Shown piece after piece: positions 1-64,000 of a stretch of DNA of 64,000 nt. Under the pieces are notes generated by a model. The model did no database searches, had not been told where the DNA came from, and was given only the letters and a program-made list of their open reading frames with translations. Within the stretch, counting starts at the first letter, position 1; every line of letters begins with the position of its first letter. The position numbers were made by a program, and so were the translations under genes. The stretch lies in the NCBI RefSeq assembly GCF_902729405.1, contig NZ_LR746496.1, positions 3,596,001 to 3,660,000 on the forward strand. The letters run 5' to 3'. This stretch comes from Acididesulfobacillus acetoxydans. GTDB taxonomy: Bacteria > Bacillota > Desulfitobacteriia > Desulfitobacteriales > Desulfitobacteriaceae.

Positions 1-813
1 GCTGAAAAGAACTTCTACCTCCCCGCCTTTCTCAGCCCAAGTGACTCCGACCGTCGCCGGAAAAGAACATGTCGCCGACCGTGCTTTAAGCGTTTCGGAC
101 TTAATACCCCGCAGTACTACCCGGCAGGTATCCGGAACTACATTGGCCCGTTCCCCGCCCCCAATGGCTCGAACATGGGGAAAATCCGCATGGCCTTTCT
201 CTAAGGCTAAATGGAGCACTCCCTTCTCCGCATTAATAACCGGGAATTCCGCATCCGGGATAAAGGCAAGGTGCGGTTTTTCCTCACGTTGTAAGTAATA
301 ATCCATATCCAGCCAACCGGATTCCTCATCTGTACCCAGAATGAGGCGAACTCTCTTTTGCAAAGAGATACCACAATCCTTGATCGCCTTCATCGCAAAT
401 AAAACTGCTAACATGGGCCCTTTGTCGTCCATAGCACCCCGGCCCCAGACCTTGCCCTTTTTGACCACACCGCCAAAAGGCGGAACCTGCCAACCGTCCC
501 CTGCGGGGACGACATCCACGTGTCCCAGTATGCCGAGAATTTTGAGCCCTGCGCCCATTTCAACATACCCGGCATAACCATCTAAGTTTTTGGTCTTGAA
601 CCCCAGGCTCTCTCCCAAAGCCAGGCTCCACTCCATAGCGCGCTTAATTTCTGCTCCGAAGGGAGCTCCTTCTCCCCGCTCTTCCAGGTTTGCAACACTG
701 GGAATCCGGATACATGCCTGTACCGCTTGGACCAGCCTTTCTTTCAGGCTATCGATTGCCTCTTCTACGCACTCCAAATGAATCAACCCCTCGTGAGAAA
801 ATTCCACTCTCAC
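1..813 (-). CDS. M20 family dipeptidase, PepV-like (C-terminus beyond window)
   Basis: Zinc peptidase of family M20, expected to hydrolyse dipeptides in the cytoplasm. From the start, the metal-binding motif GHVDVVP lies at residues 97-103, GRGAMDDKGP with the metal-bridging Asp near 129-130, and GTDEESG with the general-base Glu near 163. The spacing fits the PepV/Sapep branch of M20 (PepV lineage has GTDEE[ST]). The GTG start overlaps the stop of the upstream gene (GTGA, 811-813), so the two are translationally coupled. 271 codons are visible; members are about 460-470 residues, so the dimerisation domain is begun but the C-terminal catalytic part is off the window. The partner gene handles cysteine, so a joint role in peptide/cysteine catabolism is an inference. 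The family call is firm; the substrate is not. Confidence 0.85.
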   Translation of the reverse strand, partial: MRVEFSHEGLIHLECVEEAIDSLKERLVQAVQACIRIPSVANLEERGEGAPFGAEIKRAMEWSLALGESLGFKTKNLDGYAGYVEMGAGLKILGILGHVDVVPAGDGWQVPPFGGVVKKGKVWGRGAMDDKGPMLAVLFAMKAIKDCGISLQKRVRLILGTDEESGWLDMDYYLQREEKPHLAFIPDAEFPVINAEKGVLHLALEKGHADFPHVRAIGGGERANVVPDTCRVVLRGIKSETLKARSATCSFPATVGVTWAEKGGEVEVLFS

Positions 814-2099
814 ACCGCTTTTTTCTCCTTGTGGAGCATAATATCCAGGATTGTTTCCTCGGCACAAGTCATCCCGGCCGAACTCAGCCGGCCCAGGTTA
901 CGTACGGTGGCCTCCACCGTGGGGGAAATAATCCCGTCAACCGGATTAATAATAACCCCTGCCAAGGCCATTTCGGAAGAAAGGATCGCTTCGGCGGCTG
1001 CGGTTGAAAGCTTAAACGCACATCCCCCTTTGGCCCCGTCACAGATCATTCCCGCTAAATTCCCTATGATATTCTGTACGGCTCCGGCGACTTGTTCCGC
1101 CTTGCCCCCCTGCAGCCAGGCGGCGGCCGCCGCCGCTCCGGCCCCGGCGGCAACCGCACAACCACACATTGTCGAGAGCCTGCCCGTATACTGCTTGACA
1201 AAAGCAGTAACCAAATGACTTAAGGCTAAGGCGCGCAGGGTTCGTTCCTCAGTCGCCCCTATCTCTTGCGCCAAAACGGCCACTGTGACAATGGCCACAA
1301 TCCCGTGGTTACCGCTCCCCATGCTGCTCATGACCGGCTGATCACTTCCGGCCATACGAGCGTCACAGGCTGCGGCCACGGCCACGCGAGCCCGATTGCC
1401 GACATCATCGCTGAGGAACCCTCTTTCGATCAGGGACTTAAGGCCCGCTCCCAACGCGAGGCCGGGCTTGGACTGTAAACCTAATTCTGCCATGGCCAGA
1501 TTCATTTCTAAACCGTCCCGCAGAAACTCAATGTCTTCCGGCCGTAACCTCTCCACCTGCTCCACCAGTTCACTCAGCTTATATTCGTCGGGAAACCAGC
1601 TGCCACTTCTCTCTTGCTTGTCATAACCTTCCTCTTGCTGTCTCATTTTGCCGTTAACCCTTACGGAGGCCACATGGGTATGCTGGTCGGCTATAACAAC
1701 TTCCACCCAACCCCGTTCCCCCTCCAAATGAGCTTCAATAAAAATGCCTTCGCGATCGGCTATCCGGACTTGTGCCAAACCCCTGGCCACAAGAAGTTTA
1801 GCCTGTTTTACCTCGGCGGGCCCAACCCCCGCAAAAACCTCCAGCCCCCTATCGGCCTCTCCCTTTAACAGACCTAGGACCGCTGCCATTTCCAGGCCCG
1901 CCTCTTCCGTGTGGGGAATCGTCACGGCCAAGGCATTTTTGTAAATGTTGCCGCTCACAGCCAGTTTTATCCCGTCAATTCTGCCTCCCAAATAATCCCG
2001 CGCTTTGGCCACGGCCAAAGCCACGGCCGCCGGTTCCGTACAACCCAAAGCCGGTTTAACTTCTGTCCGCAACAAAGAAATCAGTTTTTGCTCTTGCAA
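810..2099 (-). CDS. L-cysteine desulfidase / UPF0597 (YhaM, CyuA) family
   Basis: 429 residues, full length for the UPF0597 / serine-dehydratase-alpha-like family. CyuA/YhaM members break down L-cysteine to pyruvate, sulfide and ammonia using an oxygen-sensitive [4Fe-4S] cluster. Visible family marks are GCTEPAA at residues 19-25, the TMCGCA block and the CDGAKGGCAFK block in the C-terminal half; their cysteines are the likely cluster ligands. It starts about 60 nt below a purine-poor leader and ends overlapping the GTG start of the PepV-like gene. Alternative: a serine dehydratase-like activity; the sequence alone does not settle the amino acid used. Confidence 0.8.
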   Translation of the reverse strand: MQEQKLISLLRTEVKPALGCTEPAAVALAVAKARDYLGGRIDGIKLAVSGNIYKNALAVTIPHTEEAGLEMAAVLGLLKGEADRGLEVFAGVGPAEVKQAKLLVARGLAQVRIADREGIFIEAHLEGERGWVEVVIADQHTHVASVRVNGKMRQQEEGYDKQERSGSWFPDEYKLSELVEQVERLRPEDIEFLRDGLEMNLAMAELGLQSKPGLALGAGLKSLIERGFLSDDVGNRARVAVAAACDARMAGSDQPVMSSMGSGNHGIVAIVTVAVLAQEIGATEERTLRALALSHLVTAFVKQYTGRLSTMCGCAVAAGAGAAAAAAWLQGGKAEQVAGAVQNIIGNLAGMICDGAKGGCAFKLSTAAAEAILSSEMALAGVIINPVDGIISPTVEATVRNLGRLSSAGMTCAEETILDIMLHKEKKAV

Positions 2100-2416
2100 A
2101 ATTTAACCCCCTCACCCCGGAAACACTCTGCGAAACTTTCCTCACGCATTTCCCTTTAAATCTTTGCCAGCTAACAGATAGTTTTTAATGCAACAATCAT
2201 ACCAACTGCAGGCCCCTACTCAGAAAATACGTGGAACCGTGTTTCCGGGGACGGCGCGAACCGTGCGGAATGCTTCAGAGGAGGGGAGCGGCGATTTCTC
2301 AGAGTGTTCGGACGCGGCAGCCCGTCAGCAGCCGTGGGCTGAAAGATCCTGCGCCTTTCTTGCTGCACTTCTCAATTCTGACAACTATCGCGGCCGAGTC
2401 CAGTCCCGCTTGCTTC
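2100..2416. other. Intergenic stretch without recognisable gene
   Basis: About 320 bases between the desulfidase start and the antitoxin stop. I find no open frame with family resemblance, no T-box or other riboswitch I can name, and no clear terminator. It probably contains the promoter and leader of the desulfidase operon (minus strand) and the scar left where the antitoxin's toxin partner would be expected. Confidence 0.5.
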
Positions 2417-2698
2417 TCATGTTCGCGAAGCACTTATCACATTTGAGAAGAAGATGTGACTTAAACCCGATGGCTCTGTATAGCGAGTGGGGTCACTCTC
2501 CGCCTGTGCCTCGGCTTCATGCAAAGCGGCCTCGATGCGCTGGGTCAACTGGATGCCCTCGTATTGCTCCAAGCTCATGACAACCATATCGCCGTAGCCG
2601 TTCTTGGTTAGGAACACTGGCTCTTTTTCCACATGGACAATGCGAGAGATCTCCGCAAAATTGTTTCGCAGGTCTGAAATCGGCCGAATATTCGGCAT
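2417..2698 (-). CDS. Phd/YefM-type antitoxin, orphan, odd C-terminus
   Basis: 93 residues. The N-terminal part (ISDLRNNFAEI, then EPVFLTKNGYGDMVVMSLEQY) is the classic Phd/YefM fold that binds DNA and neutralises a RelE/ParE/Txe toxin. After about residue 75 the sequence departs from the usual acidic toxin-binding tail, and no toxin gene follows, so the unit looks orphaned and possibly 3'-truncated by a rearrangement near 2480. The first 11 codons and the upstream DNA recur at 26602-26636, where the gene is cut short. Its upstream neighbour on the same strand is the comM remnant; in the undisturbed locus it evidently followed comM. Confidence 0.75.
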   Translation of the reverse strand: MPNIRPISDLRNNFAEISRIVHVEKEPVFLTKNGYGDMVVMSLEQYEGIQLTQRIEAALHEAEAQAESDPTRYTEPSGLSHIFFSNVISASRT

Positions 2699-3265
2699 GA
2701 TCGCCTCACCTCAGGTAACATTATTTTCCGCCCCCTGCCCAGCCGCCCTGCCCAGTGAAAATGTAAGAAGTGGTATTCACAAGCGGGTAAGGTCGTTGTC
2801 TCCTCTGAGTTCGTACATGCGGTATTGAAGCGCTTCCGCCAGATGCCCGGCCGAAATGTCGGCCGCGGCTTCCAGGTCAGCGACGCTTCTGGCCACCCGC
2901 AAGATCCGGTCATAAGCCCGGGCGCTCAGCCGGTGGAGCCGAAAGGCACGTTGCAGCAGTTCTTCGGCTCCTTGGTCCAGTCGGCATAGCCGTTGGGTTT
3001 CTTGGGTCGTCATCTGGGCGTTGGTGCGCCCTTCACCCAAGCGCTCCCATTGGAGTTCCCGGGCCCGGATGACCCTCTTCCGAACGGCCTGCTAACCCTC
3101 CCCTCCGGTTTCTTGTTTCAGTTCCGCCAAGCTCAAACGGGGGACTTCCACCTGCAAATCGAAACGATCCAACAGCGGCCCGGAGATTTTGGCCCGGTAG
3201 CGCTGGATTTGCAAGGGCGTGCAAGAGCATGTCCTTCCAGGATCACCCAAGAAGCCACACGGACA
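2664..3265. repeat. Left copy of ~602-bp direct repeat (comM 3' end + antitoxin 5' end)
   Basis: Same orientation and constant offset (23938) to 26602-27203. By eye there are about eight mismatches, all in the part above position 3000; the first ~340 bases look identical. Homology stops abruptly at both ends. The pair brackets the 23.3-kb accessory block. Confidence 0.9.
2777..3265 (-). pseudogene. comM (yifB) 3' remnant with in-frame stop
   Basis: The encoded segment matches the C-terminal ~160 residues of the intact ComM at 26715-28286. It lacks the N-terminal and AAA+ parts, and a Ser codon of the intact copy is TAG here (3092-3094). Upstream of 3265 the sequence switches to unrelated DNA and then to the group II intron. 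It is a non-functional duplicate, part of the direct repeat described at 2664-3265. Confidence 0.85.
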
Positions 3266-3296
3266 AGCGTGCAGATAATAACTTGGGCAACCAAGA

Positions 3297-3372
3297 ATCG
3301 GGTAGGAGGCTGGTCATTAATTGACCAGCCGACCTCCCACAGCACCGTACGTACCGTTCGGTATACGGCGCC
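3297..3372 (-). ncRNA. Group II intron domains V and VI
   Basis: Complement of 3341-3372 folds as a domain V hairpin (GCGCCGTA pairing with TACGGTGC, inner stem ACC/GGT). Complement of 3297-3338 gives the domain VI stem (GGCTGGTC pairing with GACCAGCC), which carries the branch-point adenosine. Domain V is the catalytic core of self-splicing introns. Both follow the reverse transcriptase stop by less than 50 nt, the usual arrangement. Confidence 0.75.
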
Positions 3373-3387
3373 TCCAAAGTTTACACG

Positions 3388-4845
3388 TTATTTGGCAGAG
3401 TAGCATTGACTAAAACTGGGGTATCCTGCGCGTTCGATGCGTTTGTTGGATAAGGACATTGTCAAAATGTGGCTATGGGCTACTCGCCAATAGCCCTTTC
3501 TTGTGTTTGCCCACATCCATGCTTGCTCCTTCTTGATGCCAAGCTTCTGCAAGTTCGCGTATCGTGTGCGTACTCTCTTCCATCGTTTCCATGTGACCAT
3601 CCGAATTCGACTTCGTAGCCATTCGTCCATCTTTCCGAGTAACGCTTTGGCGTCTGCCAGTTTAAAGTAATTGGTCCATCCTCGGATGATGTAATTGAGT
3701 TTTGCCTTTCTCTCCTCGATTCCCATCCCGTTGCTCCGTCCGGTGACTTTCCGGATCTTGTCCTTTAGCTTCAGGATGCTTTTCGGGTGGATTCTCAGTC
3801 GTCCTCTTCCTTTGTGGATGTAGAAGCCGTATCCCAGATACTTGACTTTCCTCACGTGTGCCACGCTTGTTTTCTCCTTATTGACTCTGAGGAATAGTTT
3901 CCCTTCGATATAAGGAACAATATGGTCTAGCGTTCGCCGGGCCGCTTTCTCGCTTTTGCAGAAAATCATCATGTCATCCGCGTAGCGTACGAAGCGATGC
4001 CCACGCTTTTCTAGCTCGTGGTCACAAACGTTTAGCATGACGTTTCCAAGTAAGGGACTAAGGGGCCCCCCTTGGGGTACGCCTTCCGGACTTTCTTCAA
4101 ATAGTCCGTCCACCATAATCCCTGCTCTGAGGAATTTATGGATTAGGGATATGACTCGTCCATCTTTGATGGTGTCTGAGAGGATTTGGATGAGTTTGCT
4201 TTGGTTGACCGTGTCAAAGTATTTCTCCAAGTCCATGTCCACGACGTAGACAAAGCCTTCTGTGATATGCCTTTGACATGCTCTTAGCGCGTCGTGAGCG
4301 CTTCGTTGAGGTCGGAACCCATAGCTGTTGTCTGAGAATTGCCTTTCGAAGATTGGCGAAAGGACCTGGGTTATGGCCTGTTGGATCAGTCTGTCCACGA
4401 CGGTAGGGATTCCCAGCTTTCTCATTTTCCCGTTCTCTTTGGGTATTTCTACCCTCCGTACGGGTTTCGGACGGTATTTCCCGTCCCAGAGGGCTTGCAA
4501 AAGTTCATCCTTGTGTCCTTTCAGGTAGGGTAGAAGTTCGTCCACCTGCATACCGTCGATTCCACCCGCGCCTTTGTTCCCCTTCACTCTGTAGTAGGCT
4601 CGATTAAGGTTCTCGGCGCTGAGAATTTCCTCTAGCAGTTTCTCTGTCTGCTCGTCTGTGTTGGTGTTGTCGGTTTTGGTCATCCTGGGTGGCACGCACA
4701 CTTCTGCATACTCTCTCTGTTCCGCAGATGACCTTTGCAGATAGTCTTTAAAGCAAAGTTGTCTGTGTTTTAAATTACCACCTTCGGTAACTTTCATTGA
4801 CCCACACCTCCTTTGGTTCCGCCCTTCCGTCGGTGTCCGGGACAC
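3388..4845 (-). CDS. ltrA: Group II intron reverse transcriptase/maturase
   Basis: LtrA-type protein that helps the intron splice and retrohome. Reverse transcriptase blocks are seen in order: KGAGGIDG, RPVRR-like region with RKLGIPTVVDRLIQQA, NSYGFRP, VVDMDLEKYFDTV, GVPQGGPLSPLL, RYADDMMIF (catalytic YADD), and KYLGYGF. The maturase domain X follows (RGWTNYFKLADAK). No C-terminal HNH endonuclease motif is visible, so mobility would rely on nicked or replicating DNA targets. The frame opens at 4845, but MKVTEGGN (about 4797) is an equally good start. Length 485 residues, ordinary and intact, so the intron may be active. Confidence 0.9.
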   Translation of the reverse strand: MSRTPTEGRNQRRCGSMKVTEGGNLKHRQLCFKDYLQRSSAEQREYAEVCVPPRMTKTDNTNTDEQTEKLLEEILSAENLNRAYYRVKGNKGAGGIDGMQVDELLPYLKGHKDELLQALWDGKYRPKPVRRVEIPKENGKMRKLGIPTVVDRLIQQAITQVLSPIFERQFSDNSYGFRPQRSAHDALRACQRHITEGFVYVVDMDLEKYFDTVNQSKLIQILSDTIKDGRVISLIHKFLRAGIMVDGLFEESPEGVPQGGPLSPLLGNVMLNVCDHELEKRGHRFVRYADDMMIFCKSEKAARRTLDHIVPYIEGKLFLRVNKEKTSVAHVRKVKYLGYGFYIHKGRGRLRIHPKSILKLKDKIRKVTGRSNGMGIEERKAKLNYIIRGWTNYFKLADAKALLGKMDEWLRSRIRMVTWKRWKRVRTRYANLQKLGIKKEQAWMWANTRKGYWRVAHSHILTMSLSNKRIERAGYPSFSQCYSAK

Positions 4846-5199
4846 CTCTGTACTATGGCTTCTGCTGACTCCTCACGACAAATCTTGTTTCAACCGGGCT
4901 TCTTACTCCGTTTCCACCCGTCCGTGAGGCCTCCCACGGTAAGACGATTCACTTTCATTCCATGTCCCCGCAACATTTACGCTGACGTGTCCGTGTAGCT
5001 TTTGGGCTTCAACTTGTATGGCAGTCTTACCCCACATTTCGCGCCTAATATTGTTCGTGTTCCTCGGGGCGGAACTTTGCCGCCGGCTTCCTTCAGATTC
5101 CATCTCGCAATGGACACCCTTGCCTTGAGCTAATGGTTGGTCGCTACATACCCCCATAACGGACTTTCACCGTCAAGTTAATCGTCATGCGTGGCGCAC

Positions 5200-6293
5200 C
5201 AGGAAGTGGCAACTTCATCCAACTGAAATCGCCGACTTTGGCAGTTGTTCGCTAACCGCCAAATACAGTGCGTCACCACATTATTGCCATTAGGATAGGT
5301 GTGTTCTAATCCCTTGACCGCAATGATTGGATCGCTATATGTTTGTTCCCTTTCCTCGTCCTTTCGCACCAGTCCCGCATATTTGTCTTCAGCGATTCCC
5401 AGGCCCAATTCCCGGAACTTTGCCAAGCCTGCTTCCGGATTGAGCGGCAGTTCCGCTTGGGCTATGCCGAGGCTATGGAAATATCGGGGCACCTGCAGGG
5501 CCATGAGTCCCAAAGAGCCGAAATATTCCACTTCTCTGAGGACATCTTGTGGCTTCCCATCCCTGACTATTTTCCCATCATCCATCACCACGATCCGGTC
5601 GGCTTCTAAAGCTTCTTCCGTTTCATGCTCAATAATAATCAACGTCAAGTCTCTATCCTGATGCAGTTCTTTGGCAATTTGGAAAACTCCCAATTTACCC
5701 ATTGGGTCTAAATCTGTGGTGGGTTCGTCCATACAGACGATTTTAGGCTGAATAGCCAATACCGAACCGATCGCCAGCCTTTGTTTTTGCCCTCCGGAGA
5801 GTGTCGAAGGTTGCCTGTCTTCCATCCCTTCCAGTTTGACAACTTTCAGGATTCTGTCCATGATCTTTTGCATCTCAGCTCGCGGCACATTGAAATTCTC
5901 GGGACCAAACACAATTTCCAGTCTGGTGTTGGTAGCAAACAGTTGGGATTCAAAATCCTGAAAAACCAATCCGATGTCCTTGGCCATCGTCCCTACTTTT
6001 TCTTGGGCGGGGTTTTTCCCCATTACAATGATCTCACCCTCGTACTTGCCTTTCATAAAATTAGGGATGAGACCGTTCAGGCAGTTGGCCAAGGTTGACT
6101 TGCCGGCGCGGCTCGAGCCCATGATGACAACAAATTGCCCCTTCTCGATATCCAATGTCAGACCATCCAAAGCTTTTTCCCCTTTTTGTGCTTTATATTG
6201 AAAAGACAAATCCCTAATTCTAATCACTTTTTGGACTTCAAGGTTATCTAAGCTTTTTCCTTCATTTTGCATTTTGCCAAGCCCCCTGTTCAC
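5200..6293 (-). pseudogene. Energy-coupling-factor ABC ATPase (double-ATPase type), truncated by rearrangement
   Basis: The N-terminal ABC domain is complete: P-loop region GSSRAGKST near residue 60, Q-loop VFQDFESQ, signature LSGGQKQR, Walker B VCMDEPTTDLD, H-loop IIIEHE. It resembles EcfA/CbiO/YkoD ATPases that power vitamin or metal uptake. A second ABC domain begins (IIAVKGLEHTYPNGN) but stops after about 15 residues; the frame then runs through unrelated DNA into the group II intron. The Walker A motif has Arg where the middle Gly usually sits. The start overlaps the LysR stop (ATGA, 6290-6293), so both were co-transcribed. No ECF permease or S component is present in the window, consistent with a decayed locus. 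Confidence 0.75.
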
Positions 6294-7198
6294 TCACATC
6301 CGTTATTTTTGATGAACATATCGATTAGTTTCTGAAGATACTGAGGTCGGTATAACTTTTGCTTGTAAATACAGCATAGATCCAAATTTATTTGGCTATC
6401 ATCCAGCTCCAGAATCTTTATATTGGAGTTTTCCCTCAGGGTCCAGGCGGTAATATACGCTTCGGGAAGAATTGATATCCCAACTCCTGATTCTACCAGC
6501 TTGAGGGCCGATTCTTGCGTATCGGTTGAGTAAATGTTATTACTTTTAAGGGAATCTCCTAAAAGTGCACGAACTTCCTCTCCCAGAATGCCTTGACGAT
6601 TTAAGATGATGCGTTCATTCCTGAGATGGCTGAGCGAAATCTTGTCTTGTCGTGCCAGGGGATTGTCTTGTGATGCAATCACAATTGAATTGCCGCTTGT
6701 TAATATTTTATATGTTATACCTGCTGATTCCAGAGTTAATTTGATCCTGTTGTTTGCGGCGACTAAAGCTATATCAAGGGTGTCATCAAGCAGTTTATCA
6801 ATAAGTTCTAAAGTACCGTTTTCTATTATTTCGATTCCTATGCCGGGGTAAATATTTCCGAATTCCTTCAGTGTGTCAGGTACCATCGCGAGTCTTGAAA
6901 CCGGAATAATACCGAGTCTGATAAATCCAACCGCAGGATTTTTTATTTCGGCAATATTGTCTTCAAGATCCTTGATTGAGGCGAGAATCTGCTGAACTAA
7001 CGGAAGAATCTGTTTGCCTTCAGACGTTAGAGTTATTTTTCTTCCTTGTCTTTCAAATAACGGTATCCCTATTTCTTTTTGTAATCCCTGCAACTGCTGG
7101 CTTATTGTCGGTTCGCTGATAAAGAGATGCTCTGCTGCTCCCCGAATTGTACTATATTTTACTACACTGTCAAAATATCGAAGCTGTCTGATTTCCAT
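6290..7198 (-). CDS. LysR family transcriptional regulator
   Basis: 302 residues, normal LysR length. The winged helix-turn-helix is at residues 1-60 (EIRQLRYFDSVVKYSTIRGAAE, SEPTISQQLQGLQKEIG), followed by the periplasmic-binding-protein-like effector domain. It is divergent from the CoA-transferase gene at 7364 with a 150-bp shared regulatory region, the classic arrangement in which a LysR activator controls the divergent operon in response to a pathway metabolite. Its own strand continues into the ABC ATPase through a 4-nt overlap. The effector is unknown. Confidence 0.9.
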   Translation of the reverse strand: MEIRQLRYFDSVVKYSTIRGAAEHLFISEPTISQQLQGLQKEIGIPLFERQGRKITLTSEGKQILPLVQQILASIKDLEDNIAEIKNPAVGFIRLGIIPVSRLAMVPDTLKEFGNIYPGIGIEIIENGTLELIDKLLDDTLDIALVAANNRIKLTLESAGITYKILTSGNSIVIASQDNPLARQDKISLSHLRNERIILNRQGILGEEVRALLGDSLKSNNIYSTDTQESALKLVESGVGISILPEAYITAWTLRENSNIKILELDDSQINLDLCCIYKQKLYRPQYLQKLIDMFIKNNGCE

Positions 7199-7202
7199 AT
7201 AA

Positions 7203-7350
7203 CTACTTCACCTCAGTTAATCGATAGCTACGAACTATCAATCATGTTCAATTGATTGTATTTTCCTAAGATGAAATATAGTATACTCCTTTTATAGAGT
7301 ATTGTGAATAGTTAGAGGAACCAGTGATTCCTACATGCAGCTATTGAAAG
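7203..7350. promoter_or_regulatory. Divergent lysR / CoA-transferase control region
   Basis: Contains dyads suitable for a LysR dimer: GATAG-N7-CTATC (7223-7239, T-N11-A type) and CAATC-N10-GATTG just after it. A weak plus-strand promoter may be TTGATT near 7253 with a TATAGT-like -10 about 18 bases on. Assignment to the neighbouring LysR is inference from position. Confidence 0.45.
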
Positions 7351-7363
7351 GATGAAACGTGTT

Positions 7364-8545
7364 ATGGATAAGAAAAGTATTTTGGAGGGTATTCGGGTTC
7401 TTGATGCCAGTACTGTTATGGCCGGGCCTCTTATGTCAAATTTATTAGGGGATTTTGGAGCCGAGGTCATTAGGATAGAGCAGCCGGGAACGGGTGATGT
7501 TATGCGGCACGCTGAAGGTTCAAGTTGGAAAGTGAGTAACCGCAACAAAAAGTGTATCACATTGGATTTTCATAAACCTGAGGCGGGAGAAATCTTTTAC
7601 GGATTAGTAGCAGAATCTGATATCGTAATCCTCAATTTTAGACCACAAGCCCTTGGAAAATGGAAGATTGATTATGCAGATTTGGTTAAAGTCAAAGAAA
7701 ATATCATCCTTATGCACTTTACCGCCTTCGGTAGAACCGGCCCCTATTCTCAAAGACCTGGGTTCGCCAGAGTGGCGGAAGGTTTCTCCGGATTAATGCA
7801 TATTACAGGATTTCCTGACCGGAAACCCGTTCCCAGCGGTTACCCGATAATGGATGCCTTTGGTGGAGTTTATGGGGCATTCTCTTTAATGCTTGCCTTA
7901 TATCATCTTAAAGAAACCGGTCAAGGACAGCTTATTGATTTGTCATTATATGACCCCATATTAAGAACTATGGAAGATTACATTGTCGATTTTGATCAGC
8001 ACAAGATGGCAAAAGAAAGGATAGGCACTCATAATCCATACGTTGCTCCCAATGACCTTTATGAATCTTTAGACAAACGGTGGCTTATACTTCCTGCGAG
8101 TAACGAAAACATGTACAGACGTTTGTTAAGAGCATTGGGACTTGAAGAACTGCTCACCGATCCAAGGTTCCTTTCTAACAGCGATAGAGTGCGCCATCGG
8201 ATTGAACTTGATAAATACTTGATTAAATTCTTTGCCGGTCATACCTTTGATGAATTAAAGAAGTTATTGGAAGAGCATGATGTTGCTTATGGTTGGGTTA
8301 ACTCTGTACAGGAGCTTGTCAGCGATCCTCATGTCCAGGCCAGGGAAGATTTAATTTCGGTTTTTGATCCTGAGCTGCAAATGAAAATAAAGATGCAGGG
8401 CATTGTTCCCAGAATGTCCAAAACGCCTGGAGAAGTAAAATGGGTAGGTCCGGCACTAGGCGCTCACAACCAGGAAATCTATCATAATATTTTGGGCTTT
8501 TCGGAGGATGAAGTAAAGGTATTAATGCAAAAAGGAGTTATTTGA
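7364..8545 (+). CDS. CaiB/BaiF family (family III) CoA-transferase
   Basis: Moves CoA between carboxylic acids, as formyl-CoA transferase and CaiB do. The catalytic Asp is in GYPIMDAFGG, at about residue 164, matching Asp169 of formyl-CoA transferase. The N-terminal GIRVLDAS, DFGAEVIRIEQP and NRNKKCITLDF blocks and the RTGPYSQRPGF block are typical. Full length (~393 residues). I prefer the ATG at 7364 because the AAAGGA ribosome site abuts the earlier ATG at 7352. First gene of a plus-strand run with two transporters, a small membrane protein and a C45 acyltransferase; together they suggest uptake and CoA activation of an organic acid, identity unknown. Confidence 0.85.
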   Translation: MDKKSILEGIRVLDASTVMAGPLMSNLLGDFGAEVIRIEQPGTGDVMRHAEGSSWKVSNRNKKCITLDFHKPEAGEIFYGLVAESDIVILNFRPQALGKWKIDYADLVKVKENIILMHFTAFGRTGPYSQRPGFARVAEGFSGLMHITGFPDRKPVPSGYPIMDAFGGVYGAFSLMLALYHLKETGQGQLIDLSLYDPILRTMEDYIVDFDQHKMAKERIGTHNPYVAPNDLYESLDKRWLILPASNENMYRRLLRALGLEELLTDPRFLSNSDRVRHRIELDKYLIKFFAGHTFDELKKLLEEHDVAYGWVNSVQELVSDPHVQAREDLISVFDPELQMKIKMQGIVPRMSKTPGEVKWVGPALGAHNQEIYHNILGFSEDEVKVLMQKGVI

Positions 8546-8698
8546 GGTCAGTCTTTGTTTGTTTTTCTGAGTACGATGCTTTAAATAACGCGGTTTGTTG
8601 TAACAAGACGGTACAAGGAAAGGCGGGTGATTGCCGGTCGATAAAACTCATGAGCAGGGTGGCTTTTTAGTGAAAACGGGAGGGGAGGTCTTTTGCGT

Positions 8699-9982
8699 AT
8701 GTCTCGACATGGCAGGTTAGTTATCGCCTTACTGTTTTTTTTAGGGGTTATTAACTTCGCTGATAAAGCAGTTATTGGATTCGCAGCCGTTCCGATTATG
8801 AAGGAATTCCATATTACGCCAGGACAATGGGGTTGGGTTGGAAGTGGGTTTTATTGGCTCTTTTCTTTATCGGCAATTATTTTTGGTGGACTTTCGGATC
8901 GGGTGGGCACAAAAAAGGTTCTTACAGGATTGAGTGTCGTATGGGCAGCAGTCCAGTTTGCGACCTTGTTTACCTTTAGCGTGCCGTTTCTGGTTGCTAC
9001 GAGAATTATGCTTGGGGCTGGAGAAGGTCCATCATACGGCGTATCTTTGCATGCGGCGGCAAAATGGTTACCACCCGAGCAACGTGGATTTGGCTATTCG
9101 CTTATGTCAATTGGTGGGGCAGTCGGCCCAGCCTTGCTGGCACCGGTTCTGATCGCATTGATTGTCAATTTGGGATGGCGTTGGGCTTTTGCTTTATTGG
9201 GCGTTGTCGGATTGGTCTGGCTCCTGATTTGGCTCATTTTTGCCAAGGAAAGTCCGGATCAACAGCAGATGAATGTTCCCGAAACGCAGATATCTCATGG
9301 GCGCACATCGTGGTCTCGTGCACTGCCTATTATCCGTTCCCGTAATTTTATCTTCTCGGTTTTTGCTGGATTCGCGGGATACTGGGGCGTGACAATGCTG
9401 GTCGTTTGGACTCCTGCTTATCTTGTTCATGTTCGTCATTTTCAAATGGCCCAGTTAGGACTCTTAGCTGGGTTGCCTTGGCTCACTACGGGTATTGCAC
9501 AGCTTCTTCTTGGCTGGGTATCTGATCATCTTTATCGAAAAACTAAGAATATTAGATTGGCAAGAGTACACCTTAGTGGATCACTACTTTTATTGTCGGC
9601 TATATCTTTCTTTATGGTAACAATTGTGCCGTCGACGGGATTGGCGATTTTGTTTCTTTGTTTGGGTCCGGCTCTCTCTTCATCAGTATTCGGTATCGGC
9701 GGCGCTCTCGTGGCCGAATTAATCGCTCCGGAACATCGCGGTTTGATTCAGGGAATTTTAGTTGGCTTGTCCACGACTGCGGGCCTAATCGCCCCAATCA
9801 TTACGGGAATGGTTATTGGACAAGGAGGCCCGCAAAACGTAATCGTGGGCTATAACCATGCCTTTGGGTTAGCTGCTCTAGTGACTCTGGTTTTAGGAAT
9901 ACTGTTTTGGATTGTCGTTAGACCGCCACAGGTTCTGACAAGCTCAAGAATGCCAAACGAGTTTCCAGATGTGCGATACTAA
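8699..9982 (+). CDS. MFS transporter, anion:cation symporter-like
   Basis: About 427 residues with 12 predicted membrane segments. The N-terminal half has the MFS signature loop (GGLSDRVGTKKVL) and NFADKAVIGFAAVPIMKEF, resembling ACS-family carboxylate/sugar-acid permeases. GGAGG at 8684-8688 is 10 nt from the ATG at 8699; a TTG at 8693 is a poorer choice. It lies 150 bp after the CoA-transferase and just before a second, unrelated transporter, so it probably imports the acid processed by this cluster. Substrate cannot be read from sequence. Confidence 0.8.
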   Translation: MSRHGRLVIALLFFLGVINFADKAVIGFAAVPIMKEFHITPGQWGWVGSGFYWLFSLSAIIFGGLSDRVGTKKVLTGLSVVWAAVQFATLFTFSVPFLVATRIMLGAGEGPSYGVSLHAAAKWLPPEQRGFGYSLMSIGGAVGPALLAPVLIALIVNLGWRWAFALLGVVGLVWLLIWLIFAKESPDQQQMNVPETQISHGRTSWSRALPIIRSRNFIFSVFAGFAGYWGVTMLVVWTPAYLVHVRHFQMAQLGLLAGLPWLTTGIAQLLLGWVSDHLYRKTKNIRLARVHLSGSLLLLSAISFFMVTIVPSTGLAILFLCLGPALSSSVFGIGGALVAELIAPEHRGLIQGILVGLSTTAGLIAPIITGMVIGQGGPQNVIVGYNHAFGLAALVTLVLGILFWIVVRPPQVLTSSRMPNEFPDVRY

Positions 9983-10000
9983 AGCAAAGGAAGAATAACA

Positions 10001-11419
10001 GTGGAGCAAGAAAAAAGTTTCGGTATACGGGTCAGCAAACAAGCATTTTTTCAGTCCTTGTTTATTTTACTGGGTACGATGCTGCTAGCGGGGCTTTTAA
10101 CCCTCATCATTCCACCCGGTTCCTTTGACCGGGAAACAGTGAGAGGTATTCAAACCATCGTTCCCAATTCCTTTCATTATACAGCCGATTCTTATTCCTA
10201 CCCTGTTTACCGTTGGTTTACCGCACCGATTGAGGTGTTTTTCTCCGCACATGCACCGACAGTAATCATGATTATTCTCTTTATTCTCTTTGTGGGTGGC
10301 TCCTTTGCCATTCTTGATGCTACCCGGGTTTTTGAAAGCCTGATAGGATCTATTAGCCAGCGGTTTATGCACGCGAGATACCGGTTTATTGCTATCATGA
10401 CGCTCTTCTTCATGATGCTTGGCGCAGTCTTTGGAATATTTGAAGAAGTGCTGCCACTGATTCCTATCATGGTGATGGTAGCCAAACGGCTCGGCTGGAA
10501 TGAACTGATGGGATTGGGGTTAAGCCTATTACCTACCGGATTCGGCTTTTCCGCCGCCATTACCAATCCCTTTACGATTGGAATCGCGCAGAAGCTGGCG
10601 GGGTTACCGCTCTTTTCCGGGATCGCTTACCGGCTCTTCATTTTCGGCGTTATTTACCTCATCGTTATCTTTTTCCTGATTCGTTATGCGAAACAGCTGG
10701 AACGTTCTGATCCTCCAAATAAAACGTTGGAGACTAACAACCCTCCTCTTATACCTTCCGATAATCCAGCAGGACTTTGGGTCATGGGAGTAGGTTTTGT
10801 TCTCCTTCTCATCGTCATGATGATCTTTCCCATCATCGGTTTGGGTGATTATTCCATGCCCCTCATTGCCTTGGGCTTTCTCCTGATTAGCCTTTTGGTG
10901 GGTGTGGTCAATAGGATTCCCATCTCAAAACTCCTCTCAATCTTTTTTCATGGGATCAAGGGGATCGCCCCTTCCATGGTCTTAATCATTCTAGCTATGA
11001 GCGTAGAACAGATTATTGTCTCAGGTCATATTATGGATACGCTTCTCTATAGGGCGTCAGAACAGCTGCACAACTTATCGCCTGTCCTGGCCGGCTTCGG
11101 GATTTATCTCTTCGTTTTTGTTCTTCAATTCTTTATTCATTCTGCATCTGCAAAAGCCTTCCTCGTTATCCCGATCCTCACCCAACTCGGTGATCTGATT
11201 GGGCTTACACATCAGAATGTCGTACTGGCATTTAACTTCGGTGATGGGTTTAGCCATCTGCTATACCCGACCAACCCTGCTTTAATCATCGCCCTCAGTC
11301 TCTCCTCGGTTCGCTTTATGACTTGGTTTCGTTGGACCATAGGAATTCAGGTGATCGTGTTTGTTTTAACGATGTTCTTCTTAGCTTTAGCTGTCTGGTT
11401 CGGATATGGACCATTTTAA
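10001..11419 (+). CDS. YfcC/DcuC-superfamily membrane transporter
   Basis: 472 residues, about 12 hydrophobic segments, with the YfcC-like opening (LIIPPGSFDRE, followed by the PIEVFFSAHAP region) and the conserved GFGFSAAITNPFTIGIAQ and NFGDGFSHLLYPTNPAL blocks of this ion-transporter-superfamily branch. Relatives move C4-dicarboxylates, short peptides or basic amino acids. GTG start, 18 bp after the MFS gene; same operon. Two transporters from different families side by side suggest import of a precursor and export or exchange of a product. Confidence 0.8.
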   Translation: MEQEKSFGIRVSKQAFFQSLFILLGTMLLAGLLTLIIPPGSFDRETVRGIQTIVPNSFHYTADSYSYPVYRWFTAPIEVFFSAHAPTVIMIILFILFVGGSFAILDATRVFESLIGSISQRFMHARYRFIAIMTLFFMMLGAVFGIFEEVLPLIPIMVMVAKRLGWNELMGLGLSLLPTGFGFSAAITNPFTIGIAQKLAGLPLFSGIAYRLFIFGVIYLIVIFFLIRYAKQLERSDPPNKTLETNNPPLIPSDNPAGLWVMGVGFVLLLIVMMIFPIIGLGDYSMPLIALGFLLISLLVGVVNRIPISKLLSIFFHGIKGIAPSMVLIILAMSVEQIIVSGHIMDTLLYRASEQLHNLSPVLAGFGIYLFVFVLQFFIHSASAKAFLVIPILTQLGDLIGLTHQNVVLAFNFGDGFSHLLYPTNPALIIALSLSSVRFMTWFRWTIGIQVIVFVLTMFFLALAVWFGYGPF

Positions 11420-11497
11420 GGAAGTGCCATGTCCGCTGAATTACTGTGAACACATGCCAACTTTCTCCCGCTTCAATGATGAAAGGGATGGTTCTGA

Positions 11498-11845
11498 ATG
11501 AAAACAGCAAGATTACTGGCAGCTATTTTAATGGGTGTTTCCGCCGCTACCCATCTTGTGCAACTAATCGTCATGAATTTTCAGGCTGATGTGCTGGTAG
11601 CCGGTCTGGGTTTTGGATTAATGTATGCTGTCATATCCTTAGGGCTCTTTATAAACTCCAAAGTATTTTATTATATCGGGGCCATTTTACCAACAATAGG
11701 TGGGATGCTGGGAGTTTACCGGTACTTATTCGTCAGACCTAACTGGTTCTCACTGTTAAACGTAGGAATTGATTTGGTTGTAGTACCATCCTGCATTTAT
11801 CTGATCGTGAAACTAAGAACTCTAAATATTGAAAGGAGAAATTAA
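11498..11845 (+). CDS. Small four-helix membrane protein, unknown
   Basis: 115 residues with about four hydrophobic helices (starting MKTARLLAAILMG; loops at VRPNW and a basic C-terminus RTLNIERRN). No family recognised. It sits 2 bp before the C45 acyltransferase start and 78 bp after the YfcC-like transporter, so it is in the same transcript. Possibly an accessory to a transporter or to the enzyme that follows; that is only positional inference. Confidence 0.7.
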   Translation: MKTARLLAAILMGVSAATHLVQLIVMNFQADVLVAGLGFGLMYAVISLGLFINSKVFYYIGAILPTIGGMLGVYRYLFVRPNWFSLLNVGIDLVVVPSCIYLIVKLRTLNIERRN

Positions 11846-11847
11846 TT

Positions 11848-13263
11848 ATGGCTGCGGGGAATGGAGTTTTGGAAGAAAGAGACGGGCTATTGGTACTGCA
11901 CCTTAAAGGATCTTCTTACGAAAGGGGATTTCAACACGGCTCCCTTCTGGCCGAGCAAATCTTTGAAAGTTTCAGCAAAGAGATGACAAAATACTCACTG
12001 ATATACGGCGAAGGCAACGCAGAAGCAGGCATGAAACTACTTCGGGATTCTACCCAATTGATGAAACCCTATGTTACTTCCGACTTGCGCAAAGAAATCC
12101 AAGGCATCACTGACGGGGCCGCTTCAAAAGGCAAAGACATCACCTTTGATGATATCCTCCTTGTGAATTGCGTCAGTAATGTGTTGCTTTTCCCCCACGG
12201 TTTGGCTGATCCCGCTGCAACAACAATGAATGAGCCATTTTCCGATAACTGCAGCGCCTTTGCCGCCTGGGGAAAGGCTACGGCTGATGGCAAACTAATC
12301 TATGGCAAAAATACCGATTTTGGTGTGATGACGCTGCCGGACTTTCCGGTTGTCATGATTAACGAACTCCAAACCGGCTATGCCTCTATCTGCCCTTCTT
12401 TCCCGGGTGCGGTTGCTGTGGCCTCCGGAATGAATGAGGCCGGAATAGCGGTGGGATCTAATTTTTCCGGTTCGAAGAATGCCACGATGCGTGGCACCCC
12501 GGCGTTCTTCCTAGTGCGGGCGATGCTAGACAAAGCTGCTTCAATTGATGATGCTCTAACAATACTGAGCACATTTCCCCGCCAGCGAGGAATGAACTTT
12601 ATTATCGCTGATGGGAAAGCCAAGGACGCCGTTGTTGTTGAGGTAACCGGGACAGAGTTGGCAGTCCGGCGCGGACAAAAAGACACCATTTATGCAACCA
12701 ACCACTTTAATTGTTATCCCGGCTGGCAAGGATACAGCGGATACAACATGGTAGCAGGCCAGGCCACTGCGTATAAGCTAAACGATATCAGCACGATTGA
12801 AAGATGGCAAGAAAGTATAAAACAGGCGGATCCCTCATCGTTTGCCCGCTATGAACGGCTTCATGACCTGTTGGCGAAAAATCATGGCGAAATCGATATT
12901 GCCAAGGCAATCAGCATCATGAGTGACCGGTTCGACATGGTGTCCGACAGGCTCTTAGGATGGGATGAGTATGGACATGCTATCTGTCAACTGGGAGCTC
13001 AAGTAACCATAGCTTCAAGCGTCAAATATTACCGGAGCGACCAAGTTGGAGCCATTACTGACCAGCATATAACCTGGTCTTCTGAAATCGGAGACCCGGA
13101 AGAGCTGCTTATATGGATCGCGATTGGGAATCGTCCAGCCCAGCGGGGGAAATATATCCTCTTTGATTTGAAAAAAGAGATTCCCTCGGTAAAATACCAG
13201 TTGGAAAAATACTATCAACGATCCACCGCGAAAAGCCCGCTAGAGTTGCTGAACCAAAAGTAA
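11848..13263 (+). CDS. C45 family autoproteolytic acyltransferase/hydrolase
   Basis: 471 residues of the acyl-CoA:6-aminopenicillanate acyltransferase-like (peptidase C45, Ntn-hydrolase) family. The presumed nucleophile is Cys135 in DNCSAFAAWG; in the family the chain is cut just before this Cys to expose it. Other family marks: GSSYERGFQHG near the N-terminus and GKNTDFG, GMNEAGIAVGSN after the Cys. These enzymes hydrolyse or transfer acyl groups on amides; many are uncharacterised. Last gene of the CoA-transferase cluster, 2 bp after the small membrane protein. A role in cleaving or forming an N-acyl compound would fit the neighbouring acid transporters and CoA-transferase, but the substrate is unknown. 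Confidence 0.85.
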   Translation: MAAGNGVLEERDGLLVLHLKGSSYERGFQHGSLLAEQIFESFSKEMTKYSLIYGEGNAEAGMKLLRDSTQLMKPYVTSDLRKEIQGITDGAASKGKDITFDDILLVNCVSNVLLFPHGLADPAATTMNEPFSDNCSAFAAWGKATADGKLIYGKNTDFGVMTLPDFPVVMINELQTGYASICPSFPGAVAVASGMNEAGIAVGSNFSGSKNATMRGTPAFFLVRAMLDKAASIDDALTILSTFPRQRGMNFIIADGKAKDAVVVEVTGTELAVRRGQKDTIYATNHFNCYPGWQGYSGYNMVAGQATAYKLNDISTIERWQESIKQADPSSFARYERLHDLLAKNHGEIDIAKAISIMSDRFDMVSDRLLGWDEYGHAICQLGAQVTIASSVKYYRSDQVGAITDQHITWSSEIGDPEELLIWIAIGNRPAQRGKYILFDLKKEIPSVKYQLEKYYQRSTAKSPLELLNQK

Positions 13264-13338
13264 AGGGAAGCATGTCAAGTCAACTCCACAGTCAACTCCA
13301 CAGCCAACTTCAGAGGCCTTTTTCGACCCGAGCAGAAC

Positions 13339-14343
13339 TTAGTTAAATAGTTCTGCTTTGAGTTTCTGCACTGTTTCCAAGGGCACACCGGTTATCTCGG
13401 CAATGTCTTCTAAAGGCAATCCTTTTTTCACTGCGTTTCGGGCTGCTTCCAGCTTACCTTCCAGCTTACCTTCCAGCTTGCCTTCTAATATACCTTCTTG
13501 CTTAGCTTTTTCTACCTCAATAGGATTGTACAGGAGTCTAGTCATGCTCAGCACCTCCTCATTTAGCTTTTCATCATTCACATATCTGTTGTTTAAGTAC
13601 CGGAAGAGTTCTTCATTCGCTAAGAGTATTTTGTGCAGGTCCCCTCCGTCTATTTCCTCAACTTTAAAAAGTCTGGCTGCTTCATGAGCCATTTCTTCCA
13701 CGATCTGTTGGGCTTTCTCGATTAATTCTCTGAGTTCTTGTTCTGTGTGGGTCTTTCTCAGTTTTATTCTTTCCATCTGATAGCGTAACTTAAATACCTG
13801 TAATGGCAATAGTGGATAGAGTTTTTGTTCTAAGATCTCTTCTTTACCATATTCCCAGTATTTCATGACCGGTACTCGGTATTTTACTTCCTGTCCATCG
13901 GGAAATATCAGTCTCAGTCTTAGTTCATCTTTAATGCTTGGATTTTGTTCGATGAAGATTACCAACTGTTTGGAGATGTAGAATATCGTTTCTTCTTGGT
14001 CTCCAACGCCTTGGGCTATTTCTTTGGCTTTGCTGATTCCGTATTCTAACATTCTGATGACCATGCTGTCATCGTTGAGTGTCTGTATCTCTACGTGATA
14101 ATGATTAGATTGGTCAGCATCGCTAAGTTTAAGAAAGATGTCTCCTCTGAGAATATTATACGCATCGTCAACGAATTCATTGCTGCCAAAGCTTACTTCG
14201 GTGGCTTCTGCTGCATAGTTTTCTTTGAACAGGCTGTTTAACATGTTGATCAGAACTTTGTTCGATACTGTGAACAGCGATTTTAGTATTTCGTCCAGTT
14301 TTATCCGATCAGAGTTTGCGTCCTTTTGGGGCAAGTTGCTCAC
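13339..14343 (-). CDS. Rpn/PD-(D/E)XK nuclease family protein (putative transposase-like)
   Basis: 334 residues. The Rpn family of recombination-promoting nucleases keeps the active site GDI (Asp68) followed by HVEIQT (Glu85, Gln87), both visible. The C-terminus has a tandem EGKL stretch followed by a helix-turn-helix-like tail (LEDIAEITGVPLETVQKLKAEL), as is common in this family. The 12-bp DNA repeats beneath the EGKL stretch could change copy number. Convergent with the C45 gene and divergent from the TetR gene. Likely a solitary, horizontally spread gene. Confidence 0.85.
   Translation of the reverse strand: MSNLPQKDANSDRIKLDEILKSLFTVSNKVLINMLNSLFKENYAAEATEVSFGSNEFVDDAYNILRGDIFLKLSDADQSNHYHVEIQTLNDDSMVIRMLEYGISKAKEIAQGVGDQEETIFYISKQLVIFIEQNPSIKDELRLRLIFPDGQEVKYRVPVMKYWEYGKEEILEQKLYPLLPLQVFKLRYQMERIKLRKTHTEQELRELIEKAQQIVEEMAHEAARLFKVEEIDGGDLHKILLANEELFRYLNNRYVNDEKLNEEVLSMTRLLYNPIEVEKAKQEGILEGKLEGKLEGKLEAARNAVKKGLPLEDIAEITGVPLETVQKLKAELFN
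13447..13494. repeat. 12-bp tandem repeats inside the Rpn-family gene
   Basis: Four 12-bp units (TTCCAGCTTACC type); the first three near identical, the fourth degenerate. They encode the EGKL stretch in the nuclease gene, so gain or loss of a unit stays in frame. Confidence 0.85.
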
Positions 14344-14451
14344 CTACCTTCTGTGAATATTATACAATAGACTGCGATCGATAACTACTCCTCAGGACAA
14401 AGGACTTCGGTACCTCCACGTCCTTAGGATTGAGAATATTCGCAAAACCAC

Positions 14452-14504
14452 TTGACAAAGACCTCCTCCCCCTGATAAACTTAACACTGTAAAGTTTTAA
14501 AGGT
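14452..14504 (+). promoter_or_regulatory. tetR promoter with overlapping palindrome
   Basis: TTGACA (14452-14457), 17-bp spacer, ATAAAC (14475-14480). An inverted repeat AAACTT-N9-AAGTTT (14477-14497) covers the -10/+1 region and precedes an AGGTGG ribosome site. The position is typical for TetR autorepression and possibly for control of the downstream operon. Confidence 0.6.
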
Positions 14505-14515
14505 GGTCGACAACT

Positions 14516-15178
14516 ATGCGCACAAAAAGGCCGGAATGGCAGGTTGAGCAGACGCGAGACAAGATCCGACAGGCTGCATTGGAACTTTTTCGACTCCAGG
14601 GGTTTCAGGAGGTGACGATGCGTAAAATTGCCCGGCAGGCTGGGTTTTCCCCGACGGCAATCTATCTTTATTATCCGGCAAAAGATGCTTTGTACTTGGA
14701 AATTCTGAAAGACGGGTTTGAAATTTTGTTTCGCCTTCTGCAGACCGGCACAGACCCGATATTGCCGCCGCTGGAAAGAATTCAGCGTTATACCCAGACC
14801 TACTTAAAATTCAGCCAGGAATACGCCAATTATTATGATCTAATGTTTTCTTATCCAGTGCCCAAGTATTTGGATTATGTGGGAACAGAGATGGAATATT
14901 TAGCCTGGGAAGAAAAAAGGATAGCCCTGCAAGACCTGGAACTGCTTCAAACGGCATTAAGAGAAGCCCAAGCTCGCCAAGTCCTCAGAGCTGATTTAGA
15001 AGCAGTCTATATGGCGAACACCTTATTAAGTCTCTGTCACGGCATGATTTCCTTGCACCGTTCGCATATATGGTCTGAACTGAATACATCTCTAACCGAA
15101 CTCTATCATCAGGCAGTGGAAAACTTCCTGTCCGGCTTGATGGAGCGGCGGCTTTCAGAATCGCATCCCATCGAATAG
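14516..15178 (+). CDS. TetR/AcrR family regulator
   Basis: 220 residues. N-terminal helix-turn-helix at about residues 12-60 (IRQAALELFRLQGFQEVTMR, then ARQAGFSPTAIYLYYPAKDALY). The C-terminal ligand domain is divergent, as usual. It is 120 bp upstream of the glycyl radical enzyme gene on the same strand and has its own promoter with a palindrome, so it probably senses the substrate of the module and represses it. Ligand unknown. Confidence 0.9.
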   Translation: MRTKRPEWQVEQTRDKIRQAALELFRLQGFQEVTMRKIARQAGFSPTAIYLYYPAKDALYLEILKDGFEILFRLLQTGTDPILPPLERIQRYTQTYLKFSQEYANYYDLMFSYPVPKYLDYVGTEMEYLAWEEKRIALQDLELLQTALREAQARQVLRADLEAVYMANTLLSLCHGMISLHRSHIWSELNTSLTELYHQAVENFLSGLMERRLSESHPIE

Positions 15179-15301
15179 AACCCAGGCAGAGCAACGCCGC
15201 CTGTTAAATGCTCCGCGTAGGCCCGGGTGAAACGGGGTAGAGCAATGTCAAAAGGACAAACGCGTAATGCATTGTTTTTCTGGTAAAGGGGGGGATCCGT
15301 G

Positions 15302-18300
15302 ATGTATCAAGCGCTGGATGTTCTGGGCGCTCGTCTGGCAGGGAGTGCCATGCTGAGGCTGATGTCTCTTTCTTTTCGTCTGGATCCGGCGTTGCGACGC
15401 AACCTGGTTGACGGCAAGAAAGGCTTGTACGACTATGTTTTCAATGCCCGGTTGTTGTTCCGGACTCGGGATGATTCTGTTCTGATTCATGTTGAGTTCA
15501 AAGAGGGAAAAATGCAGGTGGGCCGAGGTCGGATTGAGCGTCCGGATTTAACCCTGACTTTTAAATCTCCTCAAACCTTGCGCAAGCTTTTTTCTCCCTT
15601 CAATCCGGGGGATCCCTTGATCATGATGTTAGAGAACGAACTTTCCGCTGAGGGAAATATGATATTTCTCGCCCGATTCGGACATCTGGGGAAAGAAATC
15701 TCCACGGGTAAGAAAAAACGACGTCGGCTGGCCCATGCCGGCCCCGTGCCACTATCGGAGGTCGGCACAACGCCACCCTCAGGTGCAACCTACAATCCCG
15801 AGTCCAAAGCGAAACCCTTTTGGCCCATGCAGCCACCCGGGGCAGCAGCACCAACCAGCAATTCCAGACTCAATGAGGCACCGATTCGGCAAGCAACCCT
15901 CATATCCAGCCCCCATGACCAAGTTGGGGTACTGTCCGAACCGTTTCTCAGCCGTTACACCTTGGAGGACTTTCCCCGCCTCAAGTTTATCCGTCAGAGG
16001 CTTAACGATAACCCCGGAGAAATCTGCAGCGAGAGACCCCGCCTACTCACGGAGTATTTTCTCCAGGCCGGCTTCGAACGGGATGCTTCCGGACGGGAAC
16101 GGGATCCGGAACTGCGTCAGGCCGAAGCCTTAAACCATATTTTGACACACCGCCAGGCGGTTATCCACGATTGGGATATTTTAGCGGGAACGAGCACCAC
16201 GAAAGAGGTCGGCGTTCTGCTCTACCCGGAATTTGGTGCGGGTCTTCTCTGGCCGGAACTTCTGACGATTGATGAACGCAAACTTAATCCGTACCGAATA
16301 ACCGTGGAAGATATTGATATCCTCAACGATCTCATCTTTCCCTTCTGGAGCGAACGTAATGTCATGGAATACACTCGGGCCCACTATGGTAATCCGAGTT
16401 GCCAACAGCTCAATGACCGCTGGGTGCTTTATTTTTCCTGGAAACCGCATGCGGTATCCCATACTATTCCCGATTTCCCCACTATTCTCCGGCGTGGGCT
16501 TTTGGATCTCATGCGCGAAGCACAGGAAATGGAGGCCAGTGCCCAAACGGAAAAAGAACGTACCTTCTATCTCGCTTTACAGATTGCTCAGGAGGGGGTT
16601 CTGGCCTATACGGCACATTTGCGGGAAAAAGTGCAAGAGATGGCCGCCCAACTTACGCCAAGGGAATCGGCGCCAGAGCAGCGCCGTAAGCAAGAGTTAC
16701 TGGACATGGCGGAGGTTTTGGCCAGGGTTCCGGCTTATCCGGCCCGCACGCTGAAGGAAGCGGTCAACGCCATCTGGCTCTGTTGGGTCTCGCTTCATAT
16801 GGAGAATATGAATGCCGGACTCTCTTTGGGCCGTCTCGATCAATGGTTACAGCCCTATTTTCTGCAGGATATCGCCCGTGCCCAAAGCGAAGAAGAAAAG
16901 GAAAAAATTATTTACCGGAGCATTGAGTCAGTCGGAGCCTTGTTCTTGAAATGTGCCGATCATCTTCCGGCTTCCCCGGACATCGGCAACCGTTTATTCG
17001 GCGGCAGTTCTTCCGACCAAGCTCTAACCCTCGGCGGGGTAACTCCGAGCGGAGAGAGTGCGGTTTGTGATATGACCTACATTTTTCTCAAGGTTACGGA
17101 AATGCTCACCCTGCGCGATCCGAATGTGAACGCCCGCTACTATCCAGGCGTCAACTCACCGGAGTACCTCAAACGCCTGATCGAGGTGAACCGCATCACC
17201 GCAGCCACACCTTCCCTGCATAATGATGCAGCCATCATTCCCGCCATGCTGCAACAAGGATTCAGTTTGGAGGATGCGCGAGACTGGGCTGCCACGGGAT
17301 GTGTGGAACCGACCAGTGCCGGCCGCCATTTTGGGCACACGAATAGCATGCTGCTTAATACAGTGGCTCCGCTGGAGATGGCCCTGCATAACGGCTTTCA
17401 TCCTCTCCTGGGCGAACAGGTGGGACCCGAAACCGGCGATCCGTCCCTTCCCGGAACTTTTCCCACATTTGCCTCTTTTAAAGAAGCCTACAAGCTGCAA
17501 TTGAGTTTTCTAATTAGTCAGGCTATTGAGTATAATAACCTTTTGGGAAAATCCCATCAGTATCTCCATCCGACCCCTCTATTGTCTTCCTTCATCCAAG
17601 GCCCCATAGAGAAAGGAAAAGACGTTATTGAAGGAGGTGCCCGCTATAACTCTTCCGGTGCCGCTCTCGTCTCCATTACGGATGTGGTTGATAGTCTGAT
17701 GGTCATTCGGAATTTGATCTATGAGGCAGAAACGGTCAGCTGGACCATTTTATTGGCTGCTCTAGCCGCAGACTTCAAGGGTTATGAAACCCTTCATGCC
17801 CTAATTCTCTCCAAAATACCTAAGTTCGGCACAGAAGCCGAACAACCACGCCAACTCGCCCAAGAACTGATCGACTTCATCTATGCTGAATATCAAAGCC
17901 ACGAAAACTACCGTGGCGGCAAGTACACCAGTGGTTTCTGGAGCATGTCCAACCATGTGGCTTTCGGCACGCTCTCGGGAGCGATTCCTTCCGGACGGCG
18001 GAAAGGACAGCCTTTTACACCGGGAATCACCCCTTCGCCGGGGGTTGGCGATCAACTCCTAGACAACATGCAGACCGTTGCCTCGCTTAAAGCTGAAATG
18101 ATGCCCAACAACATCGCTTTTAACGTAAAAATTGCCCCCGGTCCTCAAGATACGCATGCCCTGTTTGTCGAGCGGGTTGCTGCCTATACCCAAACCTATT
18201 TTGAACTCGGCGGTATGCAGCTTCAGTTTAATATTGTAACGACCGAAACCCTCAAAGACGCCATGGCTCATCCCGAGAACTACCGCTGGTTGCTGGTACG

Positions 18301-18406
18301 CATTTCCGGATATAATGCTTATTTTATTGAATTAAACGAGGATATGCAACAGGAAATCATCCGGCGTACGGAATTTCATCTGGAAGAGAAACGGGGGCTT
18401 GTATGA
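15302..18406 (+). CDS. Glycyl radical enzyme with N-terminal SCP2-like domain
   Basis: About 1034 residues, roughly 200 more than usual for pyruvate-formate-lyase-like enzymes. Residues ~1-140 look like an SCP2 sterol-carrier fold (VLIHVEFKEGKMQV, RPDLTLTFKSPQTL, then a short ENELSAEGNM segment). A basic, Pro-rich linker (~140-210) follows. The catalytic part has the thiyl Cys667 and Glu669 in TGCVEP, a GARYNSSGAAL block, GFWSMSNHVAFG, and the glycyl radical loop VRISGYNAYF with Gly1003. Cys-x-Glu excludes a true pyruvate formate-lyase (Cys-Cys) and is shared by dehydratases, lyases and arylacetate decarboxylases. An SCP2 domain suggests a hydrophobic substrate; that is inference. The activase overlaps by 4 nt and an aldehyde ferredoxin oxidoreductase follows. 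Start ATG 15302 (GTG 15299 also possible) after a G-rich ribosome site. Confidence 0.85.
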   Translation: MYQALDVLGARLAGSAMLRLMSLSFRLDPALRRNLVDGKKGLYDYVFNARLLFRTRDDSVLIHVEFKEGKMQVGRGRIERPDLTLTFKSPQTLRKLFSPFNPGDPLIMMLENELSAEGNMIFLARFGHLGKEISTGKKKRRRLAHAGPVPLSEVGTTPPSGATYNPESKAKPFWPMQPPGAAAPTSNSRLNEAPIRQATLISSPHDQVGVLSEPFLSRYTLEDFPRLKFIRQRLNDNPGEICSERPRLLTEYFLQAGFERDASGRERDPELRQAEALNHILTHRQAVIHDWDILAGTSTTKEVGVLLYPEFGAGLLWPELLTIDERKLNPYRITVEDIDILNDLIFPFWSERNVMEYTRAHYGNPSCQQLNDRWVLYFSWKPHAVSHTIPDFPTILRRGLLDLMREAQEMEASAQTEKERTFYLALQIAQEGVLAYTAHLREKVQEMAAQLTPRESAPEQRRKQELLDMAEVLARVPAYPARTLKEAVNAIWLCWVSLHMENMNAGLSLGRLDQWLQPYFLQDIARAQSEEEKEKIIYRSIESVGALFLKCADHLPASPDIGNRLFGGSSSDQALTLGGVTPSGESAVCDMTYIFLKVTEMLTLRDPNVNARYYPGVNSPEYLKRLIEVNRITAATPSLHNDAAIIPAMLQQGFSLEDARDWAATGCVEPTSAGRHFGHTNSMLLNTVAPLEMALHNGFHPLLGEQVGPETGDPSLPGTFPTFASFKEAYKLQLSFLISQAIEYNNLLGKSHQYLHPTPLLSSFIQGPIEKGKDVIEGGARYNSSGAALVSITDVVDSLMVIRNLIYEAETVSWTILLAALAADFKGYETLHALILSKIPKFGTEAEQPRQLAQELIDFIYAEYQSHENYRGGKYTSGFWSMSNHVAFGTLSGAIPSGRRKGQPFTPGITPSPGVGDQLLDNMQTVASLKAEMMPNNIAFNVKIAPGPQDTHALFVERVAAYTQTYFELGGMQLQFNIVTTETLKDAMAHPENYRWLLVRISGYNAYFIELNEDMQQEIIRRTEFHLEEKRGLV

Positions 18407-19332
18407 ACAAACCCTCGCTGAGCAAAACCTTGATCAGAGAACCTCTAATTATAGAAATCAAGCGCAATGCTTTAGACGATGGGCCCGGCATCCGCACCGT
18501 TGTCTTTTTCAAAGGCTGTCCCTTGTCTTGTGTCTGGTGTCAAAATCCGGAGGCCATTAACCCTGAAGTAGAGGTAATGTTCTCGCCGGGGGACTGCCTT
18601 CACTGTGATATCTGTCAACAGGCTTGTCCCACCGGGGCCCTCGATCTGCAGCGACAACCCTACCCTATTGACTTGGCAAACTGTCAACACTGTACGGTTT
18701 GTGTGGATCCGTGCCCCAGCCAAGGACTGCGGCGTATGGGCCGGGTCTATACCGTCGAGGAACTGATTGAAGAAGTCTTGCGGGATAGCGCATTCTACCG
18801 CAATTCAGGAGGCGGAGTGACCTTATCCGGGGGCGAAGCCACCCTTTACCCGGATTTTCAAATGCGACTGCTTCCAATACTGAAACAACAGGGAATTCAT
18901 ATTACGCTGGAAACGTGCGGCTATTACCAGCGCCCTCAGTTCGAGAGGCATATCCTTCCCTATCTGGATCTGATCTTCTTCGATCTCAAGTTCGCCGATG
19001 CCGGGCAGCACCAGCGGTATACGGGCAAACGCAATGATCTCATTTTAGCCAACTTCCGGCAACTGGTGAAGCTGTCCAGGATACCGGTATTACCGCGCAT
19101 ACCCCTGATTCCGGGAATTACTACGACTCCGGAAAACTTACAAGGCATCGCGGATTTTCTGCGTTCTGAAAATATACATGAAGTAGCCCTGCTGCCCTAT
19201 AACCCGCTTTGGAGCGAAAAAGCAGAGCATCTGGGACGGGTACTGACTTATCAGCACTCACAATGGCTGAGCGCAGAAGAACTGTCCGCCTGCAGTCACT
19301 ATTTTACAGACTTCAAAATCATTTACTTTTAA
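18403..19332 (+). CDS. Glycyl radical enzyme activase (radical SAM)
   Basis: 309 residues. Radical-SAM motif CPLSCVWC (Cys39, 43, 46) binds the [4Fe-4S] cluster that cleaves S-adenosylmethionine to abstract hydrogen from Gly1003 of the partner. Two extra ferredoxin-type clusters are encoded by CLHCDICQQACP (from Cys65) and CQHCTVCVDPCP (from Cys94), as in activases of CutC-, HpdB- and glycerol-dehydratase-type enzymes and unlike PflA. GGGVTLSGGEATL and LETCGY are standard. The ATG overlaps the stop of the enzyme gene (ATGA), showing translational coupling. Confidence 0.92.
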   Translation: MNKPSLSKTLIREPLIIEIKRNALDDGPGIRTVVFFKGCPLSCVWCQNPEAINPEVEVMFSPGDCLHCDICQQACPTGALDLQRQPYPIDLANCQHCTVCVDPCPSQGLRRMGRVYTVEELIEEVLRDSAFYRNSGGGVTLSGGEATLYPDFQMRLLPILKQQGIHITLETCGYYQRPQFERHILPYLDLIFFDLKFADAGQHQRYTGKRNDLILANFRQLVKLSRIPVLPRIPLIPGITTTPENLQGIADFLRSENIHEVALLPYNPLWSEKAEHLGRVLTYQHSQWLSAEELSACSHYFTDFKIIYF

Positions 19333-19344
19333 GGGGGTATCGGA

Positions 19345-21249
19345 GTGAGCACTAAATACGGGGGCTACATGGGCAAAGTATTGCAGATTGACCTTTCTAA
19401 CCAAAAACTTAGCGAATATCCTTGGACCGATCAAGACCGCGAGCTCTATTTGGGTGGTAAAATCATGGCGGCGAAAATCCTTTATGATAACCTTACGACC
19501 AAAATCGATCCGCTCTCCGCAGCGAATCTCTTAGTCGTCACGACCGGGCCGCTGACGGGAAGCGGGGCACCGAGTTCCAGTCGCTTTAACATCTCCACCC
19601 TTTCCCCCCTGACCGAATTCATTGCCTCTTCTAATTGTGGGGGGACCTTTGGACTGTTTTTGAAAAAAGCAGGCTACGATGCGCTGATCCTTGGCGGAAA
19701 AGCTGCCAAACCCGTCTGGATTGAAATACATAATGAAACCGTGGCCCTCCATGCCGCCGACGCGCTGTGGGGCAAAACGACCGGAGAAACCCAGAAGCTG
19801 CTCCAGGCAGACACGGGCAAGCTGGTCATCGGTCCGGCGGGTGAAAACTTGGTGCGGTACGCCTCCATTGCCAGCGGTGAACGAATGGCCGGTCGGGCAG
19901 GCATAGGTGCTGTCATGGGCTCTAAAAATCTAAAGGCGGTTGTGGTAAGTGGTGATCACACCGTTCGCATCGCCGACCGTACAAGCATGAAAAAAATTTA
20001 TCAAGGTTGGCTCAAACAACTGCGGCAACATCCTTTAACAGGTAACCTTTTGCCTAAACTGGGGACGGCCGGTCTCTTGGTCCCGATGAATGCCCATAAA
20101 ATTCTGGCGACTCGTAATTACCAATACGGTCAATATAAGGATTTTGAATTGATATCCGGTAAGACGTTGGCTGAAAAGCATCTCGTTAAAAACCGAGGTT
20201 GTCAGACCTGCCCGATTCAATGCGGCAGGGTGGTACGGGTTGAGGGCCGGGAGGTCAAAGGCCCAGAACTGGAAACACTGGGGCTGCTCGGGTCGAATCT
20301 GGAAAACAACGACTTGGAACTCATCTTGAAGTGGAACCTGCTCCTGGATGAACTCGGAATGGACACGATCAGCACAGGCAGTACCCTAGCGTTTGCCATG
20401 GAGCTGCAAGAAAAGGGACTGTGGTCAAACGGACTGCAATTCGGCCAAACGGCTAACCTGGAAAATATTTTTGCTGATATTGCTTATCGGCGAGGCATCG
20501 GCGATTTGTTAGCCGAAGGTACAAAACGGTTGGCGAAGCGATTTGGCGGTCAGGCGTTCGCCATTCAGGCCAAAGGACTCGAACTTGCCGCCTATGAGCC
20601 AAGGGGAGCGGTCGGACTGGGTTTAGGCTATGCTACGGCCAACCGGGGAGGGTGTCATCTCAATGCCGGCTACTTAGTGATCTTGGAAGGTCTGGGACTT
20701 AACATGGATCCGCATACACCCAAGGCTAAAGCTGCCCTGACCATCACCCTCCAAAATATCATGGAAGCGGTATCGGCCGGCGGCAGCTGTGTCTTTACGC
20801 TATTTGCCATGATTCCCTCCGGCTTGGTCCGCCGGCCCAATCGTTACTTGACCCGCCTCGTCAACCAAGCCTTAAAACACTCCGGAGGGATGGTTCACCT
20901 GATCAACAAGCTTTCTGCAAAATTCCTGGCACTAAATCTTCCGTTGCTGCCACAAAGCTCTGCCATCCGTAGTGTGACCGGTCTGCCGATGAATTTCGGT
21001 AAATTCAGGGATATCGGGGAGAGAGGCTTCACCTTGGAAAGAATGTTTAACCTTCGCCTGGGCTTAACTGCAAACGATGACAGTTTGCCGGAGCGCCTGA
21101 CCGCCGATCTTCAGGATCCCCATGATCAGCGCACCCGAGTCCCACTTGACGAGATGAAACAGGAGTATTACCGCAAGAGGGGCTGGGATGCCGAGGGCAG
21201 ACCCCGCGCCAAAACCTTAAGAAGGCTGGGTTTGCTTGAGCGGGTTTGA
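19345..21249 (+). CDS. Aldehyde ferredoxin oxidoreductase (tungsto/molybdopterin)
   Basis: 634 residues, complete. AOR family enzymes interconvert aldehydes and carboxylic acids with ferredoxin. Cluster ligands are CQTCPIQC (Cys286, 289, 293) with the fourth Cys at 482 (GGSCVFTLF). The N-terminal GGYMGKVLQIDLS and the ASSNCGGTFG region bind the pterin cofactor. GTG start 12 bp after the activase, clear ribosome site, so it belongs to the glycyl radical operon. In context it may oxidise an aldehyde produced by the radical enzyme, or reduce an acid to feed it. No separate ferredoxin gene is seen nearby. Confidence 0.9.
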   Translation: MSTKYGGYMGKVLQIDLSNQKLSEYPWTDQDRELYLGGKIMAAKILYDNLTTKIDPLSAANLLVVTTGPLTGSGAPSSSRFNISTLSPLTEFIASSNCGGTFGLFLKKAGYDALILGGKAAKPVWIEIHNETVALHAADALWGKTTGETQKLLQADTGKLVIGPAGENLVRYASIASGERMAGRAGIGAVMGSKNLKAVVVSGDHTVRIADRTSMKKIYQGWLKQLRQHPLTGNLLPKLGTAGLLVPMNAHKILATRNYQYGQYKDFELISGKTLAEKHLVKNRGCQTCPIQCGRVVRVEGREVKGPELETLGLLGSNLENNDLELILKWNLLLDELGMDTISTGSTLAFAMELQEKGLWSNGLQFGQTANLENIFADIAYRRGIGDLLAEGTKRLAKRFGGQAFAIQAKGLELAAYEPRGAVGLGLGYATANRGGCHLNAGYLVILEGLGLNMDPHTPKAKAALTITLQNIMEAVSAGGSCVFTLFAMIPSGLVRRPNRYLTRLVNQALKHSGGMVHLINKLSAKFLALNLPLLPQSSAIRSVTGLPMNFGKFRDIGERGFTLERMFNLRLGLTANDDSLPERLTADLQDPHDQRTRVPLDEMKQEYYRKRGWDAEGRPRAKTLRRLGLLERV

Positions 21250-21315
21250 GTATTAGATCACATTGAGTATCAGCGAGTAAATCTTGGTTTATTGAGGGAG
21301 GAGAGGAGCAGTTCT

Positions 21316-21468
21316 ATGCCTCCAGTCCTAATCGAAACACTCTTCATCGGTGCCGGAACGTATTTGTTGCGGGCCGGTTCCCTGAGTTTGTGCAGTCGTG
21401 TATCTTGGCCGGAGTGGGCGCGCAAATGGCTGTCCTTTGTCACACCCGCTGTCCTGATTGCGACTTAA
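21316..21468 (+). pseudogene. AzlD-like N-terminal fragment (50 codons)
   Basis: Small frame with a strong ribosome site (GGGAGGAGAGGAG) encoding IGAGTYLLRAGSLSL and an RKWLSFVTPAVLIAT end, which matches the first half of AzlD-type branched-chain amino acid exporter subunits (about 100 residues). It stops at TAA in sequence shared with the antisense DUF2442 gene's 3' end. No AzlC partner is present. I read it as a truncated relic, though a short membrane peptide could still be made. Confidence 0.55.
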
Positions 21469-21754
21469 ACAAACCGGCCGGCTCCTCAACTTCGGGACAA
21501 GTCCGGTACAGTTCCAACGGGTCAAGATCCAGACATTCCGTTTCATCATAGTTGCCCTTGAGGTCCCAAGCTAGTGTATGATTTAAGACCTTGCATGAGC
21601 CGAGAAATTTTTCTCTGTCTATCAGCGGTGCAAACACCCCTTGGCCCACCAGATTCTTGGCGTCAAAGAGTTTAATACTTCCGTCGTCAAAGTAAATGTA
21701 TACACGATAATCTTCAGTGGGTATGACTTGAATAACTTCGGGAAAATAATCCAT
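21440..21754 (-). CDS. DUF2442 domain protein
   Basis: About 104 residues from the preferred start (MDYFPEVIQVIPTEDY). The pattern PEVIQVIPTEDYRVYIYFDDGSIKLFD fits DUF2442, a small domain often encoded next to DUF4160, as here (12 bp apart, same strand). Function unknown; toxin-antitoxin-like behaviour has been suggested for such pairs but nothing in this sequence proves it. The C-terminal ~25 residues run over the AzlD relic on the other strand. Confidence 0.75.
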   Translation of the reverse strand: MDYFPEVIQVIPTEDYRVYIYFDDGSIKLFDAKNLVGQGVFAPLIDREKFLGSCKVLNHTLAWDLKGNYDETECLDLDPLELYRTCPEVEEPAGLFKSQSGQRV

Positions 21755-21765
21755 AACAATCACCT

Positions 21766-22026
21766 CTACGCCAAAGGCGCAATCTTGTTCAAGGGTGCCA
21801 ATGAGCGAGCGAGTTCCCAATTCTGCATTAACTCATCTCCATGGATCTCCGCCCACGCAAGAACCAATTTCAATTGTCGTTTCGGTAATCGGCCCTCTAA
21901 GACCCTGCCATTGAGAAAGTCGATCAGGGCCTGTTCCCCATTATACTCCGCGTGAAAATGTGGCGGAATATGGTCCCTCCAATTCATGGTAATTCGTATG
22001 CCAAAAAACAAACTGATCTCAGGCAT
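21766..22026 (-). CDS. DUF4160 domain protein
   Basis: About 86 residues starting MPEISLFFGIRI. Hallmarks of DUF4160: PPHFHAEYNG, a central EGRLPKRQLKLVLAWAEIH and an ending LxxNWELAR-like segment. First gene of the DUF4160-DUF2442 pair. A longer frame opens at 22068, but the family start and local spacing favour 22026. Biological role unknown. Confidence 0.8.
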   Translation of the reverse strand: MPEISLFFGIRITMNWRDHIPPHFHAEYNGEQALIDFLNGRVLEGRLPKRQLKLVLAWAEIHGDELMQNWELARSLAPLNKIAPLA

Positions 22027-22173
22027 GATTCCCCTCCTCGACCCGGAAGAATATAGCGCTCGCTTCACTAACTTCGATATCCATATTGTACCACAGGCCT
22101 TAGAAGGGCATCAAGCCCCTAACTCCCCAGGCTGTGCTCACACCTTTGACAGTGGTTTCCTTTCAATCTTAGG

Positions 22174-22599
22174 TTGCGCGCAGACTGCTTCCAGGAAAGC
22201 GTGCGCTTCGGCGACGGCCATTACATCATCCCGATCCGTGGTGAAGAGTGGGGGACAAAAGTGGATACAAACGAGGACGGCACGTATAACACCATGGTAG
22301 GGGATACTATTGATGTCACAACCATCCAAACCATAAATTTCGGAATAAAGGTTTATAACGCCACTTCCAGTGACCACATCAGGATTTTTACCAAAGCGGG
22401 GTGGGTTGACCCCGGCAATCCGAACATCGGCGATACGAATTGGCTTCCGGCCGGCAGCGGCAACCCTTGGACCTATGTGTTCAGCAAGACCTTCACGGCC
22501 AATGAACAGACTTTTGTGCGTGTCGAGTTGAGGCAGTCTTGGTTAACAAACTACTCCATGGATGGGATGACCAATCCAATCTACATCAATATCCATTGA
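22174..22599 (+). pseudogene. Remnant of CehA/McbA-like PHP metallohydrolase
   Basis: The frame joins a short piece like the PHP-domain segment around GEEWGT (HYIIPIRGEEWGT) directly to a C-terminal beta-rich segment ending in a MTNPIYINI-type terminus typical of such secreted hydrolases. The metal-binding core in between is missing, so this looks like an internally deleted relic. No signal peptide or credible ribosome site was found. Family assignment rests on two short stretches and is tentative. Confidence 0.4.
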
Positions 22600-22627
22600 G
22601 GAATGATTTATGTGAAAATAGATATCC

Positions 22628-23418
22628 ATGGCCAACAAAGCTTTGGTAGAACTGGAGGGAGAGAAAAACCTGTTGCAACCATTCTTCTACCGGAAAGGAA
22701 AACAGCTTAAGATAACAAAAACAGAGACGGTTAAAGAACACTATTATTTGCCCCGCCTGTCTTTTTACCTGGAAGACGGCACGGAGGTGACGGGGAGGAT
22801 ATATGCCGACTTGCAGGAGAAAGGATTCGTTTATGAGTTTGCAAGTTCTGAAGCGGTAGATATTCGTCTGGCCTGCAGCATCGAATATGTTAACCTGCTG
22901 CGCTTCAACTCCCATAACGTAGCGGTAGAGAAGACGATAAAAACAGATAAATGGCTGGGCAACCCTGTACTTGATATTGTCTCTCCCCAGGTTTGTTTAG
23001 CCTTGGCTTTTGGTGGCGATGCGGATTTCGATTTCAGCTACAGCGGGAAAAACCGGCTGCTCAACTTAACCATACCCTGCAAAAACAGAAACTGTTTTTA
23101 TGTAAGCCTAAATTCTGATACAGACGGCGCTTCCACGACCCTGATCCATCTAAGGAGGAAAGGCTATCAAAGAATCTACGCTGAGTTTGCAGCCTGGATA
23201 ACGCAAAAAACCATTTCCTATGCCAAAGACGGGGCACTGGAAAGGATTGTTAATGAAAACCTGTTTTTTAATTATTTCTTTGCTGTAGCCAAAGACATGG
23301 AGAGCGACAGGTACCTGGCCTTAACCTCACGCAGCCCGCGCTACTACGTTTCCGGGGCCTTTTGGGAACGTGACAGCTTCTTGTGGTCATTTCCCGCCGT
23401 CAAGCTGGTGAACCCGAA
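22628..23418 (+). pseudogene. Debranching-enzyme-like glycoside hydrolase, N-terminal part only
   Basis: 264 codons. It has a beta-sandwich-like N-terminal region and, near the end, AFWERDSFLWSFPAV, the kind of sequence found where the (alpha/alpha)6 catalytic barrel of glycogen-debranching-like hydrolases begins. The frame stops a few residues later (LVNPK, TGA 23416-23418... within GTGA), so the catalytic barrel is absent. The break coincides with the start of a nitrilase-like sequence, indicating a deletion fusing two genes. Predicted to be inactive. Confidence 0.5.
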
Positions 23419-24090
23419 GTGAATCTAAAGGAAGGCATCCAACTGGCGGTTTTTTGGGCGGATGACCTTGCGGTGATCAGAGGCCGCAATTACGAGATGT
23501 TTATCAGCGAAGCGGCAGAATTTGCCATCAGGAACAATGTTTTTCTGGTACCGGGACTCTATATCAAAGAGGAGCATTTGTGTTTATGTGTTATGGACAA
23601 CAAAGGAAACCTTATCGGTGAACAGAAAGCGACACACCTTAACAGCGCATGGTTTGGGGATTTGCAGAGGAGTTCGGAGATCAGGCTAATTGACACTCCC
23701 TTCGCCAAATTGTTCCTGTGTGTTGATATCGACATCTATAAGCCGGAAGTGCTGCGCATCGCCGCGCTGCTGGGAGCGGAAATCGTCGTCAGCAGCCAGT
23801 ATATCGCCGAAGAGGATTTCAATGAAGCCATGATCCTTGCCGGTGCCTGGCAGCAGGCCCAGCAAAACTGTCTGTATGTCATCCATTCAACGAACATTAC
23901 CGGCAACATTATCGGCCCCTGCGCTGCTGTGCAGGATTTAAGCGGATTTATTACCAGAACGGAGACAAGAACTCCTTTGTATGCTGAACTTTCGGCGAAA
24001 AATAGGCAACAAGCCTATACTGCCTTTCCGGTTTTCAAAGGTCTGAACTTGCAGTTATATCAAAATCACCTGAAAGAATTATGGGATTAA
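23419..24090 (+). pseudogene. Carbon-nitrogen hydrolase-like protein, N-terminus missing
   Basis: The readable part (from about VNLKEGIQLAVF, where a GTG overlaps the preceding stop) resembles the C-terminal two thirds of a nitrilase-family protein: a Lys in EQKATHLN and a Cys in LCVDIDIYKPEVLR correspond to two of the three Glu-Lys-Cys residues. The N-terminal Glu-bearing strand is missing. The next gene is a complete member of the same superfamily, so the original locus may have held paired nitrilase-like genes. Exact start is uncertain by several codons. Confidence 0.5.
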
Positions 24091-24104
24091 AAAGGGTGTG
24101 GACA

Positions 24105-25226
24105 ATGAAAAGCAAGTTTCTGCTTAAAATTCTGCAAAAGCATCTGGGCAAGAAAGGTGATGCGGCCAGAATCAGGAGCTATATCAGAAGTAAGAATATT
24201 GTCAACAGCGGGAACCTGAGTAGTGTAGACCCTAAGAAGATAGTAGTAGCGGTGGTCCAGGAAGAAATCGCCATAATGCAAAACTACAAGGAATATGTCG
24301 ACATGATGTATGGGTTCACCAAAGAGGCGGCAGACAGAGGGGCCCAGCTCATAAGTTTTCCGGAAGAAAACGGTACTCTGGTCCTGGGAATGCTGCCTTT
24401 CATTAAACTTATTTTAAAAATTATGCAAATCAACAAGGACAAAGCCGACGTCAAAAACACGCTGGAAAACAAGGCTGTAAGTAACACTGAAGCAGCTCAC
24501 CAAAGCCGTCATGACGCTCAGAAAAAGAACACCGGGATCGATCCGGCTTATATCTTTTCTTTTCTGACACCTTTTATCAGCAGTGTATTTGAGACCACTT
24601 TCAGCGAACTGGCAAGAAGCTTTGGTATCTATATCATGGCCGGGAGCGTGATCATCGAAGATAAGGGCAAATTGGTCAACAGGGCTTACCTGTTCGGGCC
24701 CGATGGCGAAGTTGTGGGTACCCAGGATAAAGCTCACCTGGTAGAACTGGAAATGGATCTGGGCCTCGCTGCCGCTGACAGACTGCAAGTTTTTGACACC
24801 AAGGTGGGCAAGGTTGCCTTTCCGGTCTGCATGGACGCCACCTATTTTGAGACCTTTAAAATCCTAAAACAGCAGGGGGCCCAAATAGTTATCATACCTA
24901 TTGCCAACATGGAAGATTATAATTACTATCTCGCTTTACGCGGCATCTGGCCGAGAGTTCAAGAAAGCGCAGTATACGGTTTGAAGTCTTCCCTGGTGGG
25001 CGAGCTTTACGGCATCAAATTTACCGGGAAGGCCGGGCTATTTGCCCCTTTGAGGCTTACCCCCGCCAGAGACGGGGTGATAGCTGAGGCAGCAAGTTTT
25101 GACCGGAGCGAATTAATTTGTGCGAGTATTAACCTGACATTGCTGGACTCCTATTCTGACCCGTATTTCAGCGATCAAAACCCGGAACTGTATAAGAAAT
25201 ATCTTCCTTATGTCTATGAGTTGTGA
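24105..25226 (+). CDS. Carbon-nitrogen hydrolase (nitrilase superfamily)
   Basis: 373 residues from the ATG at 24105. The catalytic triad is visible: Glu87 (SFPEENG), Lys209 (QDKAHLVELE) and Cys242 (FPVCMDATYFE). It acts on C-N bonds (amides, nitriles or N-carbamoyl groups). An insert between Glu and Lys (residues ~105-170, rich in charged residues) is longer than usual. No signal peptide. It follows a broken nitrilase-like gene; function inside the accessory block is unknown. Confidence 0.85.
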   Translation: MKSKFLLKILQKHLGKKGDAARIRSYIRSKNIVNSGNLSSVDPKKIVVAVVQEEIAIMQNYKEYVDMMYGFTKEAADRGAQLISFPEENGTLVLGMLPFIKLILKIMQINKDKADVKNTLENKAVSNTEAAHQSRHDAQKKNTGIDPAYIFSFLTPFISSVFETTFSELARSFGIYIMAGSVIIEDKGKLVNRAYLFGPDGEVVGTQDKAHLVELEMDLGLAAADRLQVFDTKVGKVAFPVCMDATYFETFKILKQQGAQIVIIPIANMEDYNYYLALRGIWPRVQESAVYGLKSSLVGELYGIKFTGKAGLFAPLRLTPARDGVIAEAASFDRSELICASINLTLLDSYSDPYFSDQNPELYKKYLPYVYEL

Positions 25227-25246
25227 AGAGAGATCAAAGGCGGAAT

Positions 25247-25274
25247 AGAAGGTCCCATTGGCTGTGGCCCTTCT
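25247..25274. terminator. Hairpin between convergent genes
   Basis: AGAAGGTCC (25247-25255) pairs with GGCCCTTCT (25266-25274) with one mismatch and a 10-nt loop. It lies between the ends of the nitrilase gene and the oppositely oriented OGT gene. The T-tract is weak on both strands, so efficiency is uncertain. Confidence 0.4.
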
Positions 25275-25277
25275 TCT

Positions 25278-26461
25278 CTATAACCCCTTTTCCAGCTCCA
25301 GCAGAGCAGCCTTCAGTGCTAATCCTCCCGCATAGCCCGTTAAATTTCCGTTTTTGCCAATTACCCTGTGGCAAGGAACGATAAAAGAAACCGGATTGTT
25401 ATGTATGGCGCCGCCTACCGCCCGGGAACCCTGGGGTAAACCTACCGAAGTGGCAATATCCAGATAGCTGCGGGTCTCGCCAAAAGGAATACCGGTTAGA
25501 GCCTGCCAGACCTTTTGCTGAAATTCCGTCCCTGCAGATGCAACTGCGGCGAAAACTCCTGCAGCCCGCCTTGAAAGTACTCCCTCAGCTCCTTGCGTAT
25601 CTGCTGATTAGGGCGGAAAGCCCGAACCAGCCAATACCCCGGAAAATGCCGCCGCACCCAAGTGCGAAGTCTCTCTTCTTCCTCTCCTCTGTCTCCAGGA
25701 CTGACCCAGCACAAGCCCTGTCCCGAGCTGGCTACCGTCACGTTGGTCTCGACCCTACCCATGTCGATCCCTTGACTGCAGAAGCAAACAGAATCTGGCT
25801 GCAGCCAGGTGCGCACCGGGGCGCATCTCAGCCCTCCTTCCTGATAAAGCGTCACAGGTGTCTTATCCCCAGCCAGGCGTTCTGTAACCTCCTGGGGAAG
25901 CTTCCAGCCTTCGCCTGCCGGACCGGCCTTTGGCACGAAATGGTAGAGCAAGGCTGCCAAGGTCCGCGTCTCCGCCTGCTCTGCCCCTAAGAATGGCCTC
26001 ACCCGCTCTTCCAGAGGAAACACCCATTCTGGGGCATTAAGGCTCACTTGCAGTAAGCCCCACAGAACCCCATTACGCAGGCTGGGGTCATCCAACAAAT
26101 CGGATAGCATCCAATGAAAATGCCCATACGTTTCCGGACAGTTCGCCATGATACTGCCGATAGCCTGCCCGGCATTCCAGGCTGTACCCCCGGACTCTTC
26201 ATTCAGCAGCCAGAAATAGCGCTTCACCAGCTCAGACGCATATCCTGGTTTTTCTTGTTCAAGCCATTTAGCCACGCGGCCCAATCCTTCAACCGCCCGC
26301 CAGAAAAGCAGTCCCTCCGCGGCGATCACCCGGCTCTGCAGCTGCCTAATCACCTGTCTGTCATGAGTTGCCCAGGATCCCAAGCGTTGCCAATCTGCTT
26401 TCAAAAGGATTTGATCCAATTCGTCCTTCCCAGGAATCCCTTGTTCCCTATTTTTTGCCAT
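25278..26461 (-). pseudogene. DVU0298-like HEAT protein fused to O6-methylguanine methyltransferase, frameshifted
   Basis: The frame from ATG 26461 encodes an alpha-helical DVU0298/HEAT-like region (~residues 1-215) and then an Ogt-like methyltransferase whose N-terminal domain begins about DMGRVETNV. Near 25530-25532 the frame shifts: the open frame ends with junk, while the -1/+2 frame continues perfectly as TEFQQKVWQALTGIPFGET, RAVGGAIHNNP, the active-site PCHRVIG and GYAGGLALKAALLELEKGL, stopping at 25278. One base is missing in a short G run. This may be a real mutation or an assembly error. Intact, the protein would repair alkylated guanine by transferring the alkyl group to its Cys. 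Confidence 0.75.
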
Positions 26462-26555
26462 TACAGTTGCCTCTTTCTCCAGTTTATCCCTACCCGTGGA
26501 TAGACCAGGAGAATTTTCATAGGACCACCTTCCTTTGGACGACATTTTATCCTTA

Positions 26556-26636
26556 TTATGTGATAAATGCAAGGGGGTATACGGATTCTTCTTTACTTGA
26601 TTTTCGCAGGTCTGAAATCGGCCGAATATTCGGCAT
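26556..26636 (-). pseudogene. Antitoxin 5' stub (second copy)
   Basis: The first 11 codons match the antitoxin at 2417-2698 (start aligned by the constant offset), then the sequence diverges and stops after 26 codons. It marks the point where the right-hand direct repeat ends (26602). Confidence 0.8.
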
Positions 26637-27203
26637 GATCGCCTCACCTCAGGTAACATTATTTTCCGCCCCCTGCCCAGCCGCCCTGCCCAGTGAAAAT
26701 GTAAGAAGTGGTATTCACAAGCGGGTAAGGTCGTTGTCTCCTCTGAGTTCGTACATGCGGTATTGAAGCGCTTCCGCCAGATGCCCGGCCGAAATGTCGG
26801 CCGCGGCTTCCAGGTCAGCGACGCTTCTGGCCACCCGCAAGATCCGGTCATAAGCCCGGGCGCTCAGCCGGTGGAGCCGAAAGGCACGTTGCAGCAGTTC
26901 TTCGGCTCCTTGGTCCAGTCGGCATAGCCGTTGGGTTTCTTGGGCCGTCATCTGGGCGTTGGTGCGCCCTTCACCCAAGCGCTCCCATTGGAGTTCCCGG
27001 GCCCGGATGACCCTCTGCCGAACGGCCTGCGAACCCTCCCCTCCGGTTTCTTGTTTCAGTTCCGCCAAGCTCAGACGGGGGACTTCCACCTGCAAATCGA
27101 AACGATCCAACAGCGGCCCGGAGATTCTCGCCCGGTAGCGCTGGATTTGCAAGGGCGTGCAAGAGCATGTCCTTCCAGGATCACCCAAAAATCCACACGG
27201 ACA
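26602..27203. repeat. Right copy of ~602-bp direct repeat
   Basis: Contains the 3' third of the intact comM and the 5' end of the truncated antitoxin. It is the partner of 2664-3265, same orientation, about eight mismatches counted by eye. Confidence 0.9.
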
Positions 27204-28286
27204 CGGATTCATTGAGGCCACCAGGCTGAGATCCGCGGGATAATCCGTGCTTCCTTTCTGACGTGTCACGGTGATGCAGCGGTCTTCCAGTGGTTGTCTC
27301 AAGGCTTCGAGCACGGTTCGCGGGAATTCGGGCAATTCATCCAAAAAGAGAACGCCGTGGTTGGCCAAACTGATTTCCCCGGGCCGTACTTCCTTCCCTC
27401 CCCCCAGAATACCGGATAAGCTGGCGCTGTGATGCGGATGGCGGAAGGGGCGCTCGCTGACGAGTTTCCCATTGGCCGGCAGCATCCGGGCCACACTGTA
27501 GAGCTGGGTCACCTCCATGCTCTCCGGTCCGCTCAGAGGCGGAAGGATGCCGGGATAGGCCTTGGCTAAGAGTGTCTTGCCGGAGCCCGGCGGACCGACG
27601 AGAAGGACGTTGTGCCCCCCTGCAGCCGCGATTTCCAAAGCTCTTTTGGCCTGCCGCTGCCCTTTGATATCCGCCCAGTCAACACTCTGAGCACCTTCAG
27701 CCGCCGGGTGGACGTCCTCCTGGAGCGTAACCTCATCCAGAAAGCCACAGCCTTGCGCGAGCGCGTTGCCCAGCTGGGAGAGCGTTTCGGCCGAGGCACT
27801 GGTTACAGCCGAAACTAAACGGGCCTCTGCCAAGTTCCCCGGCGGGACGATGAGACTCAGCCGATAGCCCGATATTTGCCCTCCAGGCACCTCTGTTTGG
27901 GTCAACGCGGCGGCCATGGTCAAAATACCCGGCACACTGCGTAACATTCCTTCCAAGGACAGTTCCCCGACAAAAACGTAGGGCGCGAGCAAAGACACTT
28001 CAATCTGCCCGGTAGCCGCGAGTATTCCCATGGCGATCGGCAGATCAAAGCCCGACCCCTCCTTGCGCAAATCGGCCGGAGCCAGATTGACGGTGACACG
28101 CTGGAGCGGAAACTCATAACCCGAGTTACGCAGGGATGAACGCACGCGATCCCTCGCTTCCCGAACAGCAGCGGCCGGGAGGCCGACCACGTCGAAATTT
28201 GGCAAACCGTTGGACACATCGACTTCCACCCGAATCAAGTGTGCCTGCAGGCCGGTCAAGGCCATCCCCCAGACAGAAGCAAACAA
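26715..28286 (-). CDS. comM: ComM/YifB family Mg-chelatase-like AAA+ ATPase
   Basis: 523 residues, full length. ComM is a hexameric helicase that promotes branch migration during natural transformation in other bacteria. Visible: N-terminal ChlI-like domain (DVVGLPAAAVREARDRVRS), Walker A GPPGSGKT at about residues 231-238, Walker B LFLDELPEF, a Cys-rich CPCGFLGDPGRTCSC segment, and the C-terminal Mg-chelatase domain. Its 3' end is duplicated at 2777-3265. In related Clostridia it follows yraN; here yraN lies about 4 kb upstream with a two-component system between them. Confidence 0.93.
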   Translation of the reverse strand: MFASVWGMALTGLQAHLIRVEVDVSNGLPNFDVVGLPAAAVREARDRVRSSLRNSGYEFPLQRVTVNLAPADLRKEGSGFDLPIAMGILAATGQIEVSLLAPYVFVGELSLEGMLRSVPGILTMAAALTQTEVPGGQISGYRLSLIVPPGNLAEARLVSAVTSASAETLSQLGNALAQGCGFLDEVTLQEDVHPAAEGAQSVDWADIKGQRQAKRALEIAAAGGHNVLLVGPPGSGKTLLAKAYPGILPPLSGPESMEVTQLYSVARMLPANGKLVSERPFRHPHHSASLSGILGGGKEVRPGEISLANHGVLFLDELPEFPRTVLEALRQPLEDRCITVTRQKGSTDYPADLSLVASMNPCPCGFLGDPGRTCSCTPLQIQRYRARISGPLLDRFDLQVEVPRLSLAELKQETGGEGSQAVRQRVIRARELQWERLGEGRTNAQMTAQETQRLCRLDQGAEELLQRAFRLHRLSARAYDRILRVARSVADLEAAADISAGHLAEALQYRMYELRGDNDLTRL

Positions 28287-28413
28287 TTACCATTCCTCCC
28301 CTTTGAAGGAGAGAATTCGACTTCCAGTTCCGGTAATCCTGCCCAATTTTACTGTGCTCTGCCTTTTTCTTTGCCAGCTCGGATGTGCGCCCTCTGCCAA
28401 AAGCTCCGGAAAG

Positions 28414-30534
28414 TCATTTGTGGCTCCTGTCTCCTCGTTTGGGGATCTCCACCCAAAACGTGCTGCCAACCCCCAGCTGACTCTCGACCCAAACTCTCCC
28501 CTCATGAGCCTCCACGATTTGTTTTACGATCGCCAAGCCCAGCCCCATGCCCCCGTCTTTGCGGGAACGAGCCTTATCGACACGGTAGAACCGTTCGAAA
28601 ATGTGAGCCAGGGCTTCCGGGGGTATCCCCTCTCCCTCGTCCTTCACCCAAAATCTGACCGACCCTGAGAAAACTTCTACTCCCACCTCAACCGTCTTGC
28701 CTCTTCCGGTGTGACGGAGCGCATTGTCCAGGAGATTGATAAAGACCTGGAGCAGTCTGTCCCGGTCCGCGGCAATTTCGCCCGTCGCCGGTAGAATGTA
28801 AAGTCGTACGCCCAAATCATGCGCCTTGCCTTGAAAACGCGGGACCAGCTCCTGCATGAACTCTTTGAGCCGCAGGATAGAGAACTGCAGAGCCTGCTCC
28901 CGCTCCAACCGGCTAATGTCCTGCAGTCTGTGAACCAGTCTGGCCAGGCGCTTACTCTCATCCAAAACAAGACCGATATTCTCTGCTTCTTCCGCTTTGG
29001 GAATAACTCCGTCTTGAATCGCTTCCAGATAGCCCTGGATCAGGTGCAACGGTGTGCGCAGCTCATGGGTAACACTGGCCAGAAATTCGCGCCGCTCTTT
29101 CTCCGCCCGCATAGAGGCACTCACGTCCCGCAGGACAATCACATGTCCGCGAATTCCCCCGCTTTCCGCCAACGAGGCCATTCCCACCTGCAATACTTGC
29201 CGGCCCAGCGCCAGGGTCGGCAAAGGCATGTCACGAATACCGGATGAACCACCCGCGGCGCGGCTCACTCCCGCCCCGTCCTCTGATTCCGGCTCGGCAG
29301 GAAAGTTTTGCCGGCCGCTGCCCTCGGTTTCCGTCGACTCACGGTCCGGCTCCGTCGGGGCCAGAACTTCCCGCTCGCCGCTTCTCCGCGCTTCTGCCGG
29401 CTCACCGGCCGGCTCCGTTCGAGTCGGAGCGTTCTGCGCTTTCGTAAATTCCCCGTCGTCAGGTACGCCCGCTTTTATCGCCGCTTTCGCCGGCTCCGGA
29501 ACACTTTCGCCTGCCGGCAGGTCCGTCGTCGGCCCGGCGACCTCTCGTTTTTCCGCTATAAGCCCGCGCAAAAATTCCAGAATGAGTTCCCGGCGTCCTC
29601 CTCCTCCTTCCTCCCCGTCATCTTGCCATAGCTGCTTGGCCGGATCATTGGCATAAAGCAACTCGCCATCGCTTCCCAGCATAATCACGGCGTCACTGAT
29701 TCCCCTCACAATCCCTTCCAAGAGGCTTTTTTCTTGGGAAAGCCAAGTGACATGATCGTTCAGGCTCCGGCTCATCGAATTTAAAGCTGAAGCCAGCTCT
29801 CCCATCTCATCCCGCCCGGATATTCCTTTGATCGGTTCAAAATCCCCCTGGGCCATGCGACTGGCCGCCTTCTGCATCAGAGCCAGAGGCCGGGTCATTT
29901 GCCTGGCTAAGAACAGGCTGACCAAAGTGGCCAGGGCCACCGCCAGCAAGGAAGCGTAAAGGATTAAGCGCCGGAACGTATCAATACTCTGCTGGACTGG
30001 GACCGGTGAGCTTCCGAGCAAAACCACGCCTGTGACCGGCTTGTGTCCGATCGGGGCCGCGGCAATCAACATGGCCGGTCCGTTGCCGTTGACTGGCAGC
30101 GCCTTAATGGAGAGTGTATTTCCGGCCAAAACCTCCAGCAGGTTGTCTGTACTGAAAAAGTCCGTCGGCTTTAAGGTCCGCCCCCACATTAAACCGCCGT
30201 CCCAACCCGTCCCTGCGGGTACCCCCGACGGATAAATCGTGCCCATGACCGCTAGTGTTGCACCCGAAGCATTAAGGAGTACTAATTGAGTGCCATCCGC
30301 CAGCTTTGTGCCCTGAATGGCCCTGAAGCGCTCATTCCAGCTCTGTAGCGGAGCTAACTCACTGGCCGTGGCAGTCGCTTGTGCCTTCAGTGCCGCCAAC
30401 TGCTGCTGAAAGTAGAACCCCGTAAATAGCCAAGTGATCGTAAGACCCAGCCCTCCCAACACTGTCAGAATGAGCAGTGTCATCGCCAACCACAGCTTGA
30501 TGGAAATACTTAATGGATGGTTGAACTTGAACAT
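28414..30534 (-). CDS. Sensor histidine kinase (HAMP-PAS-HisKA-HATPase)
   Basis: 706 residues. A membrane helix near residues 12-35, an extracytoplasmic sensor, a second helix (~190-212), HAMP, a PAS-like region, then the kinase core with H490 in SVTHELRTPLHL, N-box NLLDNALRHT and G-boxes DEGEGIPP and GMGLGLAIV. It phosphorylates the response regulator encoded upstream on the same strand. Unusual: an acidic, Pro/Glu/Ala-rich, low-complexity insert of about 110 residues (~335-445) splits the PAS region. Signal unknown. Confidence 0.92.
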   Translation of the reverse strand: MFKFNHPLSISIKLWLAMTLLILTVLGGLGLTITWLFTGFYFQQQLAALKAQATATASELAPLQSWNERFRAIQGTKLADGTQLVLLNASGATLAVMGTIYPSGVPAGTGWDGGLMWGRTLKPTDFFSTDNLLEVLAGNTLSIKALPVNGNGPAMLIAAAPIGHKPVTGVVLLGSSPVPVQQSIDTFRRLILYASLLAVALATLVSLFLARQMTRPLALMQKAASRMAQGDFEPIKGISGRDEMGELASALNSMSRSLNDHVTWLSQEKSLLEGIVRGISDAVIMLGSDGELLYANDPAKQLWQDDGEEGGGGRRELILEFLRGLIAEKREVAGPTTDLPAGESVPEPAKAAIKAGVPDDGEFTKAQNAPTRTEPAGEPAEARRSGEREVLAPTEPDRESTETEGSGRQNFPAEPESEDGAGVSRAAGGSSGIRDMPLPTLALGRQVLQVGMASLAESGGIRGHVIVLRDVSASMRAEKERREFLASVTHELRTPLHLIQGYLEAIQDGVIPKAEEAENIGLVLDESKRLARLVHRLQDISRLEREQALQFSILRLKEFMQELVPRFQGKAHDLGVRLYILPATGEIAADRDRLLQVFINLLDNALRHTGRGKTVEVGVEVFSGSVRFWVKDEGEGIPPEALAHIFERFYRVDKARSRKDGGMGLGLAIVKQIVEAHEGRVWVESQLGVGSTFWVEIPKRGDRSHK

Positions 30535-31234
30535 AGTACTCCTCTATCCCCACCCCCTGGGCGGCACCACGTCTAAACCAGTTTTCTCGCAAGGGTCATC
30601 CGTAGGAAAAACCGCCTTGGTCTTGGTGATTTTCCGCTGTACGATTATCCGTCCGTCACAACCGTATTCGTTCCCTGGACGGGCACCACCGCGAGGTGAA
30701 AACCTGATGACAGGCCCCTCAAGCCAGGAAATACGACTTGCCTTAGACAGCACTACTCTAGGGGGTTATACTTTCTGCTCTTTCAGGTCCTCGAGGACTA
30801 TCAAAGCCCCCTCGGAAACATAGCTGCGAAATTCAAAATTACGAGGCTTCGTGGCAGGGAAAAAGTTGAACCCTGTCCCAGACAGCACTACTCTGGGGTT
30901 AAAGCTCTTCGCCCCTATACGGCTTATGACGCGTTCTTTACCCCCGAGCTCCCCCTCCGCGCGTTTGAACCGGGCAACTCCCGCCGGGGAAATACTCGCG
31001 ATTAGGGCAACTTTCGCTTGACCCCCGCAGCCTCCGCTACCCCTGCCGCAGCCGGCTCCCGCTGCAAACAAAGCCTTTGTGCCGCCTTGACTTCTCGCCC
31101 AAGAGCGACTTCGCCGCAGCCGGCTAAATACCGAGACAGCCTTTATGCGGCTTTGGCGGAATGCCAATCTTGCCTTTGGAGAGCAGTACTCAGTGCTGAG
31201 ATAGACTTTGTGCCGCCTTGACCCCGCAAGGGCT
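30535..31234. other. Repeat-bearing 700-bp spacer between regulator and kinase genes
   Basis: An unusually long gap inside a two-component operon. Two copies of an AGACAGCACTACTCT element followed by a GGGGTTA-like tail lie near 30746 and 30879. Degenerate units of about 67-70 bp occur at 31045-31222: GCCGCAGCCGGCT at 31045 and 31113, and a GCCTTTGTGCCGCCTTGAC-like motif near 31072, 31138 (diverged) and 31206. A minus frame of 161 codons spans it, but it is basic, low in complexity and unlike any family, so I do not call it a gene. Confidence 0.5.
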
Positions 31235-31918
31235 TTACGCGCTCGGGTCAAACTTGTACCCCACGCCCCACACGGTTGCCACCATTCGCTTAACTTTCGG
31301 ATCCGTAAGTTTCTCTCTCAGTTTTTTGATATGCGTATCCACTGTACGCGCGTCGCCGTAAAAATCGTAACCCCAAACCGTTTCCATCAATTGCTCCCGG
31401 GAAAACACTCTCCCCGGATTTTTCGTGAGAAAATACAGAAGCTCGAATTCCCGCGGTGTCAGGGCAATTCCTTCCTCTCCGACCGTAACGATGTGTTTTT
31501 CCTTATTGATTTTCAAAGGACCGTAAGCGATGTCTTTTTCAATCCGGTCCATCTGCCCGCCTGAGCGGCGCAGGAGGGCTTTAACTCGGGCAACCAGCTC
31601 CCGGGTGCTGAAAGGCTTTACCAAATAGTCATCCGCTCCCAATTCGAAACCCAGAATCCGGTCGAATTCCTCCCCCCTGGCGGTAAGAAAGATGATCGGG
31701 ACATTGGAGCTCTCCCGGATTTCCCGGCACACCCTCCAACCGTCAATTTCGGGCATCATCAGATCAATAATCAGCAAAGCAAAGCGGCCCGCGCGAAACT
31801 TTTCCAAAGCCACCCGGCCGTTTTCGGCCTCAATTACCTCATACCCTTCCCTCTGAAGATAGAGCCTGACCAGACTCCGAATCTTCTCTTCGTCATCCAC
31901 AACCATAATGGGATCCAT
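31235..31918 (-). CDS. OmpR/PhoP family response regulator
   Basis: 227 residues. Receiver domain at 1-120 with acidic pocket VVDDEE, phospho-acceptor Asp52 (LIIDLMMP) and conserved Lys (YLVKPF), then a winged-helix DNA-binding domain (REFELLYFLTKNPGRVFSR, VDTHIKKLREKL). Start ATG 31918. It is upstream of its cognate kinase by a 700-bp spacer. Targets unknown; no binding site recognised. Confidence 0.95.
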   Translation of the reverse strand: MDPIMVVDDEEKIRSLVRLYLQREGYEVIEAENGRVALEKFRAGRFALLIIDLMMPEIDGWRVCREIRESSNVPIIFLTARGEEFDRILGFELGADDYLVKPFSTRELVARVKALLRRSGGQMDRIEKDIAYGPLKINKEKHIVTVGEEGIALTPREFELLYFLTKNPGRVFSREQLMETVWGYDFYGDARTVDTHIKKLREKLTDPKVKRMVATVWGVGYKFDPSA

Positions 31919-32337
31919 TGCCCCTGCCCCCTTTGCCGAAGCCGATTTATTTCACTGACTAGCTTATCATAGCACTGATTCGTGATCAATTTGTGACCAA
32001 TCCCTGCCCCATACCCCTACGGCTCTCGAAGATCTTCGATGAGCGACCTGCTCCCTGCTGACGTGCCAGTTGCCCGCTGCCCTTATCACCCTCGACGACC
32101 AACCCTAAACCCAAACCCAAAGCGGAGAATTTCGCTGCGCTGCCCAGACATATAAGAAAAGCGTCGAGGATAAACGTGTCAGCCGAGCGCACGGTCCCGA
32201 TGCGGTAAAGCACTCGTAGAGTACAGAAAAGCAGAGAACTCCGGTTCCCCGCTCCCAAAAGGTCTTCTTTTGAGTGCTCCAACCCCGCGCAACTCCCCGC
32301 GGAAGCCCCCACTTTTCGTCATTGCATGGCTGACCCG
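31919..32337. other. Intergenic region, nothing recognised
   Basis: About 420 bases between the response regulator and yraN. It should hold the two-component promoter on the minus strand. Frames here are antisense shadows without family features, and no repeat or RNA motif was identified. Confidence 0.4.
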
Positions 32338-32802
32338 CTAAAAAACTCCTTTGAGCCAATTGACTTCCGGAACGGCGGTTCCCTTCTGCCAACGCAGCGC
32401 CAGGACATCAAAGCGCACTGGGGGATAGTCCCTGTAACCTTGGGCCAACAAATAGTAGTTCGCCACAGCCCTCAATCGGCGCATTTTGTTACCTGTCACA
32501 CTTTCTTCACCCCAGCCCAGCCGCCCGCTGCTCCGGCCCCTCACTTCTATAAATACTATCCTTTCCCCATCCTGCGCAATTAAGTCAATCTCTCCCCTGG
32601 CGCAACGATAATTGCGCACGAGAACTACGAGGTGCGCCTCGGTCAGGACCTTAAGCGCATAATCCTCTCCCGCCAGTCCCAGACCTTGTTTATAACTGTC
32701 TCCTTGGGAGGGAGTGTTCCCGCCTCCTTGGGGTCGAACGCACCTGTCTCCTTGGGGTACAGATATCGGGCTTTCGCTTTGGGCAGGTCTCTTGCCTTCC
32801 AT
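32338..32802 (-). CDS. yraN: YraN/UPF0102 family nuclease-like protein with repeat-encoded N-terminal extension
   Basis: 154 residues. The core (GLAGEDYALKVL, RNYRCARGEIDLIAQDGERIVFIEVRGR) has the PD-(D/E)XK endonuclease fold typical of UPF0102, a family usually about 115-125 residues long. The extra ~38 N-terminal residues contain an 8-residue repeat (PQGDRCVR, PQGGGNTP, SQGDSYKQ) encoded by 24-bp tandem units. A strong GGAGGAG site just before ATG 32802 supports the long form. Conserved neighbours elsewhere are rnhB and comM. Confidence 0.85.
   Translation of the reverse strand: MEGKRPAQSESPISVPQGDRCVRPQGGGNTPSQGDSYKQGLGLAGEDYALKVLTEAHLVVLVRNYRCARGEIDLIAQDGERIVFIEVRGRSSGRLGWGEESVTGNKMRRLRAVANYYLLAQGYRDYPPVRFDVLALRWQKGTAVPEVNWLKGVF
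32700..32771. repeat. 24-bp tandem repeats in yraN 5' end
   Basis: The motif CTCCTTGGG recurs at 32700, 32724 and 32748, giving a 24-bp period within the yraN coding region and an 8-residue protein repeat. Confidence 0.75.
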
Positions 32803-32939
32803 CGACAGCTCTCCTCCGCCGGAACATGTCGCCGCATTCCGCTTCCTTACATTTTATACCTCTTTTACCCGTCTGGGAACCCTGCCCCCGGTGTTTTCCG
32901 GAAGTAACCTCACACGCTCCTCGTAACCTCACACGCCCC

Positions 32940-33638
32940 TCAACCCGCGTCAGACGAAGGTATCTCTTCTTTATGGCCCGCTCGTGTACCCGGTAAGGGC
33001 CGGTGTCCCTTTCGGAGCAGGTAAATACCGCCCAGAACCAAACCCAAGGGAATGATACTGTTCCGCACCAGGAAATAATACCTCTGAAATTCCGGAGATA
33101 ACCTGTAAATCAGGTTTGTCTCAAAGACACTCATGAACCCCAACAATCCCAGAACCAAAAGTGTGCCGCCGACTAAGCGGTTTTTGCTGCGCAGGAAACT
33201 GAAATCAAACAATTGGGAGTCGAAGAATCCCCGGTCTTCCAAAGTTTCACCCAGTTCCCTTTGCCTTCGCAGATGATGACTTTCAAAGAAACTGAAAAAC
33301 CAAGTCGGAACAATGACCAGCGGGATCACCGCGGTCACATTGATAGCGCCGGCCAAGAAAATGACACCGAAAACAATGATCATCAACTCTAACCCTCGCC
33401 GAAAAAGCCCCATATGCATATGCGCGGCGCCTGGGATCAGACTGAAACAAAAAAACATCAGCCGCTCCCAGAAATTCGTTCCCGGCCCGGGATCGTCCTC
33501 CGGGAAAAGGTTCTCCCGGAGGCAATGCCGACAAACCGTCTTGTCATCTACCTTGATGCTGCATTCCTGACAAATGGGATTCTTGCATCTGATACAGATA
33601 GCCTCGGCTTCCCGGGTCGGATGATAATGACAATTCAT
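32940..33638 (-). CDS. B-box zinc-finger membrane protein
   Basis: 232 residues from ATG 33638, which has the site GAGGGAGGAAG. The N-terminus is a B-box-type zinc ribbon: CHYHPTREAEAICIRCKNPIC, then CSIKVDDKTVCRHC. Four or so membrane helices follow. Such proteins are common in Clostridia beside sigma/anti-sigma genes, and here it lies directly downstream of that pair, 25 bp away. It may be an accessory of the regulatory system; function unknown. Confidence 0.75.
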   Translation of the reverse strand: MNCHYHPTREAEAICIRCKNPICQECSIKVDDKTVCRHCLRENLFPEDDPGPGTNFWERLMFFCFSLIPGAAHMHMGLFRRGLELMIIVFGVIFLAGAINVTAVIPLVIVPTWFFSFFESHHLRRQRELGETLEDRGFFDSQLFDFSFLRSKNRLVGGTLLVLGLLGFMSVFETNLIYRLSPEFQRYYFLVRNSIIPLGLVLGGIYLLRKGHRPLPGTRAGHKEEIPSSDAG

Positions 33639-33663
33639 CTTACTTCCTCCCTCTAAATCGCGC

Positions 33664-34167
33664 TTACTCTTTACCCGGAACCCAGCTGCCCATCTCATCC
33701 TGCCCACGGCCCATCAGACCGAACTTTTCCGCCGCCACACTGAGCGTCTGACTCAAGTGGGTAAAGGGCAACGCAATTTCCTTGCCAAATTGCACGTTCA
33801 AGTCGGCGACCTCACCACTCCTGAGATTGCGACCGACCGGAGTCAGGTTGACCATTAACAGAATAATCCCTGCCGCCAACAGACTGAACCCCAAGTGTTG
33901 CAACCCTTGACCGAAACGGGGAAATCCGGCTTTTGCCCTGTACTTTCCCATATCAATGGCAGCCATCACCTGATCTTTGATCATTGGGGGAGCGATTAAA
34001 GGCACCCGGGCAACCGCCAAGAACCCGCTTGTCTCCCTAATAGCAGCCACTCTTGCCCGGCACTCGGCACAACGCTCAAGGTGTGTCTCCATTTCCCGCA
34101 TTTCCATTCGGCTCAAACTCTTTACGACATAGCTGTGCCATCTATCCCGACTGCGAAAACAAGTCAT
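33664..34167 (-). CDS. Zinc-finger anti-sigma factor (zf-HC2 type)
   Basis: About 167 residues. The N-terminal cytoplasmic zinc finger has the HxxxCxxC signature (HLERCAEC), which holds the sigma factor; a single membrane helix (about residues 100-120, LGFSLLAAGIILLMV) anchors it, with a short outer tail. It overlaps the end of the ECF sigma gene, standard for a sigma/anti-sigma pair. Start MTCFRSRD at 34167 preferred over an upstream start at 34176. Confidence 0.85.
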   Translation of the reverse strand: MTCFRSRDRWHSYVVKSLSRMEMREMETHLERCAECRARVAAIRETSGFLAVARVPLIAPPMIKDQVMAAIDMGKYRAKAGFPRFGQGLQHLGFSLLAAGIILLMVNLTPVGRNLRSGEVADLNVQFGKEIALPFTHLSQTLSVAAEKFGLMGRGQDEMGSWVPGKE

Positions 34168-34714
34168 GGCACACACCTCCTGCTTGCTTGAGCGGGATTT
34201 TTTCCCGCAGCATTTTTCTCCCCCGGCTGAGTCTCGTTTCCACCGTCCGCTTGGAAATAGCCAAAATAAAGGCTATTTCCTGAGGCGTCCATTCTTCAAA
34301 GTAATAGAGCATAAGCACGGTACTGTAACGTTCGGGCAGACAGCCAACCGCCCTATGTACTTCAGCTGCCCTCTCTTGCCGGAGGAACCGTTCCTCCGGG
34401 CCCGCCTCCCCGTCGGAAAGATTGAGCAAGCAAGTGGCTTCTTCACACCGGGGCCTTTTTTTGCGGCTCCAATCTATACAATGGTTTACCGCGATCCGGT
34501 AGAGCCAAGTGGAAAAAGCCGAGCCGTGTTTGAACTTTGCCAAGCTGTTATAGGCTTTGATGAGGATCTCCTGGGTGAGGTCCCGCGCATCTTCAACGTT
34601 TCCGGCATAGTAATAGGCGGTTCGGTAAAGCCGGGTCTGATAGCGATCCACGATGACGGCATATTTCTCGCCATCCCCTTGCAGGATACTCTGAATCAGT
34701 TCTTCATCCCTCAA
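34142..34714 (-). CDS. ECF RNA polymerase sigma factor (SigW-like)
   Basis: 190 residues. Region 2 (YYYAGNVEDARDLTQEILIKAYNSL, STWLYRIAVNHCID) binds core polymerase and the -10; region 4 (RYSTVLMLYYFEEWTPQEIAFIL, SKRTVETRLSRGRKMLRE) binds the -35. It is the first gene of a three-gene run with the anti-sigma factor and the B-box protein. Autoregulation is usual for the group; I did not find a confident ECF promoter upstream. Confidence 0.93.
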   Translation of the reverse strand: MRDEELIQSILQGDGEKYAVIVDRYQTRLYRTAYYYAGNVEDARDLTQEILIKAYNSLAKFKHGSAFSTWLYRIAVNHCIDWSRKKRPRCEEATCLLNLSDGEAGPEERFLRQERAAEVHRAVGCLPERYSTVLMLYYFEEWTPQEIAFILAISKRTVETRLSRGRKMLREKIPLKQAGGVCHDLFSQSG

Positions 34715-35001
34715 ACAGCCATCACCGCCTTCACTACTCTTTAGACGTATTCGCAGCCGAAGCTACGCCAAGTGAGGGTAAGCTGACAGACGAATCTTCT
34801 GGCATGCCCGCACTGTCTCCGTGAAATTGCTTCCGCGGCGGAGGGTAAAGCGGCGTTCGACCGGCGGAGACAAGAACAGCGGTACGGGCCCCCCTGAAGG
34901 GTAAGGGTAACAAAAACAGCAAAACCCCATGGCGCTCAGCTTCCTTCTTAAAGCCAAACGCCCGGGGTTTTAATGCTTACCACCGATTTCGTCTGTTTTT
35001 C

Positions 35002-36285
35002 TTAGAGCTCAATGGGATTGATATCACCCAAAATGAAAGAGTAGGAAAATATGCCGAAGATAATAATAACGCCGGCGATGATAAAACCTGTGTTAAAAGA
35101 TCCCGTTTTGTCAATGATGTAGCCTGTAATAATCGGAGCCGCGACACCCATCAGATTATTAAAGAAGTTCATAATCGAACCGACGCTGCCAACCATTCCT
35201 TTCGGGGCAATCAGAGAAGGAATGGACCATCCGACCGGAGCCGAGAAAGCCAGCCCACCCAAGGCGATGGACAAGTAGGTGATTTGCAGGTTCGGATTCG
35301 TCGTCGTAGGCTGCAATATGACAAAAGCGCCCAGGATCATTCCTAGGATTAAGATTGTTTTGCGAACTTTGTTCGGATTGTACCCTTTCTTAATGAAGTG
35401 GTCTACCATCCAACCCCCGATGAAGATATCCGTAATCGTGGCTACGATCCAGGGGATAACCGTGTACAAACCGCCCTTGGCCATGCTCATGTGCATCTGC
35501 TTCGTCATGTAATCCGGCAGCCAGGTCAAAAACAGGTAGAACGTGTATCCGTAAGCCATAAAGCCGAGCGTCAGGCCCCAGACTTTGCGCTGGGCCAAGA
35601 GCTTGACGAAACTGCCCACGACGCTTCCTTCCGCCTGCCCTGCCTGCTGGGCCCCGTTTTGTACGATATATTCTCTCTCTTCTTGAGTCAGCATCTTATG
35701 TTCGGATGGGTCGCGGTAGATAATCCAAAAAACCAAAGCGAAGACCAGGTTTATAAGCCCCGTTACGACAAAAGCCCCTCGCCAGCCCCAGTTCATAATG
35801 GCCCAAGTCGAGATGCCCACACCGATCACGTTGGAGAATTTCGCGGCACCGTCGAATATCGAAGTGGCCAAGCCGCGTTCACGCAGAGGGAACCAGTACC
35901 CGGTCGCCTTCGAATTGGCCGGAAAGGCCGGTGCTTCCGTGATCCCTAAAAGCATCCGCATGGCCGCGATCCCGCCGAATCCGCCTAAAAAGGCTGTCCC
36001 AATGGTGGCAAGGGACCAGAGAAACGTGCCGACCCGGGTTATCCATTTCACCCCCAGTTTGTCCAACAGGACACCAACCGGAATTTGCATGAGAGTGTAT
36101 GTCCAAAAAAAGGCCGAAAGCATAAAACCTAATTCCGTGTGGCTCCAGCCGTACTGTGAAGCCATCTTCTCGCCTGCAACAGAGATGTTCGTCCGATCCA
36201 AATAGTTCACCACAACCCCGGTGCCCAACAAAATTCCGATTCCCCAGCGCACATGACCTTTCGGTGTTTTTGCACTCGTTTCCAT
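35002..36285 (-). CDS. MFS permease, probable gluconate/sugar-acid transporter
   Basis: About 427 residues, 12 membrane segments, ACS family marks NYLDRTNISVAGEKM and the loop GVLLDKLGVKWITR; EAPAFPANSKATGYWFP is typical of hexuronate/glucarate/galactonate-like permeases. Start at ATG 36285, 9 nt after AAAGG. It is the last gene of the operon with gluconokinase and 6-phosphogluconate dehydrogenase, so gluconate is the likely substrate, though ACS members for other aldonates are possible. Confidence 0.85.
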   Translation of the reverse strand: METSAKTPKGHVRWGIGILLGTGVVVNYLDRTNISVAGEKMASQYGWSHTELGFMLSAFFWTYTLMQIPVGVLLDKLGVKWITRVGTFLWSLATIGTAFLGGFGGIAAMRMLLGITEAPAFPANSKATGYWFPLRERGLATSIFDGAAKFSNVIGVGISTWAIMNWGWRGAFVVTGLINLVFALVFWIIYRDPSEHKMLTQEEREYIVQNGAQQAGQAEGSVVGSFVKLLAQRKVWGLTLGFMAYGYTFYLFLTWLPDYMTKQMHMSMAKGGLYTVIPWIVATITDIFIGGWMVDHFIKKGYNPNKVRKTILILGMILGAFVILQPTTTNPNLQITYLSIALGGLAFSAPVGWSIPSLIAPKGMVGSVGSIMNFFNNLMGVAAPIITGYIIDKTGSFNTGFIIAGVIIIFGIFSYSFILGDINPIEL

Positions 36286-36438
36286 CGCTGTCATCCTTTC
36301 TAATTCTACTTTTTACTCTGCTTCTTTGTGTCTGCTCTATCCGTCACCCAGTCTTACCCCCTCCATTTTCCTCTCGCCTGCAACCTCTTTCTGTTCTGCC
36401 GACAAACTCCTTTCCCGATTTTTCCTCTCTTCTTTCTA

Positions 36439-37344
36439 TTACCCTTCCGTCCTGTTTGTCACCGCGTGCCCGCCGAATTGGTGGCGCAAGGCGGCCACCA
36501 CTTTTCCCCCCATTGACTCTTCCTCAAGTGAGCGGAAACGCATCATTTGACTTAAGGCAATTGCAGGGGCAACGGCTTGCAGTTCCAAGGCTGTTTCAAT
36601 CGACCACCTTCCTTCTCCGGATGAATTCATGACCCCTTTAATGGATTGCAAACCCGGATCTTCAGCGAATGCCTGAGCCAGCAGCTCCATGAGCCAACCT
36701 CTGATCACAGATCCGTGGTTCCAAACCCGGGCGACATCCTGCAAGGGATATTGATAGGGGCTTTTGGTCAGAATCTCAAATCCTTCCCCCAGGGCTTGCA
36801 TCATACCGTACTCAATGCCGTTGTGAACCATTTTCAGGAAGTGCCCAGCTCCCGGCTCGGGATATGTAATAAAACCTCCGCTGACGGCCACGTCCCGGAA
36901 CAGCGGCTCCATCGCCTTGAGCGCTTGCGCTTCACCGCCGGCCATCAGGCAGCAGCCCTCTCTGGCACCTTCAATCCCGCCGCTGACGCCGGCGTCGACA
37001 AAATAGATTCCGTATTTGGCCAGCTTTTCATGCCTGGCCAGGCTGTCCTTGTAAAAGGAATTCCCTCCGTCGACGATAATGTCTCCGCGCGCAGCCAGCC
37101 GGGCCAGTTCTGTCACGGTCTCTTCGACTGCTCTGCCGGCCGGCAGCATAAGCCAGATCTTTCGCGGTGGCCGCAGAGCGGCCACTAAACCGGCGAGAGT
37201 ATCCGACCATCTTGCGCCCAAAGCCTGAATTTCTTCCCGTACTTGGGGGTTCAGATCATAGGCGACAACACCGTGTCCCTTCCCGACCAAATTCTGAACC
37301 AAGGCTGAGCCCATTTTGCCCAAACCGATAAGCCCCATTTCCAT
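36439..37344 (-). CDS. gnd: 6-phosphogluconate dehydrogenase, decarboxylating (short, YqeC type)
   Basis: 301 residues, the short single-domain form. Rossmann start GLIGLGKMGSALVQNL, then DGGNSFYKDS, GVSGGIEGAREGCCLMAGG and the catalytic KMVHNGIEYGMM (Lys, His, Asn). It converts 6-phosphogluconate to ribulose 5-phosphate and CO2, probably with NAD as in short-form relatives. Located between gluconokinase (34 bp upstream) and the MFS permease. Confidence 0.92.
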   Translation of the reverse strand: MEMGLIGLGKMGSALVQNLVGKGHGVVAYDLNPQVREEIQALGARWSDTLAGLVAALRPPRKIWLMLPAGRAVEETVTELARLAARGDIIVDGGNSFYKDSLARHEKLAKYGIYFVDAGVSGGIEGAREGCCLMAGGEAQALKAMEPLFRDVAVSGGFITYPEPGAGHFLKMVHNGIEYGMMQALGEGFEILTKSPYQYPLQDVARVWNHGSVIRGWLMELLAQAFAEDPGLQSIKGVMNSSGEGRWSIETALELQAVAPAIALSQMMRFRSLEEESMGGKVVAALRHQFGGHAVTNRTEG

Positions 37345-37378
37345 GCCTGATCATTCCCTCTCTCAGCCAGCTTTTAAG

Positions 37379-38929
37379 TCATTTTGCGTGAAAAAGCTGC
37401 TTATTCTGCTCGTAAATTCTCAGAAATAGCTCGTAGTTCTTGCGGTACATAGCGGTCTCCCCAGCCTGAGGTTCGTTGACGGCGGTGACGCCCAGACCGG
37501 CTACGCTGTCTTCCAAGCGGCGGCTGTATCCCAGCGCCTTGGCAGCCAAGACGGCTGCACCATAGCATGACGCTTCACTCACATCCGGCACTTCCAATTT
37601 CACATCGAGTACATCGGCAAGAAGCTGCCGCCAAAACTCGGAACGCGTAAATCCTCCGGAGACACGCACGAATTGGTCGATAGGTTTAATGGTTTGTAAG
37701 ACTTGATAAACGGAGTTCACTGCATAGGCGACGCTTTCCAAAGCGGCCCTGATAATGTGGCTGCGGTTGTGGTGCCAGCTGAGGCCGAAAAAGACTCCTT
37801 TAGCCGCGTCATCCCAAATCGGAGCTCTCTCTCCGGTGAGATAAGGAAGGAAAATCAGTCCTTCAGCGCCGGCCGGGATCGAGGCTGCCTCCTGAATCAT
37901 AACGGTATAGGGGTCGATGCCTTGAGCGAGGGCTCGCTCTTTTTCGGGAACAGCGATTTGATCACGAACCCAGCGCATTACAATACCTCCGCTGTTCAGA
38001 CCACCGCCGATAACCCAGTGATCTTCGGTCAGAGCGTAACAAAAGACTCGTCCTTCCGGATCCGTCCACGGTCTCTTGACAACTGTCCGCACGGCAGCGC
38101 TCGTCCCGATGGTCACGGCGGCGCTCCCCGGAACCACGGAGCCGGCCCCCAGGTTGGCCAACACTCCGTCTGTCGCTCCCAAAACAAGCGGCAGACCCGA
38201 AGGAAGCCCCAGGAATGATGACCCGGAATTCGAAAGGGGCAGCACTTCCAGAGTGCTTTCCGGCCGGCTCAGCTGTTCCGGAACCAGGCCCAGATAGGAT
38301 AAGGCCTCCCTGTCCCAAGCGAGTTTCTCCAGATTAAACATCCCGGTGGCTGAAGCCGTCGAGATGTCAGCCACCCACTCTCCGGTCAGGCGCAAGACAA
38401 TCCATTCTTTAATTGAAACAAAGCGCCATCCCCGGCGCAGAGCAGCCCCGTTTTCTTTGAACCAGAGAATCTTGCTTATCGGAGACATCGGATGCATAGG
38501 GGTTCCCGTCCGCCGGTATAGGGCTAAGCCAAGATCGTTTCGAATCCGGCGCATCTGTGGGGCGGAGCGGGTGTCCGCCCAGGTCAGCATCCGAGTTTGC
38601 TCAGCACCGCGGTCATCGACGATAAAGATACTGTGCATCACGCCGCTGAAAGACAACCCCGCAGGCTTGCAGTGCATACGGACGAGCTTTGCGGTAATTT
38701 CTTGCAACGCCCCGAGAAAAGCCTGCCAGATCTCTTCCGGCTCCTGTTCCACCCAGCCGGCCCCCGGACTGTACAAAGGATAGCTTCTGTAGCTCTCGGC
38801 TATCGGTGCGGCCAGGGGCCCGGAGGCATTGCCCGTATCAGCCTCTCCTTCTTTAGGCAGTTCAAAGGCTGCCGCCTTCAGGCCTGATGTGCCAATATCG
38901 ATTCCGATTAATGCTGAAAGTTGACCCAC
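37379..38929 (-). CDS. gntK: Gluconokinase (FGGY family)
   Basis: 516 residues. FGGY kinase fold: phosphate-1 loop IGIDIGTSGLKAAAF, substrate region GVMHSIF and TWADTRS, LGATDGVLANLGAG and the C-terminal VSGGFTRSEFWRQLLADVL block. It phosphorylates gluconate to 6-phosphogluconate, supplied to the dehydrogenase downstream. A xylulokinase-like alternative is less likely given the gnd neighbour and the B. subtilis GntK-like motifs. Confidence 0.9.
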   Translation of the reverse strand: MGQLSALIGIDIGTSGLKAAAFELPKEGEADTGNASGPLAAPIAESYRSYPLYSPGAGWVEQEPEEIWQAFLGALQEITAKLVRMHCKPAGLSFSGVMHSIFIVDDRGAEQTRMLTWADTRSAPQMRRIRNDLGLALYRRTGTPMHPMSPISKILWFKENGAALRRGWRFVSIKEWIVLRLTGEWVADISTASATGMFNLEKLAWDREALSYLGLVPEQLSRPESTLEVLPLSNSGSSFLGLPSGLPLVLGATDGVLANLGAGSVVPGSAAVTIGTSAAVRTVVKRPWTDPEGRVFCYALTEDHWVIGGGLNSGGIVMRWVRDQIAVPEKERALAQGIDPYTVMIQEAASIPAGAEGLIFLPYLTGERAPIWDDAAKGVFFGLSWHHNRSHIIRAALESVAYAVNSVYQVLQTIKPIDQFVRVSGGFTRSEFWRQLLADVLDVKLEVPDVSEASCYGAAVLAAKALGYSRRLEDSVAGLGVTAVNEPQAGETAMYRKNYELFLRIYEQNKQLFHAK

Positions 38930-38953
38930 GGCAGATTCTCCTCAATGGTTAAT

Positions 38954-39835
38954 TTAAAAGCGCTTTTTCGCAATGACACGCCGAATTTGGGCGAGATTCT
39001 CCAGCGTCTCTTGTTCTCTCTTCATCGCCACTCCGACATAGAGTGTGTCCAGGATGCTCAGCTGCGCAAAACGTGCCGCCATGGCCTCCGTGCGAAACTG
39101 GCTTTCCACGCTGGAAGCGACAAAACAAACCGTAGACATTTTGCCCAGGGGCGTCTTGTTGTAGTCCGTCACGCTGATCACCTTGGCCCCCCGATCGCGC
39201 GCCTCTTTAACCGCTTCATAGACGTCCTTGTTTGTCCCCGAGTGGGAGATGGCCACCACTAAATCCTTTTCATTGAGCAAAACGGCAGACATAACTTGAA
39301 GATGGCTGTCCGTTACCGCACTGCACTGGATTCCGGTCCGGAGAAACTTATGGTAAGCGTCCAGCGCCAGCACCGCGGAACCTCCGCAGCCGTAGAATTC
39401 GACCCGCCTGGCTTGGGCGAGCAGTTCTACTGCCTGTTCCAGTGAGGCAGGATCCAAAAGCCGCAAGGTATCTTCAATCGCGTTCGTGTTGGCGCGGAAA
39501 ACCTTGCGCGCGATGAGAGCCAGAGAATCTTCCTCGTCCACATCTTCTTTAATGTTCGCCGTCGGTTCGATGGCCGCCGAAGCCAAAGCGATCTTTAAAG
39601 CTTGGAATCCGTCAAACCCCAAGCGCTTGGAAAAGCGGAAAATGCTGGCCTCCGCGCAGCGGCAGGCCTCCGCTACCTCCGTAATGGATTGCCGGATAAA
39701 CTGGTGCGGGTGTTCCAGCAAGTAGTTGGCAATCCGCTGCTCCGTAATAGAAAACTTGTTGCTTAGGGCTTTGAGGCTGCTGAAAACTTCGCCCGGGTAA
39801 TGCTCCTGTTTGATCTCGGCCCCCCCTCTCTTCAT
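38954..39835 (-). CDS. RpiR/MurR family regulator (HTH + SIS)
   Basis: 293 residues. N-terminal HTH_6 domain (SITEQRIANYLLEHP, EACRCAEASIFRFSKRLGF) and a C-terminal SIS sugar-phosphate isomerase-like domain (VEFYGCGGSAVLALDAY, AISHSGTNKDVYEAVKEARDRGA). Expected to sense a sugar phosphate such as 6-phosphogluconate and control the operon that follows 24 bp downstream. Single promoter upstream at 39883-39911. Confidence 0.92.
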   Translation of the reverse strand: MKRGGAEIKQEHYPGEVFSSLKALSNKFSITEQRIANYLLEHPHQFIRQSITEVAEACRCAEASIFRFSKRLGFDGFQALKIALASAAIEPTANIKEDVDEEDSLALIARKVFRANTNAIEDTLRLLDPASLEQAVELLAQARRVEFYGCGGSAVLALDAYHKFLRTGIQCSAVTDSHLQVMSAVLLNEKDLVVAISHSGTNKDVYEAVKEARDRGAKVISVTDYNKTPLGKMSTVCFVASSVESQFRTEAMAARFAQLSILDTLYVGVAMKREQETLENLAQIRRVIAKKRF

Positions 39836-39882
39836 TCTCTAAGAACATGGAGCGCTTAGGCCTTGTCCCCTATCTAAATAGT

Positions 39883-39928
39883 ATTATAATAAAAAAACTT
39901 TCATCGATCAATGTAAAAAATTTTCATC
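39883..39928 (-). promoter_or_regulatory. Promoter of the gluconate operon with repeated GATGAAA elements
   Basis: On the minus strand: TTGATC (39906-39911), 17-bp spacer, TATAAT (39883-39888). GATGAAA followed by a T-run occurs twice (39899-39905 and 39922-39928, 23 bp apart), a candidate binding pair for the RpiR regulator. A-box-like T-runs make this the clearest promoter of the region. Confidence 0.65.
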
Positions 39929-40124
39929 ATCCACACTCTTTCAACCGGTTCTCCGAAATCCCCTGGCCGTTTTCACCCACTTCAACTCTCGTCCATTCGC
40001 CTTCTTTGCCGACGCGCACTTTGAGCGGCCCTTTATGGGTCACGTTTTTCATGCTGTGGATAAAGTCGTTTTCCGCCAACGGCTGCAGGATCAAACCCGG
40101 AACAGGCAACTGAAGTGCGTTCCC
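39927..40124 (-). pseudogene. LytS-type histidine kinase fragment
   Basis: About 60 codons encoding VPGLILQPLAEN, the start of a LytS/YehU HATPase domain, and VGENGQGISENRL, the G-box. The rest of the kinase is missing on both sides. The upstream end borders IS21-like sequence at 40125, which probably caused the truncation. Confidence 0.65.
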
Positions 40125-40377
40125 TGTTAGCGGCCACTCTAATCTGGACTGGCATGAGCGAAGTATTTTGGACTGTGTCCGTCAGTCCGTCAAAAGGTCA
40201 TAGCATAGCAAAAAAAAGGGCGGTTACCCTAGGGTACCGACTCCTACTGCGCTCTGAGCCAAGTGGTGGCAATCCGCTCAAAACAGGATTAATCGTGAAA
40301 GATTCGGTCCAAAATCCTGATCGCTGAACCACGTTCTGACCAGGCTGTTCAAAGTGTCGGGCATAGCCCAGGGATAA
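40125..40377. other. Possible IS21-family end remnant
   Basis: TGTTAGCGGCCACTCTAATC at 40125-40144 resembles the termini of IS21-family elements. No istA/istB gene survives. The stretch to the next frame is non-coding by inspection. Low-confidence resemblance from memory of the family. Confidence 0.25.
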
Positions 40378-40426
40378 GTGTGCTTCGCCCCCTTGATAAG
40401 AACCCCTTTGGCATTGGGGCATTGTC

Positions 40427-40666
40427 TTACCCGCCGCTCTCTAACAAAGGTTCATACATCATTGTCGCATGGTTCTCCGTGATCCGTTCATCCGCAATTT
40501 GTCTGCCGCCCTCATCCCAGACTTTGCGCTTGATCACATTGTGGCGGACGTACTCTCCCCACCACTCCTGCGTTATGGCGTGTTCGCTTTCATAGACCTC
40601 ATATCTAAGGCGTATTTTGGAGCGGGCGGTCGGTCTGCGCGCTGAGGGACTATATCTCAGAGCCAG
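40427..40666 (-). CDS. Unknown short protein, no standard start codon
   Basis: An open frame of about 79 codons, polar and charged (YEVYESEHAITQEWWGEYVR, KRKVWDEGGRQIADERI), too even in composition to look random. It lies 4 bp after the small membrane protein gene. It lacks ATG/GTG/TTG at its upstream end; CTG at 40666 follows a GAGGGAG site, so a CTG start or a truncated gene are both possible. No family recognised. Confidence 0.4.
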   Translation of the reverse strand: MALRYSPSARRPTARSKIRLRYEVYESEHAITQEWWGEYVRHNVIKRKVWDEGGRQIADERITENHATMMYEPLLESGG

Positions 40667-40670
40667 CTCA

Positions 40671-40880
40671 TCACTCCCTCTCTTTTCCTTGAACTTCTTC
40701 TTCCTTCTTCATCATGCTCAGGCTGTCCACAATTCCCTTTAATGTCCTGTCAATATTGTTCATCTTGCGAATAAACCAGATGAGTACGATTAAGACTATG
40801 ACCCAAGGTGTCAGAGACATCAGAAAATATGCCAAGACCGTCAATGTTGGAGGTGTCAAAAACCCGGGATAAACAGGCAT
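40671..40880 (-). CDS. Small single-span membrane protein, unknown
   Basis: 69 residues from ATG 40880, preceded by GGGGGGAAG. A hydrophobic N-terminal half (LTVLAYFLMSLTPWVIVLIV) is followed by a charged, probably cytoplasmic tail (RKMNNIDRTLKGIVD, MMKKEEEVQGKERE). A longer frame starts at 41054 but has no site. It resembles many uncharacterised Clostridial membrane peptides; function unknown. Confidence 0.6.
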   Translation of the reverse strand: MPVYPGFLTPPTLTVLAYFLMSLTPWVIVLIVLIWFIRKMNNIDRTLKGIVDSLSMMKKEEEVQGKERE

Positions 40881-41055
40881 GTACTTCCCCCCTTTCCTCT
40901 GCCCCATCGCTGGACTCAAGGCGTCGCTCAAGCGAGAATCCCCCGTGAAGAAATATTTCCTTAAGACGGGCCGCTTTCCGTCAGCACCCACCCCCTGTGC
41001 AAACTTTTCTCTCATCTTCAGAGCCGTCAGGAATTTCCCTTCCTCCTGCGTCACC

Positions 41056-41562
41056 CTAAACGAATTCTTTTTCCAGAACGAGGATATCCCTGGACAGAGT
41101 TCTGTTTTGCTTCACATACGCTTTGACCTCTCCGGTCTCCCTGTATCCCATCTTTCTCCAAAAGCTAAGTCCTCTTGAATCGCCGACCAAAACTCCCAAA
41201 CGTATTTTCTCAAATTTCTGTGAAATGATCCATTCTTCCAAAGCCAGATAGGCCTTTTCCCCGATCCCCTTTCCCCGGCTGGCCGGATCCAACAGCATTA
41301 AGCCGAGATTCAAGGTTTTCGGGTCCGGATAGCCCCGGAGCACGTCAAACAAACCCACCGATTCTTGTGCTTCATTGGCTATGCCAAATAGCACCTTGTG
41401 ACTTTTCTCTACGCCATCAGGCCTTTCACTGAACAGTTCCAGAGCCGCACCGGGTCTAACCGGCTCTTCGTCCTCGAACGTGAGGTAATCGGAACATCTC
41501 TCGAGCAGAGCCTGGACGTTCGGAAGATCTTCTCTTGTGAGTTCTCTCAGCGTAATTTTCAC
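41056..41562 (-). CDS. GNAT family N-acetyltransferase
   Basis: 168 residues, RimJ/RimL-like layout: N-terminal ITLRELTREDLPNVQALLER, a central GLMLLDPASRGKGIGEKAYLALEEW stretch with the acetyl-CoA-binding R-G-x-G-I-G, and C-terminal LGVLVGDSRGLSFWRKMGYRETG. GTG start 41562 with GGAGG upstream. Acceptor unknown. Confidence 0.9.
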   Translation of the reverse strand: MKITLRELTREDLPNVQALLERCSDYLTFEDEEPVRPGAALELFSERPDGVEKSHKVLFGIANEAQESVGLFDVLRGYPDPKTLNLGLMLLDPASRGKGIGEKAYLALEEWIISQKFEKIRLGVLVGDSRGLSFWRKMGYRETGEVKAYVKQNRTLSRDILVLEKEFV

Positions 41563-41759
41563 TCCATCATCCTCCTCAGTTCTGGCACCGCGTCTCTAAC
41601 ATCTAAGGGTTCACGATCTCGGGTTATAGCTCATAGTGCAATCACCCGATGTCGCAAACCCTCTGTGTGACAAACCTATCCCAGACAACCGACTCCAAAG
41701 AAACTCTAACCTTGGTACAGCGGATTCCCTCGTCTTTAACGCAAGGATATCAGGAATTT

Positions 41760-42449
41760 CTAACTAAGCGCAAATTCGACTGCCCCTTGCGCGTGAAGCA
41801 ACGTGGTATCGAATATCGGGACACTGGAGTCCTCCCGCTTAACCAACAGTCCGATTTCGGTGCAGCCCAGAACAATGCTGTCAGCCCCTCGTTCAATTAA
41901 ATCTGAGATAATTCTTCGGTACTTTGCTCTTGATTCGTCCACAATACGTCCCAGGCAAAGTTCCTGAAAAATGACCGTATTGACAAAACCCCGGTCCCTT
42001 TCCTCCGGAACCAGAACCTTTAGGCCCTGAGCTTCAAGACGCGCTCTGTAGAAGTCCTGTTCCATGGTGTATTTCGTTCCCAGGAGCCCTACCGTCTTTT
42101 TGCCCTCCGCAAGCACGCGCCGGGCCGTAATATCCGCAATATGAAGCAAAGGAATCCGGACGCTCGCTTCAATTTCCGTTGCGACCTTGTGCATGGTATT
42201 CGTCAAAATGAGCAAGAAATCCGCCCCGGCGGCTTCAAGACTGCGGGCAGCATCAGCCAAGATCCGGCCCGCTTTCTCCCATTCCCCGTTTCTCTGGCAG
42301 GTCTCGATTTCTTCGAAATCCACACTGTACAGAATACACTTGGCCGAGTGCAGACCGCCCAGTCGGCATTTCACTTCCTCATTAAGGATGCGGTAATATT
42401 CCAAGGACGACTCCCAACTCATTCCTCCGATTAAGCCAATCGTCTTCAT
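41760..42449 (-). CDS. Aspartate/glutamate racemase family, YgeA-like broad amino-acid racemase
   Basis: 229 residues. The two catalytic positions are Thr83 (LTNTMHK) and Cys196 (LGCTEI), the same Thr/Cys pair as E. coli YgeA, which racemises several amino acids; classic aspartate racemases have Cys at both sites. Opening GLIGGMSWESS is typical. Its start codon lies one base inside the left end of the IS110 inverted pair, so its native promoter and ribosome site have been replaced by AAAGGCGG from the element end, about 10 nt from ATG. Confidence 0.88.
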   Translation of the reverse strand: MKTIGLIGGMSWESSLEYYRILNEEVKCRLGGLHSAKCILYSVDFEEIETCQRNGEWEKAGRILADAARSLEAAGADFLLILTNTMHKVATEIEASVRIPLLHIADITARRVLAEGKKTVGLLGTKYTMEQDFYRARLEAQGLKVLVPEERDRGFVNTVIFQELCLGRIVDESRAKYRRIISDLIERGADSIVLGCTEIGLLVKREDSSVPIFDTTLLHAQGAVEFALS

Positions 42450-42450
42450 C

Positions 42451-42756
42451 TGTATAAATCCGCCTTTCTGCGAAAGGCACCGATGGGGTTATGAAACAAA
42501 AACCCATCATCCTTTCACTCTTTTTGTGCTATCCTCCTCTTGTAGGTCGCTGGTATACTACAGAACCCGAGGAGGTGAGTGGCGGGGCTGTATAGCGGCA
42601 ACCCCGTATGTGTATATGGTGTCGGTCATCCGTTAAGGCATCAATGAATGGCGCAAAACAGTAGCCCGTAAACTTATCTCTTCCGAAGTTGACTCGATTT
42701 CGCCGGATGACCAGTCCCTGCCATCCCTACAAGTATTTTTGCTGGAGGTACTTCTT
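42451..42756 (+). ncRNA. Left end with candidate bridge RNA (copy 1)
   Basis: 306-bp non-coding DNA before the IS110 transposase. In IS110-type elements the left end encodes a bridge RNA with target- and donor-binding loops. Here a hairpin GCGGGG...CCCCG (about 42575-42606, loop including TATAGCGG) follows a GTATACT -10-like box (about 42551). Exact RNA ends cannot be set by eye; the loop guides were not decoded. Confidence 0.5.
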
Positions 42757-44010
42757 TTGTTCAAAATCTTTCGTAAAAACTGCTGTGGACTTGATGTCCA
42801 CAAAACCTGGATCTATGCCTGCATCGGTATTACTGATACAAATGGCCGTACTGAGTATAAGCAAGCTCGCTTCTCTTCCTTTTCCAAGGGCCTTAGAGAG
42901 TTGGCTGATTGGCTTGCGAAATTCTCCTGTATCGAAGTTTGTATGGAATCTGCCGGCAAGTTTTGGATTCCCGTATTCAACATCCTTGAAAAAACCTGTT
43001 TTGTTACCCTGGCACATCCCAAGTACACAAAACCTCAAAAAGGAAACAAAACGGATCGCAAAGATGCCAAATGGATCTGTGACCTCTTTATGTGCGATAT
43101 GATCAAACCCAGCTTTATCCCTTCTCCTGTAATCAGGCATCTCCGTGACCTGATGCGTTACCGCTTCAAGATCACAAATATGCTGACTGGCGAGAAGAAC
43201 CGTGCCCAGAACTGCCTGACTGTTTCCAACTTAAAGCTTGATGATGTCTTCAGTGATGTCTTTGGAAAGTCTGCCAGATCTATCACTACCTACATACTTG
43301 ACCATCCCGGTGAACCCTTTGATGTCGCTCCCTTTGTCAATGGACGCTGCAAAACCCCTATCGAAGAGATCCAGGATGCCGTTGATGGTGCGATTTCTCC
43401 CGAGCAGGCTGTCAAGCTGCGTCAATGTCTCGCACACATTGATGAACTTGAAAACCACAAAAGGGAAATCGAGCAGGAAATACTTTTACTTGTACAACCT
43501 TTTTCAGCCATTCTAGATTTACTTCGTACCATTCCCGGGCTCAATTCCAATCCGATGACTGCCATTGCCATTCTCTCTGAGATTGGTCCGGACATGTCCG
43601 TGTTTCCGTCATCTAAAAATCTTGTTTCCTGGGCTGGATGCTGTCCACGCAATGATCAAAGTGGAGGAAAAGTAAAATCCACCCGTATATCTCGTGCCGG
43701 CTGTTATTTGAAACCTCTTCTTGTTCAGGTTGCAAATGCACTTCTCAAGTCTAAGAAACACCCTGAATTCAAAGAGAAGTATCACAGAATCAAGACCCGC
43801 CGGGGTCACAAAAAGGCTATCATCGCTGTCTGCAAGATGCTCTTGACCGCTATCTGGAATATCTTGAATAAGCTGGAGCCATATACCCCCGAAGGCTTTC
43901 TGGAGCACCGCCCTGTCAATGAATCTAAGGTTCTTACAAAGGCGCAGGCTCTGGAACTTCTCAGGAAAAGAGGTTACACAATAACAGACGAATCTCCCGT
44001 AATCGTTTAA
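42757..44010 (+). CDS. IS110 family transposase (copy 1)
   Basis: About 417 residues from TTG 42757, 8 nt after GGAGG. RuvC-like DEDD domain near the N-terminus: GLDVHK (Asp13), CMESAGKFW (Glu64), TDRKDA (Asp100, Asp103). C-terminal Tnp domain with AGCCPRNDQSGGK; its Ser302 is the expected nucleophile-type serine of IS110 recombinases. Residue-identical to the transposase at 44969-46222. A longer start at 42739 is also possible. Likely active. Confidence 0.95.
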   Translation: MFKIFRKNCCGLDVHKTWIYACIGITDTNGRTEYKQARFSSFSKGLRELADWLAKFSCIEVCMESAGKFWIPVFNILEKTCFVTLAHPKYTKPQKGNKTDRKDAKWICDLFMCDMIKPSFIPSPVIRHLRDLMRYRFKITNMLTGEKNRAQNCLTVSNLKLDDVFSDVFGKSARSITTYILDHPGEPFDVAPFVNGRCKTPIEEIQDAVDGAISPEQAVKLRQCLAHIDELENHKREIEQEILLLVQPFSAILDLLRTIPGLNSNPMTAIAILSEIGPDMSVFPSSKNLVSWAGCCPRNDQSGGKVKSTRISRAGCYLKPLLVQVANALLKSKKHPEFKEKYHRIKTRRGHKKAIIAVCKMLLTAIWNILNKLEPYTPEGFLEHRPVNESKVLTKAQALELLRKRGYTITDESPVIV

Positions 44011-44112
44011 TCCTAAAACTCCCAATGTTATTTTTTGCCATCCACAAAATGTGAATGGTTTGTTTGCTGTACGCTTTTTACTCCCTAGCCACTACCTCTT
44101 TGTTTCAAACTT

Positions 44113-44571
44113 CTTCCTCCAGTTTTTCTCCAGACGATTTTCACCTAAGTTTCTTATTTCTTCAGAAAGGCGTAAATATCCTCTTTCGAAAGCAGCACTT
44201 TGCCACTTGGCATTCTCCCCAAAACATCCGGCTGCCCGCCGCCTGGCACCCGGGACAGCCCTTGACGGGACGATGAGCCGCGGCCCGAGCAGACGTGCGG
44301 CAGGCCTACAGTGCCTTTCCCGCCCCATAATTTCAGGTTTAGTTGTTGCCAAATGGGCAATTACCGGCGAACGAAAAATCTTTCGGTTCAGAAATTTGAC
44401 AGGACTTGAACAGAGCTCGGTTTAGGGTTCAGGCCACCTTGGCGTCAGCCGAACGTCGATGGGGTGCCTACCGTTCGATTTCAACCGAAGGCTGTCTGTG
44501 TTATAATGAGGTGATTGCATCCATAGCGAGGCAGACTTGCAAGACGACAGGTCAATGAAAGGAGCGTCTGT
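44113..44571. other. Core of inverted pair, mostly non-coding
   Basis: Contains the probable promoter of the 86-residue gene (TATAAT near 44503) and a minus-strand stretch at about 44154-44230 whose frame ends LSKEDIYAFLKK, like the C-terminal end of a small helix-turn-helix protein; no complete gene is left. Otherwise nothing recognised. Confidence 0.4.
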
Positions 44572-44832
44572 ATGCCGAAGTTCTATCGGATTTTAGGGTC
44601 GATCGTGGTCCTGTTCCTGATCGCAAGCGGAATCGTTTTCTCCTTTACGCTCATCCTTGCCGGTATCGTTGCGATTTCGCTCTATGGGCTCTATCGGCAT
44701 TACTTCAAAAAAACGCGGACGGAAAGATTCTCCGAGCCGGAAATACACATTTCCGGAGAAGTCATCGACATCCCGAGGAAAACGGACCCGAGCAGGAGGA
44801 GCCGGGAATTTAGGCTGAAGCTTCCGAAATAA
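44572..44832 (+). CDS. Unknown 86-residue membrane protein in the IS110 core
   Basis: Two hydrophobic stretches (IVVLFLIASGIVFSFTLIL, AGIVAISLYGLY) followed by a basic, hydrophilic tail (HYFKKTRTERFSEPEIHI...). GAAAGGAGC lies 7 nt before ATG, with a TATAAT box about 70 nt upstream, so it is probably expressed. No family recognised. It is the only intact gene between the two IS110 copies, so it may be cargo or simply trapped host DNA. Confidence 0.65.
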   Translation: MPKFYRILGSIVVLFLIASGIVFSFTLILAGIVAISLYGLYRHYFKKTRTERFSEPEIHISGEVIDIPRKTDPSRRSREFRLKLPK

Positions 44833-44968
44833 TACAATACTAGGACTGGGGCCAAGCGGAGGATCTAAGTTTGAAACAAAGAGGTAGTGGCTAGGGAGTA
44901 AAAAGCGTACAGCAAACAAACCATTCACATTTTGTGGATGGCAAAAAATAACATTGGGAGTTTTAGGA

Positions 44969-46222
44969 TTAAACGATTACGGGAGATTCGTCTGTTATTG
45001 TGTAACCTCTTTTCCTGAGAAGTTCCAGAGCCTGCGCCTTTGTAAGAACCTTAGATTCATTGACAGGGCGGTGCTCCAGAAAGCCTTCGGGGGTATATGG
45101 CTCCAGCTTATTCAAGATATTCCAGATAGCGGTCAAGAGCATCTTGCAGACAGCGATGATAGCCTTTTTGTGACCCCGGCGGGTCTTGATTCTGTGATAC
45201 TTCTCTTTGAATTCAGGGTGTTTCTTAGACTTGAGAAGTGCATTTGCAACCTGAACAAGAAGAGGTTTCAAATAACAGCCGGCACGAGATATACGGGTGG
45301 ATTTTACTTTTCCTCCACTTTGATCATTGCGTGGACAGCATCCAGCCCAGGAAACAAGATTTTTAGATGACGGAAACACGGACATGTCCGGACCAATCTC
45401 AGAGAGAATGGCAATGGCAGTCATCGGATTGGAATTGAGCCCGGGAATGGTACGAAGTAAATCTAGAATGGCTGAAAAAGGTTGTACAAGTAAAAGTATT
45501 TCCTGCTCGATTTCCCTTTTGTGGTTTTCAAGTTCATCAATGTGTGCGAGACATTGACGCAGCTTGACAGCCTGCTCGGGAGAAATCGCACCATCAACGG
45601 CATCCTGGATCTCTTCGATAGGGGTTTTGCAGCGTCCATTGACAAAGGGAGCGACATCAAAGGGTTCACCGGGATGGTCAAGTATGTAGGTAGTGATAGA
45701 TCTGGCAGACTTTCCAAAGACATCACTGAAGACATCATCAAGCTTTAAGTTGGAAACAGTCAGGCAGTTCTGGGCACGGTTCTTCTCGCCAGTCAGCATA
45801 TTTGTGATCTTGAAGCGGTAACGCATCAGGTCACGGAGATGCCTGATTACAGGAGAAGGGATAAAGCTGGGTTTGATCATATCGCACATAAAGAGGTCAC
45901 AGATCCATTTGGCATCTTTGCGATCCGTTTTGTTTCCTTTTTGAGGTTTTGTGTACTTGGGATGTGCCAGGGTAACAAAACAGGTTTTTTCAAGGATGTT
46001 GAATACGGGAATCCAAAACTTGCCGGCAGATTCCATACAAACTTCGATACAGGAGAATTTCGCAAGCCAATCAGCCAACTCTCTAAGGCCCTTGGAAAAG
46101 GAAGAGAAGCGAGCTTGCTTATACTCAGTACGGCCATTTGTATCAGTAATACCGATGCAGGCATAGATCCAGGTTTTGTGGACATCAAGTCCACAGCAGT
46201 TTTTACGAAAGATTTTGAACAA
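44969..46222 (-). CDS. IS110 family transposase (copy 2)
   Basis: Same protein as at 42757-44010 on the other strand, TTG start after GGAGG, DEDD motif and C-terminal serine domain intact. The identity of the two copies, including non-coding ends, indicates recent duplication or continuing gene conversion. Confidence 0.95.
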   Translation of the reverse strand: MFKIFRKNCCGLDVHKTWIYACIGITDTNGRTEYKQARFSSFSKGLRELADWLAKFSCIEVCMESAGKFWIPVFNILEKTCFVTLAHPKYTKPQKGNKTDRKDAKWICDLFMCDMIKPSFIPSPVIRHLRDLMRYRFKITNMLTGEKNRAQNCLTVSNLKLDDVFSDVFGKSARSITTYILDHPGEPFDVAPFVNGRCKTPIEEIQDAVDGAISPEQAVKLRQCLAHIDELENHKREIEQEILLLVQPFSAILDLLRTIPGLNSNPMTAIAILSEIGPDMSVFPSSKNLVSWAGCCPRNDQSGGKVKSTRISRAGCYLKPLLVQVANALLKSKKHPEFKEKYHRIKTRRGHKKAIIAVCKMLLTAIWNILNKLEPYTPEGFLEHRPVNESKVLTKAQALELLRKRGYTITDESPVIV

Positions 46223-46528
46223 AAGAAGTACCTCCAGCAAAAATACTTGTAGGGATGGCAGGGACTGGTCATCCGGCGAAATCGAGTCAACTTCGGAAGA
46301 GATAAGTTTACGGGCTACTGTTTTGCGCCATTCATTGATGCCTTAACGGATGACCGACACCATATACACATACGGGGTTGCCGCTATACAGCCCCGCCAC
46401 TCACCTCCTCGGGTTCTGTAGTATACCAGCGACCTACAAGAGGAGGATAGCACAAAAAGAGTGAAAGGATGATGGGTTTTTGTTTCATAACCCCATCGGT
46501 GCCTTTCGCAGAAAGGCGGATTTATACA
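46223..46528 (-). ncRNA. Left end with candidate bridge RNA (copy 2)
   Basis: Mirror image of 42451-42756 with the same hairpin and -10-like box. If the two bridge RNAs are truly identical, they carry the same target loop, so the two insertions should share target-site features at their flanks. Confidence 0.5.
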
Positions 46529-46559
46529 CATGAACAGGAATTACACATGAACAGGAATT
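46526..46559. repeat. 17-bp tandem repeat at right IS110 boundary
   Basis: ACACATGAACAGGAATT occurs twice in a row, directly at the outer end of copy 2 (first 3 bases lie in the arm). It may mark the insertion target or a slippage event. Confidence 0.7.
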
Positions 46560-46570
46560 ATGACTGTGAA

Positions 46571-46595
46571 GGGGATAGCAGATACTGCTATCCCC
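46571..46595. terminator. Perfect 11-bp hairpin downstream of ABC permease gene
   Basis: GGGGATAGCAG pairs with CTGCTATCCCC around a 3-base loop (ATA). It lies 64 bp beyond the stop of the minus-strand permease. A short T-rich run follows on the plus side; on the minus side there is little T-run, so it may act as a processing or attenuating hairpin rather than a strong terminator. Confidence 0.5.
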
Positions 46596-46658
46596 AATCT
46601 TTTATCAGCACATAACCCCCTATCCGGTTTCTCAGCGTGGGCGCTAAATTGACTATAA

Positions 46659-47765
46659 CTAGATTGACTCCGCTTTGGCGAAGCGGTTATAACGGGTAGC
46701 GGCAATCAAGATAGCGACCAGGGCTATCCCGGTGAGGATACCGATCCCTTGCCAGAGGGTCCCCAGATTTCCGGTATGAAACAACAGCGTCTGATAGCCC
46801 TGCATGGCCCAATATTGGGGCAAGAAATGAGCCAGGGTTTGCATGCCGGCCGGCAGCATGTCGAGGGGCACCCATAAACCGGATAGGGCGGCTCCACCCA
46901 GGGAAACGAGCTGAACCAAGGCCATGCCCTGGTTCTCGGAACCGACCAGGACGGTCAGCATCATACCCAAAGCCGTGGCACAGAGGCTGAGGGCCAGGGA
47001 CAAGAGGAACAAGAGACCGTAATTATAGAGTTGTAACTGCAAAAGCCAGTGTCCAAAGGCAAAGAGGGCTGTAATCTGCACCATGGCGGCGATCACCTGG
47101 GGAAGCCACATGCCCAGCATATACTGGAAGGCCTTAAGGGGGGTCGTGCGAACCCGCTCTAAAATGCCCGATTGTCTTTCCTTAAACAGGCTGCGCAGGA
47201 TGGTGATCATAATATAGAAGACAAACATAACGGTATACCCCGGCACGATCTGGGTGGCAATGGAAGGGGAAACCGTACCTGCCGCCTGTTCCAGCTTCAC
47301 CCGGACGGGGCTGGGCGGCCGGGTCGGATCGGCGAGCTTGGAGGCGATTTGCTGCAGGATGCCGGCGAGCACTCCGGTGGAGGCGGAAGCTTGCGGTCCG
47401 GACTTGATGGCGATGACTGCCGGTTGATGTCGGGCTAAGTCGGCCGCGAACCCCGGGGGAATGATGACCACGCTGCTCAGTTTGCCTTTTTGCACCTGCT
47501 GTTCCGCAGAATTGGCACTTCCGCTTAACTCCGCGACTTGGAAACCGGGAGTGGCAGCTATCACGCGGACAAGTTGGCGGGAAATCGGAGAATGATCCGC
47601 GTCCAAGACGTTGACCTTGATGGAACGCTCGCTCGCTTGAGCGAACAGAAAATGAAACAAGATCATAAATGCCATGGGCATGAGCAAAAGATAGACAAAG
47701 TTTCCTTTTTCTCGTACGAGTTTCCGCAGTTCCTTAATGAGGACCGCTCCAATCATTTTGTTCAA
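46659..47765 (-). CDS. ABC-2 type permease (exporter)
   Basis: 368 residues. One N-terminal helix, a large extracytoplasmic domain (~residues 45-190), then five helices, the YhhJ/LinJ-like layout of ABC-2 exporters; GYTVMFVFYIMITILRSLFKERQSGILERVRTTPLK is the conserved coupling region. It probably pairs with the ATPase at 47917-48975, 150 bp upstream on the same strand. Substrate (drug, lipid or peptide) unknown. Confidence 0.88.
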   Translation of the reverse strand: MNKMIGAVLIKELRKLVREKGNFVYLLLMPMAFMILFHFLFAQASERSIKVNVLDADHSPISRQLVRVIAATPGFQVAELSGSANSAEQQVQKGKLSSVVIIPPGFAADLARHQPAVIAIKSGPQASASTGVLAGILQQIASKLADPTRPPSPVRVKLEQAAGTVSPSIATQIVPGYTVMFVFYIMITILRSLFKERQSGILERVRTTPLKAFQYMLGMWLPQVIAAMVQITALFAFGHWLLQLQLYNYGLLFLLSLALSLCATALGMMLTVLVGSENQGMALVQLVSLGGAALSGLWVPLDMLPAGMQTLAHFLPQYWAMQGYQTLLFHTGNLGTLWQGIGILTGIALVAILIAATRYNRFAKAESI

Positions 47766-47916
47766 CCTCCCTACAGTGAGTGTCCCTTAGCCTAGGGAAC
47801 AATTCCTGAGTTTGCGAAGGCCCAAGGTTTAATCGTTTGCCAAGAATTACACACTCGCTATTCGTTCTTTGAGAATAAGATTCGTTTGTTCAAGATTGAT
47901 AAATGGCAGCGGGCTT

Positions 47917-48975
47917 TTACTGATCCCGCAAAGAGGTGCCGGTCAGCTTCAGGAAAACGGACTCCAAGGAGGGTTTGACCAATTCCAAGCGGCGAAAAAT
48001 CAGGGCTTTCTGCCGGGCCGCAGCCAAGATGTCGGCCATAAGGTCCGCCCTGTTCTCAGCCTCAGCCAGCCAGCCGCTGCCCAGGGGACGAACGGAGCGC
48101 AACCGGGTCGAGCAGGAGGCCAACCAGGCGGGAATGTCTGGGGGGACCGTTCCGTCCGGGGAGATCTCCAGATAGACTTCCTGCCCGGCGTAGCGGGCCA
48201 GCAGTTCCGGCAGAGGATCCTGGTCCACGAGTTGGCCATGGTCAATAATCCCCACTGTGTCGCAGAGCTCTTCCACTTCCTCCATGTAGTGACTGGAATA
48301 GACGATGGTGGCGCCCTGTGCCTGAAGGTGCTTGAGCATTTCAAACATGCGTTGGCGGGAATGGGGATCCACGCCTACCGTCGGCTCGTCCAAAAGGAGC
48401 AAGCGGGGTTTGTGCAGGAGAGCGGCGGCGATATTCAGCCGTCTTTTCATGCCGCCGGAATAAGATTTCACCGCTTCCCCGGCCTTTTCGGTCAGGCCGA
48501 TAAATTCCAGTATTTCATCAATACTTTGCTGCAGAGGCCGGCCTCTCAAACCGTACATACTGCCGAAAAACTCCAGGTTCTGTTTTCCGGTCAGGCTGCC
48601 GTAGAGAGCAACGTCCTGAGGCACATAGCCCACCATTGTGCGCACTTCGTCACCCTTGCCCGCTTTGTGCCCGAAAACCTCTATGCTTCCCCCGCTGGGC
48701 GCCAGCACTCCGACCATCAACTTCATCAGGGTGCTTTTGCCCGCCCCGTTCGGACCCAGCAGGCCGTAGAAGCTGCCGGGAGCGACGTGGATAGATACCT
48801 TGTCCAGGGCCTGAGTGCGCCCGTACGTTTTGCTCAAGTCCTTACTGACAACGGCTTGAGTTTCGGATTTGGGCCGGGTCGAGTTTAAAAGCTTGGACAC
48901 GGTTAACCCGTCTTTTATGGGAGTGAAGGTACCCAGACCCTCTCCAGTTTGCTTAAGCAATACAGCGTCAGTCAT
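47917..48975 (-). CDS. ABC transporter ATP-binding protein (exporter)
   Basis: 352 residues. Walker A GPNGAGKST near residue 75, Q-loop YVPQDVALY, signature YSGGMKRR, Walker B LLLLDEPTVGVD, H-loop VYSSHYMEE, the DrrA/CcmA-like pattern. A ~40-residue N-terminal extension precedes the domain. AAGGAGG before the ATG. First gene of the operon with the permease at 46659-47765. Confidence 0.92.
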   Translation of the reverse strand: MTDAVLLKQTGEGLGTFTPIKDGLTVSKLLNSTRPKSETQAVVSKDLSKTYGRTQALDKVSIHVAPGSFYGLLGPNGAGKSTLMKLMVGVLAPSGGSIEVFGHKAGKGDEVRTMVGYVPQDVALYGSLTGKQNLEFFGSMYGLRGRPLQQSIDEILEFIGLTEKAGEAVKSYSGGMKRRLNIAAALLHKPRLLLLDEPTVGVDPHSRQRMFEMLKHLQAQGATIVYSSHYMEEVEELCDTVGIIDHGQLVDQDPLPELLARYAGQEVYLEISPDGTVPPDIPAWLASCSTRLRSVRPLGSGWLAEAENRADLMADILAAARQKALIFRRLELVKPSLESVFLKLTGTSLRDQ

Positions 48976-49294
48976 GAGCTAATCCTCCTTGCTTGTAGTT
49001 GCATTTCCCTGCGTAAACCGATAATGGTCCCCATGGCGCGGGTCTAAAGCACGAGGGCCTCCCCCGGACCTGCAAGGCCATACTATTTTAGTGAGTGAAC
49101 TCGGGGTAAGACTCCCACTTGTAGAAGTGGGAGTCTTACGGTTGGATGAAAACCTTGATGGATTTCCGGCATCAAAGGCCATGCTTAAGGATTTGTACGA
49201 AAGCGTGCCGGATTTTGATCTCCGTGGGTTTGAGTACCCCTTTCTGGTTAGACCAGCCGGGCTTACCGTGACAGCTTAGCCGCCTATGAAGGCT
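48976..49294. other. Intergenic region with IS200/IS605-like palindrome and short unassigned frame
   Basis: A perfect 14-bp hairpin at 49107-49138 (TAAGACTCCCACTT, loop GTAG) is the type found at ends of IS200/IS605 elements. It is followed by a plus frame ending in FEYPFLVRPAGLTVTA (stop TAG near 49277) with no start or family I can support. No tnpA or tnpB remains. Confidence 0.45.
49107..49138. repeat. IS200/IS605-like terminal palindrome
   Basis: Stem TAAGACTCCCACTT / AAGTGGGAGTCTTA with loop GTAG. A related imperfect palindrome (CCCACTTCCACAAGTGGG) occurs at about 54694. Confidence 0.55.
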
Positions 49295-50050
49295 CTACTT
49301 CGGGTGTTTGAGCCATTGGACCAAGCCGTAGAAGATGATCCCCGCCAGGATATAAGCGGCGACCAGTTCAACCGGCAGCCAAGAGGCATGCCAGAGGATC
49401 TGAGGTGTAATGGCTTCGGCGGATGCGGTTCTGACTTTTAGTGTTGGGTCCATTTTCGAAAGGCCTGAGATAAGGTTGAACTGGATGTTGATGAACAGAA
49501 TGACCAAAGCCCAAAGCGGTGCTATGAGGAAGGAAGCTTTGCCGTGACGCCGCATGGATCCCATCAGAAATCCCAGGGGTATCAGCGGGGGGCCCATAAG
49601 GAGACCCAGCAGTCCGACCTGGCTGCCGAACCATAGTTGAGCTTGGAATAGGTTCCAGGACCACTGCTTGAGAGAGGCATCCAGTGCGGCCATGGAAACC
49701 GCCGCGAAGACCAGGAGTGTCAGCCATATACGCGCAAAGCGCCCTAAGATTCCAAGAAATTTCGCGGCAAGAAGTTTTTCCCGCGGAACCGGCAAGGAGA
49801 GCCACCAGTACCAGGTATCCTCTTTCCATTCGTGGCCCATACTGGCGGCGCCGGCCGCCGGGGCCAGGTAGAGGAAACCAAGGAGGGGGAGCCAGACCAG
49901 ATAGGTCTGATGAAACCAGCCTTCCAGGGCGAAAATCAGCACGACAATCAGGGCTAGGGAGAGAACGAGGAAAGGGAGCAGCCATTTTCTTCTGATTCGC
50001 CGTCCCGACCGGCGCGCCTGTTCAAAGGCAATCAAATCCCCCCAAGTCAT
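49295..50050 (-). CDS. ABC-2 permease subunit of YtrA-type cassette
   Basis: 251 residues with about six hydrophobic segments (IVVLIFALEGWF, VWLPLLGFLYLAP, LTLLVFAAVSMAAL, and others). Start overlaps the end of the ATPase gene (50047-50050), so the two are translationally coupled. Part of a GntR-ATPase-permease cassette like ytrAB or similar stress-response exporters. Poorly conserved in sequence, as such permeases are. Confidence 0.85.
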   Translation of the reverse strand: MTWGDLIAFEQARRSGRRIRRKWLLPFLVLSLALIVVLIFALEGWFHQTYLVWLPLLGFLYLAPAAGAASMGHEWKEDTWYWWLSLPVPREKLLAAKFLGILGRFARIWLTLLVFAAVSMAALDASLKQWSWNLFQAQLWFGSQVGLLGLLMGPPLIPLGFLMGSMRRHGKASFLIAPLWALVILFINIQFNLISGLSKMDPTLKVRTASAEAITPQILWHASWLPVELVAAYILAGIIFYGLVQWLKHPK

Positions 50051-50745
50051 GGCTGCATCACCTCCTTATACATTTGGCGCAGGGAGCCATATCGAACCCG
50101 TAAACTTTCCGCTTCTGCCTTCAGTACCACTTTCCCTTCTTGGAGGAGGATGACCTCATCAAAGTGCCCTTCCACCTCATCCAAGTCGTGGGTAGTGATG
50201 AGCACGGCCGGGGCCTCGTCGCTCACTGTCCCGATCACGGTTTCGACCATGGCCTCCCGGGACAAAATGTCGAGGCCGGATAAGGGTTCATCCAGGATGA
50301 GAAGTTCGGGATGGCGGGCGACACAGAGGGCCAGGTGCAAACGGGCTTCCTGGCCGCGTGAAAGTTCGGACAGGCGGGTTCCCGGCCTGAGATGGGCATC
50401 CTTGAGAACAGCCTCGGCCAAGCCGCGGTCGAAGCGGTCATAAAGCCGAGCCGCCATGGCCAAAGCCGCCTCGACTTTCAGGCCCCGGGCAAAATGTCCC
50501 CGGTCAGGCAAGAAAGCAATTCGCGCCAAAGATTGCCAGGAAGGAGGTTCGCCGAATACTCTCACTTGCCCGGCATCGGGCATAAGCAGTCCCACGGCAA
50601 TTTTTAGCAGAGTCGATTTTCCGGCTCCGTTGGGGCCGAGGAGTCCCACGACCTTGCCGGGTTCCAGCGCAAACTCCACTTGCCTCAAAACAGGATGCCC
50701 GCCAAAAGACTTTTCAATCCCTTTTAGTTCCAGCACTGAACTCAT
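50047..50745 (-). CDS. ABC transporter ATPase of YtrA-type cassette
   Basis: About 232 residues. Walker A GPNGAGKST, LSRGQEARLHLA as signature (SRGQ rather than SGGQ, common in this group), Walker B LLILDEPLSGLD, H-loop ITTHDLDE. The ATG at 50745 is placed well after AGGAGG. Its 5' end overlaps the GntR gene stop. Expected to be repressed by that regulator. Confidence 0.9.
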   Translation of the reverse strand: MSSVLELKGIEKSFGGHPVLRQVEFALEPGKVVGLLGPNGAGKSTLLKIAVGLLMPDAGQVRVFGEPPSWQSLARIAFLPDRGHFARGLKVEAALAMAARLYDRFDRGLAEAVLKDAHLRPGTRLSELSRGQEARLHLALCVARHPELLILDEPLSGLDILSREAMVETVIGTVSDEAPAVLITTHDLDEVEGHFDEVILLQEGKVVLKAEAESLRVRYGSLRQMYKEVMQP

Positions 50746-51128
50746 GACCATTTCACCTCCTGAAGCAAAGCCAGGGCCTGCTCCCGTGAAAAACCCAAGC
50801 GGCGCATCTCATTCACCAAATGTGCCACCGCCCGGTAAGCAAGGTCTTGCTTAAGCCGTTCAACCGGTTGGGGCTTGTCGGTGATAAAAGTACCCTGTCC
50901 CCGGTAGGTCATCAGTAAACCGCCCCTTTCCAAGTCCTGGTAAGCTCGCATGACGGTGTTGGGATTGACCTTCAAGAGCTGAGCCAATTCCCGCACCGAG
51001 GGTAAGCGTTCGTTGAGTTTCACATCGCCGCGAGCCAGGGCACCCTGCACTTGATCGACAATTTGTTCGTAAAGCGGCTTGCCCGGATCAAGCCGGAAGG
51101 TTATACCGGCCACCTGGATGGGTTCCAT
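50742..51128 (-). CDS. GntR family repressor, YtrA subfamily
   Basis: 128 residues. Winged HTH (YEQIVDQVQGALARGDV, LPSVRELAQLLKVNPNTVMRAY) followed by a short helical dimerisation tail as in YtrA-type regulators, without an effector domain. Start ATG 51128 has GAGGGA upstream; the frame extends to 51155 but with no site. First gene of the cassette; controls itself and the ABC genes through the palindrome at 51170-51192. Confidence 0.9.
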   Translation of the reverse strand: MEPIQVAGITFRLDPGKPLYEQIVDQVQGALARGDVKLNERLPSVRELAQLLKVNPNTVMRAYQDLERGGLLMTYRGQGTFITDKPQPVERLKQDLAYRAVAHLVNEMRRLGFSREQALALLQEVKWS

Positions 51129-51169
51129 ATGACTTCCCTCGCAATTCCCCCGCAATTCAACTGTCTAAA

Positions 51170-51201
51170 GTGTATTATAGATGTTAATACACATAAGTCA
51201 A
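51170..51201 (-). promoter_or_regulatory. YtrA-like promoter and operator
   Basis: On the minus strand: TTGACT (51196-51201), 16-bp spacer, TATAAT (51174-51179). The perfect inverted repeat GTGTATTA-N7-TAATACAC (51170-51192) covers the -10 box, so bound repressor would block the promoter. The resemblance to YtrA-class sites supports autorepression of the cassette. Confidence 0.8.
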
Positions 51202-51530
51202 GGGGATTGCCTGTTTTTTCAGGGAATGGTTCGAGCCTGTTTTTGGTAATGCTCCTGCCTTAAATTTCCGGGCAATTAAAGACGCGTCAACTCGTTTCGG
51301 TTAAAAATCTTCTCTAAGTTGGTTGGGAAGTTGGTTAGGGCTACTTGACTTTGGGCAAGGCAGGGACTATACTTTTGGAAAATAGTTATTTAGATTGTTG
51401 TCGAATCATCGAATGAGGCGGCTTTAGCGCGGGAACGCAGGATTTCCCGCAACGCGTCCCCGTGACACGCCGCCGCATAAGCTCACAGGGACATGGTTCG
51501 GGGACATTTTCTCCGGAGGAGGGGAAAACC
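51202..51530. other. Divergent spacer between gntR and yhfC-like gene
   Basis: About 330 bases. Besides the gntR promoter I see only a short GC-rich inverted stretch near 51440-51466 (GGGAACGCAGGATTTCCC). No gene or RNA family recognised. Confidence 0.4.
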
Positions 51531-52268
51531 GTGAAGGCTGTCGGCGTGTCGGTACTTTTCATGTTTATCACCGCATTTATTTGCATTTTGGCTCCCACTC
51601 TGCTGGCGGCTGTCATGGTGAAGAAATACAAGGCCAATTGGCGGGCTCTCTTCTTGGGTGCGGCCGCCTTCACGGTGGCTCAGCCCCTGCTGCGACTGCC
51701 CCTTCTCAAGTGGTTGGGCTACAAGGCCTGGTTTGTCTTGTTTAGCCAATCGAATACTCTGCTGTTCTTGGCCTTGCTCGGATTAAGTGCCGGCATTTTT
51801 GAGGAACTCAGCAGGTTCATCGCTCTTAGGTTTTTCCTGAAAAAGAGGCTGACTTGGGCAAACGGAGTAGTGTTCGGTTTAGGGCATGGAGGGGCAGAGG
51901 CCCTGCTATTAGTGGGCTTGAACTATGTCGGGTTACTTTACAACTTTATGTCCGGACGGCCGATTAATTTTCTCGGCCAGACCCCGCCCTATCTCTTTCT
52001 GGTGGCGGGTTTGGAAAGGGTCATGGCCATTAGCGCGCACATAGGTATGACTATGCTGGTCCTGTACGCCGTCAAAACCAAAAAGCTAAGGTACCTTTTC
52101 TATGCAATCCTGTTCCACGCTTTGATCGACAGCCCTGTCGTGGTCCTGCTCAGCCAGCGGGGACAGGTTTGGGCCAGTGAGGGTTATGTGGCGGTGTTCG
52201 CTGCCTTTGCCTTATGGCTGACTGTGAGATTCAGGGCCATCTTGGCCGTGAAGGAGGGGCCGGTCTGA
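51531..52268 (+). CDS. YhfC family membrane metalloprotease-like protein
   Basis: 245 residues from GTG 51531, 5 nt after GGAGGAGGGG. Several membrane helices. GIFEELSRF, FGLGHGGAEA and a third His in AISAHIGMT are the conserved Glu-Glu, His and His blocks of the PrsW/CAAX-like superfamily to which YhfC belongs. Substrate unknown; protease activity not certain. Confidence 0.85.
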   Translation: MKAVGVSVLFMFITAFICILAPTLLAAVMVKKYKANWRALFLGAAAFTVAQPLLRLPLLKWLGYKAWFVLFSQSNTLLFLALLGLSAGIFEELSRFIALRFFLKKRLTWANGVVFGLGHGGAEALLLVGLNYVGLLYNFMSGRPINFLGQTPPYLFLVAGLERVMAISAHIGMTMLVLYAVKTKKLRYLFYAILFHALIDSPVVVLLSQRGQVWASEGYVAVFAAFALWLTVRFRAILAVKEGPV

Positions 52269-52378
52269 GACGACTCCTCTGAAAACCTTCAGCGGTGCCC
52301 GGAATTTCGGCCTTTTTTGGCTGTGACAACTTAAGCGTAGTCAGTGAAGTTAAATATTTCTAAAAAGGGAGGGCTAAA

Positions 52379-52831
52379 ATGAACAGAAAAGGTTTAAAGA
52401 GGGCCATGATTATGACGGTCGTCATAATCATGCTTGGATCTCTGTTAACGGGTTGCGGCAGTCAAAAAATATCCGAGTCAAGTGTGAGCTATGCCGGCCC
52501 CATACTGGATCACATGTTAGCCGGTATTAAGGACAAGAATTACGCTCAATTCAGCCAGGACTTCGGCAGCGCGATGAAAAATGGTTTGCCCCAAGGGAAG
52601 TTCGATGCCTTGGTCTCGATGCTGAATTCGAAGGTAGGGAATTATGAAAGCAAGACTTTCAGCGGTGCCACGACAAAAGAAAAGGATAACAAGACGTTTA
52701 CCATTGTCGTCTACAAGGCCAAGTATTCGAAGGAACCGAAAGGTGTATTGATCACCCTGACCCTTGGCGACAGCGGGGGTAAGAAAGTTGTGGAAGGCTT
52801 GTACTTCAGTTCCCCTAACCTTCAGAAGTAA
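52379..52831 (+). CDS. DUF3887 lipoprotein
   Basis: 150 residues. Signal peptide with lipobox LLTGC (Cys ~26) means membrane anchoring on the outer face. The mature part fits DUF3887 (NYAQFSQDFGSAMKNGLP, KVGNYESKTF). Strong GGGAGGG site. No assigned function; DUF3887 proteins are common in Clostridia. Confidence 0.85.
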   Translation: MNRKGLKRAMIMTVVIIMLGSLLTGCGSQKISESSVSYAGPILDHMLAGIKDKNYAQFSQDFGSAMKNGLPQGKFDALVSMLNSKVGNYESKTFSGATTKEKDNKTFTIVVYKAKYSKEPKGVLITLTLGDSGGKKVVEGLYFSSPNLQK

Positions 52832-52950
52832 CAAGCGCCGTCGCCCCACGGGTTTGCGGTTTGCCATGTGCTATCTCGGCAGCGAGTTATTTTCTCAGGC
52901 ATTTGTGGTAGACTATAAACTATAGGTAAAACTAGAGAGGCGGTTTGTCT

Positions 52951-53934
52951 ATGTCCGTACAGAGGCCGAATGTGCCTATGCCCAGTTTTGATTTCCGGGG
53001 ACCGAGTTCGGTGTCCATGCTCCTCGCAGTGCTCGTCATCCTGGCCGGCGTTTTGCTCTGGTGGTTGACCGGCTGGTACGGCTGGATCGCGGTCGGCATT
53101 GTCGTGGCTATTCTGGTCGGTTATGGAGTCAAAGTGGCGAACCAGTGGGAGAAGGCGGTGATTCTCCGTCTGGGCAAATTTAGCCGCCTGGCTGGCCCTG
53201 GCCTGTTCTTTGTCCTCCCGGTCCTGGAGTCCGTAGCCAACTGGATTGATCACCGCACCATTACAACGGGTTTTAATGCGGAACAGACTTTGACCAAAGA
53301 CACGGTTCCGGTGGATGTGGACGCAGTTTTGTTCTGGACCGTGGTGGATGCCAAGAAGGCGGCGCTCGAAGTCGCCCAGTACCGGGATGCGGTTTTTTGG
53401 GCGGCGCAGACGGCCCTCAGGGATGTGATCGGCCGGACGAACTTGGCGGAGATGCTTTCAGATCGGGAGCGAATAGACCGGGAACTGAAAGAAGCCATCG
53501 ACAAACGCACCTCTCCTTGGGGGGTCAATGTCAATGCCGTGGAAATCAGGGATGTGATCCTACCTTCGGCCCTGCAGGACGCCATGAGCCGGGAGGCTCA
53601 GGCGGAACGCGAGCGCAGGGCGAGGATCATCCTGGGCACGGCGGAAACGGAGATTGCGACCAAGTTTGCCGAAGCGGCCAAGTCCTATGAAAACAATCCG
53701 GTGGCTCTGCACCTGCGGGCGATGAACATTCTTTACGAAGGGATCAAAGAAAAAGGGGCCATGGTTATCGTACCTTCCTCTGTGGTCGAGACTATGGGTC
53801 TGGGGAGCGTGGCCGGTCTGACGAGTCTGGCGGCCAAAGCCGGGGTGAACATCAATGCGGCCAACGCGAGTACAAACGCGACCGGCAGCGCCGGCGTGAA
53901 TGCGACGGGTAACCCCAATGCAGCTAAGCCATAA
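52951..53934 (+). CDS. Slipin (SPFH/stomatin family) membrane scaffold protein
   Basis: 327 residues from ATG 52951. N-terminal double hydrophobic segment (LLAVLVILAGVLLWWL, GWIAVGIVVAILVGYGV), then a Band-7 domain (ANQWEKAVILRLGKFSRLAGPGLFFVLPVLE, DVDAVLFWTVVDAKKA, WGVNVNAVEIRDVILP). The C-terminal tail is Asn/Ala-rich and low complexity. Organises membrane microdomains; often paired with NfeD, not present here. Confidence 0.92.
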   Translation: MSVQRPNVPMPSFDFRGPSSVSMLLAVLVILAGVLLWWLTGWYGWIAVGIVVAILVGYGVKVANQWEKAVILRLGKFSRLAGPGLFFVLPVLESVANWIDHRTITTGFNAEQTLTKDTVPVDVDAVLFWTVVDAKKAALEVAQYRDAVFWAAQTALRDVIGRTNLAEMLSDRERIDRELKEAIDKRTSPWGVNVNAVEIRDVILPSALQDAMSREAQAERERRARIILGTAETEIATKFAEAAKSYENNPVALHLRAMNILYEGIKEKGAMVIVPSSVVETMGLGSVAGLTSLAAKAGVNINAANASTNATGSAGVNATGNPNAAKP

Positions 53935-54050
53935 AAAAACAGGCTGGGAGCAATCGGGCAGAGGCAGAAGCCCAAGCCCAAGCCGAAGCCCTAGCCGAAG
54001 TCGCGCTAGCACTCGTGTACTCCTAGATTTTATGTGTTCGGCAAGCCCAA

Positions 54051-54084
54051 AAAGCTCTCCCACGTCAATTGGTGGGAGAGCTTT
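54051..54084 (-). terminator. Rho-independent terminator, perfect 13-bp stem
   Basis: AAAGCTCTCCCAC (54051-54063) pairs with GTGGGAGAGCTTT (54072-54084). On the minus strand the stem is followed by a TTTTT tract, suiting the coiled-coil gene that ends at 54179; it may also slow plus-strand transcripts from the slipin gene. Confidence 0.75.
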
Positions 54085-54178
54085 GCTCGTCCTATCGGAA
54101 AGTATAAGTCTCCCGCAGGATAAGAAAACTTGCGTCAGCCGCCTCAGGCGCCGGCCAGGTTTTCTCTGTTCATCTTGT

Positions 54179-54544
54179 TCACTCTTTGGCTGCTTTGACA
54201 AGGTAGAGTTCCTTGATCTGACGATCGTGTTTCGATGATTCCATCTGAAGTGCCTCAACTTTGGTGCCTAAAATCTTGAGCTCAGTTTCTACTCTTTCAT
54301 TAAACTGTTTCTGAGTTTCACGCCAATCGTAAAAAAGGACATCCAGCTTCTTCCCGAACTCCGTCTCCATGCGCACTTGTGATTGTTTAACTTCATTCAG
54401 CTCTGATTTCAGAGTCCCCACATCTGATTTCAGAGTCCCCACATCTGATTTTACTTCGGTAAGCTCAGATTCCATGCCGCTTAGCTTACTGAGAACTATG
54501 CCTAACTGTTCAAGCATCAGGTCTTGAAACTTCTCATTGTCCAT
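54179..54544 (-). CDS. Small coiled-coil protein with internal 7-residue repeat
   Basis: 121 residues from MDNEKFQ (54544). Mostly heptad-patterned coiled coil; KSDVGTL is repeated in tandem by 21-bp DNA repeats (54402-54443 region). A conserved-looking LDVLFYDWRETQKQFNERVETELKIL stretch lies between. Cytosolic; no catalytic motif. Similar proteins are common in Clostridia, function unknown. Confidence 0.75.
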   Translation of the reverse strand: MDNEKFQDLMLEQLGIVLSKLSGMESELTEVKSDVGTLKSDVGTLKSELNEVKQSQVRMETEFGKKLDVLFYDWRETQKQFNERVETELKILGTKVEALQMESSKHDRQIKELYLVKAAKE

Positions 54545-54565
54545 CACGGCCCTCCTCATATTCAA

Positions 54566-54938
54566 TCTCGCAGGCCGATTATAGCATTACCCATAGGACA
54601 ATCCAAGGGGAAACTCGGCGAATTCCGCTGTTAATTGATCTGGATCCACTTGTTAGACTCCCACTTCCACTCCTGAGACTCCCGCCCCACTTCCACAAGT
54701 GGGAGTTATTCCCACCCTGCAGGGGAGCACGGACACATTTGCCGCTGGAATATTCCGACTTCACGAGTTTCCGGACATCGTCCGCCGATTGCCACCCCAA
54801 AATGGGGAGCAGTTTTTAGTGCATTAAGCCGAGAACTGCCAAAACTCGTAGATTCACATGACCAATGTTAATGCTGGGTCTTTACATCCATTCGCACAAC
54901 TACCCGCTGTCTAACGTCTTCTTCCTGACATCCTCTCC
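54566..54938. other. IS200/IS605-like remnant upstream of coiled-coil gene
   Basis: Contains the imperfect palindrome CCCACTTCCACAAGTGGG (about 54694-54711) and, near 54925-54940, CTTCCTGACATCCTCTCC, whose complement ends in GAGGATGTCAGGAAG like right ends of IS605-family elements. No transposase or TnpB frame survives. A decayed or non-autonomous element is a fair reading. Confidence 0.35.
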
Positions 54939-56381
54939 CTATTTGACCAAACTCGTCGCTGCCGATATAGCCATCTGAGCCAGGGGCGTGGGATAAAGCC
55001 CTATAAACAAGGTGATAAGCATAGTGAAGACCATGGTGAATTTCGCGGCTCCATGCACCGGGATGTCCGGCAAATCCGCTCCTTCCCCCAGGTACATCAC
55101 CTTGACGACGGACAGATAATAGTACACGGACACCATGCTCATGACGAACCCGACATAAGCGATCCAGGTGTAACCCTGGTGTATGACCGCTGAGAAGAGA
55201 TAGAACTTGCCCACGAACCCAGCCAAGGGCGGAATACCGGCCAGAGAGAGCACTGAGGCCGTCATGACCGCCGCCGCCAAAGGAGAACGGCGCGCAAGTC
55301 CGGCATAATCCCGGATTTCGTCACTCCCCTGAGCCTGGCCGACATAGGTAGCCACTGCAAAAGCACCCATGTTGGCAAAGACGTAGATCATGGCGTAGAA
55401 GAGAACCCCTTTCACCCCGGCCACGGATTCTGCAATCACGCCCACCATCAAGTAGCCCGCTTGCGCGATACTGGAAAAGGCCAAGAGGCGCTTGATGTTC
55501 TTCTGGGGTATGGCCACCAGATTGCCCACGATCATCGTCAAAGCCGCCAGAATTAAGAGCAAGGCCACCCCTGTCTGGACGAACGACTGGTGCTCCAGCG
55601 TTACCAAGTAGATCCGGATCACGGCGGCGAAAGCCGCGGCCTTGGAAGCCACCGCCAGGAAAGCCGTAACCGGAGTCGGAGCGCCCTCATAGATATCCGG
55701 TGCCCACATGTGGAAAGGAACCAAAGAGATCTTGAAGCCCAAACCTGCCAGAAGAAAAACCGTCGCCAGAATGATAGGCGGGGTCAGAGAACTCCCCAGC
55801 TGCGCTCCGATCCCGCTGAGCTGGGTGGAACCGGTAAGGCCGTAGATGAAACTGATCCCGTAGAGCAAGATGGCAGAGGATGAGGCACCCAGAACCAGGT
55901 ACTTGATCCCCGCCTCCGAAGAGCGCCCGTCATGGGGCAAATACCCCACCAGGATATAAAAGGTGATGGTCATGAGCTCCAAGCCGACATAGAAGGTCAG
56001 CAAATCCGCGCTACTGGCCATGATCATCATACCCAGGATGGCCGCCGTCAGGAGAGCGTAGAAATTTCCTCGGTAGGCAGGCCATTTCCCAATGTACTCC
56101 CTGGAGGAAAGAATAACCAGAATCGCCGCCGTCAAGAAAAGGATCTTGAAGAAATCGGCAAATTGATCGTGATAATACATCCCCCGGAAAACCGGACCCA
56201 TCTTGCCAAAGAAAAAATCATAGACGGTGTAGGCCAGGATGCCCAACAAACCAAAGACGTTCAAGGGAACAAGCCCTTTGCGGGCCCCCTGCGGCAAAAG
56301 AAGCGCAACCGCCACAAGCAGGAGGGCCAAGACAGCGACCGCTATTTCCGGTGTGATAGCTAAGAAGTCTGTACTCACCAT
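54939..56381 (-). CDS. nuoN: NADH-quinone oxidoreductase subunit N
   Basis: 480 residues, antiporter-like membrane subunit with about 14 helices that conducts protons in complex I. Typical sequence: GLELMTITFYILVGYLP, KYLVLGASSSAILLYG, PFHMWAPDIYEGAPTPVTAFLAVASKAAAF, LLAFSSIAQAGY. Last gene of the operon, 2 bp after nuoM. No clear terminator found downstream before the IS605-like remnant. Confidence 0.95.
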   Translation of the reverse strand: MVSTDFLAITPEIAVAVLALLLVAVALLLPQGARKGLVPLNVFGLLGILAYTVYDFFFGKMGPVFRGMYYHDQFADFFKILFLTAAILVILSSREYIGKWPAYRGNFYALLTAAILGMMIMASSADLLTFYVGLELMTITFYILVGYLPHDGRSSEAGIKYLVLGASSSAILLYGISFIYGLTGSTQLSGIGAQLGSSLTPPIILATVFLLAGLGFKISLVPFHMWAPDIYEGAPTPVTAFLAVASKAAAFAAVIRIYLVTLEHQSFVQTGVALLLILAALTMIVGNLVAIPQKNIKRLLAFSSIAQAGYLMVGVIAESVAGVKGVLFYAMIYVFANMGAFAVATYVGQAQGSDEIRDYAGLARRSPLAAAVMTASVLSLAGIPPLAGFVGKFYLFSAVIHQGYTWIAYVGFVMSMVSVYYYLSVVKVMYLGEGADLPDIPVHGAAKFTMVFTMLITLFIGLYPTPLAQMAISAATSLVK

Positions 56382-56383
56382 GG

Positions 56384-57937
56384 TTAGAACAACCCTCCAA
56401 TCTGCACCTGACCCAGCGTTTCGAAAACCTTCGCCAGGCCCGTGGAGATGACCCCGGAGTTAACCAAGCCGAAGACCAAGTTGGGAATCACTCCCGCCGC
56501 GAAAATCACCAGGACAAATACCACCAGGGGCACCAACTCCGGACCGTGCAGATCCTTCAGATGATCCCATTCCGGACGGCGCGGTCCAAAAAGGACATTG
56601 GCAATGACCCGTAAGGTGTAGACCGCGGTAAAAATGATCCCCGCGATCCCCAGAACCGCCAAAACCGGAAAGACCTTGATGGTTCCCATAAATATGGTGA
56701 ATTCTGAGATAAAGTTGATCGTGCTCGGGAGGCCAAGGGAAGCCATTCCCGCCAGCAGGAACCCGGTAGCCAAGCGGGGCATCTGATGGGCCAGTCCTCC
56801 CAGGTCGGCAATGTTGCGGGTATGGGACTTCTCGTAGATAAAGCCGATCATAGAGAAGAAGAGGGCTGACATGACCCCGTGGGCAAACATCATAGCCACT
56901 GCCCCATTGATGCTCGTCGTGTTCATGGCCGCGATGGCCAGCATGACGTAACCCATGTGGCTCACGGAAGAATACCCGATGACGTACTTGAGGTCCTTCT
57001 GCGCCAGAGCGATAAAGGCAGCATAGAGCACACCGCTGACTGCCAGCACCGCAATGAGCGGCGCCCAAAACTTCGCCCCGATCGGGAGCACCATCAAGCC
57101 CAAACGAATCAGCCCATAGCCTCCGATCTTCTTTAAGACCCCGGCGTGAATCATACTGACCGCGGTGGGGGCCCCGGCATAACCGTCAGGCGACCAGGAA
57201 TGGAACGGAAACATGGAAATCAACGTCCCGAAGCCAAAGAGCAGGAGCCCGAAAACGAGCTTTTGGAAATTAGGCCCGTACAAATACTGACGCTGGGCCA
57301 ACTGATCGAACATGAAGGTGGGATGCCCTTGCGAGCCTGCCCGGAGGTAGAGCATAATCAGCCCGACCAGGAGAAAGGCGGAACCGATAAGTAAGTAGAT
57401 AGTCAGCTTCATACCCGCATACTCTTTCGTAACCCGCTTCGTACTTCCCCAGATGATCACCATGATGTAAATCGGGATGACCACGATCTCATAGAAGAGG
57501 AAGAAAATGAACAAATCACGCGCCACAAAGGTCCCCATCACCCCGGTGATCAGAATGAGCAGAAGGACGAAGAACTCTTTTACGCGTTTGTCCACATTCC
57601 AGGAAGAGTAAACCGCCGAAAACCCGATCAAGTTCGTCAGGAGCAGCATCGGCAGGCTGATCCCATCCACTCCGAAAGCGAGGTTAACCCCCAAATCCTT
57701 CGTCCAGGGGATAGTCAGCGTGAACTGGGCTCCTCCTGCCACCCGGTTGTAGGCAAAGAAAAGGTAGAGCGAGAGTGCCAGCGCCACAAAGGTCCCCATC
57801 GCCGCTACGATCTTGATCATCTTGGTCTCCTCTTTGGGCAGGAACACGATAATCAAAGCCGCCGCTACCGGAGCCAACAAAATGAAAAGCAAAAGCGGGG
57901 ATTGTGCGAGCGCACCCTGAACAGCAGTCGCAGGCAT
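56384..57937 (-). CDS. nuoM: NADH-quinone oxidoreductase subunit M
   Basis: 517 residues, proton-channel subunit of complex I. FFLFYEIVVIPIYIMVIIWG, PFHSWSPDGYAGAPTAVSMIHAGVLKKIGGYG, LKYVIGYSSVSHMGYVML and the MFAHGVMSALFF block match NuoM. ATG overlaps the nuoL stop (TAATG). Confidence 0.96.
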   Translation of the reverse strand: MPATAVQGALAQSPLLLFILLAPVAAALIIVFLPKEETKMIKIVAAMGTFVALALSLYLFFAYNRVAGGAQFTLTIPWTKDLGVNLAFGVDGISLPMLLLTNLIGFSAVYSSWNVDKRVKEFFVLLLILITGVMGTFVARDLFIFFLFYEIVVIPIYIMVIIWGSTKRVTKEYAGMKLTIYLLIGSAFLLVGLIMLYLRAGSQGHPTFMFDQLAQRQYLYGPNFQKLVFGLLLFGFGTLISMFPFHSWSPDGYAGAPTAVSMIHAGVLKKIGGYGLIRLGLMVLPIGAKFWAPLIAVLAVSGVLYAAFIALAQKDLKYVIGYSSVSHMGYVMLAIAAMNTTSINGAVAMMFAHGVMSALFFSMIGFIYEKSHTRNIADLGGLAHQMPRLATGFLLAGMASLGLPSTINFISEFTIFMGTIKVFPVLAVLGIAGIIFTAVYTLRVIANVLFGPRRPEWDHLKDLHGPELVPLVVFVLVIFAAGVIPNLVFGLVNSGVISTGLAKVFETLGQVQIGGLF

Positions 57938-59913
57938 TATTTCACACCTCCCAGCATTGCTAACGGATTAAGGGCCGAAACCTGGCCGGTGCCCATCGTA
58001 TAAGCCAGAAAAACCACGACGACCGCCAGGAAGAACACCAAAGCGTAAGTCTGCAACTGTCCCGTATGCACCCGGCGCAGACCGCCTGCTCCACCCCGGG
58101 TCACCAGGGCCAGCCCGTTGATAACTCCGTCGATGATGTGGATATCAAACCAGTACAACACCTTGCCCACACCGTCCATGATGTTGTGGATGAGCCAGAG
58201 GTAAATTTCGTCGATATAGTATTTGTTCTTGAGCAGTTTGTACACTCCCGGGAACCTGGCCGCGACCGCTTCGGCCTTGATGGTCTCGGTGACATAGGTC
58301 ATATAGGCCAAGACGAGACCGGCCAGACCGAAAAGCACGGAGATACCCGCCAAGCCCCAGGCCATACCCTCGTGCGCAAAGGCTTCTAAGCTGACCACCC
58401 CGTTAACGGAGACGTAGTTTCGTACGTAGTAGGCGAAATTGTGGTAAGGCAAGGCGACCAGGCCTCCGACCGTACTGAAGAACGCCAGGACAATCAGGGG
58501 CACCGTCATCCAATAAGGGGATTCATGCGGGTGGTTTTCCTTCTTCTCCGGCCCCATGAAAGCGACGAAGAAAAGTCGGCCCATATAGAACGCCGTCAGG
58601 AACGCCGTGAAGAGACCCACCGCATAAATAATGGGATGGCCGTTCTGCAAGGCCGCGGAGAGAATCTCGTCTTTGGACCAGAAACCGGCGAAAGGCGGAA
58701 TTCCGGAGATAGCCAAGACCCCGATGGCGAACGTCGTCCCGGTGATCGGCATTTTCTTCCAGAGACCGCCCATATCCCAGATATTTTGTTTCTCATGCAG
58801 GGCGTGGATGACTGAACCGGCTCCCAGGAACATCAGGGCTTTGAAAAAAGCGTGGGTCATAAGGTGAAACATGGAAGCTGTCAGCGAACCCACACCCAGG
58901 GCAAACATCATATATCCCAGTTGGCTCAGAGTTGAATAAGCGAGAATCCTCTTAATGTCATCCTGGGCAATGGCAATCGTGGCGGCAAAGATAGCGGTAA
59001 ACGCCCCCAGCCCGGCCACGAATTCCAAAGCCCCCGGCGCGGCATGCTGAAAGATGAAATAAATCCGCGCCACCAGGAAAACCCCGGCCACGACCATGGT
59101 GGCCGCGTGGATAAGGGCCGACACGGGAGTCGGACCTTCCATGGCATCCGGCAGCCAGACATGCAGCGGGAACTGGCCGGACTTGCCAATCGGGCCCACG
59201 AAGAGCAAAAAAGCGGTTAAGGTGATGTACCCGACCCCGCCCGCCAAGGCGAAACCCTGAGCTGTGCCGTTCATGAGCGCCGCCAGATGGACGAAATCCA
59301 GCGTCCCGTATTTGCCGTAGAGGAAGAGAATACCGAGCAAAAGCCCAAAATCTCCCACCCTTGTGGTCATAAAAGCCTTCTTGGCCGCTTCGCGGGCGGA
59401 AACCTTGTGATACCAGAAACCAATCAGGAGATAGGAACAAAGCCCAACCAATTCCCAGAAGATGAAGAGTTCCAAGAGATTCGTAGCAATGACCAGTCCC
59501 AGCATGGACATGGCAAACAGGGATTGATAGGCAAAGTAACGGGACCAGCCCCGATCCCCATGCATGTACCCGACTGAGTAAATCTGCACCATCGAAGCCA
59601 CCAGACCCACGACGAAGAGCATCATCGTACTTAAAGGATCGACGACGGTGCCGAAGTTCAACTTCAAACCGCTTATATCGAGCCAGTTGATACTGGTGAT
59701 GACCGGGTGCTTGACGATTTCCGACCCGGATCCTATGACCCCAACGGCAATAGCGATGGCCAGACCGAAGGCGCAGAGTATGGCCAGAATCGAGACTGCG
59801 GCAGACAGGCCCTTTGAACGTTTCGTGACAAAAGCAATCAGGAGAAACGATAAAAAGGGCAAGGCCGGGATTACCCAAGCCCACTCATACAGCGAATGCA
59901 TTTCCGTGAACAC
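57937..59913 (-). CDS. nuoL: NADH-quinone oxidoreductase subunit L
   Basis: 658 residues, distal antiporter-like subunit with the long C-terminal lateral helix. Marks: FIFWELVGLCSYLLIGFW, PLHVWLPDAMEGPTPVSALIHAATMVVAGVFL, ILAYSTLSQLGYM, HAFFKALMFLGAGSVIH. C-terminus (NKYYIDEIYLWLI) supports the lateral helix. Slightly longer than the Escherichia protein. 20 bp after nuoK. Confidence 0.96.
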   Translation of the reverse strand: MFTEMHSLYEWAWVIPALPFLSFLLIAFVTKRSKGLSAAVSILAILCAFGLAIAIAVGVIGSGSEIVKHPVITSINWLDISGLKLNFGTVVDPLSTMMLFVVGLVASMVQIYSVGYMHGDRGWSRYFAYQSLFAMSMLGLVIATNLLELFIFWELVGLCSYLLIGFWYHKVSAREAAKKAFMTTRVGDFGLLLGILFLYGKYGTLDFVHLAALMNGTAQGFALAGGVGYITLTAFLLFVGPIGKSGQFPLHVWLPDAMEGPTPVSALIHAATMVVAGVFLVARIYFIFQHAAPGALEFVAGLGAFTAIFAATIAIAQDDIKRILAYSTLSQLGYMMFALGVGSLTASMFHLMTHAFFKALMFLGAGSVIHALHEKQNIWDMGGLWKKMPITGTTFAIGVLAISGIPPFAGFWSKDEILSAALQNGHPIIYAVGLFTAFLTAFYMGRLFFVAFMGPEKKENHPHESPYWMTVPLIVLAFFSTVGGLVALPYHNFAYYVRNYVSVNGVVSLEAFAHEGMAWGLAGISVLFGLAGLVLAYMTYVTETIKAEAVAARFPGVYKLLKNKYYIDEIYLWLIHNIMDGVGKVLYWFDIHIIDGVINGLALVTRGGAGGLRRVHTGQLQTYALVFFLAVVVVFLAYTMGTGQVSALNPLAMLGGVK

Positions 59914-59934
59914 CTACCTTCTCCATAGACTCCG

Positions 59935-60258
59935 TTACCATTTCAGCCAATTGAACTCATCCGTGTTCGTCGTATGCCTGGTCCTGTAAATGGCAATAAC
60001 CAGAGCCAGACCGACCGCCACCTCGGCAGCCGCCAAAACGATGACAAAGAGAGCCGCCACCTGCCCCACCACACTGCTGACAGCGAGGAAACGGTTGAAG
60101 GCCACAAAATTCAGATTCACCGCATTGAGCATCAGCTCAATCGACATGAGAACCGCGACGATGTTCTTCTTGACAAACACCCCGTACAAACCCAGGCAGA
60201 ATAGCATGGCCCCAACCAAAAGATAAGTGGAAAGCCCCACACTTAAGTTGAAGTTCAT
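59935..60258 (-). CDS. nuoK: NADH-quinone oxidoreductase subunit K
   Basis: 107 residues, three membrane helices, with the conserved Glu-bearing segments [18 protein letters not shown] and [23 protein letters not shown] overlaps nuoJ stop by 4 nt. Confidence 0.95.
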
Positions 60259-60758
60259 TTGTCCTCTTTCACTCCCTTCGCCAGGATCACGGCTCCGATG
60301 AGAGCAATGGTCAGAAGAATCGCAGAAGCCTCAAACGGAATCATGTAACTGGTTAAGAGCAGCTTGGATAATGAGGCCGCCGTATTTTGCACCGTCCAGG
60401 GACCCGCCAGAATCCGCCAGTCCGTGTTCGTCAGGATCACGAGCGCGATCACCACGAACAGGAGACCGGCCGTAAATAGACCCCAGCCCCACTTACGGTT
60501 TTCCTCGCTGCTTTCCCGGACATCTCCCCGCAAAGTGAGCATAACCGCGAAAACGACCATGATCGAGACAGCGCCCGTGTAGACGAGTATTTGTACGGCG
60601 GCGATGAAGTCAGCGTTCAGAAGGACATAGAGAGCCGCCACGCCCACAAAGGTCAAGGCCAGAAAGAAGGCGCTGTGCACAATGTTTTTCGAGGTCACAA
60701 CTCCCCAGGCGGATGCCACCGCCAGTATGGCAAAAATAAAGAAGACGACGGTACTCAT
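60255..60758 (-). CDS. nuoJ: NADH-quinone oxidoreductase subunit J
   Basis: 167 residues from MSTVVFF (the frame runs further upstream inside nuoI). Five helices with [40 protein letters not shown], the family signature. Start overlaps nuoI stop (ATGA). Confidence 0.95.
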
Positions 60759-61165
60759 GCCTGTTCCCCCCTCCCACGTGACTTGCCGGCCCTTTCGATC
60801 ATGTCCCACTTGAGTTCGTCCGCTTCGTAGATGGCATTTTCAAACTGCTGCGTAACATGCAAAGCCCCGGTCGGACACGCTTCCGTACAGAGCCCGCAGA
60901 ACAGGCAGCGGCCCACATCCATCCGGTAAGACTTGAGAACTTTCTTATTGCTTTCCCCTTTCTCACTGGTAATGGTAATCACTTTGTTGGGACAGGCATT
61001 GGCACACATGTTGCACGAAATACACTTCTCGGGATCGAGTCCCATGGAACTGCGCGTCCGGGGAGGGAGATTCGGCATTTCTTCCGGGTAGAACTCCGTG
61101 ATATTCGGGCCCAGCATCCTCTTCAGCGTGATACCCAACCCGGTAAACAACCCTTTACCAAACAC
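60755..61165 (-). CDS. nuoI: NADH-quinone oxidoreductase subunit I (two [4Fe-4S])
   Basis: About 136 residues. Two ferredoxin motifs CISCNMCANACP (from Cys48) and CLFCGLCTEACP (from Cys87) carry electrons towards N2. I chose the GTG at 61165, 7 nt after GGAGGG formed by the end of nuoH; the open frame begins upstream inside nuoH. Shorter N-terminal helix than some homologues. Confidence 0.92.
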   Translation of the reverse strand: MFGKGLFTGLGITLKRMLGPNITEFYPEEMPNLPPRTRSSMGLDPEKCISCNMCANACPNKVITITSEKGESNKKVLKSYRMDVGRCLFCGLCTEACPTGALHVTQQFENAIYEADELKWDMIERAGKSRGRGEQA

Positions 61166-61169
61166 TCGC

Positions 61170-62225
61170 TTACCCTCCAATCCGCGGGACGATGAGCTGG
61201 TAAATATAAATGCCCACACCCGTTAAGAAGATATTGAGAATCGAAAGCGGCAAGAGGACTTTCCAAGCCAGCCCCATCAGGTGGTCAATCCGAATGCGGG
61301 GGAAAGTCCAGCGTACCCACATCTGGAAAAAAATGATGATGCCCACTTTCAGGAAAAACCAGACATAACCGGGAAGTATGGCCGGCCCTTGCCAGCCGCC
61401 CAAAAACATGGTCGTGGTCAAAGCGGCGACCGCCGTCATGTTCCCGTACTCACCTAAGAAAAACAAGCCCCAGCGCAAGCCGGTATACTCCGTAAAAGGG
61501 CCGGCGACGACTTCCTGGTCCGCTTCTACCAAATCAAAGGGAGCGCGGTTGACCTCGGCCACCCCGGCAATGAGGTAGACGACAAAAGCCAGCGGCTGCA
61601 GGACGATGAACGGTATGGTATGCTGATCCGCCACGATTTGAGACAGGTTGAACGTCTGCGTAATCATCACCACACCCAAAAGCGAGAATACCAAAGGAAT
61701 TTCATAGCTGATCATCTGGGCCACCGCCCGCATGCCTCCGAGCAGGGAGTATTTGTTGTTGGAACTCCAGCCCGCCATCAGGAGAGCTAAAGTCGAAACC
61801 GCGGAAATAGCCAGATAATAGACTATTCCTAAATTGAGACGAATCGGCGCCATCCCGTGACCATAGGGAATAACGGCCAAGGTCATCATCGGCAGAGCAA
61901 ACATAATCATGGGGGCGATCTTAAACATCAGCCGATCAGCTCCCGCCGGAGTGACATCTTCTTTCCCCATCAGCTTCAAGGCATCGGCAATCGTTTGAAA
62001 CCAGCCGTGCGGACCGAGACGGTTGGGACCCGGCCTTTGTGAAGTCCAGCCGGCCACCTTGCGTTCGAGCAAAATGAGAATCAGCGCTGCCAATACAATC
62101 AGAACAATGACCAAAATGATACTGATTATGTCCATTGTCAAATCTGCCCAGATAGAATGGGGATCCCCAAACAATGAACGGATGGCAGCCGCTATATTCA
62201 GGGGCAGTTGATTCAAAGCGTTCAT
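61170..62225 (-). CDS. nuoH: NADH-quinone oxidoreductase subunit H
   Basis: 351 residues, eight helices; quinone-channel subunit. [21 protein letters not shown], then [14 protein letters not shown], and [19 protein letters not shown] are invariant blocks. Follows nuoD by 40 bp, with no nuoE, nuoF or nuoG between. Confidence 0.96.
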
Positions 62226-62265
62226 TTCATTCTCCCCTCATGGGAATTTCCCACCAGTAAATTTC

Positions 62266-63369
62266 CTACTTGTCCACTTCTCCCAGCACCGCGTCCAAGG
62301 TAGCAAAGATCGCGATCAAATCCTGGATCTTCCACCCCAGAGCCACAATCGGCAGCATCTGGATGTTGATAAAAGTGCCGGAGCGAATGCGCACGCGCGC
62401 CGGCTTAGGTGAGCCGTCGCTGACAATATAGAAGCCCAATTCCCCTTTGGGATTCTCCACCCGGTGGTAGACCTCACCGGCCGGCGGCTTAATAATCTTG
62501 GAAACCTTAGCCGTCACCGGGCCCTCCGGAATGTCCCGCATGGCTTGGCGCAAAATCTTGCCGCTTTCCCTGATCTCGTCCAGACGCAGCAAGGTGCGAT
62601 CATAAGAGTCGCAGCCATAGCGTACCGGCACCTCAAAATCAAAGCGATCATAAATCCCGTAAGGCTCAGCTTTGCGCACATCGTACTGAACGCCGGAAGC
62701 GCGCAAGACCGGCCCCGTGATGGACAGGTTCTCAGCCAATTCTTTGGGCAGGATACCCACACTTTTCAAGCGGGCCATCACAATTTCGTTGCCGTAAAAG
62801 ATGCCGAAGTACTCTTCCATCATTTCCGGCAGGTCATCCAAGAACGACTTCAAAGCCGGCCAAAATTCAGGCGGCACATCCCGGTTGAACCCCCCAATGC
62901 GCATGGCGTTAACCGTCAGACGGCTGCCGGCGCTCATTTCGAACAGATCCAAAATCCTTTCCCGGTCCCTAAAGCAGTAGGTCCAGGCCGTCCAACCCGC
63001 CATGTCCAAGGCGGTGCTGGCGATGAAGACCAAATGGCTGGCAATGCGGGCCAATTCGGCGAAGATCACTCTTAAGTACTCGGCTCTCTCCGGCAGCTGA
63101 ACCCCCATCAACTTCTCCACCGTCTGCACATAAGCCATATTATTGTGCGGGGCGGATAGATAGTCCAAGCGATCCGTATAGGGAATGAACTGCGTGTAAG
63201 TCCGGCTCTCAGCCAACTTCTCCAAGCCCCGGTGCAAATAACCCACTTTGGGCTCGATCTTCGTAATCACTTCACCGTCAAATGTAACGACCATCCGGAA
63301 AACACCGTGCATGCTGGGGTGCTGAGGGCCCATGTTCAAAGACAGTTCTTCGGTGCGTTCCAATCCCAT
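62266..63369 (-). CDS. nuoD: NADH-quinone oxidoreductase subunit D
   Basis: 367 residues, 49-kDa subunit at the quinone site. [28 protein letters not shown], and the C-terminal [18 protein letters not shown] are diagnostic. Separate from nuoC (12-bp gap), unlike the fused CD of enterobacteria. Confidence 0.96.
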
Positions 63370-63381
63370 GGTTTCTCCCTC

Positions 63382-63873
63382 CTATTCCCCTTTTTTCAGT
63401 GGCAAGACCACCGAACGTTCCTCTAAACTCTCGGTCACGTAGTCTTTGCGCAGCGGGTAGCCCTCAAAATCGTCCCAGAGGTAAATGCGCTTAAGATTCG
63501 GGTGACCTTTAAACTCAATGCCAAACATATCATAGGCCTCCCGTTCCAGGAAATTGGCCCCCCGCCACAGACGGGTCACACTGTTGACCACCGGGTGCTC
63601 GCGGTCGACCGTTCCCTTGACGCGCAGGCGTTGCGGGCCGTGCAAACTCGAGAGCTGATAAACAACTTCAAAATGATCCTTCAAATCGAGGGCTGTCATA
63701 TCGTGGAGAAAATCACAAGGCACATCCGGGAAGCTTTTCGCGGCGCTCAGGGTCTCGGAGAGGTATGCTCCTTTAACCTTTAGGATCAGGACACCGCTCA
63801 GTTCTTCCACTTCACCGCTTACCTTAGCGGCCAGTTCTTCGACACGCTGCCGCAAAATCTCTTTATTTCCCAT
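63382..63873 (-). CDS. nuoC: NADH-quinone oxidoreductase subunit C
   Basis: 163 residues, 30-kDa subunit. Ends with the signature [31 protein letters not shown]-like stretch and [19 protein letters not shown] overlaps the end of nuoB by 11 nt in another frame. Confidence 0.94.
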
Positions 63874-64000
63874 GTTGCATCAACCTCACCTTGGCGGGAT
63901 TGGCAACCTTTTGCTGAAGCTGCAAAATCCCGTATAGCAAAGACTCCGGACGCGGAGGACACCCGGGGATATAGACATCCACCGGCACCACCTTGTCCAC
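63863..64000 (-). CDS. nuoB: NADH-quinone oxidoreductase subunit B (C-terminal part)
   Basis: Runs off the right edge. The visible 45 codons encode [22 protein letters not shown]; the Cys in PGCPPRPE is a ligand of cluster N2. Stop TAA at 63863-63865 lies inside nuoC. nuoA is expected beyond the window. Confidence 0.93.

Follow-up and report, generated by a model that had tools for sequence, protein, structure and literature searches.

The window, a 64,000-nucleotide stretch of the Acididesulfobacillus acetoxydans genome, includes a cluster of five plus-strand genes and a divergent LysR-type regulator on the minus strand. Open reading frame calls and family profiles confirmed all six genes, which are arranged as follows:

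6290-7198, minus strand: LysR-type regulator, divergent from the cluster (Pfam HTH_1 and LysR_substrate; orthologues at the same position in loci L003 and L002)
7199-7351, intergenic: region between LysR and CaiB, with blocks conserved in a three-genus DNA alignment
7352-8545, plus strand: CaiB/BaiF family III CoA-transferase (PF02515, 364.7 bits)
8693-9982, plus strand: MFS carrier of the anion:cation symporter (ACS) type (PF07690, 190.7 bits)
10001-11419, plus strand: DcuC/YfcC-family carrier, a variable insert (PF03606, 187.6 bits)
11498-11845, plus strand: small membrane protein of 115 aa, a variable insert (about four hydrophobic segments by hydropathy)
11848-13263, plus strand: C45-type Ntn amidase/acyltransferase (PF03417, 108.1 bits; NF040521)

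The gaps between the plus-strand genes are, in order, 147, 18, 78, and 2 bp. The preliminary description of five tightly spaced genes behind a divergent LysR was thus correct in arrangement but not for the spacing of CaiB and the MFS gene, where 147 bp leaves room for a second promoter. No terminator-like site was found on the plus strand in any intergenic gap of the cluster, although this is a weak test. Translation of CaiB probably starts at the in-frame second ATG at 7364, which is better placed after GAAAGG than 7352, and that of the MFS carrier at ATG 8699. A group II intron lies close to the cluster. The GC content of the cluster genes is low (0.40-0.50, as compared to 0.52 for the window), which together with their patchy spread suggests transfer and is uninformative on function.

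A class-wide search of 82 genomes for close C45 proteins recovered three loci in three genera (3/82 genomes), and all three carry LysR, CaiB, MFS, and C45 in the same order. Between the window and the two other genera, CaiB, MFS, C45, and LysR share 81-94% protein identity with dN/dS of 0.09-0.18; these genes are therefore not chance reading frames. The LysR orthologue in L003 is 86% identical; in L002 it is partial, the contig stopping within the gene. The spacer between LysR and CaiB is also conserved in the DNA of all three genera, including promoter-side sequence and a GATAG-N7-CTATC element that is probably a LysR box.

The complete five-gene form was found in the window genome only. In L002 the YfcC gene is reduced to its final 9 bases, a deletion remnant, and the small membrane gene is in frame but 45 codons shorter; L003 has neither. 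A neighbourhood check for CaiB, C45, and YfcC, proposed in the preliminary description, thus returned the first two together at every locus with a close C45 among the 82 genomes but not the third. The co-occurrence of CaiB and C45 is accordingly not confined to the window, whereas the idea that two transporters exchange a precursor and a product finds no comparative support, since YfcC is missing from both L002 and L003. The conserved unit is LysR, CaiB, the ACS-type MFS carrier, and the C45 Ntn-amidase, under purifying selection; YfcC and the small membrane gene lie outside it. Low GC, patchy spread, inserts that come and go, and the nearby intron speak for a rival view, in which CaiB-MFS and C45 were separate units joined on one mobile stretch with no joint pathway; the retention of gene order and the low dN/dS across three genera count against it, and we consider it unlikely. 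We regard the window as holding an intact, conserved, putative operon for a CoA-transferase and a C45 enzyme.

The CaiB protein matched PF02515 over its full length (profile 1-366 of 366) and belongs to the family III CoA-transferases. Its closest solved relatives are 4ed9 and succinate--hydroxymethylglutarate CoA-transferase. Asp168 (numbered from 7352) lies in the motif MDAFGG and pairs with an Asp in both 4ed9 and 9br6; it is the predicted catalytic aspartate. Five CaiB relatives at 39-41% identity were inspected, and the surroundings of all five read as degradative: an HMGL-type lyase and MFS (L057, L070), an HpcH/HpaI lyase and 2-oxoacid:ferredoxin oxidoreductases (L058), or beta-oxidation or thiolase genes (L068, L069). 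The MFS carrier scored below the cut-off of TIGR00893 (194 bits versus 395), and its nearest solved structures are the D-galactonate transporter, VGLUT, and sialin. The YfcC-like carrier belongs to the wider family PF03606 but fell short of NF008611, the YfcC basic amino acid antiporter (194 bits versus 500), and a sequence search of solved structures gave it no match. The small membrane protein had no Pfam or NCBIfam match; among 199 genomes, relatives were limited to its own genome and one marginal match (E 7.1e-4).

The 471-residue C45 protein exceeded the thresholds of PF03417 (108.1 versus 23.2) and NF040521 (183.1 versus 85). As a sequence query it matched no solved structure. Its AlphaFold model (pLDDT 85.1, pTM 0.88) aligned with isopenicillin-N acyltransferase 2x1e at Z 38.8 and rmsd 2.7 over 341/350 residues with 16% identity, and also with NAAA, acid ceramidase, and bile-salt hydrolases; hydrolases occupy ranks 4-6 (Z 27-29). 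Alignments to many mature chains begin at residue 135 of the model, and Cys135 is invariant in 14 of 14 aligned C45 proteins. In an Ntn fold, Cys135 is the predicted nucleophile after a pro-region. No hydrophobic segment was seen in the hydropathy profile, and the enzyme is probably cytoplasmic.

Relatives of the window C45 were also found at greater distance. In another family of the phylum, each of the three loci found encodes a C45 (35-36% identical to that of the window) followed directly by PanE and PanB. In the protein encoded at L031 (8086-9507), the conserved Cys is residue 148. Genes of the 2-ketoisovalerate-to-isobutyrate or beta-alanine type adjoin two of these three loci, and panC was missing from all eight genomes of that family that were searched. 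Based on this gene order, the missing panC, and the adjoining genes, the PanE/PanB-linked clade is a candidate for the pantothenase gene. Pantothenase activity is known from Pseudomonas fluorescens. As of 2023 no protein had been assigned to it, although isotope work in the same paper indicates widespread cleavage of pantothenate among bacteria (PMC10393543). Our own search of open-access papers found no identified pantothenase gene. In such a pathway, a Liv-type ABC system would take up pantothenate and C45 would cut it to pantoate and beta-alanine. PanE and PanB, running in reverse, would convert pantoate to 2-ketoisovalerate, from which a 2-oxoacid:ferredoxin oxidoreductase, phosphotransbutyrylase, and butyrate kinase would yield isobutyrate and ATP; beta-alanine would be consumed by an aminotransferase and a methylmalonate-semialdehyde-type dehydrogenase. 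Tentatively, and at less than even confidence, we suggest that the long C45 subfamily contains the missing pantothenase, that the PanE/PanB-linked clade opens anaerobic degradation of vitamin B5, and that the window cluster would handle the same hydroxyacyl amide, or one like it, in a variant that uses a CoA-transferase. Following the window C45 outward thus leads to a concrete gene candidate.

Other contexts differ. In G206 a third panB lies apart from C45, in what by eye is a DeoR-DUF1537-PdxA-TRAP-FAD oxidase cluster, so PanB there is not used only with C45. Long C45 proteins in L004 and L005 have neither CaiB nor PanE/PanB context, and the subfamily is therefore not bound to one pathway. 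L004 instead combines MFS, an FAD oxidoreductase, and, as judged by eye, an RpiR regulator and a C45 whose N terminus is signal-like; of 395 genomes searched in its phylum, only its own was recovered. C45 relatives on plasmids, mostly at 23-29% identity, were judged too distant; their contexts are scattered, and no CaiB or PanE/PanB neighbour was present in the three regions read. No C45 relatives were found in viral contigs.

Could the window cluster itself degrade pantothenate, with C45 releasing pantoate and beta-alanine and CaiB activating one of them in place of PanE and PanB? The 35-36% identity to the PanE/PanB-linked C45 is full-length, and of the 265 columns invariant within both clades, 124 are identical between them; Fen2, the fungal pantothenate carrier, is itself an MFS carrier of the ACS family. 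Even so, we consider this quite unlikely. Neither PanE nor PanB accompanies C45 in the window cluster or in its counterparts at L002 and L003, the one panB found in the L003 genome sits beside panC as for biosynthesis, and we know of no pantoyl-CoA pathway. L003 also has a Liv-type ABC operon next to its C45. We dropped this as a sign of a pathway shared with the PanE/PanB loci after sequence comparison showed that it is not close to their transporters (no LivJ match, LivH 24%). Genome G000 has two panB genes, both away from the C45 cluster; no PanE, Vor, Ptb, or Buk was seen near either by eye.

In line with the acid processing first proposed, an acid- or amide-processing role agrees with the predicted folds. 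The reading we favour, and hold at about even confidence, is catabolic: a LysR-controlled operon, spread by horizontal transfer, for the breakdown of an organic acid in amide linkage. The direction of the pathway, co-transcription, and order of steps are all inferred. The MFS carrier would import the amide, perhaps with help in this strain from the YfcC-like carrier, whose cargo may also include a product. C45 would cleave itself before Cys135 and use this residue to hydrolyse the amide, releasing an amine and a carboxylic acid. To the freed acid CaiB would transfer CoA from a cellular acyl-CoA, and the product would enter central metabolism. In support, the closest C45 relatives from beyond the class whose context is informative adjoin PanE and PanB together with a Liv-type ABC uptake system. 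Counting against it, the window cluster contains no next enzyme (lyase, dehydrogenase, or hydratase), and a CoA-transferase beside C45 could equally supply acyl-CoA for synthesis. In that case CaiB would make an acyl-CoA, C45 would transfer the acyl group to an amine, and a carrier would export the N-acyl product, close to the synthesis of an N-acyl compound first envisaged. An acyl-CoA-dependent acyltransferase founded the C45 family, and the acyl-CoA-using isopenicillin-N enzyme is the top structural match. We consider synthesis unlikely: hydrolases follow in the structural ranking, the PanE/PanB-linked relatives fit hydrolysis, the MFS carrier is of an organic-anion symporter type and no clear exporter, and the relatives' contexts favour breakdown. 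A pathway combining CaiB and C45 was not found in the open-access papers searched.

Among known systems, CaiB resembles succinate--hydroxymethylglutarate and other CaiB/BaiF CoA-transferases in its full-length match to solved structures, but all its NCBIfam matches are under cut-off. C45 shares its predicted fold, pro-region, and N-terminal cysteine with isopenicillin-N acyltransferase (PDB 2x1c/2x1d/2x1e), yet is bacterial and encoded in a putative CoA-transferase/MFS operon whose surroundings showed no penicillin genes. NAAA and acid ceramidase, lysosomal enzymes with lipid-amide substrates, have the same fold and nucleophile position at lower similarity. The window cluster differs from a pantothenate-degradation operon in having no PanE or PanB. 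Judged by gene context, the reaction of pantothenase (EC 3.5.1.22) would explain why PanE and PanB come directly after a C45 amidase in the relatives.

The five plus-strand genes and divergent LysR gene reported in the preliminary description are real, and Pfam and NCBIfam confirmed the families of LysR, CaiB, MFS, DcuC/YfcC and C45. The window spans positions 3596001-3660000 of a 4.52 Mb single-contig genome (G000). The gene set is as follows:

6290-7198, minus strand, LysR gene, divergent from the cluster
7352-8545, plus strand, CaiB (family III CoA-transferase)
8693-9982, plus strand, MFS (ACS-type carrier)
10001-11419, plus strand, DcuC/YfcC carrier
11498-11845, plus strand, 115-aa membrane protein
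11848-13263, plus strand, C45 protein (Ntn amidase/acyltransferase, PF03417)

Several other features surround the cluster. Just past LysR, a group II intron (3297-5177, minus strand; Rfam matches at 4943-5114, 4821-4890 and 3297-3373; reverse-transcriptase-like ORF at 3388-4845 by eye) splits an ABC ATPase gene (5178-6293). Directly behind C45 is an Rpn-like protein (13339-14343, minus strand; PD-(D/E)XK, transposase-associated), recognized by eye and without a Pfam match. A 1035-aa glycyl radical enzyme with about 220 extra N-terminal residues (15299-18406, plus strand) fell short of the thresholds of its top-scoring models (TIGR01774, 517 vs. 678; CutC, 397 vs. 1050). Two genes recognized by eye follow it, one for a probable activating enzyme (18403-19332) and one for an AOR-like protein. 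Two 423-aa transposase-like ORFs, IS110-like by eye, share their start sequence in opposite orientation (42739-44010, plus strand; 44969-46240, minus strand).

A class-wide search for C45 matched 3 of 82 genomes (G000, G015 and G041), with no match in genus-mates G001, G009 and G039. Three strong and two weak matches were found among 61 genomes, G000 included, and a scan of genome contigs yielded four relatives out of 33 candidate stretches, with identities to the window copy of 92% (L002, a contig of G015), 85% (L003, a contig of G041) and 33-34% (L004 and L005). The order CaiB, MFS, C45 behind a divergent LysR was observed in all three loci; the L002 contig stops inside LysR. YfcC was absent from both L002 and L003, so the earlier proposal that two transporters exchange a precursor and a product lacks support. 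In L002 the join corresponds to window 9985|11411; because the last 9 bases of YfcC and the spacer after it remain, the absence looks like loss. The small membrane gene is shortened in frame in L002, and in L003 only 54 bases, with neither gene, separate MFS from C45. The core is thus four genes including LysR: this core is conserved, whereas the five-gene set was seen only in the window among the genomes examined. A 243-base stretch present once in the window (22344-22586), probably a mobile or repeated element, is 97% identical to L002 4764-5006, which follows a truncated C45 C-terminus there.

Across the three loci, dN/dS (NG86) was 0.09-0.18 for CaiB, MFS and C45; for LysR it was 0.16 in the sole comparable pair, window and L003. 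The LysR-CaiB spacer is strongly conserved (GATAG-N7-CTATC plus a long A+T-rich block). GC content of the core genes (0.39-0.50) is low relative to the window (0.516) and the L003 far flank (0.53), which, with the patchy spread, suggests horizontal transfer. No terminator-like sites were found on the plus strand in the cluster's four gaps, a weak hint of a single transcript.

The nearest solved relatives of CaiB are 4ed9 and succinate--hydroxymethylglutarate CoA-transferase. At E ≤ 1e-90, only two others were found in 249 phylum genomes (41% and 39% identity); a plasmid search matched 121 records. Neighborhoods of the two phylum relatives and of 3 of the 121 plasmid records were read, all five as degradative.

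The chief interest of the cluster is a pantothenase candidate among the C45 relatives. Sixteen of 398 phylum genomes matched C45 at E ≤ 1e-20, with matches above 400 bits only in G000, G371 and G206 (two) and all others at or below 129 bits. G206 and G371 are members of a single family, eight genomes of which were searched. In all three of their loci (L030, a 6.9-kb contig, L031 and L032), C45 comes after a gene read by eye as LivJ, the substrate-binding protein of a Liv-type ABC system, with PanE then PanB directly behind it. Family scores, run on the L031 copies, were 282.9 vs. a cut-off of 141.35 for PanE (TIGR00745) and 328.2 vs. 207.55 for PanB (TIGR00222); PanB of L030 and of L032 also passed TIGR00222. 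Onward in L031 are butyrate kinase (421.3 vs. 289.1) and phosphate butyryltransferase, which scored 396.5 against a cut-off of 410.5 in one model and 401.1 against 399 in a second. After them come a further kinase and a 4Fe-4S protein, each recognized by eye, then VorB (559.5 vs. 399) and a TPP-enzyme subunit. Past its ABC genes, L032 encodes an S58 peptidase and, at 557.2 vs. 448.5, a methylmalonate-semialdehyde dehydrogenase, along with an aminotransferase of class III (best models under cut-off). Behind PanB lies an acid-phosphatase-B protein in L030 (106.1 vs. 27) and, by eye, in L032.

PanC (TIGR00018) was detected in 0 of the 8 family genomes, several of them incomplete (72-97%), and in 9 of 14 control genomes. 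Among the same eight, with the same incompleteness, PanB was detected only in the two carrying C45. In the absence of PanC, PanB and PanE could not serve the usual bacterial synthesis of pantothenate; genomic context therefore makes a degradative role beside C45 likelier. G206 has one additional panB, distant from C45, which lies with a DUF1537 kinase, PdxA, a TRAP transporter and an FAD oxidase, by eye (L045 1470-9088), possibly a further degradative use of PanB. The pantothenase protein was unassigned as of 2023 (PMC10393543); searches of open-access literature turned up no later assignment of a gene.

The window C45 shares about 36% identity with the PanE/PanB-linked clade. Within both clades 265 columns are invariant; the two clades agree in 124 of them, and L004/L005 share 81 of these. 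The window enzyme may act on a different substrate, because CaiB stands in place of PanE/PanB, panC and panB lie elsewhere, and the Liv operon adjoining C45 in L003 is of another subfamily than that of the PanE/PanB loci. In G000, panC and both of the panB genes lie away from the cluster; G041 has a single panB, adjoining panC; in G015 (76% complete) panC is present and panB was not found. Within L049 6003-8448, the second, divergent PanB-like gene of G000 (TIGR00222, 220.6 vs. 207.55) neighbors an MFS carrier and lies at a distance from panC. Pantothenate itself is an improbable substrate for the window enzyme; the cluster most likely serves amide breakdown with CoA activation.

The AlphaFold model of the window C45, built on an alignment of 14 sequences, had a pLDDT of 85.1 and a pTM of 0.88. 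Every one of the 14 aligned proteins carries Cys135, and VIA-align alignments to mature beta chains start at this residue; the low-confidence stretch immediately ahead of it (119-132) would fit a processing loop. The top Foldseek match was isopenicillin-N acyltransferase (E 2e-18), and by VIA-align the model was closest to this same protein (2x1e; Z 38.8, rmsd 2.7, 341 residues), followed by NAAA (Z 28.7) and acid ceramidase (Z 27.6).
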